A program made the translations under genes and the position numbers. A stretch of 42,760 nt of DNA, taken from IMG/VR virus record IMGVR_UViG_3300031839_001269, positions 1 through 42,760 of that record; one strand, 5' to 3'. Shown here in pieces: positions 1 to 42,760 of the stretch; position 1 is the first letter of the stretch; each line of letters opens with the position of its first letter. The notes under the pieces were generated by a model. It searched no databases, was not told the origin of the DNA, and saw only the letters and a list, made by a program, of their open reading frames with translations. Origin of the DNA: a virus.

Positions 1-15
1 CGGTCGAATCAAAAC
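1..15. repeat. 15-bp terminal overlap (identical to 42746-42760)
   Basis: Bases 1-15 (CGGTCGAATCAAAAC) are repeated exactly at 42746-42760. The stop codon of the 69-codon gene (9-11) lies inside this repeat, and its downstream context continues sensibly into the terminase region when the ends are joined. This supports a circular or circularly closed genome. It could be an assembly overlap or cohesive-end sequence written twice. It is far too short for a packaging direct terminal repeat. Confidence 0.85.
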
Positions 16-218
16 GGCGAGGGGCGGCCCCCTCCGCACAGTACCTTTTTATTTTTCGAGGCCGCCTCGCTAGCCGCTCCGCCTCGTGCTGCCTGCGACT
101 GGCAGACCGCTAGCCGCTGGCCGCTGTCGCGATACTCGGAGCGCATCGTCGGGTCCGCCATGCAGCGGTTGATGAACTGGCCGTCGGTCTCGTTCTCGTT
201 CGGTGTTGGCAGTGGCAT
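9..218 (-). CDS. Small conserved phage protein (Cys-containing N-terminal motif), 69 aa
   Basis: The N-terminus begins MPLPTPNENE and continues with F-I-x-R-C-M ... E-Y-x-D ... Q-R-x-A-V-C-x-S-Q. I recognise this as a motif of small phage proteins and of the N-termini of some prohead-associated proteins, usually near head genes. Its biochemical role is not known to me. The ATG at 218 follows an AAGGGGTAA-type ribosome site that overlaps the stop of the preceding gene (223-225). The usual family member ends just after C-x-S-Q-W. Here the Trp is replaced and about 29 residues of Ala/Gly/Lys-rich sequence follow, encoded partly by two GCTAGCCGC repeats. The frame ends inside the terminal overlap. 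On the circle it is 80 nt upstream of the terminase small subunit gene. Confidence 0.7.
   Translation of the reverse strand: MPLPTPNENETDGQFINRCMADPTMRSEYRDSGQRLAVCQSQAARGGAASEAASKNKKVLCGGGRPSPF
69..118. repeat. Two GCTAGCCGC(T) repeat copies inside the 69-codon gene
   Basis: GCTAGCCGCT occurs at 69-78 and 109-118. These are outlying members of the cluster at 1128-1413, in the opposite orientation. They lie inside the coding sequence and generate its Ala-rich tail. Related sequence occurs upstream of the terminase large subunit's downstream neighbour (GCTAGCCGTT near 39847) and, degenerate, just upstream of the small subunit start (GCGGCTAGTG near 42676). Confidence 0.75.
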
Positions 219-222
219 GGCT

Positions 223-933
223 TTACCCCTTGAACAGCCCTTGCCGCTTCGCCTGGAATATCAGCGAGCGACGATAAATTTCCGGCATGTCTTTCTGCGC
301 GCGCTCCACGGCAGGGGCGAGCGTTGGGTTCCTCGGGATCACGACGGACGGTTTCGACAGGTCGTGGACCATCTTGATGCGGGGGCGCTTCCGGCCGCCC
401 ATGACCTTGAATATCCCTTTCGTCCTGCCCAGATCGAGGAACACGTATTTGCGACCCGACGCCGCCGCGCCCTTGATGGCGACGAGGTTTTTCTGCTTGC
501 GGCTGGCGCCTTTCCGGCCCCGCTTTCGCAGCTGGATGTTCTGCATCTTGTTCGGCTTGCGTGGCAGGCGGGTACGTGGTCGCGCCCCTTCGCCCTGTCC
601 GGCCGAGTACGACGTCGGAATGGCCACGCCCTCGGAGCCGCTGGCGGTCTTTGTTGCCCCGAACTCCTGATCGGCCAGATAGTCCGCGATCGACCCGACA
701 ATGGCCTCCTGACGCCTGACATTGAGCTGACGCGTCTGTTCGACCCGGATGCTGTTCCGGGTGAACTTGTTCCGGTTGACCATGTCGTTCTCGATGTTCT
801 GCTGCCAATACTGGCGAGCCCGGAACGCGCCCTGATTGATCGTGTTTTTAGTGGCGAACGGGAACGACCTTTCCGCGAATGTTTTCAGGTCCGATTCCAG
901 CTGCTTTATCTCGTCCGTTTTCGCATTGAACAT
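223..933 (-). CDS. Basic virion-type protein of unknown function, 236 aa
   Basis: First gene of the late transcript. The N-terminal pattern L-x-x-F-A-E-R-S-F-P-F-A-x-x-N-x-I-N-x-x-A-F-x-A-R is typical of phage tail or head-tail accessory proteins in which a Pro-F/Y-A-T segment precedes a helical Asn/Ala segment. The middle is very basic (R/K-rich around 'LPRKPNKMQ' and 'RKRGRKG'), which would fit nucleic-acid or virion association. I chose the ATG at 933 because the family-like sequence starts there. A GTG at 999 would add 22 residues and has a purine-rich GGGGAG upstream, so the start is uncertain. It lies directly upstream of the 69-codon gene (stop at 223, next ATG at 218). The exact structural role is unknown. 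Confidence 0.7.
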   Translation of the reverse strand: MFNAKTDEIKQLESDLKTFAERSFPFATKNTINQGAFRARQYWQQNIENDMVNRNKFTRNSIRVEQTRQLNVRRQEAIVGSIADYLADQEFGATKTASGSEGVAIPTSYSAGQGEGARPRTRLPRKPNKMQNIQLRKRGRKGASRKQKNLVAIKGAAASGRKYVFLDLGRTKGIFKVMGGRKRPRIKMVHDLSKPSVVIPRNPTLAPAVERAQKDMPEIYRRSLIFQAKRQGLFKG

Positions 934-1127
934 ACCCGTGACCACGCTCTCGCAATGAAACTGCCCGAAAGTGTAGCATGCCTGATTCAGCTCCCCCACT
1001 CCCCGCAGGTTCCGACCGGTACGGGGGCGGCTAACCGCTTGAAAGTCCGACCCTTTACTACTATTCCCCCTTACTCCCCTTACTAATAAAGTTATATATA
1101 GAATAGGAGGGGGGTGTATATAGTGAA

Positions 1128-1413
1128 GCGGCTAGCGGGGCGGCCGCACACGAGACGCGGAAAAGGTGCGGGAGAGTGCGACCGGTGCGGGGGCGCGGGG
1201 CCGAATCGCTGCAGCCTTACTCTCCCAAGGGCTCCCCGGGCCCCCGGAGGTTTCCCCCCGTGCAGGGTCCGGGAGGAGTGAAGCGGCTAGCGGACCGAGT
1301 GAAGCGGCTAGCGCATAGCGAGGCGGCTAGCTAGCGGCTACGATCCGACCGAGGCGGCTAGCAGGCAATAAAAAAGCGGCCGGAGCCGCTTCGCTTTACT
1401 CGTAGCCGCTAGC
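1128..1413. repeat. GCGGCTAGC repeat cluster (8 palindromic GCTAGC cores)
   Basis: The palindrome GCTAGC occurs at 1131-1136, 1286-1291, 1307-1312, 1326-1331, 1330-1335 (overlapping), 1357-1362 and 1408-1413. Most copies are part of a longer unit G-A-(A/G)-G-C-G-G-C-T-A-G-C. Three have the longer GTGAAGCGGCTAGCG form (1124, 1280, 1300), and several are spaced by two to three helical turns. The 1408 copy and the two at 69-118 are inverted. A further variant (AGCGGCTA) lies at 1334-1340. Such arrays are typical of iteron-like or regulator-binding regions. Which one this is cannot be decided from sequence. Confidence 0.75.
1368..1391 (-). terminator. Rho-independent terminator
   Basis: On the - strand the stem AAGCGGC, loop TCCG and GCCGCTT is followed by a T-rich run (TTTTATT). 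It lies 25 bp downstream of the stop of the 60-codon gene (1416) and ends that cassette. The same 7-bp stem plus TCCG loop design recurs at 1690-1707. Confidence 0.85.
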
Positions 1414-1415
1414 GA

Positions 1416-1598
1416 TTAGCCGGCGGCGTAGATCAGGACCGCTGCGATCGGTGCGTCGGGGCCGCCTGCGGTGTAGGCGACGGCGTTCTCGTTGCCGATG
1501 ACGATGTCGCGGGACTTTTTGAGGCCGGCCGCCTTGATCTCGTCGAGCGTGGTCTCGGTGGTGATCGCGCCGTTTGCTACGTTGTAGAATTTGGTCAT
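1416..1598 (-). CDS. Small accessory protein, 60 aa, unknown function
   Basis: The ATG at 1598 is preceded by AGGAT in the conserved cassette leader. The reading frame extends further upstream, but only through the promoter/operator, so the short form is the real gene. The protein starts MTKFYNVANGAITTE, has a predicted helix with a Lys-Lys-Ser stretch, and ends with a hydrophobic AAVLIYAAG. I do not recognise a family. It is alone in its unit, with its own promoter/operator upstream and a terminator downstream, an arrangement typical of an independently expressed accessory (moron-like) gene. Confidence 0.65.
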   Translation of the reverse strand: MTKFYNVANGAITTETTLDEIKAAGLKKSRDIVIGNENAVAYTAGGPDAPIAAVLIYAAG

Positions 1599-1635
1599 CT
1601 GGTTCGATCCTGCTGTTTTCGTTGTCGATGTGTGT

Positions 1636-1675
1636 ACTGTATCGACTAATGACCGGCCCGTCAACAACGGATACA
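1636..1675 (-). promoter_or_regulatory. Cassette promoter with 38-bp dyad operator (copy 1)
   Basis: On the - strand: -35 TTGACG (1659-1664), 17-bp spacer, -10 TACAGT (1636-1641). The dyad operator covers 1638-1675, with half-sites TGTATCCGTTGTTGAC and (inverted) TGTATCGACTAATGAC separated by 6 bp, so TGAC-N6-GTCA forms the centre. The dyad overlaps both promoter boxes, which suits repression. It drives the 60-codon gene. Confidence 0.8.
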
Positions 1676-1682
1676 ACAATCG

Positions 1683-1707
1683 ATAAAAAAACCGGCCGGA
1701 GCCGGTT
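1683..1707 (-). terminator. Rho-independent terminator overlapping a stop codon
   Basis: On the - strand AACCGGC, loop TCCG and GCCGGTT are followed by a run of T residues and ATC. The stop codon of the 90-codon gene (1706-1708) overlaps the stem. The next cassette's operator begins within about 10 bp, so units are packed end to end. Confidence 0.85.
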
Positions 1708-1978
1708 AGATCGCTGGCGGACACTGCCAGAACGCTGCGAGCTGCTGGTTCTTCCGGCGCCATGCCGAGACCATCGCCCTCGCCTCCTCCTGCCGTCTCA
1801 GGGCGCCGCGATGCGCCCGTTCGGCCCGCGACAGCATGACGCGACACTCGTCCGCCCAGGCCTTGCCGGGGCCGTTCCTGTTGCCCGTCAGGTCGGCCAG
1901 CGCCCTGCGGATCCGGTTCGCCTTTTTCCACGCTTTCCACGCGGCTGCGTATTGCTTGCGGGTCTGCTCGATGTTCAT
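1706..1978 (-). CDS. Small basic helical protein, 90 aa, unknown function
   Basis: The ATG at 1978 overlaps the stop of the upstream gene as ATGA, so the two are translationally coupled. The protein is rich in Ala, Arg, Lys and Trp (Q-Y-A-A-A-W-K-A-W-K-K-A-N; R-R-Q-E-E-A-R) and is probably almost wholly alpha-helical. It has no recognisable enzyme motif. It is the last gene of the cassette that starts with the winged-helix-like gene at 2278, and it ends in an intrinsic terminator. Longer in-frame upstream extensions overlap the neighbour and are rejected. Confidence 0.65.
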   Translation of the reverse strand: MNIEQTRKQYAAAWKAWKKANRIRRALADLTGNRNGPGKAWADECRVMLSRAERAHRGALRRQEEARAMVSAWRRKNQQLAAFWQCPPAI

Positions 1979-2238
1979 GTCGTCGGCTCCTCGTTGCACG
2001 TGTCGCAGTCCGGGTCGGTGCATTTCGTCAGCCCGTCCTGCAGGTCCTCCAACATATGCGCGAGCTGTCCGGCCGCCCAGGGCCCGCGCTCGAAATGATG
2101 CGCGATGCAATGGCAGCCGCTGGCCGTAAAGATCCAGCCTTTCGTGCTCCACGCGTCGAGCTCTCCGGCGGCGCGGTCGTAGTTCACGGTCACGCCCCTG
2201 GCTGCTGCCTCGGCTTTTACTTGCTGAATAGTTGCCAT
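1975..2238 (-). CDS. Small protein with Cys/His C-terminus, 87 aa
   Basis: Starts at the ATG at 2238 with GAGGAG upstream. The N-terminal half (MATIQQVKAEAAARGVTV) is helical; the middle has aromatic residues (W-S-T-K-G-W-I-F-T-A-S-G-C-H-C-I-A-H-H). The C-terminus has C-T-D-P-D-C-D-T-C, a possible metal-binding cluster together with the earlier C-H-C and H-H. Middle gene of a three-gene cassette; its start follows a GGGCCC hairpin that is repeated elsewhere in the genome. Function unknown. Confidence 0.65.
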   Translation of the reverse strand: MATIQQVKAEAAARGVTVNYDRAAGELDAWSTKGWIFTASGCHCIAHHFERGPWAAGQLAHMLEDLQDGLTKCTDPDCDTCNEEPTT

Positions 2239-2252
2239 CGGTTTGATCTCCT

Positions 2253-2281
2253 CGGGCCCCGCAGGGCCCTGGTCGGTTTAT
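2253..2281 (-). repeat. Intergenic GGGCCC hairpin repeat, copy 1
   Basis: A 29-nt segment that matches 5621-5649 with one mismatch. On the - strand it begins at the TAA stop of the upstream gene, continues AACCGA, then forms GGGCCC-TGCG-GGGCCC. There is no T run, so it is not a normal terminator. It lies between the first and second gene of a cassette at both sites, which suggests mRNA stability, processing or attenuation. Confidence 0.7.
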
Positions 2282-2559
2282 CGTGCGGCTTTGAAAACGT
2301 CGTATCCTTTCACGGTCAGGTTGATCATAAAATCGAACTCCTCGCCATGCTGGTCTGCCAGGCCTTTCTTGATCAGGGACCCGAGGACGCCTTTCGCCTG
2401 ATTTACCGTGATGTTGCAGGCCTTGGCTATGTCCTCGACCTCGGTCGCGCAGTAGCAGCAAGCGTAATCCTGCGCCGTGCTAACTTCCGGGCTGTGATCG
2501 TAGCAGCCCTTGACGATCTCTTTGATTGCAGCCATTTCGTAGGTTGTTACGTTTGACAT
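2278..2559 (-). CDS. Winged-helix-like small regulator candidate, 93 aa
   Basis: The ATG at 2559 follows the conserved leader and ribosome site. The C-terminal 55 residues read as a winged helix: V-E-D-I-A-K-A-C-N-I-T-V-N-Q-A-K-G-V-L-G-S-L-I-K-K-G-L, followed by two short strands (F-D-F-M-I-N-L-T) and a helix. A Cys-rich segment (C-C-Y-C) precedes it. It could bind DNA or RNA, or be a degenerate structural winged helix. It is the first gene of its cassette, driven by operator copy 2. An upstream in-frame extension runs through the promoter and is rejected. Confidence 0.7.
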   Translation of the reverse strand: MSNVTTYEMAAIKEIVKGCYDHSPEVSTAQDYACCYCATEVEDIAKACNITVNQAKGVLGSLIKKGLADQHGEEFDFMINLTVKGYDVFKAAR

Positions 2560-2596
2560 GTCGTTTGCTCCCGCTGTTTTCGTTGTCGATGGGTGT

Positions 2597-2636
2597 ACTG
2601 TATCTGTTAGTGACCGCGCCGTCAATACCGGATACA
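2597..2636 (-). promoter_or_regulatory. Cassette promoter with dyad operator (copy 2, most symmetric)
   Basis: - strand -35 TTGACG (2620-2625), 17-bp spacer, -10 TACAGT (2597-2602). The half-sites TGTATCCGGTATTGAC and (inverted) TGTATCTGTTAGTGAC match at 13 of 16 positions and are separated by 6 bp. This is the best palindrome of the set and defines the operator. The region just upstream (2640-2665) has a run of eight T on the - strand after a weak CGG-ATATAA-CCG hairpin, perhaps a decayed terminator of the preceding cassette. Confidence 0.82.
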
Positions 2637-2657
2637 ACTATTTATAAAAAAAACCGG

Positions 2658-2990
2658 TTATATCCGCTGGTATTTCTCCGGCAGGCTGTCCAGCAGCTCG
2701 CGCAGCTCTTTTGTCGCGGGCAGCGGTTCGATCTGCCGGATCCCCATCTGCCAGGATCTTTTTATCGACGCGTAAAGCTGATTCATCCGAGCCGCTTTTC
2801 GGGCCGCGTCGTTGCCGGCGACGATCCCTTTCCCGTTACACTTGAAACAGACGCCGCCTTTCACGTGGCTGAAAGCATCGATCCGGCCGGCGCCGTTATG
2901 GCATCGCGGGCAGTCAGACCATTTTGCGACATGGCGTAAACTTAAATAGACCGGCTTTATCTCGGCTTTCAATTCGTTGAGCGCTCCCAC
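2658..2990 (-). CDS. DnaJ-type zinc-finger-like protein, 110 aa
   Basis: Residues of the pattern C-P-R-C-H-N-G-A-G-R and C-F-K-C-N-G-K-G form two C-x-x-C-x-G-x-G units like the DnaJ cysteine-rich zinc centre, separated by about 18 residues. The rest is helical (N-terminal basic helix, C-terminal E-L-R-E-L-L-D-S-L). Small phage proteins with this fold are common and mostly uncharacterised; a role in DNA or protein binding is only a guess. It follows the 87-codon gene by 3 bp and shares its promoter. No strong terminator follows. Confidence 0.7.
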   Translation of the reverse strand: MGALNELKAEIKPVYLSLRHVAKWSDCPRCHNGAGRIDAFSHVKGGVCFKCNGKGIVAGNDAARKAARMNQLYASIKRSWQMGIRQIEPLPATKELRELLDSLPEKYQRI

Positions 2991-2993
2991 GGT

Positions 2994-3257
2994 TCAGCCC
3001 CTCCCCTTGCCTTTCAGTTTCTTTTCAAACATCGCCCGAGCCTGGTCCATCGGCAGGCCTTCGCGCGCCATTTTTTGGAAATCTGTCCCGGACTGCCGGG
3101 CGGTCAACGCGCAGCAAAACCAGCGAACGGTCATTCCGCCACGAACCCGGCCGTTATAGTTATGTTTCTGGACATAGACGAGCCCGTTTCCATTGGACAG
3201 CTCGACCAGCGCGTAAAATGTCCCGGCGACGTTTTGGCTCTTAGCGATTGTTTTCAT
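2994..3257 (-). CDS. Hypothetical small protein, 87 aa
   Basis: The ATG at 3257 follows AGGAG in a cassette leader. The sequence has an N-terminal beta-rich part (T-F-Y-A-L-V-E-L-S-N-G-N-G-L-V-Y-V-Q-K) followed by W-F-C-C-A-L-T, then a basic helical C-terminus (K-K-L-K-G-K-G-R-G). No family recognised. First gene of the two-gene cassette under operator copy 3. Confidence 0.65.
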   Translation of the reverse strand: MKTIAKSQNVAGTFYALVELSNGNGLVYVQKHNYNGRVRGGMTVRWFCCALTARQSGTDFQKMAREGLPMDQARAMFEKKLKGKGRG

Positions 3258-3295
3258 GGTCGTTTGCTCCTGCCGTTTCTCGATTTGATGGGGTC

Positions 3296-3335
3296 ATTGT
3301 ATCGACTAATGACCAGTCCGTCAACAACGGATACA
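3296..3335 (-). promoter_or_regulatory. Cassette promoter with dyad operator (copy 3)
   Basis: - strand -35 TTGACG (3319-3324), 17-bp spacer, -10 TACAAT (3296-3301), the best -10 of the cassette promoters. Half-sites are TGTATCCGTTGTTGAC and (inverted) TGTATCGACTAATGAC with a 6-bp centre. The leader between -10 and ATG diverges from the other copies more than the operator does, suggesting that the operator is under selection. Confidence 0.8.
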
Positions 3336-3344
3336 ACTATTTAT

Positions 3345-3369
3345 AAAAAAAGCCCGATCGGAACCGGGC
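3345..3369 (-). terminator. Rho-independent terminator
   Basis: - strand GCCCG, an 8-nt loop and CGGGC are followed by TTTTTTT. It ends the long cassette whose last gene is the membrane/beta-rich protein at 3398, and sits immediately upstream of operator copy 3. Confidence 0.82.
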
Positions 3370-3397
3370 AACCTGAGCAAACAACAATGCAAGGGTT

Positions 3398-3859
3398 TCA
3401 GTCTACCCGCCAGCCAGGCACGAACGCAAGCGCATTGCCGAGCAAAAACGTCGCCGGCCGGGACCAGTCGATCCGCGCCTGCGCTTCGAGCATGATCAGC
3501 GGCGACACGCCCGCGACGTTGACCACGTGGTCACGGTAGCCGACCATCGCCCCGGCAGTGACCGCCAGCTCGACCGACGCGTCCGGCTGCCAGGCGAACC
3601 GACGACCGGCGAACGCGGTCCAGTCGCAGAAACTATTCCGGAACACGCCGCCGATATAGCCGCCGCCCTCGTAGGCTAGCAGGGGATGCGCCTCGCAATA
3701 GTCCCCGCCGCCCAGATGGGTCGACAGGGCCCCGGTGTAAAGCGTGCCGGCCTGGGCGCTCGGCGGGAACAGCAGGACGATCAGCCAAAAGATCCCGGCC
3801 ATAATGGCCAGCCCCATCGCAGCGATCAGTCCGACAAGTATGTTCCGCAGCCATTTCAT
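3398..3859 (-). CDS. Secreted beta-rich (outer-membrane-like) protein, 153 aa
   Basis: Residues 4-31 are a strong hydrophobic segment (I-L-V-G-L-I-A-A-M-G-L-A-I-M-A-G-I-F-W-L-I-V-L-L-F) ending in S-A-Q-A-G, which reads as a signal peptide or membrane anchor. The mature part has alternating hydrophobic/polar strands, with E-A-H-P-L-L-A-Y-E-G-G-G-Y-I-G-G-V-F-R-N-S-F ... S-V-E-L-A-V-T-A-G-A-M-V-G-Y. Small phage-encoded periplasmic or outer-membrane beta proteins carry a similar N-S-(F/L)...G-(L/A)-V-x-G-Y pattern. A role at the host surface, such as superinfection exclusion, is inference. Its start overlaps the upstream gene as ATGA, and a terminator follows. Confidence 0.65.
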   Translation of the reverse strand: MKWLRNILVGLIAAMGLAIMAGIFWLIVLLFPPSAQAGTLYTGALSTHLGGGDYCEAHPLLAYEGGGYIGGVFRNSFCDWTAFAGRRFAWQPDASVELAVTAGAMVGYRDHVVNVAGVSPLIMLEAQARIDWSRPATFLLGNALAFVPGWRVD

Positions 3860-4062
3860 CCGACGGCCCTCCTGACGCCCTGCAGGGTCTCTCGGGCCCG
3901 TTTAAGCCGGCAGGCTATCGAGGCGCGGCTCTCGCCCGGTTTGGTCCGGAGAGAGATCCCCACGCGGCCGCAGCTGCCCCTCGGTCTGCTCATGCGGTAC
4001 AGCAGCGAGCCGTCGCCGCACTCGATGCGCTGGTTCTGGAATGGGTTCGCTTTTGGTCTCAT
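3856..4062 (-). CDS. Small basic hypothetical protein, 68 aa
   Basis: The ATG at 4062 is coupled by ATGA overlap to the upstream gene, and the stop overlaps the next start in the same way. The protein is Arg-rich with three Cys residues (I-E-C-G-D-G-S-L-L-Y-R-M; G-S-C-G-R-V; I-A-C-R-L-K-R). It could be a small nucleic-acid-binding protein, but no family is recognised. Conserved tight coupling on both sides is the main support that it is translated. Confidence 0.6.
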   Translation of the reverse strand: MRPKANPFQNQRIECGDGSLLYRMSRPRGSCGRVGISLRTKPGESRASIACRLKRARETLQGVRRAVG

Positions 4063-4484
4063 GTCATCGGCTCCCCGCACTCGCGACAGCTCTCGGCTTT
4101 CGCCCCGTTGAATATGTAACAGCGCGGGCAGATCTTGCTCGGCTGGCGGCCTCGATCCAGCTCCTCGCAGAGCTCGTCGATCAGGTCGACCACTGTCCGG
4201 CTGTTGTCGTTCCGATCGCCCAGGATGTCCCGGATCCGATCCGACTGCGCGACAGCGAACTGAATGCTGCGCTCGCATGCCGGGCACGATTCGGGCTCGT
4301 CCCGCTGCGCCTCGTATTGCATCAGCTGCATTTCCTCGACGCTGGCGTCATGCTGCAGGCTGTCGATCGAGCGCGGCCCGATTTCGGCCAGATCGCGGAT
4401 CTCGCCGACCGTCTCGGCCATTTTACGACCGAGCGCCGTTATCGCTGCCGACCCCGCTCCGATTACCATGATCACGCGTTTCAT
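4059..4484 (-). CDS. Zinc-ribbon protein with helical middle, 141 aa
   Basis: A hydrophobic N-terminus (M-K-R-V-I-M-V-I-G-A-G-S-A-A-I) may be a membrane anchor. An acidic helical middle contains C-P-A-C-E, and the C-terminus I-C-P-R-C-Y-I-F-N-G-A-K-A-E-S-C-R-E-C-G forms a clear four-Cys zinc ribbon with paired C-x-x-C knuckles. Function unknown; zinc ribbons are frequent in phage accessory proteins that contact nucleic acid or host enzymes. Part of a nine-gene, mostly ATGA-coupled unit. Confidence 0.68.
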   Translation of the reverse strand: MKRVIMVIGAGSAAITALGRKMAETVGEIRDLAEIGPRSIDSLQHDASVEEMQLMQYEAQRDEPESCPACERSIQFAVAQSDRIRDILGDRNDNSRTVVDLIDELCEELDRGRQPSKICPRCYIFNGAKAESCRECGEPMT

Positions 4485-4666
4485 AATTGCCCCCTAAGTC
4501 TGGACAGAACTTCCCGGCCGCGTTTCTTGTCCTGTTCGCGCCAGCGCTCGGCGTGCGTCCTCGTGTCCGGCTTGCACTCGGGCGGCTCCGGATCTTTTAC
4601 GTCCCAGGCCAGCCCGCAGAGCGCGCACTGCATCTGATCGCTATACTGTCGCGCCTTGCAGGTCAT
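4481..4666 (-). CDS. Small zinc-finger-like protein, 61 aa
   Basis: The pattern M-Q-C-A-L-C-G-L-A-W-D-V-K-D-P-E-P-P-E-C contains C-x-x-C-G-x-x-W-D and a downstream Cys. This resembles the small phage zinc-finger proteins whose Cys residues flank 'G..WD....P.C'. The C-terminal half is a basic helix (R-W-R-E-Q-D-K-K-R-G-R-E). It is coupled by 4-nt overlaps to both neighbours. Exact role unknown. Confidence 0.68.
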   Translation of the reverse strand: MTCKARQYSDQMQCALCGLAWDVKDPEPPECKPDTRTHAERWREQDKKRGREVLSRLRGQL

Positions 4667-4848
4667 CGCCGAGCCCCCCGCCGCTTGACCTTGGCCAGCC
4701 GCTTTTTGATCAGCCGTTCCTTGACCGGTCCGACGCTTCCCGTGCGATCGAATTCCGTCAGCGCGGACTGCAGCAGGCTGGACAGCCTGGCGTCGCCCTG
4801 CGTGAATTCTTCCAGTTCGGCGACCTCTTTCTCGGTTAGTTCAGGCAT
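4663..4848 (-). CDS. Small charged helical protein, 61 aa
   Basis: Starts at the ATG at 4848. The N-terminal half is acidic (T-E-K-E-V-A-E-L-E-E-F) and the C-terminal half strongly basic (K-E-R-L-I-K-K-R-L-A-K-V-K-R-R-G-A-R-R), so it is a bipolar helical peptide. No known family. It overlaps both neighbours in the operon. Confidence 0.6.
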   Translation of the reverse strand: MPELTEKEVAELEEFTQGDARLSSLLQSALTEFDRTGSVGPVKERLIKKRLAKVKRRGARR

Positions 4849-5026
4849 TCCCGTTTCTCCTCACAGTGACATCGTTCCCGCGACGCTCGACCGACAGCGT
4901 GACGTCGCCGGTCGGGGTCTCATAGGTCAAATAATTGCGGCGGCCGCCCTCGGCGTGTTGCGCTGCCTGGTAGGCGAGCTGCCATTCGAGCTCGGTCCGG
5001 ATCCCGATCAGTATGAACCGTTTCAT
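4841..5026 (-). CDS. Small hypothetical protein, 61 aa
   Basis: The ATG at 5026 sits in an ATGA overlap with the stop of the 53-codon gene. A short hydrophobic start (M-K-R-F-I-L-I-G-I) is followed by a helix (E-W-Q-L-A-Y-Q-A-A-Q-H-A) and a two-stranded C-terminus (D-V-T-L-S-V-E-R-R-G-N-D-V-T-V). No family recognised. Supported by coupling and by lack of any alternative frame. Confidence 0.6.
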   Translation of the reverse strand: MKRFILIGIRTELEWQLAYQAAQHAEGGRRNYLTYETPTGDVTLSVERRGNDVTVRRNGNA

Positions 5027-5184
5027 GCGATCCCCTGCAGCTGCTCGACGCGGTGTTCGAGCGCCTGAACCTCGTCAGACACGCGCAGCCGTTCCAGTTC
5101 GAGCCGGCGGTGCACTTCCCGAGCGACCGCGTCGTCGTCGATCATCTTGATCAGATCCGTGTTCGTGGCCTCACTTAATCGCAT
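5023..5184 (-). CDS. Small coiled-coil protein, 53 aa
   Basis: The frame starts at the ATG at 5184 inside the end of the preceding gene (14-nt overlap), and its TGA overlaps the next ATG. The protein starts MRLSEATNTDLIKMIDDD, and the rest is a long heptad-like helix (R-R-L-E-L-E-R-L-R-V, then V-Q-A-L-E-H-R-V-E-Q-L). It fills what would otherwise be a 145-bp gap in a tightly packed operon. Function unknown; likely oligomeric. Confidence 0.6.
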   Translation of the reverse strand: MRLSEATNTDLIKMIDDDAVAREVHRRLELERLRVSDEVQALEHRVEQLQGIA

Positions 5185-5608
5185 CGCGGACGACCTCCTC
5201 GAATGCTACACCAAACCGCGCCCGGGCCGCTTCCATAATGTCAGCATACGCCAGCAGCGCCTCGCGCTCCGGGTTCGACTTGAGCCCGAGCCGTCCGGCC
5301 ATCTGGACCGGGACGTTCGCCTGCAGGAACCGCGTGATCCCGCTCGGCGTGCGAGCAGGTCCCGGCCGGCGGAACAGATGCTCGTCGGTCAGGATCCGGG
5401 GCTGCTCGTCCATGCAGCAGGCCTCGCCGACGTGCTCTATACCATCCTTGCCGACCATCCGGACCGGATGCGAGCACCAATACCAGAGCCCGCCGTACAC
5501 AAAAGCGAACCGGGCCCACTCGGGCGCCTGATCCCACGGCAGCAGGGCGTTGACGCGGGCCCATTCGTTGCGGCGAGTTTCGCTTGCGGTTGTTAGTGCG
5601 TTTTGCAT
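5171..5608 (-). CDS. Hypothetical protein, 145 aa
   Basis: I chose the ATG at 5608 because GGGAG lies 8 nt upstream; an upstream GTG at 5615-5617 would overlap that ribosome site. The protein is rich in Trp and aromatic residues in the first half (W-A-R-V-N-A-L-L-P-W-D-Q; G-G-L-W-Y-W-C-S-H-P) and helical in the second. C-C-M-D-E and the earlier C-S-H could bind metal. No family recognised. It follows the GGGCCC hairpin repeat copy 2. Confidence 0.65.
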   Translation of the reverse strand: MQNALTTASETRRNEWARVNALLPWDQAPEWARFAFVYGGLWYWCSHPVRMVGKDGIEHVGEACCMDEQPRILTDEHLFRRPGPARTPSGITRFLQANVPVQMAGRLGLKSNPEREALLAYADIMEAARARFGVAFEEVVRDAIK

Positions 5609-5620
5609 GTCGTTCACTCC

Positions 5621-5649
5621 CGGGCCCCGCAGGGCCCTGTTCGGTTTAT
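5621..5649 (-). repeat. Intergenic GGGCCC hairpin repeat, copy 2
   Basis: Matches 2253-2281 except for one base. Again it starts at the TAA of the first gene of a cassette and ends just before the ribosome site of the second. GGGCCC on both arms with a 4-nt loop makes a very stable hairpin without a T tract. Confidence 0.7.
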
Positions 5650-5876
5650 TGTTGGTCGTCTGCGCCTATGATCGGGGCCATGCTGTACGAGCCCCACGGC
5701 TTGACCTGCTCGACGCCCTCGTACTCGGAGATCCGCAGGCGCTTTTCGCCACGGAACGAGCCGCAGTCGGCGATAATGGTTTTCGCGGTCCGCTTGATGA
5801 CGCGGATCTCGATAATGCAATCGTGGTTGCAGATGCTGCGGGTCGCGTAGGTCTTGCCGGTCTCGAATTTGGTCAT
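5646..5876 (-). CDS. Conserved small phage protein, 76 aa
   Basis: The ATG at 5876 follows the conserved leader with AGGAG. The protein begins M-T-K-F-E-T-G-K-T-Y-A-T-R-S-I-C-N-H-D-C and ends G-S-Y-S-M-A-P-I-I. I recall small phage proteins with the pattern F-x-x-G-K-T-Y-x-T-R-S-I-C-(D/N)-H-(D/N)-C-I and a terminal Y-S-M-A-P. Their function is unknown to me. The C-x-H-x-C group might bind zinc. First gene of the longest accessory cassette (down to 3398). Confidence 0.72.
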   Translation of the reverse strand: MTKFETGKTYATRSICNHDCIIEIRVIKRTAKTIIADCGSFRGEKRLRISEYEGVEQVKPWGSYSMAPIIGADDQQ

Positions 5877-5914
5877 GTCGTTTTGCTCCTGCTGTTTTCG
5901 TTGTCGATGGGTGT

Positions 5915-5954
5915 ACTGTATCGACTAATGACCGGGACGTCAACAACGGATACA
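5915..5954 (-). promoter_or_regulatory. Cassette promoter with dyad operator (copy 4)
   Basis: - strand -35 TTGACG (5938-5943), 17-bp spacer, -10 TACAGT (5915-5920). Half-sites TGTATCCGTTGTTGAC and (inverted) TGTATCGACTAATGAC are the same as in copy 1, with a different 6-bp centre. No terminator separates this promoter from the upstream gene (stop 5956-5958), so the replication transcript could read through. Confidence 0.8.
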
Positions 5955-5955
5955 A

Positions 5956-6189
5956 CTATTTTTTCGCGATGTCGATCCGCTGCTGCTCGATTTCCTTCCC
6001 GCGCAGGGCGGACGCGATTATATCGTCCGCGTCCTCGATCGCGTCCTTGTGCCCGCGCTTACCGGTCGCGAGCGCCTTTTTTATCAGGTGCTGATAGGCT
6101 GCGTTAGTGGTCCCGAACGCCTCGATCACGTCGTACACGTCGACGAAAACGCCCGGTTTGATCTCGCGATGATATTTTGAATGCTTCAC
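5956..6189 (-). CDS. Small helical protein, 77 aa, GTG start
   Basis: The start is GTG at 6189: GGAGG lies 8 nt upstream, and GTGA couples it to the stop of the replicase gene. The protein begins V-K-H-S-K-Y-H-R-E-I-K-P-G-V-F-V-D-V-Y-D-V-I-E-A-F and has a central A-x-Q-H-L-I-K-K-A-L-A-T-G-K-R-G-H-K-D segment. Phage genes with the pattern 'Y-D-V-(I/L)-x-A-F ... A-x-x-H-A-x-K-K-L-L' are common small proteins near replication genes. Function unknown. Confidence 0.7.
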   Translation of the reverse strand: MKHSKYHREIKPGVFVDVYDVIEAFGTTNAAYQHLIKKALATGKRGHKDAIEDADDIIASALRGKEIEQQRIDIAKK

Positions 6190-8831
6190 GTGTTGAACCT
6201 CCGCTCGGCATCGGATCCGGCCGCCTGGATGGCGCCCTGCGCCTCCTGATACAAGCGGGCCGCCTCGTTGGCCGATGTAATGTTTGCGTGTATGTGCCCG
6301 TCCCGGATGAACAGGCGCGGTTTCTTGTTGTCGTCCAGCGGGATGTTGATGTTCGTCCGGCCGTCTCTCAGCGCTGGATGATAGTCGTACCCGAGAGACT
6401 GCAGCAGCTCGCGGCGCTTGTTGTGCGGTATGCTCCGCGCGGCCCTGATCGACTGCAGCAGGCGCTCGACCGCGACGGACGAGATCCATCCGCCAGCGAA
6501 CCCGGGACGATCCTCCGCCACGGCTTCGAGAATTTCCTGCTCGACTCCGCCCATCGACTGGCTGATCGCCTCCTCGGTCGTGCTGGTCTGCGGGGCCCTA
6601 TGGCATCGGGTCGCCGGGTTCAGCTCGTCCGGGATGGCGTACTCGGCCAGGTAGTCCGCGACCACGGCGTACCCGTGATTTTCCCCGAGGGCGGCGTACT
6701 CGTTGCGCCCTTTCAGCCAGTCGTACAGGGCCGGGAAGTACGTCCCGTTCATGCCGTCGCGGACCAGATCCTGCTCGGTCTGCTGGGCGGTATAGAACAC
6801 GCTGAACCGGCGGTCGGTGCGTGTCTTGCGGATGGCGTCTTTGTGATTGCTGTTCAGCATGAAATTCGCCCGGTTGTCGCCCATGACCTGCGACTGCTGC
6901 ATCGCCCGCATGGCGAGTCGGTCGTTCGTGATCATCGGTTTCAAGATCTCGATAATCTCCCGTTTATGCTCTGGGACGTAAACGTCCTCGATGCCGATAA
7001 ACAGTTTGTTGAATAGCCACTCGTTGAACTTTTCGCTGATCTCATTGGCTGGCGGCTGGTGCGTATAGCGCTGACCGACCGCGAACGCCACGCAGCGAGT
7101 GAGCAGCGTTTTCCCGTTACCCTCAGCCCCCTGCAGCAGCGGCGCCCATTGGAATTTTACGCCCTTGTGCTGGATGCACGCGGCCATATAGGCGAGGATG
7201 ATCGCCCGATCGCCTGGATCCGGCAGGATCTTTTCGACATGTTTCAGGAATGGCGTCGGGTCGCCCTTGACGCGCGGAGTCGCGACCGGCTTGTACGTGT
7301 TGACCAGCGCGTCGCCCTCCTCGTAAATGATCGCCCCCGGCTCGACATCCGGCCGGAAACAGGTCGCCGCCGCTTTCGGATAGCGGACCAGCTGCGACTC
7401 GGTGAACGCGTCCCAGGCTTTACGGGTTGTCTTGCCGCCCGAGCTGTCCATCTGGAACGTGTAGCCGCCATAGGTCGCGTTGAATTGCTCGGACTTGAGC
7501 AGGGCCCCGTCCGGCGTGAATACTTTGTGCAGGCTCTGCACGTAAACGCAGCCGCTGAAATAGTCGATCTGCTGCGTCGCCCCCAGATACTGAAACCCCT
7601 CGCGGACTTCGGGCGCCAGGCTGTCGGAGAGTTTCGGCGGGGCTGCCTGGCTGACCGGCGTGATCATGGCCGCCAGCTGCTCGCCGGACTTGTCTCGATG
7701 GTCGAGCCATAGTTTCGGGTCGGTCTGCTGGGCGAGCGCCTGCAGCATGTCCCCGGGCAGGCCTGCGGCCTTGAATTCGGCGAACCGCTCCGCCCGTATC
7801 GACTCGGCGAATTGACGCTGCGCGTCGCTGCTCGCCTTGAGACGGGCTGCGCCGTACTCGTCGACCGTTGTCGTGTCAGCGTCCGGCCGAGTCGAGAAAA
7901 CCGTCTCCTGCATGCCGACAGCGTTCAGAATCGTGCGGTGTAAATAGTCCTCGCGCTCCCACTTATCGCGAACGAGGCCGGATCGCCACATCAGCCGCAG
8001 GATTCGCTCGCAGTCGTTGCCGGTCCAGAACGCCAGATGCTGCGCGAGCGCCGCGTCCGCCTGGCTGCCATTGTGGCCGCTGCCGTCCGGGTAAGATCGC
8101 GCCAGCGCCTCCTCGTCGCCTTCCCAGAGCTGCAGGAACGATGCGCCCTGCCCGAATGCCCCGGCGGCGCTACGGCTCGCGCAGGCGCGCTCGATCAGTT
8201 CGTCGTCGTCCTCCGGCCCGGTGTAGCCGTCGACCGGCTCCTCGGTCCACTCGTCCACGCCTGACCGGGCTGCGGATTTCTGGAAGTAGTTCGCGACCAG
8301 CTGCGGAAACCAGTCGCAGACCGTGTCAGCGGATCCCTGCGCGCCATTGCTGGACAGCGCGACGAACCGTTTCTCGGTGTATAGTTCGAGCCCGAGCTGG
8401 TCGTTCCGGCTGCCGTGCGGGATGTCTGCCGGGACCCTGCCGAATACGTGCAAGCCTCGGCCGCTGCTGGAAACCGACACGGCCGCGCCTTGGCAATAGC
8501 CGAGCAGCTGCTGCGCGAGCGGGCTCCACGTGTTGTCGGGCTGCAGGCAGCGGTCGATGTCGAGGAAAAAGAAAGGATCGGCCGCCGTAAAGAAAAAGCC
8601 GATCCCGTAGGTGTCGCCGCAGAGCCCCGCCAGGCGGATCGCCTCGTCTGCGGATGTCCACGCGGTGGGGTCGTTCTGCCAGTCGCTGCCCTTGGCAAAT
8701 ACCTGCAGGGTCCGATGATCGACCGGATATTTCTCAAACTTGCCGGGCTCTTTTTGGCTCGGGACGTATTTGCAGAGAATGAACTGCCTGTACTCCGCCA
8801 GCGGCCGGAGCGCGTCGGGTAATTGCTGCAT
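6186..8831 (-). CDS. Primase-polymerase/SF3 helicase replicase, 881 aa
   Basis: N-terminal part: an archaeo-eukaryotic-type PrimPol domain with D-I-D at residues 91-93 (metal-binding acidic pair), S-S-S-G-R-G-L-H at 121-128 and E-L-Y-T-E-K-R-F at 149-156, the usual order of the catalytic and nucleotide-binding motifs. C-terminal part (about 540-720): SF3 helicase with Walker A G-A-E-G-N-G-K-T near residue 569, an acidic I-G-I-E-D Walker B and N-S-N-H sensor motif. The layout matches phage NrS-1-type replicative proteins that prime and unwind DNA. The same genome encodes a family A polymerase, so this protein may mainly prime and unwind. The ATG at 8831 lies 12 bp after the regulator gene. The next gene is coupled by GTGA. 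Confidence 0.88.
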   Translation of the reverse strand: MQQLPDALRPLAEYRQFILCKYVPSQKEPGKFEKYPVDHRTLQVFAKGSDWQNDPTAWTSADEAIRLAGLCGDTYGIGFFFTAADPFFFLDIDRCLQPDNTWSPLAQQLLGYCQGAAVSVSSSGRGLHVFGRVPADIPHGSRNDQLGLELYTEKRFVALSSNGAQGSADTVCDWFPQLVANYFQKSAARSGVDEWTEEPVDGYTGPEDDDELIERACASRSAAGAFGQGASFLQLWEGDEEALARSYPDGSGHNGSQADAALAQHLAFWTGNDCERILRLMWRSGLVRDKWEREDYLHRTILNAVGMQETVFSTRPDADTTTVDEYGAARLKASSDAQRQFAESIRAERFAEFKAAGLPGDMLQALAQQTDPKLWLDHRDKSGEQLAAMITPVSQAAPPKLSDSLAPEVREGFQYLGATQQIDYFSGCVYVQSLHKVFTPDGALLKSEQFNATYGGYTFQMDSSGGKTTRKAWDAFTESQLVRYPKAAATCFRPDVEPGAIIYEEGDALVNTYKPVATPRVKGDPTPFLKHVEKILPDPGDRAIILAYMAACIQHKGVKFQWAPLLQGAEGNGKTLLTRCVAFAVGQRYTHQPPANEISEKFNEWLFNKLFIGIEDVYVPEHKREIIEILKPMITNDRLAMRAMQQSQVMGDNRANFMLNSNHKDAIRKTRTDRRFSVFYTAQQTEQDLVRDGMNGTYFPALYDWLKGRNEYAALGENHGYAVVADYLAEYAIPDELNPATRCHRAPQTSTTEEAISQSMGGVEQEILEAVAEDRPGFAGGWISSVAVERLLQSIRAARSIPHNKRRELLQSLGYDYHPALRDGRTNINIPLDDNKKPRLFIRDGHIHANITSANEAARLYQEAQGAIQAAGSDAERRFNT

Positions 8832-8843
8832 GATGCCCCCGGG

Positions 8844-9338
8844 TTAAATTGACAATCTGGCGGCGGCTTTCAGCTCGTCGGGCGCTTTCATAACGTGTTG
8901 ATCACTGCAGGCCAAACCCTGCGCGACGATCTCGGGGATCTCCCGCGCGATGGCGGCCCGGATAATGGCGCGGCGCAGCTGTTTCATAGTCCCGAAATAT
9001 TTCGTCACGAGACCGGTCGACACGCCTGCCCGATCAGCGACCTGCTGCCTGCTGATATTCGCATACCCGAACGTCCGGGACAGATCGACGGCCGCGTCGA
9101 GGATGCTGCTTTTCCGCAGCTCCGGATTCGCCCGCGCTTTCGTGACCGGGATATGCCGGCCGTCGAATAGTTCGTCCTTGAGCTCTGCCACGAACTCGTT
9201 AAACGTGCAGCCCGCATAGTAACTGAACGAGCCCGGCGCGATTTCCGCCCGGTCGCAAAGCGCCTGCCGGGACAGGTTGATCAGCCCCGTCTCGCGGGCC
9301 ATTGTTTTAGCCAAAGATAAAAGATCGCCTTTAGTCAC
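8844..9338 (-). CDS. Repressor-like protein with two tandem TetR-type HTH units, 164 aa
   Basis: GTG start at 9338 with AGGAG 8 nt upstream. Residues 79-131 are a TetR-type DNA-binding domain (I-L-D-A-A-V-D-L-S-R-T-F-G-Y-A-N-I-S-R-Q-Q-V-A-D-R-A-G-V-S). Residues 5-55 align with it: A-K-T-M-A-R-E-T-G-L-I-N-L-S-R-Q-A-L-C-D-R-A, with NLSRQ/NISRQ, DRA and YY/YF in the same places. There is no room for the usual TetR ligand-binding domain. The gene has its own promoter/operator (9371-9410) of the type found at five other sites, so autoregulation and control of the whole set is the simplest inference. It is the only clear DNA-binding regulator besides the 93-aa winged-helix candidate. Confidence 0.8.
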   Translation of the reverse strand: MTKGDLLSLAKTMARETGLINLSRQALCDRAEIAPGSFSYYAGCTFNEFVAELKDELFDGRHIPVTKARANPELRKSSILDAAVDLSRTFGYANISRQQVADRAGVSTGLVTKYFGTMKQLRRAIIRAAIAREIPEIVAQGLACSDQHVMKAPDELKAAARLSI

Positions 9339-9370
9339 TTTATTCGCTCCTGTTGGTTCAATATCGCCCG

Positions 9371-9410
9371 ATACTATCCGTTACTGACGGGGCGGTCAAT
9401 ACGAAACGGC
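9371..9410 (-). promoter_or_regulatory. Regulator promoter with divergent dyad operator (copy 5)
   Basis: - strand -35 TTGACC (9394-9399), 17-bp spacer, -10 TAGTAT (9371-9376). TGAC-N6-GTCA is conserved (9385-9398). One half-site keeps TATCCGTTACTGAC; the other is degenerate (TTTCGTATTGAC). The site lies within the 3' end of the upstream gene, whose TAG stop overlaps the -10 box. A weaker operator on the regulator gene itself is what autoregulation would call for. Confidence 0.75.
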
Positions 9411-9592
9411 GCCCGGCTGTAAAGTATGGACCCGTCGCCGCTGCCGTAAATGATCAGGGCCGGCCGCCGCACTCGATACCCGTCGCCCAGGCACTGGACG
9501 ACCTCGTCGATCGACTGGAACCCCGAGTCGACGCTAGGGCCGGTTGTTTCTTTGTCCGATTCTCTGAACGGTGTCGCGTAAATCATAGTCAT
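9374..9592 (-). CDS. Small hypothetical protein, 72 aa
   Basis: The ATG at 9592 overlaps the preceding stop as ATGA. The protein begins M-T-M-I-Y-A-T-P-F-R-E-S-D and contains R-P-A-L-I-I-Y-G-S-G-D-G-S-I-L-Y. Its 3' end carries the regulator promoter and operator, so coding and regulatory sequence overlap. No family recognised. Last gene of the helicase operon. Confidence 0.62.
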   Translation of the reverse strand: MTMIYATPFRESDKETTGPSVDSGFQSIDEVVQCLGDGYRVRRPALIIYGSGDGSILYSRAPFRIDRPVSNG

Positions 9593-9927
9593 CCCCACGG
9601 CGCCCAGACCGGGATCCCGGCGGCGCTTGCTTTTTGTTTCATGTCGGCGGTCCCGGATTGCCCGGGCATCGCCAGGCAGTAGTCCGGCCGCAGCCACAGC
9701 ATCGCGGAATTCCGCAGCGGCCCCGCCCCGTTTCCGTAGGTATCCCAGAGCGCCGGGACCGTGGCGTAATGGATCCCGTTGATCACGGCATACGTCCGGC
9801 CCATACGGTCGGCCCCTTTCGCTCCGCCCTCGATGATCAAAGTCGGGCGCCCCGGCAGCGCGTCCATCGCCTGCTTGAACCGCTCCCAATCCGACCAGCC
9901 CCGGCCGCCGCAGACGAGCAGGATCAC
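9589..9927 (-). CDS. SLOG-domain (DUF2493/YspA-like) protein, 112 aa
   Basis: Start is GTG at 9927, coupled by GTGA to the upstream stop and preceded by GGGAG 8 nt away. The sequence begins I-L-L-V-C-G-G-R-G-W-S-D and continues with L-I-I-E-G-G-A-K-G-A-D-R-M-G-R and L-A-M-P-G. These are the Rossmann-like nucleotide-binding motifs of the SLOG superfamily (DUF2493). Members are thought to bind nucleotide-derived ligands; many phages encode one near replication genes. The substrate is unknown. It is about the expected length for a single SLOG domain. Confidence 0.8.
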   Translation of the reverse strand: MILLVCGGRGWSDWERFKQAMDALPGRPTLIIEGGAKGADRMGRTYAVINGIHYATVPALWDTYGNGAGPLRNSAMLWLRPDYCLAMPGQSGTADMKQKASAAGIPVWAPWG

Positions 9928-10118
9928 GGCTCGATCTCCCGGAAAAAATTCGGATCCCATGCGCCGAACGCGTAATACCCGATCACGACCTGACAGGGCA
10001 CGCATTCGACCTCGTACTCGCTCGCGACGCCCCCGTCGATCGCTTTCAGATTCGTGCAGAAATTATCGCCCCCGCACTCCGGGCAGCTGGTCGGCTCGCC
10101 GTTCTTGTTCGTGGTCAA
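9924..10118 (-). CDS. Zinc-ribbon small protein with TTG start, 64 aa
   Basis: TTG at 10118 is coupled to the upstream TGA (TTGA), with GGAGG 7 nt upstream. The protein has C-P-E-C-G-G-D-N-F-C and later C-V-P-C, forming a four-Cys ribbon, then an aromatic C-terminus (Y-Y-A-F-G-A-W-D-P-N-F-F). Such 'Lar-like' small zinc ribbons that end in G-x-x-x-x-x-A-W-(D/N) are common in phages; Lar alleviates restriction in Rac, but the similarity here is only at the level of fold and length. Confidence 0.65.
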   Translation of the reverse strand: MTTNKNGEPTSCPECGGDNFCTNLKAIDGGVASEYEVECVPCQVVIGYYAFGAWDPNFFREIEP

Positions 10119-10591
10119 AACGTCCCCTCCCCTGTTGCAAATGACGCGTCGCCCCCCAGGCTGACCACGAGGTCGGCGAATTTCAGCTGCGCCTGCTCGC
10201 GTTTCGTGCCGGTATAGCGCCAGTCGCCCGGCTTGACTTCCCGGCAGACGAACTGCCCGATCGTCCGGCCGATCATAGCCGGCGTGATCTCGACCGGCTG
10301 CAGGCCGACCAGATCGTGCGACTTGATCGTCTGGTTCATGGCTTTCGAGTCGTTGGCCAGGCCGTAGCGTATGAAACGCCCCGTCTCGTCGTAGTAGCCG
10401 CCGACATTGTTCCGCCATAGGATCGCCCCTTTTTTGCTCGCTTCGAGCCTGACGGCTGCCTGAACGGCCGCCTCGGATCGTCCCGTCAGCTGCTCGGGCT
10501 CGCCCGTATTGATCGCGCGCATCCGGGCCCGGAGGTCCGCCAGCGCCTCGGGCCGAATGCCCCACTGTATCGCCCATTCGTTCAGCATCAT
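10115..10591 (-). CDS. VRR-NUC (PD-(D/E)XK) nuclease, 158 aa
   Basis: The pattern S-E-A-A-V-Q-A-A-V-R-L-E ... L-W-R-N-N-V-G-G-Y-Y-D-E-T-G-R ... S-H-D-L-V-G-L-Q-P ... Q-F-V-C-R-E-V-K-P-G-D-W ... Q-L-K-F-A-D-L-V follows the VRR-NUC fold: an N-terminal Glu helix, D in 'S-x-D-L-x-G', and E-x-K. Members are structure-specific nucleases, standalone in phages and next to a helicase. Here the helicase gene is one gene upstream, which supports a joint role in replication or repair of branched DNA. The start at 10591 overlaps the stop of the upstream gene. Confidence 0.82.
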   Translation of the reverse strand: MMLNEWAIQWGIRPEALADLRARMRAINTGEPEQLTGRSEAAVQAAVRLEASKKGAILWRNNVGGYYDETGRFIRYGLANDSKAMNQTIKSHDLVGLQPVEITPAMIGRTIGQFVCREVKPGDWRYTGTKREQAQLKFADLVVSLGGDASFATGEGTF

Positions 10592-10821
10592 TATCGGAGC
10601 CCCCGGATCGTGACGCCCGCGACAGGGATGTCCACGGTCTCGACGGCCTCGGCCATAATCGCGGCGCGCTCGTGCGGATCCGTGACCGGATGCCGGCGCT
10701 GCAGGTAGTCAGTCTGCCCGTCCGGGCACTCGAAAAGCCATGTCTCTTTGACAATCGGCTCGCCCTGCTCGATGTCGACGTCGAGCGTTTTGGTTTCGCG
10801 GTCTGCGTATCGTTTAGCCAT
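10591..10821 (-). CDS. Small hypothetical protein, 76 aa
   Basis: The ATG at 10821 overlaps the helicase stop by 8 nt, with GAGGGGA upstream. Sequence M-A-K-R-Y-A-D-R-E-T-K-T-L-D-V-D-I-E-Q-G-E-P, with an acidic middle and a possible R-R-H-P-V turn. Helicase-adjacent small genes of this kind have no assigned function. I see no catalytic motif. Confidence 0.6.
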   Translation of the reverse strand: MAKRYADRETKTLDVDIEQGEPIVKETWLFECPDGQTDYLQRRHPVTDPHERAAIMAEAVETVDIPVAGVTIRGLR

Positions 10822-12586
10822 GTTTTCTGATCCCCTCAAGGTCTGCATTGATTCGGGCCGTCAGGGCCTCGATGTTTTCTTTCGGTTGCTGGACGTCCTG
10901 ACAGCTCAATACGTCCACGCCATAGCGCAGATAGAACCGCCGGAACCCCTCGCTGTCGCTCCGGCCCTGCGCGCGCTGCCAGCCGCCGAACCACGCGATC
11001 GCATCTTTCAGCCCGTCGATCGCTTTCAGTTTATCCGCGTATCGCTTGACGTGCCCCATCTGGCCAATCCCCGGGACGTTTTTCGCGGCCAGCTCCTCGC
11101 GATACTCGGCCGGCGTTTTGTGCTGCGTCAGCCCCCGCATCTGCTCCAGCGTTGCCGCGTCGAGCTCTGCCAGGTCCCCGTCGACGAACTCCGGACCGCT
11201 GCGCGCGACCGGCTCCGGTTTGTGCTGGCAGTACGGACATTGTGGGAAAAACCGTTCATAGACTCGCGTACAGGACGGGCAGGACTTGGTCGGAATGACG
11301 TCCTCGGGCTGGCCGCTGCTGCTTTTCTCGCGGCGATCAAGCGACCAGATCCGCGCCGCATCCGGCAGGCCGTGGCGGTGTACGTTGCCCACGTGGTCGA
11401 TAATGATCGCGCTTGGCTTGTCGCTGGCGGCGATGATCGCCCGGCGCTGCTCGTCGGTGTAATTGTCCCAGCCGCGCCCGAGCGACGGGTCGAGCATCAG
11501 TCGCAGGGCCCGGCCGAACTGCTGCGCGAAAAGACTGTACGACTGCGTCGGCCTGGCCATGCTGACGACCTCGATCGCGGGCAGATCGAACCCCTCGCCG
11601 AACAGGTCCACGTTCACGAGCTGCAGGATCTCGCGGTTCTTGAATTGCCGCAGGATGGCGATCCGCTCCGCGTCGGGCGTTTCGGCCGTCACGACCTTGG
11701 CCGGAATCCCCCGGGCCGTGAAGGCGGTCGCCGTGTCGATCGCGTCCTCGACATCCGGGACGAAAGTGATCCCGAGTTTCCCGTTTGCGTGTTTGATGTA
11801 CTGGTCGACCACGTCGCCGATCACGCGGTTTTTATTCTGGCGAAACTTCCGGACCACGGCGTCGCGCTTGTACTCGCCCGTCGAGGCGCTGACGTCCTCG
11901 GCGCCCATCATTAGAGCGGGCGGCGGTGCATAGACTCGATAGTCCGTCAGGTATCCGGCCGAGATCAGGTCGCGCATGGTCGGGCCCTCGACGATCGCAT
12001 CGAATACCCCGTCAGCGTGCCGGCCGAGCCCCTTCCCGTCGGCCCTGCAGGGCGTGGCGGTCGGCCCGAGCCCCTTCGCGTTCGGGAACATATCGACGCC
12101 GGCGCCCCACTTGTTGCCCCGCAGGACGTGATGCGCCTCGTCCATTACCCAGAGCGTGACGGTCGGCAGCCAGCTGGCGAGCTCTTTTTTCCTGCGAACC
12201 AGCGTGTCCACGCCGGCGACTGCGATTTTGCTGTTCGGGTCGTAGTAGGATTTCCCGAGCTCCAACATGTGCAGATTGACGATCTGTTTCACGGCCGCCT
12301 GCGGTCCGATGATCCGATGCCGGACGCCGTTCCGCGCCAGAGCGATCGAGATCTGCGACACGAGCTCGCGCCGGTGAGCGACCGCGCAGGCCGCCCCGTG
12401 GTTCTCGAACAGGATGTCGGACAGGACGACCGTTTTCCCGCCGCCGGTCGGCAGGACGGCCAGAACATTGCGGTCGCCTCGGTCCCAGGCGGCGTATATC
12501 TGCTGCTTTGCTTCCTGCTGGTATGGTCGCAGCGTTGGCCGGTTCGCCCGGTCGATCGCTGCAGGTAGGGGTTTCTGAACGAGCAT
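10814..12586 (-). CDS. DEAD/DEAH-box (SF2) DNA helicase, 590 aa
   Basis: I chose the ATG at 12586: GGGAA is 6 nt upstream and the protein then begins just before the R-P-Y-Q-Q-E-A Q-motif-like segment. Walker A P-T-G-G-G-K-T is at residues 46-52, D-E-A-H at 149-152. The C-terminal RecA domain has T-A-E-T-P-D-A-E-R, N-V-D-L-F-G-E-G-F-D-L-P (motif V) and Q-x-F-G-R-A-L-R (motif VI). A C-P-S-C ... C-P-Y-C zinc finger (motif spacing about 11 residues) follows near residue 450. Such UvrB/RecG-like SF2 helicases are encoded beside VRR-NUC and PolA in phages and probably process replication forks. It is divergently placed from the + operon. Confidence 0.88.
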   Translation of the reverse strand: MLVQKPLPAAIDRANRPTLRPYQQEAKQQIYAAWDRGDRNVLAVLPTGGGKTVVLSDILFENHGAACAVAHRRELVSQISIALARNGVRHRIIGPQAAVKQIVNLHMLELGKSYYDPNSKIAVAGVDTLVRRKKELASWLPTVTLWVMDEAHHVLRGNKWGAGVDMFPNAKGLGPTATPCRADGKGLGRHADGVFDAIVEGPTMRDLISAGYLTDYRVYAPPPALMMGAEDVSASTGEYKRDAVVRKFRQNKNRVIGDVVDQYIKHANGKLGITFVPDVEDAIDTATAFTARGIPAKVVTAETPDAERIAILRQFKNREILQLVNVDLFGEGFDLPAIEVVSMARPTQSYSLFAQQFGRALRLMLDPSLGRGWDNYTDEQRRAIIAASDKPSAIIIDHVGNVHRHGLPDAARIWSLDRREKSSSGQPEDVIPTKSCPSCTRVYERFFPQCPYCQHKPEPVARSGPEFVDGDLAELDAATLEQMRGLTQHKTPAEYREELAAKNVPGIGQMGHVKRYADKLKAIDGLKDAIAWFGGWQRAQGRSDSEGFRRFYLRYGVDVLSCQDVQQPKENIEALTARINADLEGIRKHG

Positions 12587-12594
12587 ACATTTCC

Positions 12595-12635
12595 CGTTAT
12601 CCAGTGTTGACAGAGCCGTCACTATAGCATAATGT
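12595..12635 (+). promoter_or_regulatory. Early + strand promoter with dyad operator (copy 6)
   Basis: + strand -35 TTGACA (12607-12612), 17-bp spacer, -10 TAATGT (12630-12635). A CATAAT at 12628 with a 15-bp spacer is an alternative. TGAC-N6-GTCA lies at 12608-12621. The half-sites TTATCCAGTGTTGAC and (inverted) TTATGCTATAGTGAC share the TAT-C...TGAC skeleton of the cassette operators. It sits between the divergent helicase and early operons. A symmetric but weak - strand promoter (GTGACG/TAACGG) would leave almost no leader for the helicase gene. Confidence 0.72.
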
Positions 12636-12671
12636 CGGCAGCGTTCAACAAGCGAAAAGGAGCTGAACAAC

Positions 12672-13550
12672 ATGAAAGACCCGATTTCAATCACGATCCC
12701 ATTCGAGTATCACGCCCTGACGCGAGCGTCGGATTTTCTCCACGGTCTCGCCCAGGACGCAAAGGTCGCCGGCATGCAGGACCGCGTGACCGAGCAGGGG
12801 CCGACCATTACCGGCCCGACGCCAGACCCCGACCACGTACCCGACGAGGACTACCCGGCATCGCGCGAACTAGAGGCCGAGGAAGATTTCGATCTCGACC
12901 ACGCGCCTAATCGGGACCCGTCGGCGGCTTTTGGGAGCGGGGCGGACGATGCGACGACTGCGGCGGGACCGGAGTCTGCCCCGCATGCGGAGACGACGGC
13001 GGGCGCTGCTCACACTGCCGACACGTCGGAGCCTGCCCCATCTGCAGCGGGTCCGGCAGCTGCTGATCTGGATCTCGACGCCGACGGCCTGCCGTGGGAC
13101 GGCCGGATCCATTCGAGCAGCAAAAAGAAACTGGCCAAAACCAAACAATGGAAAAAGCGCCGCAAGCCGAACGATCAGGCCGAGGATCAATGGGAACGGT
13201 ACGTCGAGAGCGTCGAGGCCGAACTGCGCCGCGTGATGCAGGCCGGACCGCATGCCCCTGTCGAGGCCAAACAGCCGGAGCCCGAGCCGGAGAAAGCCGC
13301 CGGACCGACTCCTCCGCCCGCTGCAGCCGACAAGCCGGCCGCGCCGACAGGACCGACCCCGCCGCCAGCGGCGACCGGATCCGCTGAAATCAAAACGCTG
13401 CCGGAGCTGTTCCGTCTGATCACGGACAACAACATCAGCGACGACAAGGTCATGGCCGCCATAAACGCGCAGGGGATCGACTCGCTGCCGTTGCTGGGCG
13501 CCCGCCCCGACCTGATCCCGGCCGTCGCCAAAGCGCTGCAGGAGGGTTAA
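12672..13550 (+). CDS. Pro/Ala-rich early protein, 292 aa
   Basis: ATG at 12672 with AAGGAG 9 nt upstream. The N-terminal 25 residues are compact (I-S-I-T-I-P-F-E-Y-H-A-L-T-R-A-S-D-F-L); a long acidic Pro/Ala/Thr-rich part follows, then the motif D-L-D-A-D-G-L-P-W-D-G-R-I-H-S-S-S-K-K-K, then another Pro/Ala linker and a C-terminal helical domain (A-E-I-K-T-L-P-E-L-F-R-L-I-T). The 'LPWDxRIHx(S/G)' motif is widespread in phage early proteins of unknown role, usually encoded near nucleases and SSBs. It heads the replication operon, so a role in replication is inferred from context only. Confidence 0.75.
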   Translation: MKDPISITIPFEYHALTRASDFLHGLAQDAKVAGMQDRVTEQGPTITGPTPDPDHVPDEDYPASRELEAEEDFDLDHAPNRDPSAAFGSGADDATTAAGPESAPHAETTAGAAHTADTSEPAPSAAGPAAADLDLDADGLPWDGRIHSSSKKKLAKTKQWKKRRKPNDQAEDQWERYVESVEAELRRVMQAGPHAPVEAKQPEPEPEKAAGPTPPPAAADKPAAPTGPTPPPAATGSAEIKTLPELFRLITDNNISDDKVMAAINAQGIDSLPLLGARPDLIPAVAKALQEG

Positions 13551-13553
13551 GGC

Positions 13554-14705
13554 ATGGCGCATTCGATCATCGCGCCGTCATCTGCGGCGATCTGGGGCCC
13601 GCCCGACGGTTGTCGCGGCTGGCCACTAATGAACCAGCTGTTCCCGGAACTTGAGGAAAGCGCGGAGAGCGCCGAGGGGACCGCGTCCCACGATGTCGGC
13701 GAGTCGCTGATCGGATTCGCTGCGCGTGGCCTGACGCCGAAAGCCGAGGAGTATGTCGGCGGCCAGGCAGCGAACGGGGTCGTCATCGATCAGGACATGT
13801 ACGACGGCGCTCTGCTGTACGCGAACGACGTCCGCTCGGTTATGTGCCGGACTGGCGTTTTCACGCCCTCGATCGAGCAGCGTGTCCACGCGTCGCGGAT
13901 TCATCCCGAGGCCTGGGGGACGCCCGACGCTTGGCTGTTCGACGAGAAAAATCGGACCCTGTACTTATGGGACTACAAATTCGGGCATCTGATCGTCGAA
14001 GCGTTCGAGAACTGGCAGCTGCTGGTCTATCTCTGCGCGATCCTCGAACTGCTCGACATCGACGGCCTGAAAGATCAGTACATTCGGGTCGAATTCCGGA
14101 TCGTCCAGCCCCGCGCGTTCCATCCGAAAGGACAGATCCGCAGCTGGTCGTTCATGGCCTGCGATGCCCGGCCGTACTTCAACCAGCTGCACGCCTCCGC
14201 ACACGAGGCGCTATCGCCTGGGGCGCAGACCCGCAGCGGCCCCCACTGCCGACACTGTAAGGCGCGCCACGCTTGCGAGGCGGCGCTCACTGCCGGGATG
14301 GGGCTGTACGAGGTCGCCGCGAAACCGGTGCCGATGAACCTCGACGCGCTATCGCTGGGCGTCCAGCAGAACATCGTCACGCGGGCGATCAAGCAGCTGG
14401 AATACCTGAAAAGCGGGTACGACGCCGAGATCGAGGCGCGCGTCCGTCGCGGCGAGGGCGTCCCGTACTGGCGGACCGAGCAGGGCGTCGGCCGCGAAAC
14501 GTGGTCTCGACCGTCCGAGGAGGTCATCCGCATGGGTCAGATGCTTGGGCACGACCTGCGCCGTAAAGATCCAGTCACGCCCAAACAGGCCGTTTCGCTC
14601 GGTATTGACGAGGCGGTCATTAAGGGATACAGTCACAAACCACAAACCGGGATAAAAATCGTCCCAGATAATGGCAACCACGCAAAAGAGGTATTCTCGA
14701 AATGA
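13554..14705 (+). CDS. RecB/Cas4-like PD-(D/E)XK nuclease (DUF2800 type), 383 aa
   Basis: The family signature is in order: G-T-A-S-H-D-V-G-E (residues 42-50; His and Glu), G-T-P-D-A-W near 122-127 (Asp), and L-W-D-Y-K-F-G at 138-144 (D-x-K). A Cys cluster H-C-R-H-C-K-A-R-H-A-C near 227 is like that of Fe-S-containing RecB/Cas4 nucleases. Length and content fit phage DUF2800. These proteins are encoded next to an SSB-like DUF2815 gene, as here (4-nt overlap, ATGA). Likely 5'-3' exonuclease or end processing for recombination-dependent replication. Confidence 0.85.
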   Translation: MAHSIIAPSSAAIWGPPDGCRGWPLMNQLFPELEESAESAEGTASHDVGESLIGFAARGLTPKAEEYVGGQAANGVVIDQDMYDGALLYANDVRSVMCRTGVFTPSIEQRVHASRIHPEAWGTPDAWLFDEKNRTLYLWDYKFGHLIVEAFENWQLLVYLCAILELLDIDGLKDQYIRVEFRIVQPRAFHPKGQIRSWSFMACDARPYFNQLHASAHEALSPGAQTRSGPHCRHCKARHACEAALTAGMGLYEVAAKPVPMNLDALSLGVQQNIVTRAIKQLEYLKSGYDAEIEARVRRGEGVPYWRTEQGVGRETWSRPSEEVIRMGQMLGHDLRRKDPVTPKQAVSLGIDEAVIKGYSHKPQTGIKIVPDNGNHAKEVFSK

Positions 14706-15640
14706 GTGATAAACCCGTAGAAGTCACGACCCCCGTCGGCCGCCTGGTAGGCGGTCATCCGATGGTTCACGAGGTCGTCAAAGACGACAAAACCGGACAG
14801 CCGAAAATGCAGGCCGACGGCGTCACGCCCCGGACCTCCGCGTTTTTCGCGCTGGCCATCCCTAAAGGTCAGGAGTCCGGCTGGTGGGAGACCCCTTGGG
14901 GCCAGCAGATCTATCAGGCCGGCGTCGCCGGTTTCCCGGGCGGAGCGCATCAGCGGCCCGACTTCGCATGGAAAGTCGAGGACGGTGACAGCACGATCCC
15001 GAACAAGCGCAACAAACGGAACTGCGACCGCGAGGGGTTCCCCGGCCATTGGGTGATCCGCTGCTCGACCGGTCTGAACATCCGCTGCTACCACGACGGC
15101 AAATTCAGCCCACACGAGCAGATTCAGCAGAAAGAGGCGATCAAGCCGGGCGACTACGGCCGGGCGGCTCTGCTGGTCAAAGCGAACGGATCCGACCAGT
15201 CTCCGGGCGTATACCTGAACCCGGACATGTTCGCTCTGACGCGTGCCGGGATGGAAATCCAGCTCGGCGAGCAGCGCGACGCGGCCGACGCATTCAGCCA
15301 GCCGGCAGAAATGCCAGCGAACGCCCAGGTCGACCCGAACGCCGGCGCAGCTGGTCCTGCTCCGGGCCCTGCAGGCGCTACGCCGCCCCCTGCTGCTGGT
15401 CCGGCTCCCGGCCCTGCCAACGTGCAGCCCGCGCCGGACTTCGCCAACGGCCCGGCCGCTGGTCCTGCTGGTCCGAGCGCTCCTGCGGGTCCGTCAGCGC
15501 CGGCCGGCCCGAGCGCCCCTGCAGCCGCAGAGCCCGAGCCGATGTATTACGACGTCAACGGTCAGGGCCCCTACACGAAAGCCCAGCTCGTCGAGGCCGG
15601 CTATCAGGACCACCATTTCGCCACGCTTCGCAAAGCGTAA
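14702..15640 (+). CDS. ssDNA-binding-like protein (DUF2815-type) with GYF_2-like tail, 312 aa
   Basis: Residues about 1-190 look like the DUF2815/gp2.5-like OB-fold family: R-L-V-G-G-H-P-M-V, F-F-A-L-A-I-P-K-G, G-H-W-V-I-R-C-S-T, and S-P-G-V-Y-L-N-P-D-M-F-A-L. A linker of about 90 residues follows with GPSAPA repeated three times. The last about 35 residues (M-Y-Y-D-V-N-G-Q-G-P-Y-T-K-A-Q-L) resemble a GYF_2 domain (Y-x-x-x-x-G-x-Q-G-P-Y/F). Normal SSBs end in an acidic tip that recruits partners. Here the tip is replaced by a folded peptide-binding-like module. Coupled to the nuclease gene by ATGA. Confidence 0.8.
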   Translation: MSDKPVEVTTPVGRLVGGHPMVHEVVKDDKTGQPKMQADGVTPRTSAFFALAIPKGQESGWWETPWGQQIYQAGVAGFPGGAHQRPDFAWKVEDGDSTIPNKRNKRNCDREGFPGHWVIRCSTGLNIRCYHDGKFSPHEQIQQKEAIKPGDYGRAALLVKANGSDQSPGVYLNPDMFALTRAGMEIQLGEQRDAADAFSQPAEMPANAQVDPNAGAAGPAPGPAGATPPPAAGPAPGPANVQPAPDFANGPAAGPAGPSAPAGPSAPAGPSAPAAAEPEPMYYDVNGQGPYTKAQLVEAGYQDHHFATLRKA

Positions 15641-15649
15641 ACCCCTATC

Positions 15650-15677
15650 GGCCGCCCTCCGGGGCGGTCATTCTTTT
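15650..15677 (+). terminator. Weak terminator or attenuator hairpin
   Basis: CCGCCC (15652-15657), loop TCCG and GGGCGG (15662-15667) extend by two weaker pairs, and the run TCATTCTTTT follows. It lies 10 bp after the SSB stop, so the polymerase genes may be expressed at a lower level than the SSB. The T tract is interrupted, so it probably attenuates rather than stops transcription. Confidence 0.55.
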
Positions 15678-15690
15678 GGAGTATCACACC

Positions 15691-15903
15691 ATGCTGAAAT
15701 TTCTGGTTTGGCTGTTTCATACCCCCCGCGTCACTTGGTTCGATTTTGTCCTGTTCGTCGTTGCTGTCGTGTTCGTCGAGGGCTGGATCGGTCTCCTCGT
15801 GCTAGTGATCGGCCTTTTTGTCGGGACGTTTGTCGGGGGCTTGGCTCGCGCGTGGCAGCGGGACATCGAGAACGACTGCGACGTCGGGCCGGTTAAAAAA
15901 TGA
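15691..15903 (+). CDS. Small two-helix membrane protein, 70 aa
   Basis: ATG at 15691 with TGGAG 9 nt upstream; the stop overlaps the polymerase start (ATGA). Two hydrophobic segments (about residues 17-29 and 31-50: F-D-F-V-L-F-V-V-A-V-V-F-V, then W-I-G-L-L-V-L-V-I-G-L-F-V-G-T-F-V-G-G) form a hairpin, and a charged tail follows. An inner-membrane protein inside a replication operon is unexpected. It might tether replication to the membrane or act in exclusion. No family recognised. Confidence 0.65.
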   Translation: MLKFLVWLFHTPRVTWFDFVLFVVAVVFVEGWIGLLVLVIGLFVGTFVGGLARAWQRDIENDCDVGPVKK

Positions 15904-18302
15904 GTATTTGCTGGGATCCGACCGGGAACTGCTATTTCGTCGGGCGCTGGTCGGGCCAGCTCGACTCGCTGGGCGGCCACGTGGTCGAGAACGTGTCGGA
16001 GCTGCGGGCGTATACCCGGATCCGCGCCGGGACCGGTTTCTCGACCGTGCTGCCCGACATGGATTTCGAGACGTACAGCGAGGCCGGCTATACATGGAAC
16101 CCCGACGCGAACAAGGGGCTCGGGAAATGGCAGTCGATCGTCAAGTCTCCGCCGCATGGCCTCGGCGCTGTCGGCGCTCCGGTGTACTCCGAGCATCCGT
16201 CGACCGAGGTCCTGTCGCTCGCCTACAATTTCAAGGACGGGACCGGGCCCCGGCTATGGCTGCCAGGTATGCCGCCCCCGACCGATCTGTTCGCCCAGCT
16301 GGCGGCCGGCCATACGTTCGAGGCCTGGAACAGCATTTTCGAGTTTCTTATTTGGGAAAACGTATGCGTCAAAATGGGCTGGCCGCAGATCCGCATAGAC
16401 CAGCTGCGGGACGCAATGGCCAAAGCGCGGGCATTCAGCCTGCCGGCGAAACTCGGCAAAGCCGCCGAGGTTCTGGAAACATCCGATCAGAAAATCGACG
16501 ACGGGATGCGGCTGATCAAGAAATTCAGCGTCCCGCGCAATCCGACCAAAAAGGACGCCAGGCGCCGGTTGCTTATGAGCGACCCGGATCACGCCGAGGA
16601 CGGTCAGAAATTCATCGAATACAATTTCGGCGACATTAAATCGGAGTCCGCCGTCAGCGCCGAGATCCCCGATCTGGATCCGGACGAGCTCGAAACGTGG
16701 AAAGTCGACCAGCGGATAAACACGCGGGGCGTTCATATCGACCGCAAAGCGCTGGCGGACTGCATCGCGATCGTCGAGCAAGCATTCGAGAAATACGAGG
16801 CCGAGCTCGTGACCTTGACCGGCGGGACCGTGAAGTCCGCCAGCGAGATCGACAAGCTCCTCGGCTGGCTGTCCGGCCGTGGCGTCAGCATGCCGAACAT
16901 GCAGGCCGAGACGGTCGAGGACACGCTGGCCGACTGGAACTATCCGGACTGGCCGGGATACAACGAGGCGCGCCGGGCGCTTGAGATCCGCGCGGTTCTC
17001 GGTGCGGCCAGTGTGAAAAAACTGTTCGCCATCGACCGGCGGACCAGCGACGACGGTCGCCTGCGGGACCTGTTCGCGTTCTGCGGTGCTGACCGGACCG
17101 GTCGCTGGTCTGGCAAGGGGCCGCAGCCGCAGAACCTAGCCGCCAGCGGTCCGAAGGTCGTCCAGTGCGACAAAACGAACGGCTGCGGGAAACACTACCA
17201 CGCCCGGCCGGATCTCGACGCGTGCCCGTGGTGCCAGACCCCCAGCTGGGCATCTGAAAAAGCCGACTGGTCTGTCGACGCTGTCGAGGACGCTCTGCAG
17301 GTCATAGAGACCCGATGGCTGCCACACGTCGAGCATTATTTCGGCGACCCTATAGCGGCCGTCTCCGGCTGCCTGCGGGGATTGTTTAGCGCTGCGCCAG
17401 GCTGCGACCTGATCTGCTCGGACTATTCCGCGATCGAGGCGGTCGTTCTGGCCATGCTGGCCGGCGAGGACTGGCGGATCGAGGTATTCCGGACGCATGG
17501 CAAGATTTACGAAATGTCGCTCGCCAAAATCACGGGGATGTCGTTCGAGGACATCATGGCGCACGCCGGGTACATGGACCTGACCGTCGACAATTGGTGG
17601 ACCGCTCCGCAGACCGGGTCGCATCATCCGCTGCGGAAAAAGATCGGCAAAGTCGCCGAGCTCGGCTCGGGTTATCAGGGCAGCGTCGGCGCCTGGAAAG
17701 CATTCGGGGCGGACGAGTATTTCGAGACCGACGAGGAGATCAAAGCGCAGGTCGACGCGTGGCGCAAGGCATCGCCGAACGTGGTCAAATTCTGGTACGG
17801 CCTGCAGGACGCCGCGATCGCAGCGGTCCAGAACCCCGGGCAGAATTTCCAATACCGGGGGCTCGTCTACGGCGTGCGCGATGATGTCCTATATTGTCAG
17901 CTCTGGTCAGGCCGGAAACTCGCCTACCACAAACCGCGCCTGCATCCGGACGTCACGCCCTGGGGCCGCCAAGTCCTGAAACTGACCTACGAAGGCTGGA
18001 ACAGCGATTACAAGAAAGGGCCGAAAGGCTGGATGCGGCTCGATACCTACGGCGGGAAACTGTGCGAAAACGTAGTGCAGGCGACCGCCCGGGATCTGCT
18101 CGCCTACGCCCTGAAAAATGTCGAGGCCGCCGGGTACCCGGTTGTCCTCCACGTTCACGACGAGATCGTCGCCGAGGTCCCCGAGGGATCCGGCTCGATC
18201 GAGGAATTCGAGCGCATCATGGCGGCCGTCCCGCCGTGGGCGTCCGATTGGCCCGTGAAAGCCGCAGGCGGCTGGCGCGGTAAACGATACAGAAAGGACT
18301 GA
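15900..18302 (+). CDS. Family A DNA polymerase with 3'-5' exonuclease, 800 aa
   Basis: Exonuclease motif D-F-E-T at residues 55-58 and a following F-E-A-W-N-S and Y-N-F-G-D-I-K-S-E (exo III-like) support proofreading. Polymerase motif A S-D-Y-S-A-I-E near 508, motif B R-K-K-I-G-K-V-A-E-L-G-x-G-Y-Q-G near 578, and motif C H-V-H-D-E-I-V near 750 are complete. A Cys-rich insertion (C-D-K-T-N-G-C ... C-P-W-C, near 422-445) is a zinc ribbon in the thumb/fingers region. The enzyme matches the PolA of phages that carry DUF2800/DUF2815 genes. Overlaps the preceding gene as ATGA. Confidence 0.92.
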   Translation: MSICWDPTGNCYFVGRWSGQLDSLGGHVVENVSELRAYTRIRAGTGFSTVLPDMDFETYSEAGYTWNPDANKGLGKWQSIVKSPPHGLGAVGAPVYSEHPSTEVLSLAYNFKDGTGPRLWLPGMPPPTDLFAQLAAGHTFEAWNSIFEFLIWENVCVKMGWPQIRIDQLRDAMAKARAFSLPAKLGKAAEVLETSDQKIDDGMRLIKKFSVPRNPTKKDARRRLLMSDPDHAEDGQKFIEYNFGDIKSESAVSAEIPDLDPDELETWKVDQRINTRGVHIDRKALADCIAIVEQAFEKYEAELVTLTGGTVKSASEIDKLLGWLSGRGVSMPNMQAETVEDTLADWNYPDWPGYNEARRALEIRAVLGAASVKKLFAIDRRTSDDGRLRDLFAFCGADRTGRWSGKGPQPQNLAASGPKVVQCDKTNGCGKHYHARPDLDACPWCQTPSWASEKADWSVDAVEDALQVIETRWLPHVEHYFGDPIAAVSGCLRGLFSAAPGCDLICSDYSAIEAVVLAMLAGEDWRIEVFRTHGKIYEMSLAKITGMSFEDIMAHAGYMDLTVDNWWTAPQTGSHHPLRKKIGKVAELGSGYQGSVGAWKAFGADEYFETDEEIKAQVDAWRKASPNVVKFWYGLQDAAIAAVQNPGQNFQYRGLVYGVRDDVLYCQLWSGRKLAYHKPRLHPDVTPWGRQVLKLTYEGWNSDYKKGPKGWMRLDTYGGKLCENVVQATARDLLAYALKNVEAAGYPVVLHVHDEIVAEVPEGSGSIEEFERIMAAVPPWASDWPVKAAGGWRGKRYRKD

Positions 18303-18307
18303 TCATT

Positions 18308-18847
18308 ATGGATTACAACCAACTATCGAAAGAGATATACGCGCAGAACAAGGCGGTCGGCTGGTGGGACGACCCGAACCGCTGCTTGTTCGAGACCCTG
18401 CAGCTCGTCAGCACGGAAGTCGCCGAGGCGACCGAGGCGGAGCGCAAGGACCTGGCCGACGATCATTTACCGCATCGCAAGGGCGGCGAGGTTGAACTGG
18501 CCGACGCGCTGATCCGCGTTCTGGATCTGGGCGGCCGTCTCGGTCTGGAATACTTGGAGCCCCCCAGAGCGATAAACGAGGTTGAATACTTGTCGAGCTC
18601 GGCCGGAGCCATTCATCTTACGATCAACCGATGCGTTATCGAACTGGCGGACTCCCTGACGGACCGCCTCCGCGAAAAGACGGCGCCCCGACACTGGTCG
18701 AACCTGATCGACGCTATCGAATCCGCAGCAGTTCTGCTCGGCCATGATGACCTGCAGGGCGCGCTGCTGGAAAAGCTGGAATATAACCGGCATCGAGCCG
18801 ACCACAAGCGCGAGAACCGCGCGAAAGCCAACGGAAAGAGGTTTTAA
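18308..18847 (+). CDS. MazG-like all-alpha NTP pyrophosphohydrolase, 179 aa
   Basis: Residues 32-50 contain S-T-E-V-A-E-A-T-E-A-E-R (E-x-x-E) and 60-75 contain G-E-V-E-L-A-D-A-L-I-R-V-L-D (E-x-x-D), the Mg-binding acidic pairs of the MazG/dUTPase-like all-alpha fold. A second less clear repeat (H-L-T-I-N-R-C-V-I-E-L-A-D-S-L) follows. These enzymes hydrolyse NTP or dNTP to the monophosphate. Placed 5 bp after the polymerase, so a dNTP-pool or modified-nucleotide role is likely. The substrate is not predictable. Confidence 0.78.
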   Translation: MDYNQLSKEIYAQNKAVGWWDDPNRCLFETLQLVSTEVAEATEAERKDLADDHLPHRKGGEVELADALIRVLDLGGRLGLEYLEPPRAINEVEYLSSSAGAIHLTINRCVIELADSLTDRLREKTAPRHWSNLIDAIESAAVLLGHDDLQGALLEKLEYNRHRADHKRENRAKANGKRF

Positions 18848-18850
18848 ACC

Positions 18851-19771
18851 ATGTTTAAGAACGCACGATTCTGGCGGTTTACCCGCCCCTATGAAATGAA
18901 CGGCGACCAGCTGGCCGAGGCGCTGCAGCAGTACCAGATGAAACCGGTCGGCCCCCAGGAGCGGGCGCGGTCCGGTTGGGTGCCTATCGTCGACGATAAG
19001 TTTGTCGCGGTCTCTGACGGCCTGCAGCTGGTCTGCCTGCGGACGGACGAGCGTATGCTGCCGAGCCACGTGATCACGCGCTACGCCAACGAGAAAGCGC
19101 GAGAGATCGAGCAGGAGCGGGGCGAGCGTATCCGGCGTCGGGAAATGCAGGAGATCAAAGAGCAGGTCGAACTCGAACTTCTGCCCCGGGCCTTTATCAA
19201 AACGTCCCATCTGTTGGCGTTCATCGATCCGAAAAGCGGGACAATCGTCGTCGATAGCAAGGGCGCCGGCAAAGCCGAGGATCTGCTCTCGCAGCTGCGA
19301 CGGGCGCTCGGATCCTTACCGGTACGGCCGGCAGTCGTTCAGGCCTCGCCGCGCTTCACGATGACCGGCTGGCTGTCCGGCGACGTCGAGCGGCCCGACG
19401 AGATCGTCCCGGGCGAGTCGTGCGAAATGCACGGGCTCGGCGAAAAGGGCGGGAAAGTCAAGGTCAAGGGGCTGGATCTGTTCGGCGACGAGGTTCTGGT
19501 CCACGTGAACAACGGGAAACAGGTCGTCAGCCTGGAATGCGAATTCGACGGCAGCCTGAACGCCGCGATCGGCGAGGACTTGAGCCTGCAGGGCGTGAAA
19601 TGGCTCGACCGGATCCACGAGAAACTGGACGACATCGACGCGGACGATCGCGCCGCGCTCCTGTACGCCGAGTTTTATCTCACGGCCCGCGAGCTGCTGC
19701 GGTGTTTCTCGGTTCTGCTGACTGCGTTCGGCGGCGAGGGCCGGGGCGCCGTCATGGACGAGGCCGCCTAA
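18851..19771 (+). CDS. rdgC: RdgC-like recombination-associated protein, 306 aa
   Basis: The protein starts M-F-K-N-A-R-F-W-R-F, then Q-M-K-P-V-G-P-Q-E-R-A-R-S-G-W-V-P near 34-50, R-T-D-E-R-M-L-P-S-H-V-I near 72, L-L-P-R-A-F near 113, S-Q-L-R-R-A-L-G-S-L-P-V-R-P near 148-163, T-M-T-G-W near 173, and a C-terminal F-Y-L-T-A-R-E-L. These match E. coli RdgC along its whole length (about 300 aa). RdgC is a ring-shaped DNA-binding protein that antagonises RecA filament growth. In this phage it may protect replicating or circularising DNA from host recombination. It follows the MazG-like gene by 3 bp. Confidence 0.88.
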   Translation: MFKNARFWRFTRPYEMNGDQLAEALQQYQMKPVGPQERARSGWVPIVDDKFVAVSDGLQLVCLRTDERMLPSHVITRYANEKAREIEQERGERIRRREMQEIKEQVELELLPRAFIKTSHLLAFIDPKSGTIVVDSKGAGKAEDLLSQLRRALGSLPVRPAVVQASPRFTMTGWLSGDVERPDEIVPGESCEMHGLGEKGGKVKVKGLDLFGDEVLVHVNNGKQVVSLECEFDGSLNAAIGEDLSLQGVKWLDRIHEKLDDIDADDRAALLYAEFYLTARELLRCFSVLLTAFGGEGRGAVMDEAA

Positions 19772-20002
19772 ATGAAAACGACCCGACGGCAGTTTATGGC
19801 GCTGATCGGCGCGCTGGCTGTCATTCGGGTCGTGCCTGTTTCAGCGCCGCAGCTGTACCCGGACTGCATGGAAGCCGGAGAGCCTGGCGCGCAGTGCGGG
19901 CCGCTATCAGCCGCCGGGGCCGGGGGGCGGGAAGTTGTGCAGGACCCATCGGACCACGACGACGGCGCCCGTCCCTATCGCGCCCCACTTCCCAAGCCAT
20001 AG
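19772..20002 (+). CDS. Possible small exported protein, 76 aa
   Basis: ATG follows the RdgC stop directly (TAAATG). The first 25 residues M-K-T-T-R-R-Q-F-M-A-L-I-G-A-L-A-V-I-R-V-V-P-V-S-A look like a twin-arginine-type or Sec signal peptide. The rest is short and Gly/Ala/Pro-rich, and its last about 95 nt are antisense to the convergent membrane-protein gene (19907-20275). Coupling and the signal-like start favour a real gene; the overlap and low-complexity end argue for caution. Confidence 0.45.
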   Translation: MKTTRRQFMALIGALAVIRVVPVSAPQLYPDCMEAGEPGAQCGPLSAAGAGGREVVQDPSDHDDGARPYRAPLPKP

Positions 20003-20275
20003 CAGGAAACGCTGCAGGGCCCCGCCGATACGGGCGGCGCTCTGGACGTCATCATACACTCGAACCACGCCGGCCGTGCTGTCGGCTATCTTGCAGACGC
20101 TCTCGGCCAGCTCTCGGGTCGTTTGCGTGTTCTGCTCGACCATGACGGCCAGCTGCTCCCAGCGCTCCTCCTGACGCTCCCAGCAGCGCTCCTGCTCCTC
20201 CTTATGCTCCTCGAATTCCTGGCGGAGCTGAATCAGCTCTGAATCGCTAAACCGTGGCATATCGTCGCCCGTCAC
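19907..20275 (-). CDS. Coiled-coil, single-TM membrane protein of the lysis module, 122 aa
   Basis: The N-terminal 55 residues are a charged coiled coil (E-E-H-K-E-E-Q-E-R-C-W-E-R-Q-E-E-R-W-E-Q-L); a C-terminal hydrophobic helix follows (W-G-A-I-G-T-G-A-V-V-V-V-R-W-V-L), and a Pro/Gly end. The layout resembles XhlA-type haemolysin/holin-accessory proteins. GTG at 20275 with AAGGGGG upstream is the likeliest start; an ATG at 20260 is possible. It is the last gene of the late operon, behind the holin-like gene. No Rz/Rz1 spanin pair is visible, so this protein may help membrane disruption. Confidence 0.65.
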   Translation of the reverse strand: MTGDDMPRFSDSELIQLRQEFEEHKEEQERCWERQEERWEQLAVMVEQNTQTTRELAESVCKIADSTAGVVRVYDDVQSAARIGGALQRFLLWLGKWGAIGTGAVVVVRWVLHNFPPPGPGG

Positions 20276-20284
20276 TGCGCCCCC

Positions 20285-20857
20285 TTATTTCCGTCTGATC
20301 AGGTTAGACAGCATACCAGTCAGACCCGGAGCTGCAGATCTTCCTGCAGCCGCGTCGAGGCGGTTTTTCTGTTCCGATCGCAGCACGCCGAAATAAGCAT
20401 GCAGGAGGATAACGAACGGGCCGATCACGGACAGGATAAACGGCCAGCCGCTCGTCACGGACTCGACCAGACCCTCGCGGCCCGCTATCACGCCATACGA
20501 CCACGTCGCAACGACGATGATCACGGCGAACGCGATCACGTGGAAAGCGTTTTTCGCGATGTACGGTCGGGTCGTGTGCTGATTCTTTGCGTCGCTTTCC
20601 AGCATCGCCCGGACCGTCTCGTTCGTCTGGCGGATCCGCGTCATGTCGACATCGAATTCCTTTTCCAGAATCTGCGCCTGCTGCGCGGGCGGCAAAGTCG
20701 CGACGGCCTCGTCGATGTCCTGACCGGTCGCATCGCTCGGCAGTTTCTTGTCGTCCGGCAGGAACTCGTTCACGGCATCGACAAGGATCCCGCCGCCCGG
20801 TACGACCTCGCGGATCACGCCAGTCCCGACGGTTTTGATCACGTCCCAAAGTTTCAC
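20285..20857 (-). CDS. Holin-like membrane protein (3TM holin/GTA type), 190 aa
   Basis: GTG at 20857 with GGAGGT 6 nt upstream, and GTGA-coupled to the amidase stop. The sequence has an N-terminal helix, a charged middle (residues 40-95, E-K-E-F-D-V-D-M-T-R-I-R-Q-T), and two clear transmembrane segments (about 110-130, H-V-I-A-F-A-V-I-I-V-V-A-T-W-S-Y-G-V-I-A; about 140-163, P-F-I-L-S-V-I-G-P-F-V-I-L-L-H-A-Y-F-G-V). The pattern fits the 'holin of 3TMs, for gene-transfer release' family. Adjacent to the endolysin, so it should permit its release or activation. A longer in-frame extension would run into the amidase gene. Confidence 0.78.
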   Translation of the reverse strand: MKLWDVIKTVGTGVIREVVPGGGILVDAVNEFLPDDKKLPSDATGQDIDEAVATLPPAQQAQILEKEFDVDMTRIRQTNETVRAMLESDAKNQHTTRPYIAKNAFHVIAFAVIIVVATWSYGVIAGREGLVESVTSGWPFILSVIGPFVILLHAYFGVLRSEQKNRLDAAAGRSAAPGLTGMLSNLIRRK

Positions 20858-21288
20858 GGTTTTACCTCCAAAGTTTTCGCCCAGGCAGGGGCGTCGAACT
20901 GCGGGCAGGTTTTGCCGCTGTCGAACTCCCGGTGCCCGTATACGTCGGCAGGGGTCAGACCGTGGCGGCCGAGGATGTCCCGGACCAGCCAGGCCAGCGA
21001 TCGCCACTGCGCGGCCGTATAGTTGCAGTCGGGTTTCCCCCCGACCATGCAGATGCCTAGTGTCCCGCGATTGTGGCCGTACACGTGCGCGCCGACTTCC
21101 TCCTCGACGTCGCCGTCATGGTCCAGATCCCGGCCGAGCTCGATCCGACCGTCCCGCCGGATGACGTAATGATAACCGATGTCCGACCAGCCGTTCCCCT
21201 CGACGTGCCAGCGCCGGATCTCCTCGACGCCGACGTCCATGTCGGCCGGGGTGTCAGCCGCGTGAATAATTACTTTTTTAATCTGCAT
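20854..21288 (-). CDS. N-acetylmuramoyl-L-alanine amidase endolysin (T7 lysozyme-like), 144 aa
   Basis: A single Amidase_2 domain. Predicted zinc ligands are H9 (V-I-I-H-A), H119 (Y-G-H-R-E-F) and C128 (K-T-C-P-Q-F-D); predicted catalytic residues are Y39 (I-G-Y-H-Y-V-I) and K126. All correspond to T7 lysozyme H17, H122, C130, Y46 and K128. It cleaves the amide bond between muramic acid and the peptide stem of peptidoglycan. No signal sequence is present, so release depends on the adjacent holin. The T7 enzyme also inhibits T7 RNA polymerase, but no such polymerase is encoded here. Start is next to the fibre stop (21289). Confidence 0.93.
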   Translation of the reverse strand: MQIKKVIIHAADTPADMDVGVEEIRRWHVEGNGWSDIGYHYVIRRDGRIELGRDLDHDGDVEEEVGAHVYGHNRGTLGICMVGGKPDCNYTAAQWRSLAWLVRDILGRHGLTPADVYGHREFDSGKTCPQFDAPAWAKTLEVKP

Positions 21289-23100
21289 TTACGCCACCTT
21301 TACCAGAACGACGGGGCGGCCGTCCTCCTGAATCGACGCGACCTTTCCGACCGCGATCATGTATTGCTCGAACGTCGGCGTCTTGACGGGCTCCGCTGCG
21401 ATCCCGCCCGAGTCGGTGCGGACCGGTACGAGGTAGTCGCCCGGGGCTGCGCCGTCCACGTTGGCAGGTACACGGCCGGAGAAAGCCACGCGGTCCCAAT
21501 GCTGGCGCTCGGCTTCCAGAACCTGTTTGAATTCGGCCATGTCGGTGCGGAACTGCGCCATGTCGGCGTCGTACTGGCTTGAACGCTCGGCGACCGCCGC
21601 GTCGAACTTCGCAGCGATGCGTTCGGCCTCGGCGTTGAACGTGCTGACGGCCGAATCGTCTCCGGCGGCTTTAGCTTCGTTCAGCTGCGCGAGCGCGGCC
21701 TGTTCGTCCGCCTCACGGGCTTTTTGCAGGTCCTCGATATCGAACGCCGGCTGCACGGGCTCTTTGCGTCCGAGCGCCTCCTCGCTGCCCCACACGTCGC
21801 CGCCCACGTAGGACGGATCGGTCGATTTGATCGCAAACGACAGGGCCGCATCGAACTGGTCGGTCAGCTGGCCGTTCTCGTCGATCCCCAAAACGTCGCC
21901 TTTCGCGATCGTTCCGCAGCCGTCGGCCTTGCGCATGTATTCCGCATAGTCGGCGCCGCTGGCGTTGATTGTGCCGCTGGCGTTGATCGACCGGCCGGTT
22001 CCAGCGTCGTCGTTGATCCGCAAAGATGCGTTCGCGGTGTTCGAGCCCGTACCGGTTACGCCATACCAAGCCGAGGCGAACCCGGCTTGCCCGATAATGA
22101 GAACGGCCTCGCCCGAATCGTCGGCTACGTCTTTATAGATCGAATGCGCGCCGCCGCTCGTAGCGCCGACAAGAAGGTTCCCGTCCGGGTCCAGAACCAT
22201 GCGGCGGGTCCGAGTCGTTGAACCGTTCGGCGTGGTCTCCCACGCAAACTGTGAGCCGTGCGCGGAGCCCGTCCAGTTCTCGGTTGCTTCCGCCTGGTAA
22301 GCGAGGGAGCTCTGCGACAGCTGCGTCCCGTCGTAGCCTCGGAAACCCCACGACATCAGGAACGCGCCATTCTGGATGGCGGTCGGGGTCGTTTCGTCGC
22401 CGTAATACCGGCATGAATGGATATTGTTCCCGTAGGCGATATTCCCGTAACTGTTCATCCGGAACAGCTGGTTCCCGGTTGCGCCGTCGCCCGGGTTGTT
22501 GCTCACTTCCAGCCAGTGCGGATCGTCGCCCGGGATGCTGTTCGCGTCGGCGGTGCCGTCGCCGGCCGCCAGGAACGTAAAGGTCCCGACGCCGCCGGAT
22601 CCCCTGAGATCGACCCACGGGGTCCACACGTCATCGTTCCGCTTTGTTCGGGTGTATAGCTGCTGATCGGCGCCGGCCCCGACTAGAGTGTCAAAAATCT
22701 GCGTCGCTTGGTTCGAGGACCCGCGCTCGATGTGGAACAGTTCGCCGGCCAGACCGCCCGGGGGCGCGGTTCCGGTAGTCGCCCCGGTTGAAATGTAAAA
22801 GCCAGTTTTGTCGACCGCATCGATGTCTGCGAGGGGGAGCGATTCCCGCTGCGTGAACAGCGCTTTCAGGGCTGTCAGGTACTGCGAGGCCGTGGCGGTT
22901 TCGGGCGAGCCCGACGGAACGACCGACCCCTCGGACAGCATAGCCTGCAGGAACCCGAACAGGTCGTTCACGAGCGCCGCTTCCCAGGGCGTGCCCGTGC
23001 CGTCCCCCGGCGTGGTCACGTTTCTGGCTTGTCCGTATGGGTACGCCGCGCTTGACGGCGCGATTTTTCCCGGGTATTGCGTTTCTGGGTTTATAGCCAT
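21289..23100 (-). CDS. Tail fibre/receptor-binding protein with C-terminal self-cleaving chaperone domain, 603 aa
   Basis: N-terminal about 85 residues are the typical fibre start (N-P-E-T-Q-Y-P-G-K-I ... W-E-A-A-L-V-N-D-L-F-G-F-L-Q-A-M-L); a pyocin-knob-like segment (G-F-Y-I-S-T-G ... D-V-W-T-P-W) follows. The middle is beta-rich. The C-terminal part contains S-G-A-D-Y-A-E-Y, G-D-V-L-G-I-D, a helical insertion of about 90 residues, then V-A-F-S-G-R-V-P-A-N-V-D-G and G-D-Y-L-V-P. This order fits the Peptidase_G2 intramolecular-chaperone autoproteolytic domain, which drives trimerisation and is then cut off. No separate fibre-assembly chaperone gene follows, which agrees. Confidence 0.8.
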   Translation of the reverse strand: MAINPETQYPGKIAPSSAAYPYGQARNVTTPGDGTGTPWEAALVNDLFGFLQAMLSEGSVVPSGSPETATASQYLTALKALFTQRESLPLADIDAVDKTGFYISTGATTGTAPPGGLAGELFHIERGSSNQATQIFDTLVGAGADQQLYTRTKRNDDVWTPWVDLRGSGGVGTFTFLAAGDGTADANSIPGDDPHWLEVSNNPGDGATGNQLFRMNSYGNIAYGNNIHSCRYYGDETTPTAIQNGAFLMSWGFRGYDGTQLSQSSLAYQAEATENWTGSAHGSQFAWETTPNGSTTRTRRMVLDPDGNLLVGATSGGAHSIYKDVADDSGEAVLIIGQAGFASAWYGVTGTGSNTANASLRINDDAGTGRSINASGTINASGADYAEYMRKADGCGTIAKGDVLGIDENGQLTDQFDAALSFAIKSTDPSYVGGDVWGSEEALGRKEPVQPAFDIEDLQKAREADEQAALAQLNEAKAAGDDSAVSTFNAEAERIAAKFDAAVAERSSQYDADMAQFRTDMAEFKQVLEAERQHWDRVAFSGRVPANVDGAAPGDYLVPVRTDSGGIAAEPVKTPTFEQYMIAVGKVASIQEDGRPVVLVKVA

Positions 23101-23115
23101 GTCGGCCGACTCCTG

Positions 23116-23928
23116 TTAAACGTATTCGACAAGCATCCCGAGCCATTGCTGCGCCGGGCATATTTTCAAGCATAGCGCCTCGAATTCGTCCCGTCTTTTC
23201 GGGTCGACCTGCGCCAGCGTTCCAAAGGTCTGACCGCCAATATACAAGAAGTACGGCCATTTATCAGCATTATCCGGGACGATGTACTGGCGGATCGTTT
23301 CGACGAACCCGTCATAGTTGCCAGCCTCCGCGCTCGGCTCGCCTGCAGCAGCCAACGGCTCGCCGCACAAAACGATCAGGTTTCGGCGGGTCTGGCGAAT
23401 CTTGTTTACCAGCGGATACCCGCGAGGTTCTAAACTGTTGCCGGCCTGGGCGAAAGGCTCGCCGCATTGCGCGTCGGGCTCGCCGCACTCGACAAGGATC
23501 ACGACGCCGGTGTACTCCCGGCGCAGCCACATGATCGGGTTCCGGGGCGTGGCGCATGCTTGAACGCCGACCGCCGGTTCGGTCCCAGGCTGCCACCATT
23601 CATGCACGTACACGTCGAACCCGTTGGCTCGCAGCGTGTCCTGAATATACCGGGGGGACTGGCCGCCCAAAAATTGCCAGGCCGCTGCCAATCGATCACG
23701 CCGCTGCGATTCTGTCAGGCCGACATCCGGGAGGCCGAACTGTGTTTCCCATTCTTTCAGGTTCTCGGTCGTATCTGGGAACAGGGCCGACCATACCGAA
23801 TCGATGAAATCTCGGGCCGACGAGGCGGATCCCGCGAGCCCGGCGATCAGCCGTTTCAGATGCTTTTCTATTACGGCCGACCATGCCCGCGCGTTGGGCA
23901 GCAGATGGCGTATAATGCGCGTAAACAT
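23116..23928 (-). CDS. Baseplate/tail protein, Mu gp48 (DUF2313)-like, 270 aa
   Basis: Begins M-F-T-R-I-I-R-H-L-L-P-N-A-R-A-W and has D-S-V-W-S-A-L-F-P-D-T-T-E-N-L-K-E-W-E-T-Q-F-G-L-P, both typical of the phage-tail-protein I/gp48 class that connects the baseplate J protein to the fibre. A G-E-P-x-A-x-C/A-G-E-P-x-A-x-A-G-N motif occurs twice (near 151-170 and 193-212), an internal repeat. It is located between the baseplate J gene and the fibre as in Mu. Overlaps the J gene end by one base. Confidence 0.82.
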   Translation of the reverse strand: MFTRIIRHLLPNARAWSAVIEKHLKRLIAGLAGSASSARDFIDSVWSALFPDTTENLKEWETQFGLPDVGLTESQRRDRLAAAWQFLGGQSPRYIQDTLRANGFDVYVHEWWQPGTEPAVGVQACATPRNPIMWLRREYTGVVILVECGEPDAQCGEPFAQAGNSLEPRGYPLVNKIRQTRRNLIVLCGEPLAAAGEPSAEAGNYDGFVETIRQYIVPDNADKWPYFLYIGGQTFGTLAQVDPKRRDEFEALCLKICPAQQWLGMLVEYV

Positions 23929-25124
23929 CAGACGTACACCACGGAATTAAGTTTTGCTTTTTCCCCTGCGCCCAGGCTGTAAACGGTCAGTTCAATCGAG
24001 TTTGTCGAGATCGTCGCGCCTGAAAATATGCCGTTTGCAGCGGTCACGATGTCCTCGACGGCGCCGGCGACAGCGCTCTGCGTTATCCGGTCCCGGCGTG
24101 GCGGGATTGATAGCCCGGGGATGAACGGTTCGCGCGATAGAAAATACTCGGTCAGCGCGTCCTCGATGTCGTCCCGGACCTGCGCGAGATCGTCGACCAG
24201 CAGCCCGGTCACTCGAACATCGAAAGGCACTCGGGTAATCGGGAAAGCGTTCGCGAGGGCGTTCGCCGGCCTGCGGCTGGCCAGGCCCGCGTCGTCCAGC
24301 TCGACCGAGTCGAGAACCGCCTGCAGCTGGGCGTTCGTCGGGATCCCGTCGGGGCTGCCACTGCTGGCGACCGTGGCCTCGACGTATAAATCGACCTGCC
24401 CCGGGCATTCGCTCGTGTACGGGTAGACGTTGAGGATGCCTGCGACCTCCTCGCCCCACTGTTCATAGTCCGCATACGCGCCGCCCTGCGGGCGCTTTTG
24501 GAATCGGTCGACCACGCGCTGGCGGTAAACGTCTGTCGCCTCGGCATTGGCGCCCGTGACGACTTGGCTGTTCACGGTTGCCCGCCGCTCGATGTCGGCC
24601 AGCGGATTCGCAAAAGAGACGATCGCGCCCGGGTCAAGGTTGCCGACGACGCCGGACCCGCCGCCGCCCGACTGGTCAGAAACGGCCCGAATCGTAGCCT
24701 GAACCGTCGACGCGTCCAGCGCGACCGACCCGATCGTGATGTACGTGACGCCGTTGTCGGCCCCGATTAGCTGCGAATTAGACGGCAGCGTCCCGCCCTG
24801 GTTGTTCACGGTGATGTCGATCAGCAGTTCGGCCTGCGTGGCCGGAACGGGATCCCCGACGCCAACGAGCCGGCCCCATTCGATCAGGGGTCGGACCGTC
24901 TCGCCGTTGATCTCGGTCGGCTCGATGCTGGCGGTCCGGACAAATTGCTGCAGGAACATGAACCCGGCGTACTTGTAAAGCAGGATAAAAACGCCCGCGA
25001 GCGCTTTCGACAGGACGCGCAGGAACGATTTCGGCAGCAGGGGGATCGTCTGGTTCAGCGAGGCCTCAAGCTGCGCGATGATGTTCTCGTTGATCTCTTT
25101 CGTGGTCGGTGTTTGTAAGCTCAT
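23928..25124 (-). CDS. Baseplate J-like protein (Mu gp47 type), 398 aa
   Basis: The N-terminal amphipathic segment (L-P-K-S-F-L-R-V-L-S-K-A-L-A-G) and W-G-R-L-V-G-V, followed by A-T-Q-A-E-L-L-I-D-I-T-V, E-A-T-D-V-Y-R-Q-R-V-V-D-R-F-Q-K-R-P-Q-G-G-A-Y-A-D-Y-E-Q-W and Y-P-Y, are the wedge-protein motifs of the gpJ/gp47 family. These proteins form the baseplate wedge around the hub of contractile tails. It is preceded and followed by the gp46- and gp48-like genes, in Mu order. Length is close to the family norm. Confidence 0.9.
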   Translation of the reverse strand: MSLQTPTTKEINENIIAQLEASLNQTIPLLPKSFLRVLSKALAGVFILLYKYAGFMFLQQFVRTASIEPTEINGETVRPLIEWGRLVGVGDPVPATQAELLIDITVNNQGGTLPSNSQLIGADNGVTYITIGSVALDASTVQATIRAVSDQSGGGGSGVVGNLDPGAIVSFANPLADIERRATVNSQVVTGANAEATDVYRQRVVDRFQKRPQGGAYADYEQWGEEVAGILNVYPYTSECPGQVDLYVEATVASSGSPDGIPTNAQLQAVLDSVELDDAGLASRRPANALANAFPITRVPFDVRVTGLLVDDLAQVRDDIEDALTEYFLSREPFIPGLSIPPRRDRITQSAVAGAVEDIVTAANGIFSGATISTNSIELTVYSLGAGEKAKLNSVVYV

Positions 25125-25570
25125 GCGCTCGCCTTCCAGTTTTCGACGAATTCAAAGCGCGACGGCAGCCCGATCGCCTCGATGTTGATCGCTATTTTTA
25201 CACGATTGAGGCCAATAACACTAGCCGAGGCCGAAAGCGATGACGCCGCCCCCGACTCGGTCATCCATGCCAGGTCGCGGGTCACGGCGTCCTCGATGCG
25301 GCGCAGGTTGCCCGAGGTCGCAGGCAGAGCGCGCAGCAGGTGCTGCGTCTCGCTCCGATAGCGCCTTTCGGGCAGATCCTCGTCGATATTCCCCCACCAT
25401 TCCAGCGGGTTGCCTGGACGCCCGTCGTCGTCCTCGTTGCCGCCGAACAGGGACAAATAAACGGCCGTTTCGAGCCCGCCGTCCATCGCGACCAGACCGT
25501 CCTCGACCTGAATGTCGCCGCCGTCGTCGGTCTGGAACAGTCGAACGTCGCCCTGCTGTTCGGTTGTCAT
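25121..25570 (-). CDS. Baseplate wedge protein, Mu gp46-like, 149 aa
   Basis: Contains V-R-L-F-Q-T-D-D-G-G-D-I-Q-V, L-E-T-A-V-Y-L-S-L-F-G-G-N-E-D-D, and W-W-G-N-I-D, hallmarks of the gp46 family (wedge partner of the J protein). The start is 2 bp after the spike gene stop, and its end overlaps the J start by 4 bp. Length matches the Mu protein (about 150 aa). Confidence 0.85.
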   Translation of the reverse strand: MTTEQQGDVRLFQTDDGGDIQVEDGLVAMDGGLETAVYLSLFGGNEDDDGRPGNPLEWWGNIDEDLPERRYRSETQHLLRALPATSGNLRRIEDAVTRDLAWMTESGAASSLSASASVIGLNRVKIAINIEAIGLPSRFEFVENWKASA

Positions 25571-25572
25571 GC

Positions 25573-26163
25573 TTATGGCTCCTGCATTGGGTTCGTCGGT
25601 TGCTCGGCGTCGCCGTTGCTGTCATTCGGTTGCGTGTGGTTATGGCCTGCGACCTCGACCCCGTCCGCCTTGATGCTCGGCGAGGCGATGCTGGTCGGCG
25701 TGCTGATCGCCCCGGCCGGCGTTATCGTCACGTTATTGATGACCACGTTGCCGCCTGGCTGCAGCTGGATGGACCCGGCGCCGTTGTCCGCAGTATAGGA
25801 CCCGTCGGGCCCGAGCGTAACCGACGCATTATCGTTTTCGACCAGAACCTCGCCGGTGTTTTTGATCCAGACCGTCGCGACCACGTTGCCGGATCCGTCG
25901 CGGGCGTATAGGCGCCGCTCGCCAGCCGCTGCCAGCTGCTCGTTTTTAGGGTCGACGTATCCGCCAGCGGCTGCTCGACCTGTTTGCCGCAGCGGTACGA
26001 GCAGCGCGAAATCCCCCGGCAGAGGATGGCTGTCGTCGCCTGGGGGCGCAAAGTGTTCAGCGGTTAAGTTAGGGCCGCCCCCGGGGTCGACGGTCGTGTC
26101 CGATACCTTGGCGCCGTTTCTGGTCCGGCGAACGAATGACAGAATTTTGCCTATTCCTCCCAC
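25573..26163 (-). CDS. Baseplate spike protein, Mu gp45/P2 gpV-like, 196 aa
   Basis: An OB-fold-like N-terminal part (D-F-A-L-L-V-P-L-R-Q-T-G-R) is followed by a repetitive beta-helical stalk (G-S-Y-T-A-D-N-G-A-G-S-I-Q-L). Near the C-terminus G-H-N-H-T-Q has H174-x-H176, the H-x-H motif that in P2 gpV and phi92 spikes binds an iron ion at the tip of the trimer. About 20 mostly polar residues follow. It punctures the outer membrane. Sits between the gp44-like hub and gp46-like genes. Confidence 0.86.
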   Translation of the reverse strand: MGGIGKILSFVRRTRNGAKVSDTTVDPGGGPNLTAEHFAPPGDDSHPLPGDFALLVPLRQTGRAAAGGYVDPKNEQLAAAGERRLYARDGSGNVVATVWIKNTGEVLVENDNASVTLGPDGSYTADNGAGSIQLQPGGNVVINNVTITPAGAISTPTSIASPSIKADGVEVAGHNHTQPNDSNGDAEQPTNPMQEP

Positions 26164-27386
26164 GGTAGCGCCTCCGGCTGCTGGCCACTGAACGACCCGG
26201 GAATGACGAGGTCGAGCGTCGCGGTCTCGGTTGTCCCGTCGCGGTCAAAAGCGACCGAACGGACGATAAAACTGTAGTCACTATAGACCATCGCGTCCGG
26301 CGCTTCGAGCGTCACGGTCGTGTCGGGGGCCCAGAGCTGCCCGTTCGCGTCTCGCCAGGTCGAGACCCGGACCGCGTAGGACGCCATCGAGCCGAACATC
26401 CGCGACGCTTTCGCCTCGACTGCAGCGGCTATGTCGCCGCCCTCGACGTCCTGCGCGGTGAATGTTATCGGCCGAACGACCCCCTGCAGGCGCGGGTTCT
26501 TGACAGTGAACTGCGACCCGGCCAGGCCGACGACCACGGGCTCGATCCCCGTGATATGGCTGTGATACTGCTGCGGGCTGAACATCGGCGTGACGGACAG
26601 AACCGGGCTCTCGCCCTGCCGGAGTTTCGCGACCGGAATCCCGACCGGTGCGGGACGGAAAAATACGAGCGCGCCGGCGGCCGTATTAGTGACGATCAGG
26701 TTCCGCTGCTGCGCTAGCTCGATCAGAAACGCGAGCGCCTTTTTCCCCGGGTCGCAGGCCACGCGCTCGAAAGCCGGGCCCGGGCCGTCCGGAAATTCGA
26801 CCGCCAGGCCAAAGTCGCCCGCGATCGACGCCGCTATACCGCGCAGGTCCTGCCCGTTAAATTCGAGCGGGAACGAGGACGGCGGCGGCGTGCAATCGTT
26901 CAGGACGCCGGGCAGCGAGTACCCGCTGGCGGCGATCGTAATGCTCTCGTTCGCGATGACCGGGTCGACCGCGACCATCGTCCCGGCGAACAGCTGGTCG
27001 CCCCCGACCTTGATGTCTAGCGCCTTGTAACTGAACGGGCGGAACGTCTCGCGCATGCCCGGGGCGGTCGAATCGAACGGGCCGCCGAATTCCACGGTGT
27101 CCATCGCATCGATCGAACGAGTCACGCGGACGCTATCCCAGAACCGAAACCGCTCGCCATCGACCAGCAGCGCGACCTCGTTCTCGGTCTGCGCGGGGAT
27201 CTCCTGGGGGCGGTCTCGGGGCGCATCTGGCGCTGCCGGAGTTACGATTTCCGCGCCAGTTACAAGGGGTTCAGAAACGCCCGGGTTAGCCCGGCGGATC
27301 CGGCTCGCCTCCGCCTCGGTCCCGTAGACCCGACGCGCGATGCTGGCGAACGTGTCGCCCTGTAAGACTTTAGACGTAATAGACAA
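26151..27386 (-). CDS. Baseplate hub protein, Mu gpP (gp44)-like, with N-terminal LysM, 411 aa
   Basis: Residues 1-50 form a LysM-type repeat (L-Q-G-D-T-F-A-S-I-A-R-R-V-Y-G-T-E-A-E-A-S-R-I-R-R-A-N-P). The remainder is a gpP/gp44 hub: E-V-A-L-L-V-D-G-E-R-F-R-F-W-D-S-V-R-V-T-R-S-I-D, A-L-D-I-K-V-G-G-D-Q-L-F-A-G-T, and N-L-I-V-T-N near the middle. In many phages the LysM-type tail protein gpX is a separate gene; here it is fused to the hub. The hub holds the spike and links it to the tape measure. Overlaps its neighbour genes by 13-17 bp. Confidence 0.84.
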   Translation of the reverse strand: MSITSKVLQGDTFASIARRVYGTEAEASRIRRANPGVSEPLVTGAEIVTPAAPDAPRDRPQEIPAQTENEVALLVDGERFRFWDSVRVTRSIDAMDTVEFGGPFDSTAPGMRETFRPFSYKALDIKVGGDQLFAGTMVAVDPVIANESITIAASGYSLPGVLNDCTPPPSSFPLEFNGQDLRGIAASIAGDFGLAVEFPDGPGPAFERVACDPGKKALAFLIELAQQRNLIVTNTAAGALVFFRPAPVGIPVAKLRQGESPVLSVTPMFSPQQYHSHITGIEPVVVGLAGSQFTVKNPRLQGVVRPITFTAQDVEGGDIAAAVEAKASRMFGSMASYAVRVSTWRDANGQLWAPDTTVTLEAPDAMVYSDYSFIVRSVAFDRDGTTETATLDLVIPGSFSGQQPEALPWEE

Positions 27387-28614
27387 TTTCTCGACCCCTC
27401 GGCAGTTCCAGAATTTCCGATCCGGTCAGGTTGTTCGACTGAATCAGAAAATCGAGCTCCTCGTCGATCCGGCCGTACAGCTCGGCCGACAGGTCGATAA
27501 TCGTCCGGGCCCGATCGAGTACGATCCGGCGTTCCTGTTTGAGCGTGAACGAGATCTCGACAAGGAAACCGGCCGTCAGTGCGACCGCCTCCTGCAGCCG
27601 CTGGTAAGCGCCGCCGGTGTCGATCAGGTCCAGATCGACGAGGTTGTCATCCTTCCAGCTGTTGACCGCGTCAAATTGCGCGAGAATGTCCTCGGCGGCC
27701 TGCAGGGCGGTCGTTTTTCGGCTGAACTGGTTGTTGACGACGGACACGATCGAGCCCGTGACGGCCCCTGACGAGGTCAGATCGAACGCCTTGAACTCAT
27801 TCACACGGTTCGCCCGCGTATCGTTGGCCACGCTGGCGCCGTCTCCGGATATGATCGAGTCGGACAAACTCCGATAGGCCTGCAGGCGGTCGCCGATCGA
27901 CGCCGCCGCCCGGGCCGGTGCCTGTATCAGCAGGGAGGTCTGAAACGCCAGATCCAGCGGTTTGCCGATTAGCGTGTCGATGCCCTGATTGATCGAGTCG
28001 TTTATGGCGTTGAATTGCTTTCTGACATCCTCCTGAACGTCCGCCACGGCCTGCAGGCCAGACTCGACCGACCCGATCAGCGACTCGTATCGGTTCAGCA
28101 GCGTGACGCGTTGCGCGGCCGTCTCGATCGATACGCCGTCGGCAAAATCCTCGGCCGCTGCGGCGTTATAGCTTTCTATCGCTTGGCGGACTTGGCTCGC
28201 CGGGTCAGATTGGCGGGTCGGGTAGACGAGCCCGATCGTTTCCCAGAATGTGACCTCGACGACCGCTTGGTTCGCGGCCGTTTTCAGATCGTCCCGGCGT
28301 GTGATCGTCCCGAACGGAACAACGTCGACCGTGCCATAAATCGGATGTTCGAGTCGGCCCTGACCACGCTCCGCCAGCAGGTTCTCGAACTGCTCGGTCT
28401 GCAGGTCGTAGTCCGCGCCCCAAAAGAACAGCCGCAGCGGATAGCGGCGGCCGGTGTTTCCCAGGTCCTGAACATAGGTTCCGTCGGCGTCCGGAAAATC
28501 GAAACCGGTCGTTTTCTTGTCGAACTCGCGGCGGACGTCCTCGTAATCGAACCGGATCCGCTCGCCGCTCGGGGACGTATAGGCCGCCTCCCGGATTCTG
28601 TCGTTCCATGCCAT
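27370..28614 (-). CDS. DNA-circulation/tail protein, Mu gpN-like, 414 aa
   Basis: The N-terminal motif W-N-D-R-I-R-E-A-A-Y-T-S-P-S-G-E-R-I-R-F-D-Y-E-D-V and F-P-D-A-D-G-T-Y-V-Q-D-L-G are the DNA_circ_N signature. A helical tail (Q-A-R-A-type and Q-V-R-Q-A-I-E-S-Y-N-A-A-A) follows. Located between tape measure and gpP-like hub, as in Mu. The 'DNA circularisation' name is historical; in the Mu-type tails it is a baseplate/tail component. Its end overlaps the next gene. Confidence 0.83.
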   Translation of the reverse strand: MAWNDRIREAAYTSPSGERIRFDYEDVRREFDKKTTGFDFPDADGTYVQDLGNTGRRYPLRLFFWGADYDLQTEQFENLLAERGQGRLEHPIYGTVDVVPFGTITRRDDLKTAANQAVVEVTFWETIGLVYPTRQSDPASQVRQAIESYNAAAAEDFADGVSIETAAQRVTLLNRYESLIGSVESGLQAVADVQEDVRKQFNAINDSINQGIDTLIGKPLDLAFQTSLLIQAPARAAASIGDRLQAYRSLSDSIISGDGASVANDTRANRVNEFKAFDLTSSGAVTGSIVSVVNNQFSRKTTALQAAEDILAQFDAVNSWKDDNLVDLDLIDTGGAYQRLQEAVALTAGFLVEISFTLKQERRIVLDRARTIIDLSAELYGRIDEELDFLIQSNNLTGSEILELPRGREIVYYV

Positions 28615-30254
28615 CAGAAAGCCCCCGACGGTTGAAGTTTAAGCCCTGGGCCCATTCTACCGCTGGTCACTTCCGCGCGGCCAGTCTCGTCTCGGATCGT
28701 GACCTCGGACGTGGACGTAGAACGGCTCTCCTCGACGCTCCTGGCGACCCTTTCCTGCGGGCTGACCATCTGGCCGCCCGGACCGCCGCGAGGCGCTGCT
28801 GCGTCCTCCTCGTCGTCTCCAAAGCCGAAAAAGTCCGCGACGCCCGAACCGATGCTGCTGATCTTGTCGACCATGCCGCCCGCGATGTTCTTGACCTTGT
28901 CCGCGATCCCGGTGATCACGTCCAGCGATTCCTTGAACGTGTCCGTCACGCCGCCCCAGAGCTCCGAGAAAAAGTCGCCGACGCTCGACCATGCCTCGGT
29001 CACGAGATCCGCCGCGCCTTTCAGCCACTCGATCGCCGGGGCGACCTCGTCCATGATGGCCGCGCCGAACCGCTGGATCGCTGCTTTGATCTCGTCCCAA
29101 TAGATCACGGCTGCCGCGATCGCCGCTATAAGCGCCACGATGCCGAGAATGATCCACGTGATGGGGTTCGCTGCCATGACCAGATTGACGGCTGCCATGA
29201 CGACCGACAGGGTCTGCAGGACCGCAGACAGGGCGACCACGCCGCCGACGAGTTTCAGGATCAGGCCGCCATTCTTTTCGAGGAACGTCGCGAACCGCCC
29301 GAGCATGTCCAGCCCGCTGCCGAGCAATTCGGCCAGGTTGTACTTTTCATTGAATTCGACGACGGCGGTCGTCAGCGCTTTGATCCGGTCCCATAGGTTG
29401 CGGGCGAATTCGGTGATCTTTGTCCGGATCAGCTCTTTGTTCGCGACGATCCACTCGCGCCACTGGCGCAGGTTTTTGGTGATCGCTGGCGCCATCGGCA
29501 GCAGGACCTGCTGAATCAGGCCGGTGATGGACTTTTTCAGGGCGTTGACGGCGTCGTTATAGGCCTCGGCCGCGACCGCCTGTTCCATTGTGATGTTTCC
29601 GTTCTGGCGCTGTTCCTCGCGCAGCCCCTTGATCGACTCGGCGCTGTTGTCGGATATGTTGGCCAGTTTGAGACCCGCGCGGCTGAATGCGGCGTTCGCC
29701 AGTGCGGCCCGTTCGGTCGCGCTCTCGGCGTTCCGCATCGCATCGACGTACAGCGCGAACGCGTCCGATATGCTGTCGGCGCTCTGCAGCTGTTTCAGTA
29801 ATTCGGGGTTGATGTTTTTCAGGCCGGTCACGAGCGGGCCGGTCCCGCCAGCAGCCTCGCCGAGACGTTTCGAGAACGCGCCGAGCGAATTGTCGAGCAG
29901 TTCCGTACTGACGCCGGATTGCTCGGCGACGAATTTCCATTCCTGCAGGTCCTCGATCGGAAAATCGAGCCGCCTGGATTGTTTGGCCAGGGCGTCCGCT
30001 GCATCCGCCGCCCGGTTCATTGCGCTGACGGTCGCAGCAGCCCCCAAGCCGAGGACCGCGCCGCCGAACTTGGCCACAGTTTTGACGCCGCGCGCCATCC
30101 CCCCGACCAGTTTCCCGACGACCCGGTTCGCCTTGCGGAGCCCGCGCGTCATGGCTCGGGTAAATTTCCCGACCCGGTTCTGCATGCGGTTCATGGGGGC
30201 CGTAATACGGTCGACCGCTTTGAATACTGCCTCGACTGAAAAACGGCCGGCCAT
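28614..30254 (-). CDS. Tape measure protein, 546 aa
   Basis: Long helical protein with basic N-terminus (K-F-T-R-A-M-T-R-G-L-R-K-A-N-R) and hydrophobic, membrane-spanning-like stretches near the middle (V-V-A-L-S-A-V-L; V-M-A-A-N-P-I-T-W-I-I-L-G-I-V-A-L-I-A-A-I-A-A). The pattern A-K-Q-S-R-R-L-D-F-P-I-E-D-L-Q-E-W-K-F-V-A-E-Q-S-G is the family's segment that I recognise in Mu gp42-like tape measures. It scaffolds tube length and probably enters the host membrane. It lies directly after the chaperone frameshift region and before gpN-like gene, in Mu order. Short for a tape measure, so the tail should be short (estimate only). Confidence 0.85.
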   Translation of the reverse strand: MAGRFSVEAVFKAVDRITAPMNRMQNRVGKFTRAMTRGLRKANRVVGKLVGGMARGVKTVAKFGGAVLGLGAAATVSAMNRAADAADALAKQSRRLDFPIEDLQEWKFVAEQSGVSTELLDNSLGAFSKRLGEAAGGTGPLVTGLKNINPELLKQLQSADSISDAFALYVDAMRNAESATERAALANAAFSRAGLKLANISDNSAESIKGLREEQRQNGNITMEQAVAAEAYNDAVNALKKSITGLIQQVLLPMAPAITKNLRQWREWIVANKELIRTKITEFARNLWDRIKALTTAVVEFNEKYNLAELLGSGLDMLGRFATFLEKNGGLILKLVGGVVALSAVLQTLSVVMAAVNLVMAANPITWIILGIVALIAAIAAAVIYWDEIKAAIQRFGAAIMDEVAPAIEWLKGAADLVTEAWSSVGDFFSELWGGVTDTFKESLDVITGIADKVKNIAGGMVDKISSIGSGVADFFGFGDDEEDAAAPRGGPGGQMVSPQERVARSVEESRSTSTSEVTIRDETGRAEVTSGRMGPGLKLQPSGAF

Positions 30255-30257
30255 GCC

Positions 30258-30874
30258 TTACCCCCTCGGTTTCGTGTGGTGCTGCAGCTCCCCTCGGATC
30301 CCCTCATAGAAAAATCGGATCTCGGAAAGGGTCAGCGTCCGTGCATCTGGTAGTCCCGCGTAATCCCTGCAGATCTGGCGCATCATTTCAGAGTAGACCG
30401 CAGCGAGCCGGTGTTCGCCGTTCTCGATCGTGCGGTCCTCTCCATGTCTGACCAGCGGCGTGCGGACTATCCCAAAAAAAGCGTAGTGATCGCGATGCAG
30501 ACTTTTAGGTCCGCGTATTTCATGTTCGCGAATCGCTTCGCCGGCTGCTTTGTCATGTCCGCCATCGTCGCGTATAGCTTGCCGATGTCCTCGGCTTTTT
30601 TCTTGCGGTCCATCGCCATCAGCGACGCGCCGGTCGGTTCGTAGAACGTGATCGGATCGCCGCCGCTACGTTTCGGCGTGAATATCGGCTGGCCGTCGTC
30701 ATCGATGACCACGCTGCCGGACATGATGGTCGACACGAGTTTCGATTTCTGCTGCTCGAACCCCTTTTTGTCGTCCTCGTCCATGTCGACGGGATCCGCC
30801 TCGATGTCCATCGCTTCGAGAAAACGGTCGAACTCCTGCTCGGCCATTTCCTTGCTGATTTTTGGTTCTGTCAT
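30258..30874 (-). CDS. Tail assembly chaperone, -1 frameshift fusion (Mu gp41/41'-like), 205 aa
   Basis: Translation starts at the ATG at 30874, slips -1 on the heptamer T-TTT-TTG at 30473-30479 and continues to the TAA at 30258-30260. The added 71 residues (G-I-V-R-T-P-L ... E-M-M-R-Q-I-C-R-D-Y-A-G-L ... R-F-F-Y-E-G-I-R-G-E-L) form a helical domain like the C-terminal extension of Mu gp41'. Fusion chaperones recruit tape measure and tube protein. The fused frame has no other start or ribosome site and fills the gap to the tape measure, which is why I accept it. Expressed as a minor product. Confidence 0.82.
30467..30874 (-). CDS. Tail assembly chaperone, unshifted product, 135 aa
   Basis: ATG at 30874 with AGGGCG 6 nt upstream. 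The protein is acidic and helical (M-T-E-P-K-I-S-K-E-M-A-E-Q-E-F-D-R-F; D-D-K-K-G-F-E-Q-Q-K-S-K-L-V) and ends ...T-T-L-F-L-G just after the slippery T run (TAG at 30467-30469). Tail gpG/gp41 chaperones of this sort precede the tape measure. The start assumes the ribosome site inside the stem described at 30881-30965. Longer in-frame extension upstream (to about 30940) has no ribosome site. Confidence 0.78.
   Translation of the reverse strand: MTEPKISKEMAEQEFDRFLEAMDIEADPVDMDEDDKKGFEQQKSKLVSTIMSGSVVIDDDGQPIFTPKRSGGDPITFYEPTGASLMAMDRKKKAEDIGKLYATMADMTKQPAKRFANMKYADLKVCIAITTLFLG
30473..30479 (-). other. Programmed -1 frameshift slippery site
   Basis: Read on the - strand as T TTT TTG (X XXY YYZ) in the zero frame CTT-TTT-TTG. 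The zero-frame stop is 6 nt further (GGA TAG). After slipping, GGG ATA GTC opens a 71-codon frame. The run of seven T residues is unusual in this GC-rich coding sequence. Confidence 0.8.
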
Positions 30875-30880
30875 GGTAAT

Positions 30881-30965
30881 CGCCCTATTTCTTAAAAGGT
30901 CGCCGCGCCCCGGCCACGGCCGGGCGTGGGAATAGGGCATCCGCGCGACGTTTGCGCCCTATTTC
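30881..30965 (-). promoter_or_regulatory. Possible RNA switch covering the chaperone ribosome site
   Basis: CGCCCTATTTC occurs at 30881-30891 and again at 30955-30965. Its complement AATAGGGC is at 30931-30938. On the - strand the middle copy (GCCCTATT) can pair with the upstream copy (30956-30963) or the downstream copy (30882-30889). The downstream pairing encloses a GC hairpin (about 30906-30926, stem CCCGGC/GCCGGG) and buries the Shine-Dalgarno AGGGCG (30881-30886) of the chaperone; the upstream pairing frees it. The two structures exclude each other. Confidence 0.62.
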
Positions 30966-30972
30966 GTGCCCG

Positions 30973-31356
30973 TTACTGGACGGTCAGGATGCCCGGACCG
31001 GACAGATCGAAAGCGGCGGTCGCGTTCTGGCTGCTGACCTGCAGCTCGCCAGAGATCTGACCGCGCCCCTGGTAGGTCTTGCCGGACGCGTAGGTAATAG
31101 CGATCGGCCAGAAATCGTTCCGGTTCGAGAGCTCCTGCAGGAACTCGTGATCGCCTCGATCGTCGTCGACTTCGACCGTCAGGCCAGCGATCGACATCGG
31201 GACGCGCGTTTTAATCAGCCGCGCGTTTCCGTCGCCGTTCGCCATTACCTCGTTTTCAAAGCCGCCGAGTTTTCGCTGCGCCTCGGCATCCGCCGCGACG
31301 CCGAAATTCCGACCGTCTAATGATACTGATTCAATGGATCCGCCTATGGCTGGCAT
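30973..31356 (-). CDS. Tail tube protein (Mu gpM-like), 127 aa
   Basis: M-P-A-I-G-G-S-I-E-S-V-S-L-D-G-R-N-F-G-V-A-A-D-A-E-A, then F-E-N-E-V-M-A-N-G-D-G-N-A-R-L-I-K-T-R, and G-R-G-Q-I-S-G-E-L-Q-V-S. Phage tail tubes of the Mu type share these beta-barrel strands (start, N-G-D-G and C-terminal A-A-F-D-L-S-G). It polymerises into the inner tube inside the sheath. Directly after the sheath gene; a structured leader precedes the chaperone. Length is normal. Confidence 0.85.
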   Translation of the reverse strand: MPAIGGSIESVSLDGRNFGVAADAEAQRKLGGFENEVMANGDGNARLIKTRVPMSIAGLTVEVDDDRGDHEFLQELSNRNDFWPIAITYASGKTYQGRGQISGELQVSSQNATAAFDLSGPGILTVQ

Positions 31357-31372
31357 AGTCCTGTCCCCTTAA

Positions 31373-32869
31373 TTACGCCACGACTTGCGGCTGGCCAAAG
31401 TAGAACCCGAAATTCAGGTCCACGGAAATGATGTTCGTGTTGCCCGACAGCTGCAGCGTCGTGGTGACGTCGAGCCGTTTCGGGTTCTGCTCGTTGATCG
31501 CGGCCTGCGTGTTCGCTTTGGCCACTTCCGGGGCGCTGATAATAGCGTTCAGGCCCAGGCTGTCGATCAGTGCAGAGACCGCAGCGACCGCCATTTTCGG
31601 CTTTTTCGCGTCGCGATTGATCGTCGGCTGGTTGTCCGGGATCAGCGGAGCGCCATCCCATTCAGGAGTCGCGAAAATCAGATTCATGTTGAAAATGATG
31701 TTCTGCAGCTTGACGATGTCGACGACGAACCGGTACGCCGGGATCGGGTCGCCGGTCGGATGGTAAAACGTCACGACGTCGGCGATGTTGATCACGCCGT
31801 CGCGGACTTCGATCGTCGAGCTCCCGCCCTTGACTGCCTGGTCGCGCTGCGGATAGGTCCACTGCTCGCCATCGGTGCCCGGCTCGATACCGGTTGCATC
31901 CTGGCTGCCATAGTCCCGGGGCGGGTTGTTGTTTGCGACTGGCGCGATCCGTGCCAGCTGGCGAGCGGCGACAACGAGCGGCAGCTCATTGGATCCGGGC
32001 GCGACGAGCTGGGCGTTCGTGCGGTCAGTCTTGCGCGTGTCGGATACGCTGATCGCATTGGCGACGGTTGCCTCGGTGTTGCCCACGAAAGCGACCATCG
32101 GTTTGCGGGTCAGCGCGCCCCAGCGGCCCTCGCCGAATACCGAGAACGCATCGAGCGCAGTCGTGTCGTCGTAGTTCAGGCAGTTCAGGAACATCGTTTC
32201 CCAGACATCGCCGACCTGATCGAGCGCGGGCTGCACGTCCGGATTCACGAGGCCGCCAGTCGGCTGCACGATGGTAATCGTCGCGGCGCCGGTGCTGGGC
32301 GTGATGGCCTCGACGACGATGGCGTTCGAGCTCTCGCCGGCCCACTTTGCCGCGATGCCGACGTCGGTCGTGTTGTCGGTTGCGATTACCGGCATTTCAA
32401 GGACGGCATTGATCGCGGCCGTGATCTTTGCGGTGATGTCCGCGACCGTGTCGTCGGTGTCGATCACGAACTCCTCGGAGTCGATCTCACTGATCCGGAT
32501 AATGTACGCGCCGGCCTGGGTTGCGTCGTCGACGGGCGTAATCGTGCCACTGGCTGCCACGCCGCTCGCGTCATCCTCCAACGGGTACACGGTCACGGGG
32601 ATGGTCCCCACGCCGTCGCCGTTTACGGGCAGCAGTTTACGGGCCGCCAGATGGATCGGAGACCCGAACCCGTAGCGGTTGCCGGCCTGGCTGGCGCTGG
32701 TGATCTGGAATTTTGTCGTATCGTAAACGGCCGCCGTGTTGCCCTGGCCGACGAGCGCGATCCGCTGCGGCAAGAACAGAACGCTGCCCCCGCGCAGATC
32801 TTTGAACGCTGTTTTTATACCGAGGACGCGGGCGACTGCCGACGCGTCAACTGCTGAACTGATAGCCAT
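31373..32869 (-). CDS. Contractile tail sheath protein (Mu gpL-like), 498 aa
   Basis: The start M-A-I-S-S-A-V-D-A-S-A-V-A-R-V-L-G-I-K-T-A-F and F-L-P-Q-R-I-A-L-V-G-Q-G are typical Mu-type sheath N-termini. C-terminal I-D-S-L-G-L-N-A-I-I, N-E-Q-N-P-K-R-L-D-V-T-T-T and V-D-L-N-F-G-F-Y-F are the conserved sheath core. This gene shows that the tail is contractile. It ends 17 bp before the tube gene. Confidence 0.9.
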   Translation of the reverse strand: MAISSAVDASAVARVLGIKTAFKDLRGGSVLFLPQRIALVGQGNTAAVYDTTKFQITSASQAGNRYGFGSPIHLAARKLLPVNGDGVGTIPVTVYPLEDDASGVAASGTITPVDDATQAGAYIIRISEIDSEEFVIDTDDTVADITAKITAAINAVLEMPVIATDNTTDVGIAAKWAGESSNAIVVEAITPSTGAATITIVQPTGGLVNPDVQPALDQVGDVWETMFLNCLNYDDTTALDAFSVFGEGRWGALTRKPMVAFVGNTEATVANAISVSDTRKTDRTNAQLVAPGSNELPLVVAARQLARIAPVANNNPPRDYGSQDATGIEPGTDGEQWTYPQRDQAVKGGSSTIEVRDGVINIADVVTFYHPTGDPIPAYRFVVDIVKLQNIIFNMNLIFATPEWDGAPLIPDNQPTINRDAKKPKMAVAAVSALIDSLGLNAIISAPEVAKANTQAAINEQNPKRLDVTTTLQLSGNTNIISVDLNFGFYFGQPQVVA

Positions 32870-32882
32870 GATCGTGTCCCCT

Positions 32883-33563
32883 TTATGGCGTAGTGTAGTC
32901 GTAATCTGCTTCGACGACGATCTCGCCGTCCTCGGTCCGCAGTACGTCCGTCGTCACGAGCTCAAGCGTCACGGGCTGAACCTGCGGCGAGAACTCATTG
33001 AATGTTACCCTAAAAGCGAGCCGCGATGCGACTATCTGCTGAACCGTTCGGCTGTCGATCTGCGGCTGGTATATCGTGACCGACTGCGGCCAGCGTTTCC
33101 AGACCAGACCCTGCAGCCCGAGGTAAGTGTACTCGGCCGCCATCAGGATGTTACGGACGAGGCGCAGGGCCCGCTGAACCGCGAAAGCCGCCTCCTCGTC
33201 TCCTGCCTTGTGGCCGCCCCCGACGACGTTCTCGCTGCGGCCGTAGCCATAGCAGTCGATATTGAACACGGCCTCGGTTTTCTGGCGTTCCAGTATATTG
33301 CTGGCGCCGCCGTCGAAATTGCTGTTGTCGTACCAGATATTGACCAGCGGGCTCTCGTCGATCGCCTCGCCATCCTCGACGCCCTGAAACTGTTCCCACG
33401 GGTTCGACCGCTCGGTGAATACGCGGAGTTTCCAGAGATCCGGATCCTTTCCGGCGGCGGTTGCGAGCGCTTGCTGGTTTGCGATCTCGGTCGCCAGAAT
33501 CGCGGCGATCTGGTCCCGGACGATCTCGAAACTGTCCTGCTTGTCGATCAGTTCGCTAATCAT
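32883..33563 (-). CDS. Tail terminator/connector candidate, 226 aa
   Basis: Sits where the tail terminator is found (between FII-position gene and sheath). Features: D-P-D-L-W-K-L-R-V-F-T-E-R-S-N-P-W-E-Q-F, V-N-I-W-Y-D-N-S-N-F-D-G-G-A-S-N, V-F-N-I-D-C-Y-G-Y-G, and a C-terminal beta part with V-T-F-N-E-F-S-P. This pattern recurs in phages that have a Mu-type sheath downstream. It would cap the tail and connect it to the head. The family name is not certain. Confidence 0.66.
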   Translation of the reverse strand: MISELIDKQDSFEIVRDQIAAILATEIANQQALATAAGKDPDLWKLRVFTERSNPWEQFQGVEDGEAIDESPLVNIWYDNSNFDGGASNILERQKTEAVFNIDCYGYGRSENVVGGGHKAGDEEAAFAVQRALRLVRNILMAAEYTYLGLQGLVWKRWPQSVTIYQPQIDSRTVQQIVASRLAFRVTFNEFSPQVQPVTLELVTTDVLRTEDGEIVVEADYDYTTP

Positions 33564-33940
33564 CGGTAGGCCTCCAACAAGCAGACCACGATGCCGGCTG
33601 CTCTGTCAGGGTTCGATTCGCTGATTTTGAACGTGTAGGGCAGGCCGTTGATGTCGTTGAACGCGACTGTCCACGGCTTCGAGCCAGTGTCGGCGATGCC
33701 TTTCGGGAGTTTAAAGCCGGCGGCGTACAGGCTGGAAATTCTAAGCGCTACGGACGCCAAGCGACCGCTTACCGCTGTTCCCGTATCGGGGTCGATGACC
33801 TGCGCGATGTCGTCGGAAAAACCGGTAAACGTATCGGTAAGCCCCGACGGATCCGTCAGGGTGATGGAATAACCGAAACCGCCGACGTCATCCTCAAGGA
33901 TGAACGCCAGATCGGCCTCGGCTTGTTGACGCAGGCCCAT
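33560..33940 (-). CDS. Head-tail joining protein candidate (lambda FII position), 126 aa
   Basis: Contains G-Y-S-I-T-L-T-D-P-S-G, V-I-D-P-D-T-G-T-A-V-S-G-R, and P-W-T-V-A-F-N-D-I-N-G-L-P-Y-T-F. I recognise these as those of phage head-tail connectors that resemble lambda FII in place and size. Overlaps the following gene by 4 bp (ATGA). Would join the portal/W to the tail terminator. Family assignment is based partly on position. Confidence 0.66.
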   Translation of the reverse strand: MGLRQQAEADLAFILEDDVGGFGYSITLTDPSGLTDTFTGFSDDIAQVIDPDTGTAVSGRLASVALRISSLYAAGFKLPKGIADTGSKPWTVAFNDINGLPYTFKISESNPDRAAGIVVCLLEAYR

Positions 33941-33941
33941 G

Positions 33942-34304
33942 TCAGCCTTTTACCGCGCCGTTTTTGATCAGTTTCTGCAGGGACTCTGCGCCGCCGGACA
34001 AGTCGGACGCGCGAATGCTTTGACCGGGACCGATCACGCCGCGCTTTGTGACCACGCTGCGGCCATCCGCCACGACGGGGCCGGACTGCTCGGGATCCTG
34101 CTCGGGGCCCTCGACGTCGTCGGGGTTCGGAGATTTCGGCTCGTTGTCGGCCTGCGTTTCGAGCTCTGCGTCGCGTTTCTTTGCGCGCAGATCCGATACG
34201 AGATCGACCAGACCGTCGTTTTTCAGGCCGTCGGTTTGGACCGCGAGGCCCAGCTCGTCGGCCAGGTTGTTCGCTTCGTTGATTAGGTCTTTATTGCTTG
34301 GCAT
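33942..34304 (-). CDS. HeH/FI-like DNA packaging accessory protein, 120 aa
   Basis: N-terminus (D-L-I-N-E-A-N-N-L-A-D-E-L-G-L-A-V-Q-T-D-G-L-K-N-D-G-L-V-D-L-V-S-D-L-R) reads as the HeH/LEM-like helix-extended-helix found in lambda gpFI. An acidic linker follows, then a basic G-P-G-Q-S-I-R-A-S-D-L-S-G-G-A. FI stimulates prohead-terminase docking. Located right after the capsid-gene terminator, the lambda order E-FI-FII. Confidence 0.7.
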   Translation of the reverse strand: MPSNKDLINEANNLADELGLAVQTDGLKNDGLVDLVSDLRAKKRDAELETQADNEPKSPNPDDVEGPEQDPEQSGPVVADGRSVVTKRGVIGPGQSIRASDLSGGAESLQKLIKNGAVKG

Positions 34305-34330
34305 GACTGTCGCCCCATTTTGGCTATTCT

Positions 34331-34361
34331 AAAAAACCGCCCCCGCTATCGAGGACGGTTT
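34331..34361 (-). terminator. Rho-independent terminator after the capsid gene
   Basis: On the - strand AAACCG and CGGTTT form the stem with one mismatch next to GG/CC and a loop of about 8-12 nt, followed by TTTTTTAG. It ends 18 bp below the capsid stop. Its position would cause high capsid and lower FI-and-tail transcription. Partial readthrough is needed for the tail genes. Confidence 0.75.
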
Positions 34362-34378
34362 TCCCTTTCTGCCTGCGA

Positions 34379-35470
34379 TTAGATCTGCGTATCGAGGCAG
34401 CCGTACCCGTCGATCTGGACCGGGATCAGCAGCGGACGACTTTCGAGCTCGCCCATGATCTGTTTGCCGTTCGGCGTCGCGTACACGTTCGGAGTAACGT
34501 CGAAGTTACCGCCGGCGGCGCGACTGGTCAGACGGCCAGGCAGCAGACCTGCGACACGGGGATCCGGGCCCAAAGGCAGCGGAACGCGTGCGCTGGTCAT
34601 GTCGAGGCGGGTCCGACTTGAGAGCATGACGACCTTATCGGGGTCGATGTACTCGGTCGGGTTGCCGGTCGCGGGGTCGTCGTAGGTGTCCGGATACGAC
34701 CATACGCTGAAACGGTAGTTCCCGATCCAGTAAAAGCCGTACATAGTCGCGCCAGAATCGGCGAACTCGGGCATGATGTCCGCGACCTCGTAACGACGGT
34801 TATCCGCCTGCGCCTTGACCTCGTCGTTCGCCAGGAAATTCGACAGGGCGGTTTCGCCCATGATCAAAATGTCCGGGTTCACTTTGCCGTCGGATCGGAT
34901 GACTTTCGCCAGCGATTCCAGATCGGCCAACGGGGTCGCGCCCGCGTCAGACCACGAGGTCGAGACGGTCGGGAAATGGGTCGCTTTCGGCTTGAAATCC
35001 AGCTCGTAAACGGTGTTCCCGTTCTCGTCGGTCAGGGTCAGCTGACCGGTCAGCAGGATCTGCGCGGCCTGCAGTTCAACGGCGCGCTTGATCTTGTCGT
35101 CGATCAGGGTAAAACCCTGCGCCATCATGGCGACCAGCTGGCCGGCGTACTCGGTATACGCGGCGGTATACGGGTCGACGCCTGCCATGCGGTTCAGCAG
35201 GTCGTTCACGTCCAGCGGAAACGCCTCGCCGTATGCTGGCGGGGTGAATTCCTTGGTCGTGAACCGGTCGAAATCGTTCAGATTCGGCCCGGTCGCCTTT
35301 TTGATTGCGATCGCGACGTCCTCGCCGAATCGCTGGATGTCGATCGCCACTTTGTCGCCGTTATAGATACCGCCCGGCTTGATAGTGAAGAAACGAGACA
35401 GGAACCCATTCGGGCTCCGCATCTGGCTGAATAGCTGGATCCAGCCTTCGCGCTTTAATTCAACGGCCAT
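34379..35470 (-). CDS. Major capsid protein (lambda gpE family), 363 aa
   Basis: The N-terminus E-L-K-R-E-G-W-I-Q-L-F-S-Q-M-R-S-P-N-G-F-L, then V-A-I-D-I-Q-R-F-G-E-D-V-A-I-A-I, A-V-E-L-Q-A-A-Q-I-L-L-T-G and D-I-L-I-M-G match the gpE group of HK97-fold capsids. L-P-G-R-L-T-S-R and P-L-L-I-P near the C-terminus are also typical. Main shell subunit. Follows the decoration gene, D-E order as in lambda; a terminator lies downstream. Confidence 0.92.
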   Translation of the reverse strand: MAVELKREGWIQLFSQMRSPNGFLSRFFTIKPGGIYNGDKVAIDIQRFGEDVAIAIKKATGPNLNDFDRFTTKEFTPPAYGEAFPLDVNDLLNRMAGVDPYTAAYTEYAGQLVAMMAQGFTLIDDKIKRAVELQAAQILLTGQLTLTDENGNTVYELDFKPKATHFPTVSTSWSDAGATPLADLESLAKVIRSDGKVNPDILIMGETALSNFLANDEVKAQADNRRYEVADIMPEFADSGATMYGFYWIGNYRFSVWSYPDTYDDPATGNPTEYIDPDKVVMLSSRTRLDMTSARVPLPLGPDPRVAGLLPGRLTSRAAGGNFDVTPNVYATPNGKQIMGELESRPLLIPVQIDGYGCLDTQI

Positions 35471-35482
35471 GATCTGGACCCC

Positions 35483-35884
35483 TTACTGGTTGTCGAAGTT
35501 TGACAGCTGCGCGGTCGTCAGGGCGACGAGCCCGAAGTCCCGGAGCTGATCGAGAACCGCTGCGTCGACGTTTGTCGCGTCGCCGTCGGCATCGATTACA
35601 AGGTCAGCCGCACGGATGCGACCGCCCACGATAGGACGAGCTGACAGCGTTCCGGCGCCGGCTGCGGTGAGCTCGTAACCGAGGACCGCTTTCGGGATGC
35701 CGTTCTCGTTGGTCACGCCGCCTTTCACGAACGGAACCAGCTCAAGCGATGCGGAATCGCGCGCCAGGATAGTGCCGGGCAGCAAGGTCGCGGCGCCGGC
35801 AAACGTGATCAGATCGTCCTTGTGAACGGGCTCCCAGATGCGGATCCCGTTCGTTTCGTTGGTGGTGATCTCGATGTTAGGCAT
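35483..35884 (-). CDS. Head decoration protein (lambda gpD-like), 133 aa
   Basis: Contains I-E-I-T-T-N-E-T-N-G-I-R-I-W-E-P, T-L-L-P-G-T-I-L-A-R-D-S-A-S-L-E-L-V-P-F, N-G-I-P-K-A-V-L-G and I-R-A-A-D-L-V-I-D-A. These (initial beta strands, L-P-G-T-I-L-A, V-L-G) are typical of the gpD decoration family. It binds at the capsid threefold points after expansion. The start overlaps the end of the protease gene by 8 nt. Confidence 0.87.
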   Translation of the reverse strand: MPNIEITTNETNGIRIWEPVHKDDLITFAGAATLLPGTILARDSASLELVPFVKGGVTNENGIPKAVLGYELTAAGAGTLSARPIVGGRIRAADLVIDADGDATNVDAAVLDQLRDFGLVALTTAQLSNFDNQ

Positions 35885-36260
35885 TGGAAGCGCCCCCCAT
35901 TTCTACGCCGCAGCGGTCCATTGCGAACGCCCAGATCCCCTGCTCTGCTTTCGCGTCGCGGGTCTGCTCGTCCTCCTGGGTTGTGGTGGCAGCGGCGCCG
36001 TCTGCAGCAGCCGTCTCGGTGTCATCCGCGACGCGCTTGTCAGTGTCCCGCTTGTTCATCGCCGCAGCCATGTACTCGGACTGCAGGGTCATGGTCATGC
36101 CCTGGCCGTCCTTGATAGCTGCGACAGCGGTGTCCATGATGCCCGCTTGTGTGCCCATGTTCAGGTGAGCGACCACGCGGTCACGCTCCTGGCTTACGCC
36201 TTCCTGCATCGCCGCCGCGTAGACGTCGGGATGCTTGGCCTTTAGTTCGTTAAGGTCCAT
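35877..36260 (-). CDS. Nested scaffold protein (lambda Nu3-like), 127 aa
   Basis: An in-frame ATG at 36260 (M-D-L-N-E-L-K-A-K-H) within the protease gene has a perfect GGAGG (36269-36273) 8 nt upstream. In lambda, Nu3 starts in frame inside C in the same way and makes the free scaffold. The product would be the helical acidic C-terminal part. Expected in excess over the protease. Inferred from that precedent and the ribosome site. Confidence 0.7.
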   Translation of the reverse strand: MDLNELKAKHPDVYAAAMQEGVSQERDRVVAHLNMGTQAGIMDTAVAAIKDGQGMTMTLQSEYMAAAMNKRDTDKRVADDTETAAADGAAATTTQEDEQTRDAKAEQGIWAFAMDRCGVEMGGASNA

Positions 36261-37091
36261 TGATCCGGCCTCCGGTTGATTCCCGCCGCTGCGGGCGGTG
36301 GTTGTGTCGGCACTCCCGACCACTTTCAGCGCCGGTGCAGCGCCTATGCGGTCGATCATACCACGTTTCATAGCCTTGTCGGCAAGGTAGGTTGCGCCCT
36401 GTCCGAAACTGGCGTTCACTTCCGAGGGCGTGACGCCCCGGCCCTTGGCAATGGCATCGACGAAAAGGTCGTGCATCGCGTCCAGTTCTTCCACGACCAT
36501 CGCTTTGCCCTCGTCCGTCTGGACGTCTGGCCGCTTTCGCGGGGCGTTGGTGCTGGTGATTGTGACCGAGTCCTCGCGGACCCTGAATTCTGCGGCGACG
36601 CCGATGCTGCCGATCCGGCTCGCCCGGTTCGTGGCGACGATCTCGTTCGCCTGGCTGGCCATCGCATACGCTGCCGACGCGCCGACGCCAGAGATCACGG
36701 CGGTGATCGGCTTTTTCGCGGCCTCGATAGCCGCCAGCGCATCGAACAGGCCGTCGAACGCGCCGCCCGGACTGTCGATCGCGAGCGTGATGTCGTCGAC
36801 CTCGGCGTTCGCCTCGGCCTGCGCGATCGCGTCGATAATCTGCGGGTATGTCGTGTTCCCGCCGCCGAACAGCATCGCCAAAAAGTCCGGCTTTTTGGTC
36901 ATTACGCCGGCGATCTGGATCTCGGCGGAACGGCCAGCGGTCGACAGGATCCGCGACCCTCGACTCGATCCGCTGCCGTCGTCCTCGAAAAAGCGCGCCT
37001 CGTATTCGGCCTGCTGTTCAGCAGTCGGGGCTGCGCCTGAATTCAGCGCCGCCTCAAGTCTCGCGCGGACTTCCGGCTCTAGTAGCCACAT
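35877..37091 (-). CDS. Prohead protease/scaffold fusion, S49 family (lambda gpC-like), 404 aa
   Basis: S49 fold: I-T-L-A-I-D-S-P-G-G at 101-110, catalytic Ser139 in G-V-G-A-S-A-A-Y-A-M-A, and I-G-S-I-G-V (helix N-cap) after it. About residues 275-404 are a scaffold-like, acidic, helical segment (M-D-L-N-E-L-K-A-K-H-P-D-V-Y). Gene order matches lambda C between portal and D. It cleaves scaffold and itself during head maturation. The S49 dyad Lys is not identified with certainty. Confidence 0.88.
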   Translation of the reverse strand: MWLLEPEVRARLEAALNSGAAPTAEQQAEYEARFFEDDGSGSSRGSRILSTAGRSAEIQIAGVMTKKPDFLAMLFGGGNTTYPQIIDAIAQAEANAEVDDITLAIDSPGGAFDGLFDALAAIEAAKKPITAVISGVGASAAYAMASQANEIVATNRASRIGSIGVAAEFRVREDSVTITSTNAPRKRPDVQTDEGKAMVVEELDAMHDLFVDAIAKGRGVTPSEVNASFGQGATYLADKAMKRGMIDRIGAAPALKVVGSADTTTARSGGNQPEAGSMDLNELKAKHPDVYAAAMQEGVSQERDRVVAHLNMGTQAGIMDTAVAAIKDGQGMTMTLQSEYMAAAMNKRDTDKRVADDTETAAADGAAATTTQEDEQTRDAKAEQGIWAFAMDRCGVEMGGASNA

Positions 37092-37141
37092 ATCAAAATC
37101 CCCCTAGTTATCCGCTATCGTAGGCGCGGCGTTTTTGTAAG

Positions 37142-37885
37142 TCAAAGTAAAAGCCCATTGATCCACGCCGACGCCGTCGCGCCCGCTACGGTTGACCGTG
37201 CGGTCATCTTGATGTCGACCGGCCCGTCCGTGACGTTCGGGTAACTGTTATCGAACGCGATACTCGACGACCCGCTACGCTGCAGGCCGAACGAAAACGG
37301 GCGCCGCCAAGCGGTCCCGTCGAACTGTTTGAACAGGATCGACAGCGTCACGTCGTTCTCGGTCCCGGTCGATCGCTGCAGTGTTCCGATCAGTTTTTTG
37401 ATCAGCCACTTTTTATCGGATCTGACCGTGAACATCGCTTGGTTCATCTGCTGGTCTTGCGGCCGCATCAGCCCGAAAATGGTCCCGCCGCCCTGCGCCT
37501 GTATGTTCACGGTTCCGAGGAATGGCGTCAGGTCGACGTTCTCGACCTCGTTGATCCGGGAGACCAGCGCCTCGGGCAGCAGGACGGGGGTCGTGCCGTT
37601 AAGGTTTACGCGGAACCGGGGCAGGTTTACGGCCCCCGGGCCCAATGTCTCGAACTCAATCAGCTGCGTGTCGGTCGGGTCGGTGCTGACGACTTCCAGC
37701 TGCTGGCCGGCGTTGCTTGGCAGCGGTATGACTGCAGCGGCCAGGCGGCTTATATCCTCCTCGACGTCTGCCGTCAGGCCGGACCGAACTCCGAAAACGT
37801 CGAAAGGTCGGACGTTTTTCAGCAGGCCGAGCCCGATCGCAGCCGGGGCATCGTCCCGGATATTAAAAACGCTACGAGCTGCCAT
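37142..37885 (-). CDS. Structural protein of unknown role between portal and protease, 247 aa
   Basis: ATG at 37885 has GAGGAT 8 nt upstream; a TTG at 37903 is less likely. Its body is beta-rich with V-N-I-Q-A-Q-G-G-G-T-I-F-G-L-M and, near the C-terminus, F-D-N-S-Y-P-N-V-T-D-G-P-V-D-I-K-M-T-A-R. It has no place in lambda's B-C order, so it is an extra head or connector component. Similar beta-rich proteins with A-x-W-I-N-G ends occur as decoration or fibre-like structural proteins. Starts inside the portal stop region (14-bp overlap). Confidence 0.65.
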   Translation of the reverse strand: MAARSVFNIRDDAPAAIGLGLLKNVRPFDVFGVRSGLTADVEEDISRLAAAVIPLPSNAGQQLEVVSTDPTDTQLIEFETLGPGAVNLPRFRVNLNGTTPVLLPEALVSRINEVENVDLTPFLGTVNIQAQGGGTIFGLMRPQDQQMNQAMFTVRSDKKWLIKKLIGTLQRSTGTENDVTLSILFKQFDGTAWRRPFSFGLQRSGSSSIAFDNSYPNVTDGPVDIKMTARSTVAGATASAWINGLLL

Positions 37886-39569
37886 CTTGCAGATCCTCGA
37901 CAAGTGAAACGACCGAGTCGGTCCCCTCTTTCAGCGCGCTGATCGCGTTCGCCGCGTCGCTGCCGAATTCCCGTTCGAGCTCAAGCGTCGGCCGGACGGC
38001 CTCGGCGAGCAGCTGGTTCTCGCGCTTCAATCGTTTGACGTTCTTGCTGAACTTGGTCCCGGTCGTGATCCGCGACTCGCGGGCCCGGGTTGAATACCCG
38101 CCAGCGACCAGCAGGTCCGAGCCTTTGACCTGTTTCAGCATGTCGGTCGACGGCTTGATCGAGCCGTACCAGTCGACGGTCGTCCACGCGCCGAAAATGT
38201 CATACCGCTGCGGATCCCGCCACGCGTCGAGCATGCCGGGCGATCGGATCTTTTGCTGCAGCGCTTCGCTGATCAGCCACTCGATATAGATCGGCGTGCA
38301 GAACGTCTCGCCAAAGTCGGCCCAGATCTTATTCAAATAGATTTTGAATTCGTTGATCGCTGCCTGGCTGGCGGAATAGTTATTCGAGAACGCAAGCCGC
38401 AGGATCTCCGGCGGGACCTCGTTCGCCCAGGCCACGGCTTGAACGATGGCCTCCTCGAACTCGCCGAAATTGACGTCGGTCCCTTGACTATGGAACCCGA
38501 CCGGCTCCTCGCCCTGCTGCAGCTCCTCCATGACGACGCCCGGGATCTGGTTCGCGAGGTTGAACTCGCGTTTCGTCCCGTCGCCGTCGGTGGTCTGCGC
38601 GGTGTCACGGCGGACGGCGCCATTCGAGACGGGCAGCGTGCCCGGCTTGTTCTCGGTTTTCTTGATATACATCGCCAGGATCGAGTTGACCACGGCTTTG
38701 CGCTGGGCGCTGTCGCGGTAGCGGTCGATCTCTTTCAGCGATTGCATGACCAGAGACAGGAGCGGCTGCCCGCGAACGTCGTCGAGGCGCTTGTCGGTGC
38801 CGTACACGAGCCACGAGATCCGCCGGCCAGAGCGCGAGCCGAACGCCGGCAGGCGCTTACTGCTGCCGTCTGCCTGGGTGATCCAGTGCGCGACGACACG
38901 GCCGCGCGGATCCTGCTCGACGCCCCATGTAATCGTGTGGCCCGGGCGCAGCCCCTCGTTCCCCCCGAGCGGGGTCCGGACCTTGTCGCCCGGGATCAGC
39001 TGGACGGTCGGCATCCGGGTACGCGGAGACGTCCGCAGGACGACCAGAACGTCGCCCGCGATCAGCGCCTCGGCTCGGGCCGCCCGTTGGATGGCTCCGA
39101 ACGTGTGGCGTTTCTGAAAGTCGCAGACGTCGGGCTGCTTGCCCCAGATATTGAAACGGTTCTCGGTCAGCTCCGACCAGTCGTTCAGACTGTCCTCGGG
39201 GACGCCGATGATCTCCTCGTCGGGCGCCGCCTCGGGCGTTAGTCCGGTGTTTATTTCGTTCGTGATCAGGCGCCGGATCAGACCGCGCGCATATAGATTT
39301 TCATTGAACAGCTGGGCGGACCGCTGGCGCAGTGTCCAGTAATCGACGGTCTGCAGCTCGGTCGGTCCGAACCCGCCGAAAAATTTCTCGCCGTCCATCC
39401 ACGAATTGACAACGGGCGCGGGGCTGACGTTGTTCATGTACGCGAACGGCGCCAAGTCGTCGACGGCCGTCGTCTGCGATCCGACGTCGGTCTCGATCTG
39501 GGCGGTCGGGTGCGTGGCGTACCAGACGCGATTCACTACCCGCTGCAGGATGCTCGGTTTGTCTACCAT
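37872..39569 (-). CDS. Portal protein (lambda gpB family), 565 aa
   Basis: Motifs: Y-W-T-L-R-Q-R-S-A-Q-L-F-N-E-N-L-Y-A-R-G-L-I-R-R, then L-I-P-G-D-K-V-R-T, W-L-V-Y-G-T-D-K-R-L-D-D-V-R-G-Q-P-L, and V-P-P-E-I-L-R-L-A-F-S-N-N-Y-S-A-S-Q-A-A, which is the conserved portal stem helix area. The C-terminal part is charged (R-L-K-R-E-N-Q-L-L-A-E). Forms the dodecameric DNA entry ring. 7-bp overlap with the gpW-position gene. Confidence 0.92.
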   Translation of the reverse strand: MVDKPSILQRVVNRVWYATHPTAQIETDVGSQTTAVDDLAPFAYMNNVSPAPVVNSWMDGEKFFGGFGPTELQTVDYWTLRQRSAQLFNENLYARGLIRRLITNEINTGLTPEAAPDEEIIGVPEDSLNDWSELTENRFNIWGKQPDVCDFQKRHTFGAIQRAARAEALIAGDVLVVLRTSPRTRMPTVQLIPGDKVRTPLGGNEGLRPGHTITWGVEQDPRGRVVAHWITQADGSSKRLPAFGSRSGRRISWLVYGTDKRLDDVRGQPLLSLVMQSLKEIDRYRDSAQRKAVVNSILAMYIKKTENKPGTLPVSNGAVRRDTAQTTDGDGTKREFNLANQIPGVVMEELQQGEEPVGFHSQGTDVNFGEFEEAIVQAVAWANEVPPEILRLAFSNNYSASQAAINEFKIYLNKIWADFGETFCTPIYIEWLISEALQQKIRSPGMLDAWRDPQRYDIFGAWTTVDWYGSIKPSTDMLKQVKGSDLLVAGGYSTRARESRITTGTKFSKNVKRLKRENQLLAEAVRPTLELEREFGSDAANAISALKEGTDSVVSLVEDLQDGSS

Positions 39570-39820
39570 GCCGGCCTCACGTTGACCACGCCGCTGCCGT
39601 TGATGCGCGCCTCTAACGTGACGAGGCGGTTCATCAGGCCGTCGATCGTGTTGCGGATTGTCCCGAGGTCGGCTTTCGTGACGGTCTGACGGGTCTGTCC
39701 GGTGTCGAGCGTATACGACTGAACGCCGCCAGCAGAGAGCGCAAGCTCTGCGTCCTCCCAGGCGATGATCAGCTGCTTCGTTTTCTCGATCCGGTCGAGC
39801 CAGAATTGACGGTCGGCCAT
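39563..39820 (-). CDS. Head-tail joining-type small protein (gpW position), 85 aa
   Basis: M-A-D-R-Q-F-W-L-D-R-I-E-K-T-K-Q-L-I-I-A-W-E-D-A-E-L-A-L-S-A-G-G-V-Q-S-Y-T-L-D-T-G-Q. Two helices plus a beta hairpin; the pattern 'A-W-x-x-A-x-x-A-L-x-x-G-x-x-x-Y-x-(I/L)' is shared by small phage proteins (DUF6148 type) at this site. In lambda gpW fills the same slot between terminase and portal and closes the portal. Function inferred from position and length. Confidence 0.72.
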   Translation of the reverse strand: MADRQFWLDRIEKTKQLIIAWEDAELALSAGGVQSYTLDTGQTRQTVTKADLGTIRNTIDGLMNRLVTLEARINGSGVVNVRPAW

Positions 39821-39859
39821 GTCGGGGCTGTCCTTTTGATGGGTTCGCTAGCCGTTAGA

Positions 39860-41842
39860 TTATGCGCGCGGCTCTGTAAAGTAAAGTTTCTCGGTCTCGA
39901 CGTAATCCCAGAACCGAGGCCAGTCGATCGTTTCGAGCTCGAAATGCTGGATGCAGATCGAGTACGCCATGATCTCGACCGCTGCGTGCCCGTACCCGAG
40001 CAGATCCCAGAGCTCCTGTCGGGCGTTGCCTGGTCTGTACCAGAAATACGTCACGTTACCGCGCCCGTCATCTTTTTCGCGCCGGGTCTCGACGGTCAGT
40101 TCCTTTAGCGCTGCGTCGGTCAGATCGACAGGCGCATTGAAATGGTAAGGGCTCTGCTCGCCCGAGTCCTCGGTCCAGTCCCGGCGCAGCACGGTGGCCA
40201 ATCGGTCCTTGTAGTGGTCGACGAGGATCCTGTACCCGATCGTCCCCGATTGCGTTTTGAACTCGGCGAACTCCTGAATCCGCTGATTCTTTGCAGCCCG
40301 GTCCCGGCCGAGGATCGGGTACACGCCGGCGGCGTAGTCCGCGCAGAACGTGGTCACGGTGTCGTTCGCGTAACCGGCATCGACCAGCGTGATCGCGATC
40401 CGGTACTGCTTGCCATCGTCGGCCGTATAGACCGCCTCCTCGATCAGTTCGCGCAGACGCCCCCAGGCCGAGGAGCTGATCTCGCTGCAGTCGCTATCCT
40501 CAAACCGCCAATAGTCGACCACGTAGCAGCGCAGGTCGCGGGTCCAGCCCATGACAGCGACGGCGAGGTTCGATTTCTGAACGTCGACCTGACAGGTCAG
40601 GAACAGGATCCGCGAGCCGGAATACTGCGCGGCGTACTGGTTCGGGATCTGGCCGCAGCGGTAAACCGGCCGGCGATGCGCCGACACGCTGGTGAACCGG
40701 ACTTTCGAGCCCATGACCTCGAACGGCTCGGCCAGAATGTTGTTGTAGAAAACCTGATATTTGCCGATGTCCCGGACCTTTCGCTCAACCGGGTCGAATC
40801 CGCGCAGGTAGGCGCTGACGCACTTGTACCACGGCTGCATGCCGATCGGCGAGTACATGGCCGGCAGATGGTAGGACCGGATCCCAGGCTCTGCAGGGCG
40901 CGCCGTCGGCATCCAGTGCGCGCCGTGGTCCTCGCTGAATAGCCGTTCCTTGTCGTGCTCGTAGTGTTCATGCCCGCATTTCTGGCAGCAGTAGCGGACG
41001 GACTCAAGGATCAGCGAGTCGCCCTCGGTCTCCCATCGGAACCCGCCGACGATGCCGCTCTCCTTGTCCACGGTCTCCCATCGCAGGTTCTGCGGATACC
41101 CGCACGACTTGCAAAGGACCATGTATTTGCGCTGATCGCCTCGGCGGTATTGCGCCTCGATTTTGCTGGCGGGTAACAGCAGGGGCGTCGAGCCCCGGAA
41201 AATTTTCCGCCGCTCCCAATAGGCCGAGCAGCGGTCGTCGCTCAATGCGTCCGGGTCGCCGTCCTTGCCGACCACGGCCGGCCAGGCATCGATCTCGTCT
41301 TTCAGCAGGACCGCGATCGAATAGCTCCGCATCTTGTCCGCGCTCCTCGCGCCGAACGGGACGAGGTACGCGCCTTTCGCGAACTGCAGATGATTGGCAG
41401 TCTTGCCGGTTTTCCGCGTGTTGCCCTCGTCGCTCGATCGGATCAGGTCGGACATCCCGGACTGATTGAACATCGGGATCAGGTTGTTCTCGATCCGCGC
41501 TTTCGCGAGCTCGCGGTCGGCCGTCATAAACATCATCGGCAGGGTCCCGACGTGTCCGGCGAAATACAGGATCCCCGATTCGAGCGCAGTCGTGTACGTG
41601 ATCTGCACGCCCTTTTTCAGATTGACTTCGCGGACCGGGCTGTCGATGTCAAAGCAGTCGACGATCTCGCGCATGAACGGGTTCACGTCGTAGCGGAGAT
41701 AACCGGGGATCGAGGTCACGCTCTCCGGCAGATAGCGGTGCTCCTCGTTGTAGGCGGTCGGCGTGACGTGGACGACCTCGTCGGTCAGCCCCTCGATCTC
41801 GGCGAGGATCCAGTCGGCGCCGATGTCCTGCAGGTTAGGCAT
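39860..41842 (-). CDS. Terminase large subunit (lambda gpA family), 660 aa
   Basis: ATPase: Walker A-like V-N-L-K-K-G-V-Q-I-T-Y-T-T near residues 73-85, Walker B L-L-K-D-E-I-D-A-W near 178-186. Two Cys pairs, C-K-S-C and C-Q-K-C, near 245 and 285 are extra zinc-binding features. The nuclease domain: Q-V-D-V-Q-K-S-N-L near 418 (Asp), T-L-V-D-A-G-Y near 484 and F-W-Y-R-P-G-N. This type cuts at cos and translocates DNA into proheads with the small subunit. The upstream small-subunit gene overlaps by 8 bp. Confidence 0.93.
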   Translation of the reverse strand: MPNLQDIGADWILAEIEGLTDEVVHVTPTAYNEEHRYLPESVTSIPGYLRYDVNPFMREIVDCFDIDSPVREVNLKKGVQITYTTALESGILYFAGHVGTLPMMFMTADRELAKARIENNLIPMFNQSGMSDLIRSSDEGNTRKTGKTANHLQFAKGAYLVPFGARSADKMRSYSIAVLLKDEIDAWPAVVGKDGDPDALSDDRCSAYWERRKIFRGSTPLLLPASKIEAQYRRGDQRKYMVLCKSCGYPQNLRWETVDKESGIVGGFRWETEGDSLILESVRYCCQKCGHEHYEHDKERLFSEDHGAHWMPTARPAEPGIRSYHLPAMYSPIGMQPWYKCVSAYLRGFDPVERKVRDIGKYQVFYNNILAEPFEVMGSKVRFTSVSAHRRPVYRCGQIPNQYAAQYSGSRILFLTCQVDVQKSNLAVAVMGWTRDLRCYVVDYWRFEDSDCSEISSSAWGRLRELIEEAVYTADDGKQYRIAITLVDAGYANDTVTTFCADYAAGVYPILGRDRAAKNQRIQEFAEFKTQSGTIGYRILVDHYKDRLATVLRRDWTEDSGEQSPYHFNAPVDLTDAALKELTVETRREKDDGRGNVTYFWYRPGNARQELWDLLGYGHAAVEIMAYSICIQHFELETIDWPRFWDYVETEKLYFTEPRA

Positions 41843-42674
41843 TTTTCAGGGTCCTTGCGATCTTGGCTTTCATCGGACGCAGGAACGACGTGATCTGCTC
41901 GGCGACGAATTTCTCGATGTCCTCCATGTCGCGGCCGGATCCGTGCATCGCCGTCGCTCGCCTGGCGATCGTTTTCGACCCGTCGGTCAGCAGTTTGACA
42001 TGCGCCGATTCGATCGGGTCGAGGATCCCATGCTTGACCAGTTTACGGCTGACGAGCTCGCCTTTCGTCTCCGCGTTTTTCAGTCGTTTCTCGTTGATGT
42101 CCTCGATCGACTTGGTCGCTTTCAACCAGTCAAGGAACCGGATGTCGGTCCCGAATTTCTCGACCAGCTCGCGCAGCGTCATGTCGGCGAATGCCTGGAT
42201 GTCCTCGGGGACGGCAAAAATCTGATCGTCCTGGGGGATCGGGGCGCCGCGCTTTTTGGTCTCTCGCCGGGCCGCCCATCCTCGCGGCTTGCTCGGCGCT
42301 GGCGTCGTGGCCACGGGTTCAGGATCCGGGGGCGGCTGGTTCAGGACCCCCGCCGCGTCGATCAGCTGGAACAGCGCTTTCGCTCGCTTGTCCCCGATGT
42401 TCAGCGGTTTGCGTAGGGCGTTCGCGGTCGGCCGCTTGTGGTCCCGCAGGATCTCGACCGCCTCCTCGTACAGCGGATCGATGCCTTGCAGTTCCGGCTC
42501 GCGTGTTGCCCGCTCGCGCCTTTCAATGTACGCGATAACGTCCGGATGATTGGCGTCGACGCGCTTCCCGGTGCAGCAGTGTTTAAGCGGGCCGGCGCAT
42601 GCCTTCGTTACGCTTGACGGGGCGACCCCGGCTCGGCGCGCCAGTTCGACGCGACTGATCAGATTTTTAGCCAT
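41835..42674 (-). CDS. Terminase small subunit with FtsK-gamma-like winged helix, 279 aa
   Basis: ATG at 42674 (an upstream frame has no ribosome site). Residues 4-30 form an HTH (L-I-S-R-V-E-L-A-R-R-A-G-V-A-P-S-S-V-T-K) like Nu1-type DNA binders. Residues 66-112 (D-P-L-Y-E-E-A-V-E-I-L, then L-N-I-G-D-K-R-A-K-A-L-F-Q-L-I-D-A-A-G-V) closely follow the FtsK gamma domain, which has D-P-L-Y-x-x-A-V-x-x-V and L-x-I-G-Y-N-R-A-A-x-L-x-x-x-M-E-x-x-G. A Pro linker then joins to a helical C-terminal part that should contact the large subunit. It would recognise the packaging start site. Confidence 0.84.
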   Translation of the reverse strand: MAKNLISRVELARRAGVAPSSVTKACAGPLKHCCTGKRVDANHPDVIAYIERRERATREPELQGIDPLYEEAVEILRDHKRPTANALRKPLNIGDKRAKALFQLIDAAGVLNQPPPDPEPVATTPAPSKPRGWAARRETKKRGAPIPQDDQIFAVPEDIQAFADMTLRELVEKFGTDIRFLDWLKATKSIEDINEKRLKNAETKGELVSRKLVKHGILDPIESAHVKLLTDGSKTIARRATAMHGSGRDMEDIEKFVAEQITSFLRPMKAKIARTLKNA

Positions 42675-42699
42675 GCGGCTAGTGTAGCGGCTTCGCGCT

Positions 42700-42741
42700 C
42701 GCAGGCAAAGCGCAGGCAAAGATTCAAGTTTGTGCGAGGGG
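42700..42741. repeat. cos-like region: two CGCAGGCAAAG tandem repeats and a GCGAGGGG copy
   Basis: CGCAGGCAAAG occurs back to back at 42700-42710 and 42711-42721. GCGAGGGG follows at 42734-42741 and recurs at 17-24 across the join. The region lies just upstream of the terminase small subunit gene, where cosB/cosN sits in lambda-like phages. No other function is obvious for the about 85 noncoding bases. Terminal overlap at 42746-42760. Confidence 0.6.
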
Positions 42742-42760
42742 TGCGCGGTCGAATCAAAAC

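Follow-up and report, generated by a model that had tools for sequence, protein, structure and literature searches.

A tandem-HTH TetR-type protein is the probable repressor acting at seven 38-bp dyad promoters in the early region of an uncultured phage

The window, meaning the whole stretch of DNA that was analyzed, is the complete 42,760-bp record IMGVR_UViG_3300031839_001269 of an uncultured virus. A structural module of the contractile-tail type (sheath, baseplate, tape measure, portal, and terminase) occupies 21–42 kb, and the early region at 1–20 kb carries genes for DNA polymerase, helicase, primase, nuclease, and RdgC. The last of these, at 18851–19771 in the early operon, encodes a full RdgC homologue (Pfam 4.9e-80), akin to a RecA-modulating protein of bacteria. 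No tyrosine integrase was found across the whole 42,760-bp record, and no phage in the annotated collection matched the stretch 5000–20000 at the DNA level. At the left end of the record, AAGCGGCTAGC-like motifs are repeated at 61–130 and 1120–1420. The features relevant to the control of the early region are collected in Table 1.

Table 1. Predicted operators, associated promoters, and linked genes in the window.
Feature	Coordinates	Strand	Promoter and genes served	Evidence or remarks
Operator 1	1638..1675	-	Promoter 1636-1664 (TTGACG-17-TACAGT) for 60-aa gene 1416-1598	30.6 bits; promoter-coupled; downstream ORF
Operator 2	2599..2636	-	Promoter 2597-2625 for 93-aa gene 2278-2559	32.9 bits; 13/16 half-site match
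Operator 3	3298..3335	-	Promoter 3296-3324 for 87-aa gene 2994-3257	30.6 bits
Operator 4	5917..5954	-	Promoter 5915-5943 for gene 5646-5876 and the accessory run below	30.6 bits
Operator 5	9373..9410	-	Promoter 9371-9399 for regulator and primase/helicase operon; autoregulatory (predicted)	24.9 bits
Operator 6	12596..12633	.	Between divergent operons	33.0 bits
Operator 6, + promoter	12607-12635	+	Serves 12672-13550 onward	
Operator 6, - promoter	12648-12621	-	TTGAAC-N16-TATAGT, for helicase	-10 inside operator 6
Operator 7 (intragenic)	14594..14631	+	Promoter 14605-14633 reading to gene 14702-15640	27.7 bits
Tandem TetR_N-type regulator, 164 aa	8844..9338	-		GTG start; RBS CAGGAG; Pfam, hhalign, AF2, relatives
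NrS-1-pol-like primase/helicase	6186..8831	-	Co-operonic with regulator	Pfam PF22763, PF19263
Helicase gene	10814..12694	-	Read from divergent side of operator 6	phrog_16 DNA helicase 8.7e-90; ResIII
DUF2800/PDDEXK nuclease gene	13554..14705	+	Houses operator 7	Pfam DUF2800 2.1e-29

An earlier note on this DNA had described six dyads centered on TGAC-N6-GTCA. All six are present, but the total is seven, the additional site lying within the nuclease gene. Every one of the seven, all located between 1.6 and 14.7 kb, combines TTGAC, a 17-bp spacer, and TAnnnT. The promoter coupling that the note reported is borne out by counts for the pattern TTGAC-N6-GTCA-N8-TAnnnT, which fixes the 17-bp spacer exactly and occurs seven times in the window versus none in 300 dinucleotide shuffles. 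The shorter core TGAC-N6-GTCA occurs nine times versus 0.4 expected from such shuffles (maximum of three in 300), and the N6 spacing is specific. As reported, the two halves of the second copy agree at 13 of 16 positions.

The note had also proposed scanning the sequence with a position matrix against background. By using a half-site matrix trained only on the dyads of other phages, from which the window and its near relatives were excluded, we found that the seven sites score 24.9–33.0 bits and are separate from everything else: the eighth-best place in the window scores −1.1, which leaves a gap of 26 bits, and the best score in 40 shuffled genomes is 12.5 bits. Core matches at 3508 and ~37181–37193 are attributed to chance by the full matrix. 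The second of these, which is core-only and not promoter-coupled, leaves intact the statement that the late region has no site. The observation is thus real and stronger than first reported.

The described placement of the sites also holds, but operator 6 additionally spans a divergent promoter for the helicase operon. Similar divergent promoters, likewise with the −10 inside the operator, are present at its counterpart in four relatives (L003, L006, L007, and L009), and the helicase gene likely starts near 12587. The position of operator 5 is likewise orthologous in relatives. The dyads at 9373 and 14594 each have one degraded outer arm.

Sites 1–4 have a common leader, are alike over much of the operator, and are copies of one promoter-leader cassette, so only four kinds of site are independent within the window. 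The main support for the operator comes from other phages, not from the copies in the window. Four near-copies of the complete promoter-operator-leader-RBS cassette (1551–1675, 2512–2636, 3211–3335, and 5830–5954) precede unrelated small genes, as if accessory genes were carried with a ready-made regulated promoter.

The candidate regulator heads its own operon. Pfam recognizes a TetR_N domain at residues 79–125 (7.6e-13, 48.5 bits with a cut-off of 24), herein called HTH2. The N-terminal half contains a further HTH (HTH1) that is unseen by Pfam but is homologous to HTH2 (hhalign probability 96.5, E 9e-10). AlphaFold2 predicts two confident HTH folds joined by a disordered linker at residues 59–68 (pLDDT 85.1), and the relative pose of the two HTHs is not fixed by the model (pTM 0.55). 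The best Foldseek PDB matches are TetR-family folds, albeit weak ones (E about 0.01) because of this unfixed domain arrangement. Only about 30 residues follow the helices of HTH2, which leaves no room for a ligand-binding domain, and therefore induction by a small molecule is not expected. The operator in front of the regulator is the weakest-scoring of the set, as would be expected if the regulator's own promoter closes last.

The tandem protein is encoded in more than 20 related phage loci at 33–80% identity. Tandem relatives are found in Shewanella phage SppYZU01 (49%), in Acinetobacter phage Scuro (41%), in more than 20 loci from IMG/VR, and on two contigs from metagenome bins. In nearly all of the tandem loci this dyad is present at early promoters, among which the regulator's own is often one. 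It recurs upstream of the regulator, after the primase, in the gap that separates the helicase from the divergent operon, and close to the end of the nuclease gene. Dyad-bearing tandem-HTH phages span 40 to 62% G+C, and even the A+T-rich Scuro has the dyad at the regulator, the divergent gap, and the nuclease end. Orthologous sites among relatives are not independent of one another. Dyads are absent or altered in the divergent tandem members L024–L026 and L039. In an otherwise similar locus (L007:8049–8540), the regulator frame is broken after 76 residues by a stop or frameshift that is either real or an assembly error. The co-occurrence of the dyad and the tandem-HTH gene in phages of such different G+C supports the earlier suggestion that a single phage protein may govern these promoters.

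A second group of relatives encodes a protein of ~92–94 aa that consists of HTH2 and the tail only. This group includes Jedunavirus JD001 (Klebsiella), Peatvirus PEAT2 (Pectobacterium), Yokohamavirus MSW-3 (Edwardsiella), and vB_KsaM-C1. In the stretches read, TGAC-N6-GTCA occurs 12, 11, 6, and 10 times, respectively, versus 0.3–0.6 expected for each from base composition, and many of these sites are promoter-coupled. The difference resides in the outer arms. When both arms were scored by leaving one phage out at a time, the median was −8.6 bits for single-HTH sites versus +15.5 bits for tandem sites (AUC 0.98). Arm medians were negative in five of five single-HTH loci of the first set and positive in 18 of 18 tandem loci, and a few single-HTH sites in further loci score up to +10, such that the separation is strong but not absolute. 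A comparison of the window sites with single-HTH sites by the upstream arm only was not significant (p 0.2) because the upstream sequence at some single-HTH sites is A/T-rich and is scored in part as an arm. Since the arms accompany the tandem protein and are lacking with the single-HTH protein, the simplest reading is that the inner dyad would be recognized by HTH2 and the outer arms by HTH1.

We lean slightly toward the view that a change in HTH number, from one to two or from two to one, is matched by the operators at every regulated promoter (16 bp versus 38 bp), the intragenic site included, and that an entire regulon was thereby re-tuned to a domain duplication or, in reverse, to a loss. 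The tandem phages may share one ancestor, in which case few independent events might underlie the link between HTH1 and the outer arms; the resolution of the HTH2 tree is poor.

The TGAC dyad is absent in relatives whose recognition helices differ. At least two of these have a 5-N6-5 palindrome of their own at early promoters (GTAGCG-N6-CGCTAC in PY6 and GGGCT-N6-AGCCC in AeroV_348), present in few copies each, which provides a lead to candidate operators of these phages. Palindromes of this set, which also includes ATAGTTACGTAACACTA, occur at early promoters in L035 (404, 8014, 12382, and 13289), L004 (8061, 15870, and 20829), and L031 (4015, 4631, and 17850), where they are likely to serve as those relatives' own operators.

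Operator 7 offers a view of the dyad under coding constraint. In 14 tandem phages, ATT GAC nnn nnn GTC ATT is retained within the nuclease gene, except that GTT replaces the first ATT in the two of these that encode Val there. Over the whole gene, conserved residues are encoded by the same codon in only 53% of cases. Among 17 conserved Val columns, the codon is invariant only at operator 7, and both Ile columns with invariant codons also reside there, an outcome reached in 0 of 200,000 permutations. In JD001, PEAT2, and KsaM-C1, the peptide GIDPSV(I/V) is kept, but ATC is used for ATT (together with GTT in JD001 and PEAT2), and therefore the operator is broken. JD001 and PEAT2 instead carry a dyad in the intergenic gap just past the nuclease gene. 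The diverged tandem member L024 also keeps the peptide but uses GTT. By these codon comparisons, operator 7 appears to be under selection at the DNA level, as an operator predicts.

These findings make it probable that the 164-aa protein is an autoregulated phage repressor that uses two TetR-type HTHs to shut host-type early promoters through the 38-bp dyad. Two protein copies would occupy one dyad and bring four HTHs to it, with the HTH2 pair on the inner TATTGAC-N6-GTCAATA, each HTH1 presumably on an outer TAT(C/T)C arm, and dimerization predicted to occur through the C-terminal helices. Four HTHs per dimer would also explain the 38-bp length, which the earlier note had called long for a normal homodimer. 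Even spacing of the four HTH contacts along a single face of the DNA (11/10/11 bp) was rejected, as the information-weighted spacing is ~9/12/9. Because the dyad covers strong sigma70 promoters from the −35 through the spacer to the −10, the bound dimer should exclude host RNA polymerase. On infection, the early genes, the accessory genes, and the regulator would be transcribed at once. As the regulator accumulates, all these promoters, its own included, would be closed and early transcription would end. Binding, repression rather than activation, and the timing of these events are inferred from sequence comparison, as are the dimer and the HTH1 assignment.

Several other explanations were weighed against the repressor model. 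The pattern could be a conserved sigma70 promoter spread by copied cassettes with no operator at all, given that sites 1–4 copy one cassette and that the −35 and −10 belong to the motif. We regard this as very improbable. GTCA lies inside the spacer at a fixed N6, the upstream outer arm lies outside the promoter, and both are conserved at unrelated genes and in other phages. In the tandem group, T-A/G beside TTGAC and the G-x-A of the spacer are conserved too; the arm, the T-A/G, and the G-x-A are dispensable for sigma70. Moreover, codon choice preserves the intragenic copy. It is also improbable, although less so, that the dyads serve a host repressor adopted by the phage and that the phage protein has another task. 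TTGAC-type palindromes would suit many host regulators and the phage promoters are host-type, but the same dyad accompanies the gene in Shewanella, Acinetobacter, and many uncultured phages, commonly on the gene's own promoter, and gene relatives with other recognition helices are without it.

Somewhat less unlikely is that the dyad-bound protein acts as an activator, or as repressor and activator alike, in an early-to-middle switch. Dual roles occur in some phage regulators, and all sites are on early genes; nevertheless, the dyad spans the −35, spacer, and −10 of promoters with a near-consensus −35 and 17-bp spacing, a position from which a bound dimer would keep polymerase away. The most serious doubt concerns only a part of the repressor model, in that the outer arms may be read not by HTH1 but by the HTH2 domains of additional dimers or by the linker, or may reflect DNA shape. 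The distances of ~9 bp from outer to inner and ~12 bp from inner to inner contacts make no even turn, and the linker is flexible. We consider this variant a minority view, as strong outer arms occur with the tandem protein and are missing with the single-HTH protein, and as both halves of the dyad preserve them.

Among known tandem TetR proteins, Mce3R of Mycobacterium tuberculosis (PDB 9b7y) comes closest; it is the best PDB sequence match of the regulator alignment and likewise carries two non-identical TetR-type HTHs in one chain. Mce3R is an autoregulated repressor whose 406-residue double TetR unit includes a ligand-binding domain and places its HTHs on one 25-bp asymmetric site (PMC11667970), whereas the phage protein doubles the HTH only and its predicted operator is a 38-bp palindrome. 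The ‘TetR’ proteins of JD001, PEAT2, and MSW-3 share the homologous HTH2 and C-terminal tail, the gene order, and the inner TTGAC-N6-GTCA at early promoters, but they have one HTH in 92–94 aa and are without consistent outer arms; JD001 has lost the operator at the nuclease end and has one in the adjacent intergenic gap. Classical TetR/AcrR proteins (TetR, QacR, and EilR) have the TetR_N fold in common with each HTH and have operators that overlap promoters, as the predicted operators here do, but the phage regulator has a duplicated HTH and no ligand-binding domain. Cro is an autoregulated early-promoter shut-off protein. The proteins of lambda and PY54 resemble the regulator in its predicted role alone, since their HTH family is unrelated, and the system described here differs from theirs in its 38-bp operator, its many scattered sites, and the lack of a detected tyrosine integrase. 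By analogy, we infer that the regulator is an early shut-off repressor that is Cro-like in role.

Literature searches, with most subscription journals outside their scope, yielded no account of the 38-bp operator or of a phage tandem TetR. A related TetR gene in Oceanospirillum phage PD0307 was taken as an auxiliary gene of the antibiotic-resistance type (PMC10132091), and the literature found otherwise leaves the gene unexplained. PD0307 itself is without the TGAC dyad, but our comparisons point to control of phage promoters instead of a resistance role, at least in the relatives studied. The repressor model thus offers a concrete early-gene control system for a myovirus-like phage group that includes Klebsiella phages studied for therapy. 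The protein and its sites recur in distant viruses, so the link between repressor and site is testable. The single- and double-HTH versions, with their short and long operators, form a natural series for repressor-operator co-evolution, and the long orthogonal operators may find use as repressor parts.

Follow-up and report, generated by a model that had tools for sequence, protein, structure and literature searches.

The recognition of cos or pac DNA by small terminases is still treated as an open problem (PMC9611059). In lambda, the cohesive end is 12 nt long and the critical R3 site lies at bp 50–65 (PMC9026076). In 2021, an FtsK_gamma domain was reported fused to the small terminase (TerS) of Sam46 and Sam112, Bacillus phages of Samaravirus, and its authors already proposed KOPS/SRS-like packaging sites (PMC8190038). 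The gamma domain of these proteins is N-terminal and is reported to keep its DNA-binding residues, the core is of the Terminase_2 type, and packaging follows the headful (pac) mode (PMC8190038). A text search of one library of papers returned no further report of gamma fused to a small terminase. In Escherichia coli FtsK, KOPS is recognized through N1296, R1300 and E1303 (PMC2533119), and the R1300A/E1303A/E1306A protein is the “blind” FtsK mutant (PMC2680272). XerD is contacted and activated by the FtsK peptide RQFRIGYNR, with a single gamma surface binding both KOPS and XerD (PMC5052618).

The window analysed here is a viral stretch of 42,760 nucleotides whose TerS shares with Sam46/Sam112 the fusion of an FtsK_gamma domain to a phage small terminase. 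Unlike those proteins, it has an extra N-terminal winged helix before gamma, another core, diversified reading residues and a cos mode of packaging. Gamma-bearing TerS proteins were already known from Sam46/Sam112; what is new is a large family of cos phages, a diversified gamma domain and a testable cosB code.

The terS gene and its domains

The terS gene (41835..42674, minus strand) encodes a TerS of 279 amino acids, with no other gene between it and the left cohesive end. It lies directly upstream of terL (39860..41842, minus strand), which codes for a gpA-type large terminase (PF05876, 1.7e-43; PF20454, 4.8e-36). PHROG 13700 covers the whole length of TerS (1.1e-93). In PHROGs this entry is labelled “moron, host takeover: FtsK/SpoIIIE-like protein”, which is misleading, as the gene context marks the protein as a small terminase. 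The match to the TerS entry phrog_57 is weak, and a Terminase_2 match is absent in all 37 family members (E 0.1). The Pfam matches of the window protein at E <0.1 consist of FtsK_gamma and two weak ones, one of them to an HTH, with no RecA-type motor domain among them. Comparison with lambda Nu1 gave no clear sequence match (hhalign probability 0.5, E 0.12).

The protein begins with a MerR/Xis-like winged helix (42504..42674, minus strand), with the recognition helix at about residues 19–26 (APSSVTKA). This is followed by the FtsK-gamma-like domain (residues 66–113; 42336..42479, minus strand), which has three helices and has apparently lost its wing. The C-terminal helical domain (residues ~158–279; 41838..42203, minus strand) is the conserved core of the family. 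It is also found in relatives without gamma and is presumed to be the oligomerisation and TerL-binding part. The AlphaFold model of TerS has a mean pLDDT of 76 and a pTM of 0.32, meaning that it defines the individual domains better than their mutual arrangement. In this model, the N-terminal domain has strands at residues 5–7 and 38–40 and helices at 8–15, 19–26 and 44–57, while the gamma helices span residues 69–77, 84–91 and 95–108.

A distinct C-terminal variant (IDTFNSAHLRLLKDGAKSIAAGVISKH) occurs in loci L099, L121, L119, L127 and L129, with and without gamma and behind differing N-terminal heads, which suggests module swapping within terS. The only relative found among bacterial genome contigs (L131) resides on a Nitrospinota MAG contig, JAUXIQ010000002.1. 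Since this contig starts just upstream of terS, it is apparently of phage origin and was binned into the MAG.

The gamma domain and its contact positions

The initial annotation had noted a resemblance of residues 66–112 to FtsK gamma and had named the Pfam profile as the check. The resemblance reflects true homology, extending over residues 66–113, which is weak in the window protein and unambiguous in the family. The profile PF09397 matches these residues with an E-value of 2e-5, its 24.6 bits falling short of the curated threshold (30.6 bits), and phmmer matches the gamma domain of Pseudomonas aeruginosa FtsK at 3.5e-5. Across the relatives, PF09397 matches 35 of 37 TerS proteins (best 3.7e-16), and the TerS family profile in turn matches E. 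coli FtsK gamma at 6.9e-15. A Foldseek search with the AlphaFold model gave ten best matches that are all FtsK gamma. Superposition on the KOPS-bound structure 2ve9 has a Foldseek probability of 1.00 and an rmsd of 1.0 Å over 44 columns; a second structure comparison (VIA) gave Z 7.7 and an rmsd of 2.7 over 53 residues. At the family level, it is beyond doubt that this region belongs to the FtsK gamma domain (PF09397) family. The domain is missing in 14 of the 57 TerS proteins scored, with about seven changes of label on the C-terminal tree, at least two of which are forced by supported branches.

The likeness to FtsK gamma (PF09397; 2ve9, 2j5p, 5dcf) is one of both sequence and fold in the three-helix winged-helix core. 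Unlike FtsK, TerS is without a motor domain, the window protein is missing the wing, and the residues that read KOPS and contact XerD are changed. At the positions of N1296, R1300, E1303 and E1306, the window TerS has K, A, Q and D, and the N/R/E triad is kept whole in none of the 43 distinct gamma-bearing TerS proteins. The scaffold of the domain is nearly fixed in the same 43 proteins (D1266 and R1297 in 43, A1298 in 41, Y1269 in 40 and G1294 in 39). Positions 1296, 1300, 1303 and 1306 belong to the more variable part of the alignment, with an entropy of 2.4–3.0 bits. In place of the RQFRIGYNR peptide, the window TerS has KPLNIGDKR, in which both N1296 and R1292 are changed. The sensing of XerCD-related DNA that had been suggested for this protein is thereby left unsupported in the window. 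With both the KOPS triad and the XerD peptide changed, the domain is an FtsK gamma homologue in which the surface for reading KOPS and XerD has given way to another. The diversified contact positions would fit either new specificities or relaxed constraint.

FtsK gamma recurs in other kinds of phage protein, including RdgC-like proteins of Vibrio, Pseudomonas and Pararheinheimera phages and Gordonia phage genes annotated as “FtsK-like” or RusA. Of seven such gamma domains sampled (RdgC fusions, FtsK-like proteins and others), five have N/R/(E or D)/E at the contact positions. Among the TerS proteins, gp4 of the Shewanella phage SppYZU01 (KY622015) is a full-length homologue with gamma, the same cos region and 55% identity, annotated as hypothetical. 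Its gamma domain is less divergent (VGWERASKLV), and its terS promoter holds a KOPS-like G-rich box.

The cos region and its candidate readers

The left cohesive end (cosN) lies at 42746..42760 and reads GTTTTGATTCGACCG on the terS strand, and the right end (1..15) carries the same 15 bases. From the left end, the order is cosN at bp 1–15, a conserved CCTCGCACAA element, two iterons, a -10 box and the terS ATG. Independent contigs of different phages start exactly at GTTTTGATTC..., about 86–93 bp before terS in the terS orientation, and of 36 contigs containing the cos pattern, 26 terminate there. In four other complete contigs, one 15-mer stands at both ends (GTTTTGATTCGACCG, GTTTTGATTCCTCCG, GTTTTGATTCCGTCG and GTTTTGATTCCGACG, respectively), and its middle is particular to each genome. 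An assembly artefact was ruled out as the source of the overlap, since the ends of different phages fall on one homologous base while carrying their own 15-mers. As judged from these contig ends, the terminal overlap of 15 bp comes from the filling-in of a 15-nt 5′ cohesive end at a fixed site; the 5′ polarity of the overhang is suggested by the logic of end filling and by the lambda-type terminase.

Next to cosN is the conserved element CCCCTCGCACAA (42730..42741, minus strand), marked by the conservation of CTCGC. This is present in 28 of 37 relatives with gamma and in 11 of 13 without, as well as in the gamma-less Vibrio phage VP16T. Beside the right end is a variable, G+C-rich, hairpin-like segment (16..37), followed by the conserved element AAAAATAAAAAGGTACTG (39..56, minus strand) in a cosQ-like position. 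In the relatives too, the AAAAATAAAAAGGTACTG element is strongly conserved some 20 bp inside the right end, and the gamma-less Vibrio phages 97.13 and 1.201.B share it.

Attention had been drawn to two KOPS-like GCGAGGGG words that flank the terminal overlap. Both are indeed present, at 42734–42741 and 17–24, but no special status attaches to them. The window holds seven GCGAGGGG words against 4.05 expected, and 11 of 100 shuffles reach seven; nor does the window show an excess of the KOPS consensus GGGNAGGG (4 against 6 expected). The word at 42734–42741 is the CCCCTCGC of the conserved cos element, and the one at 17–24 lies inside the hairpin-like stretch, where the sequence differs in every spanned relative. 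GCGAGGGG was ruled out as the gamma target, as one copy belongs to a cos element common to gamma-less relatives and the other to a non-conserved hairpin. With neither word assignable to gamma and the contact residues lost, the reading of KOPS in the window is not borne out. Of the proposal that gamma was borrowed to pick or orient the packaging site, the homology to FtsK gamma and its place in a site-selecting protein stand, whereas the KOPS reading does not.

A tandem CGCAGGCAAAG at 42700–42721 was confirmed as two iterons one helical turn apart. These are R1 (42711..42721, minus strand; bp 40–50 from the left end) and R2 (42700..42710, minus strand; bp 51–61), each CTTTGCCTGCG, with R2 overlapping the terS -35. 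Among 50 loci, direct repeats of 7-mers at 10–12 bp spacing give 269 matches against 219 ± 5.7 in shuffles. The excess is confined to spacings of 10 bp (z 7.6) and 11 bp (z 5.2) and is seen both in the presence and in the absence of gamma. The repeat unit varies among phages, yet within one phage the copies resemble each other, as with the paired TTTGCC of the window, the paired TTTCACC of L093 and the paired TTTACC of L089.

The iteron type tracks the N-terminal recognition helix. Among 47 relatives, a PS[ST] helix goes with TTGC iterons in 12 of 12 cases and other helices go with the TTAAC class in 34 of 35, although the Fisher value of 2.5e-10 overstates independence, since two independent comparisons fall on well-supported branches. 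Both of these are concordant, and nine independent pairs are counted on the best tree. The association persists in the gamma-less subset. L090 and L099 form a sister pair on the C-terminal tree (support 93) and differ in helix and iteron type at once. Four new full loci also fit the rule; all are of the TTAAC class and none has a PS[ST] helix, so that they test half of it. The recognition-helix and iteron sites are about 100 bp apart, and joint inheritance is possible.

The nearest folds of the N-terminal domain, taken from the AlphaFold model, are those of BldC (6ama, Z 5.8) and Pukovnik Xis (4j2n, Z 5.5), both MerR-like winged helices. BldC binds direct repeats one turn apart in a head-to-tail arrangement (PMC5859096), a helical-turn spacing shared by the iterons. 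BldC and Pukovnik Xis differ from TerS in being transcription or recombination factors, not terminases, with an identity of 21–29%. The likeness to the lambda gpNu1–gpA system comprises the gpA-type TerL, the position of terS just inside the left cohesive end and the N-terminal winged helix. It extends to cosB, with repeated candidate sites at about bp 40–61 and R2 at 51–61 compared with 50–65 for lambda R3. The locus departs from lambda in its cohesive end of 15 rather than 12 nt, its direct iterons one turn apart and its inserted gamma domain. Taken together, the iteron spacing, the tracking by the helix, the BldC fold and the position of lambda R3 make the tandem CGCAGGCAAAG the best candidate for cosB, and a more meaningful element than GCGAGGGG. 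The same evidence points to the N-terminal head rather than to gamma as the likeliest reader of these iterons.

The terS -10 box, TACACT (42681..42686, minus strand), lies 6 nt before the ATG, a distance of 6–7 nt being found in 39 of 48 loci, and the terS transcript is thus probably leaderless. Inverted repeats with differing arms flank this -10 within the last 42 nt before the ATG in L080, L084, L085, L087, L090, L093, L096 and L104, e.g., CAGGGAGT...ACTCCCTG in L104 and GGTGGA...TCCACC in L085. Their pooled z is 3.8 in gamma-positive loci against 0.8 in gamma-negative ones, values uncorrected for kinship, and none is found in the window. These repeats, mostly of gamma-positive loci, are a possible operator.

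The role of gamma in packaging

The favoured reading, held at a probability of about 0.6, is that of a two-headed, lambda-like cos TerS, in which the N-terminal head would read the iterons and gamma would supply an auxiliary, re-specified DNA contact. The N-terminal heads would bind R1 and R2 cooperatively, head to tail, and so anchor TerL. The anchored TerL would nick cosN, with packaging starting from the left end. TerS may also repress its own promoter, as R2 is at the same time the terS -35. Since the iteron type follows the N-terminal helix whether or not gamma is present, gamma is most likely an auxiliary reader; since its KOPS-reading amino acids are changed, it is probably a second, re-tuned reader of DNA or only a grip. 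With the scaffold kept and the base-reading positions diversified, it most likely adds a specific or stabilising contact beside the iterons. In better-preserved relatives, this contact may perhaps fall on a G-rich box in the promoter spacer.

That box is also the starting point for a rather unlikely proposal, the original suggestion carried over to the family, in which gamma still reads a KOPS-like, G-rich polar sequence and orients packaging, its target being the box in the terS promoter spacer rather than GCGAGGGG. A purine- or G-rich motif follows R2 in the -35/-10 spacer of 17 of 25 loci with a strong gamma, 2 of 10 with a weak gamma and 1 of 13 without (Fisher 1.4e-4, strong gamma against the rest), although the motif was defined after seeing the data and the loci are related. 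An exact GGGNAGGG lies between cosB and the ATG in 4 of 37 gamma-positive loci (L069, L070 and L072, of one lineage, and L106) and in none of the 13 gamma-negative ones, with about 0.2 expected for all 50 loci. The new gamma-positive locus L175 likewise has GGGGAGGG, with an exact GGGNAGGG, between cosB and terS. On the new loci as a whole, however, the box is present in one of two with gamma and in neither of two without. It is absent from the terS promoter of the window, and the loss of the KOPS triad in 43 of 43 proteins speaks against a conserved KOPS reader. Somewhat easier to entertain, though still tentative, is a combination in which the MerR/Xis-like head reads the tandem iterons and gamma, re-specified phage by phage, reads the adjacent G-rich, KOPS-flavoured box.

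A vestigial or structural gamma, which would do no more than hold the N-terminal reader and the oligomerisation core apart as a compact module and touch DNA non-specifically if at all, would account for the lost wing and replaced contact residues of the window and for the many relatives that have the same cosN and iteron architecture and no gamma. It is judged improbable, as the core residues of gamma are strictly kept in 43 diverse proteins, beyond the needs of a spacer. Sensing or hijacking of host chromosome segregation, through Xer/dif or host KOPS, could draw on the shared KOPS- and XerD-binding surface of FtsK gamma (PMC5052618). The altered XerD-contacting peptide of the window argues against it, and a local role at cos is simpler for a terminase, which makes such a host function very improbable indeed. 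The window itself combines a worn gamma with the lack of a G-rich box, which favours the auxiliary, re-specified contact over both the structural role and the KOPS-flavoured reader. With triad, wing and box all missing, this particular gamma would probably serve auxiliary or low-specificity binding, not KOPS reading.

For the annotation of phage genomes, the label of PHROG 13700 is corrected to small terminase. If the tentative two-part reading of iterons and G-rich box is true, each phage would have a private packaging and autoregulation code, evolved from a reader of chromosome polarity. The family offers natural variants by the dozen, in which the cohesive end is mapped and the recognition helix of the N-terminal head appears to specify the iteron by a code. 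Its second head derives from the best-understood bacterial reader of polar DNA and carries many natural substitutions at known contact positions. These natural variants make the specificity of TerS directly testable.
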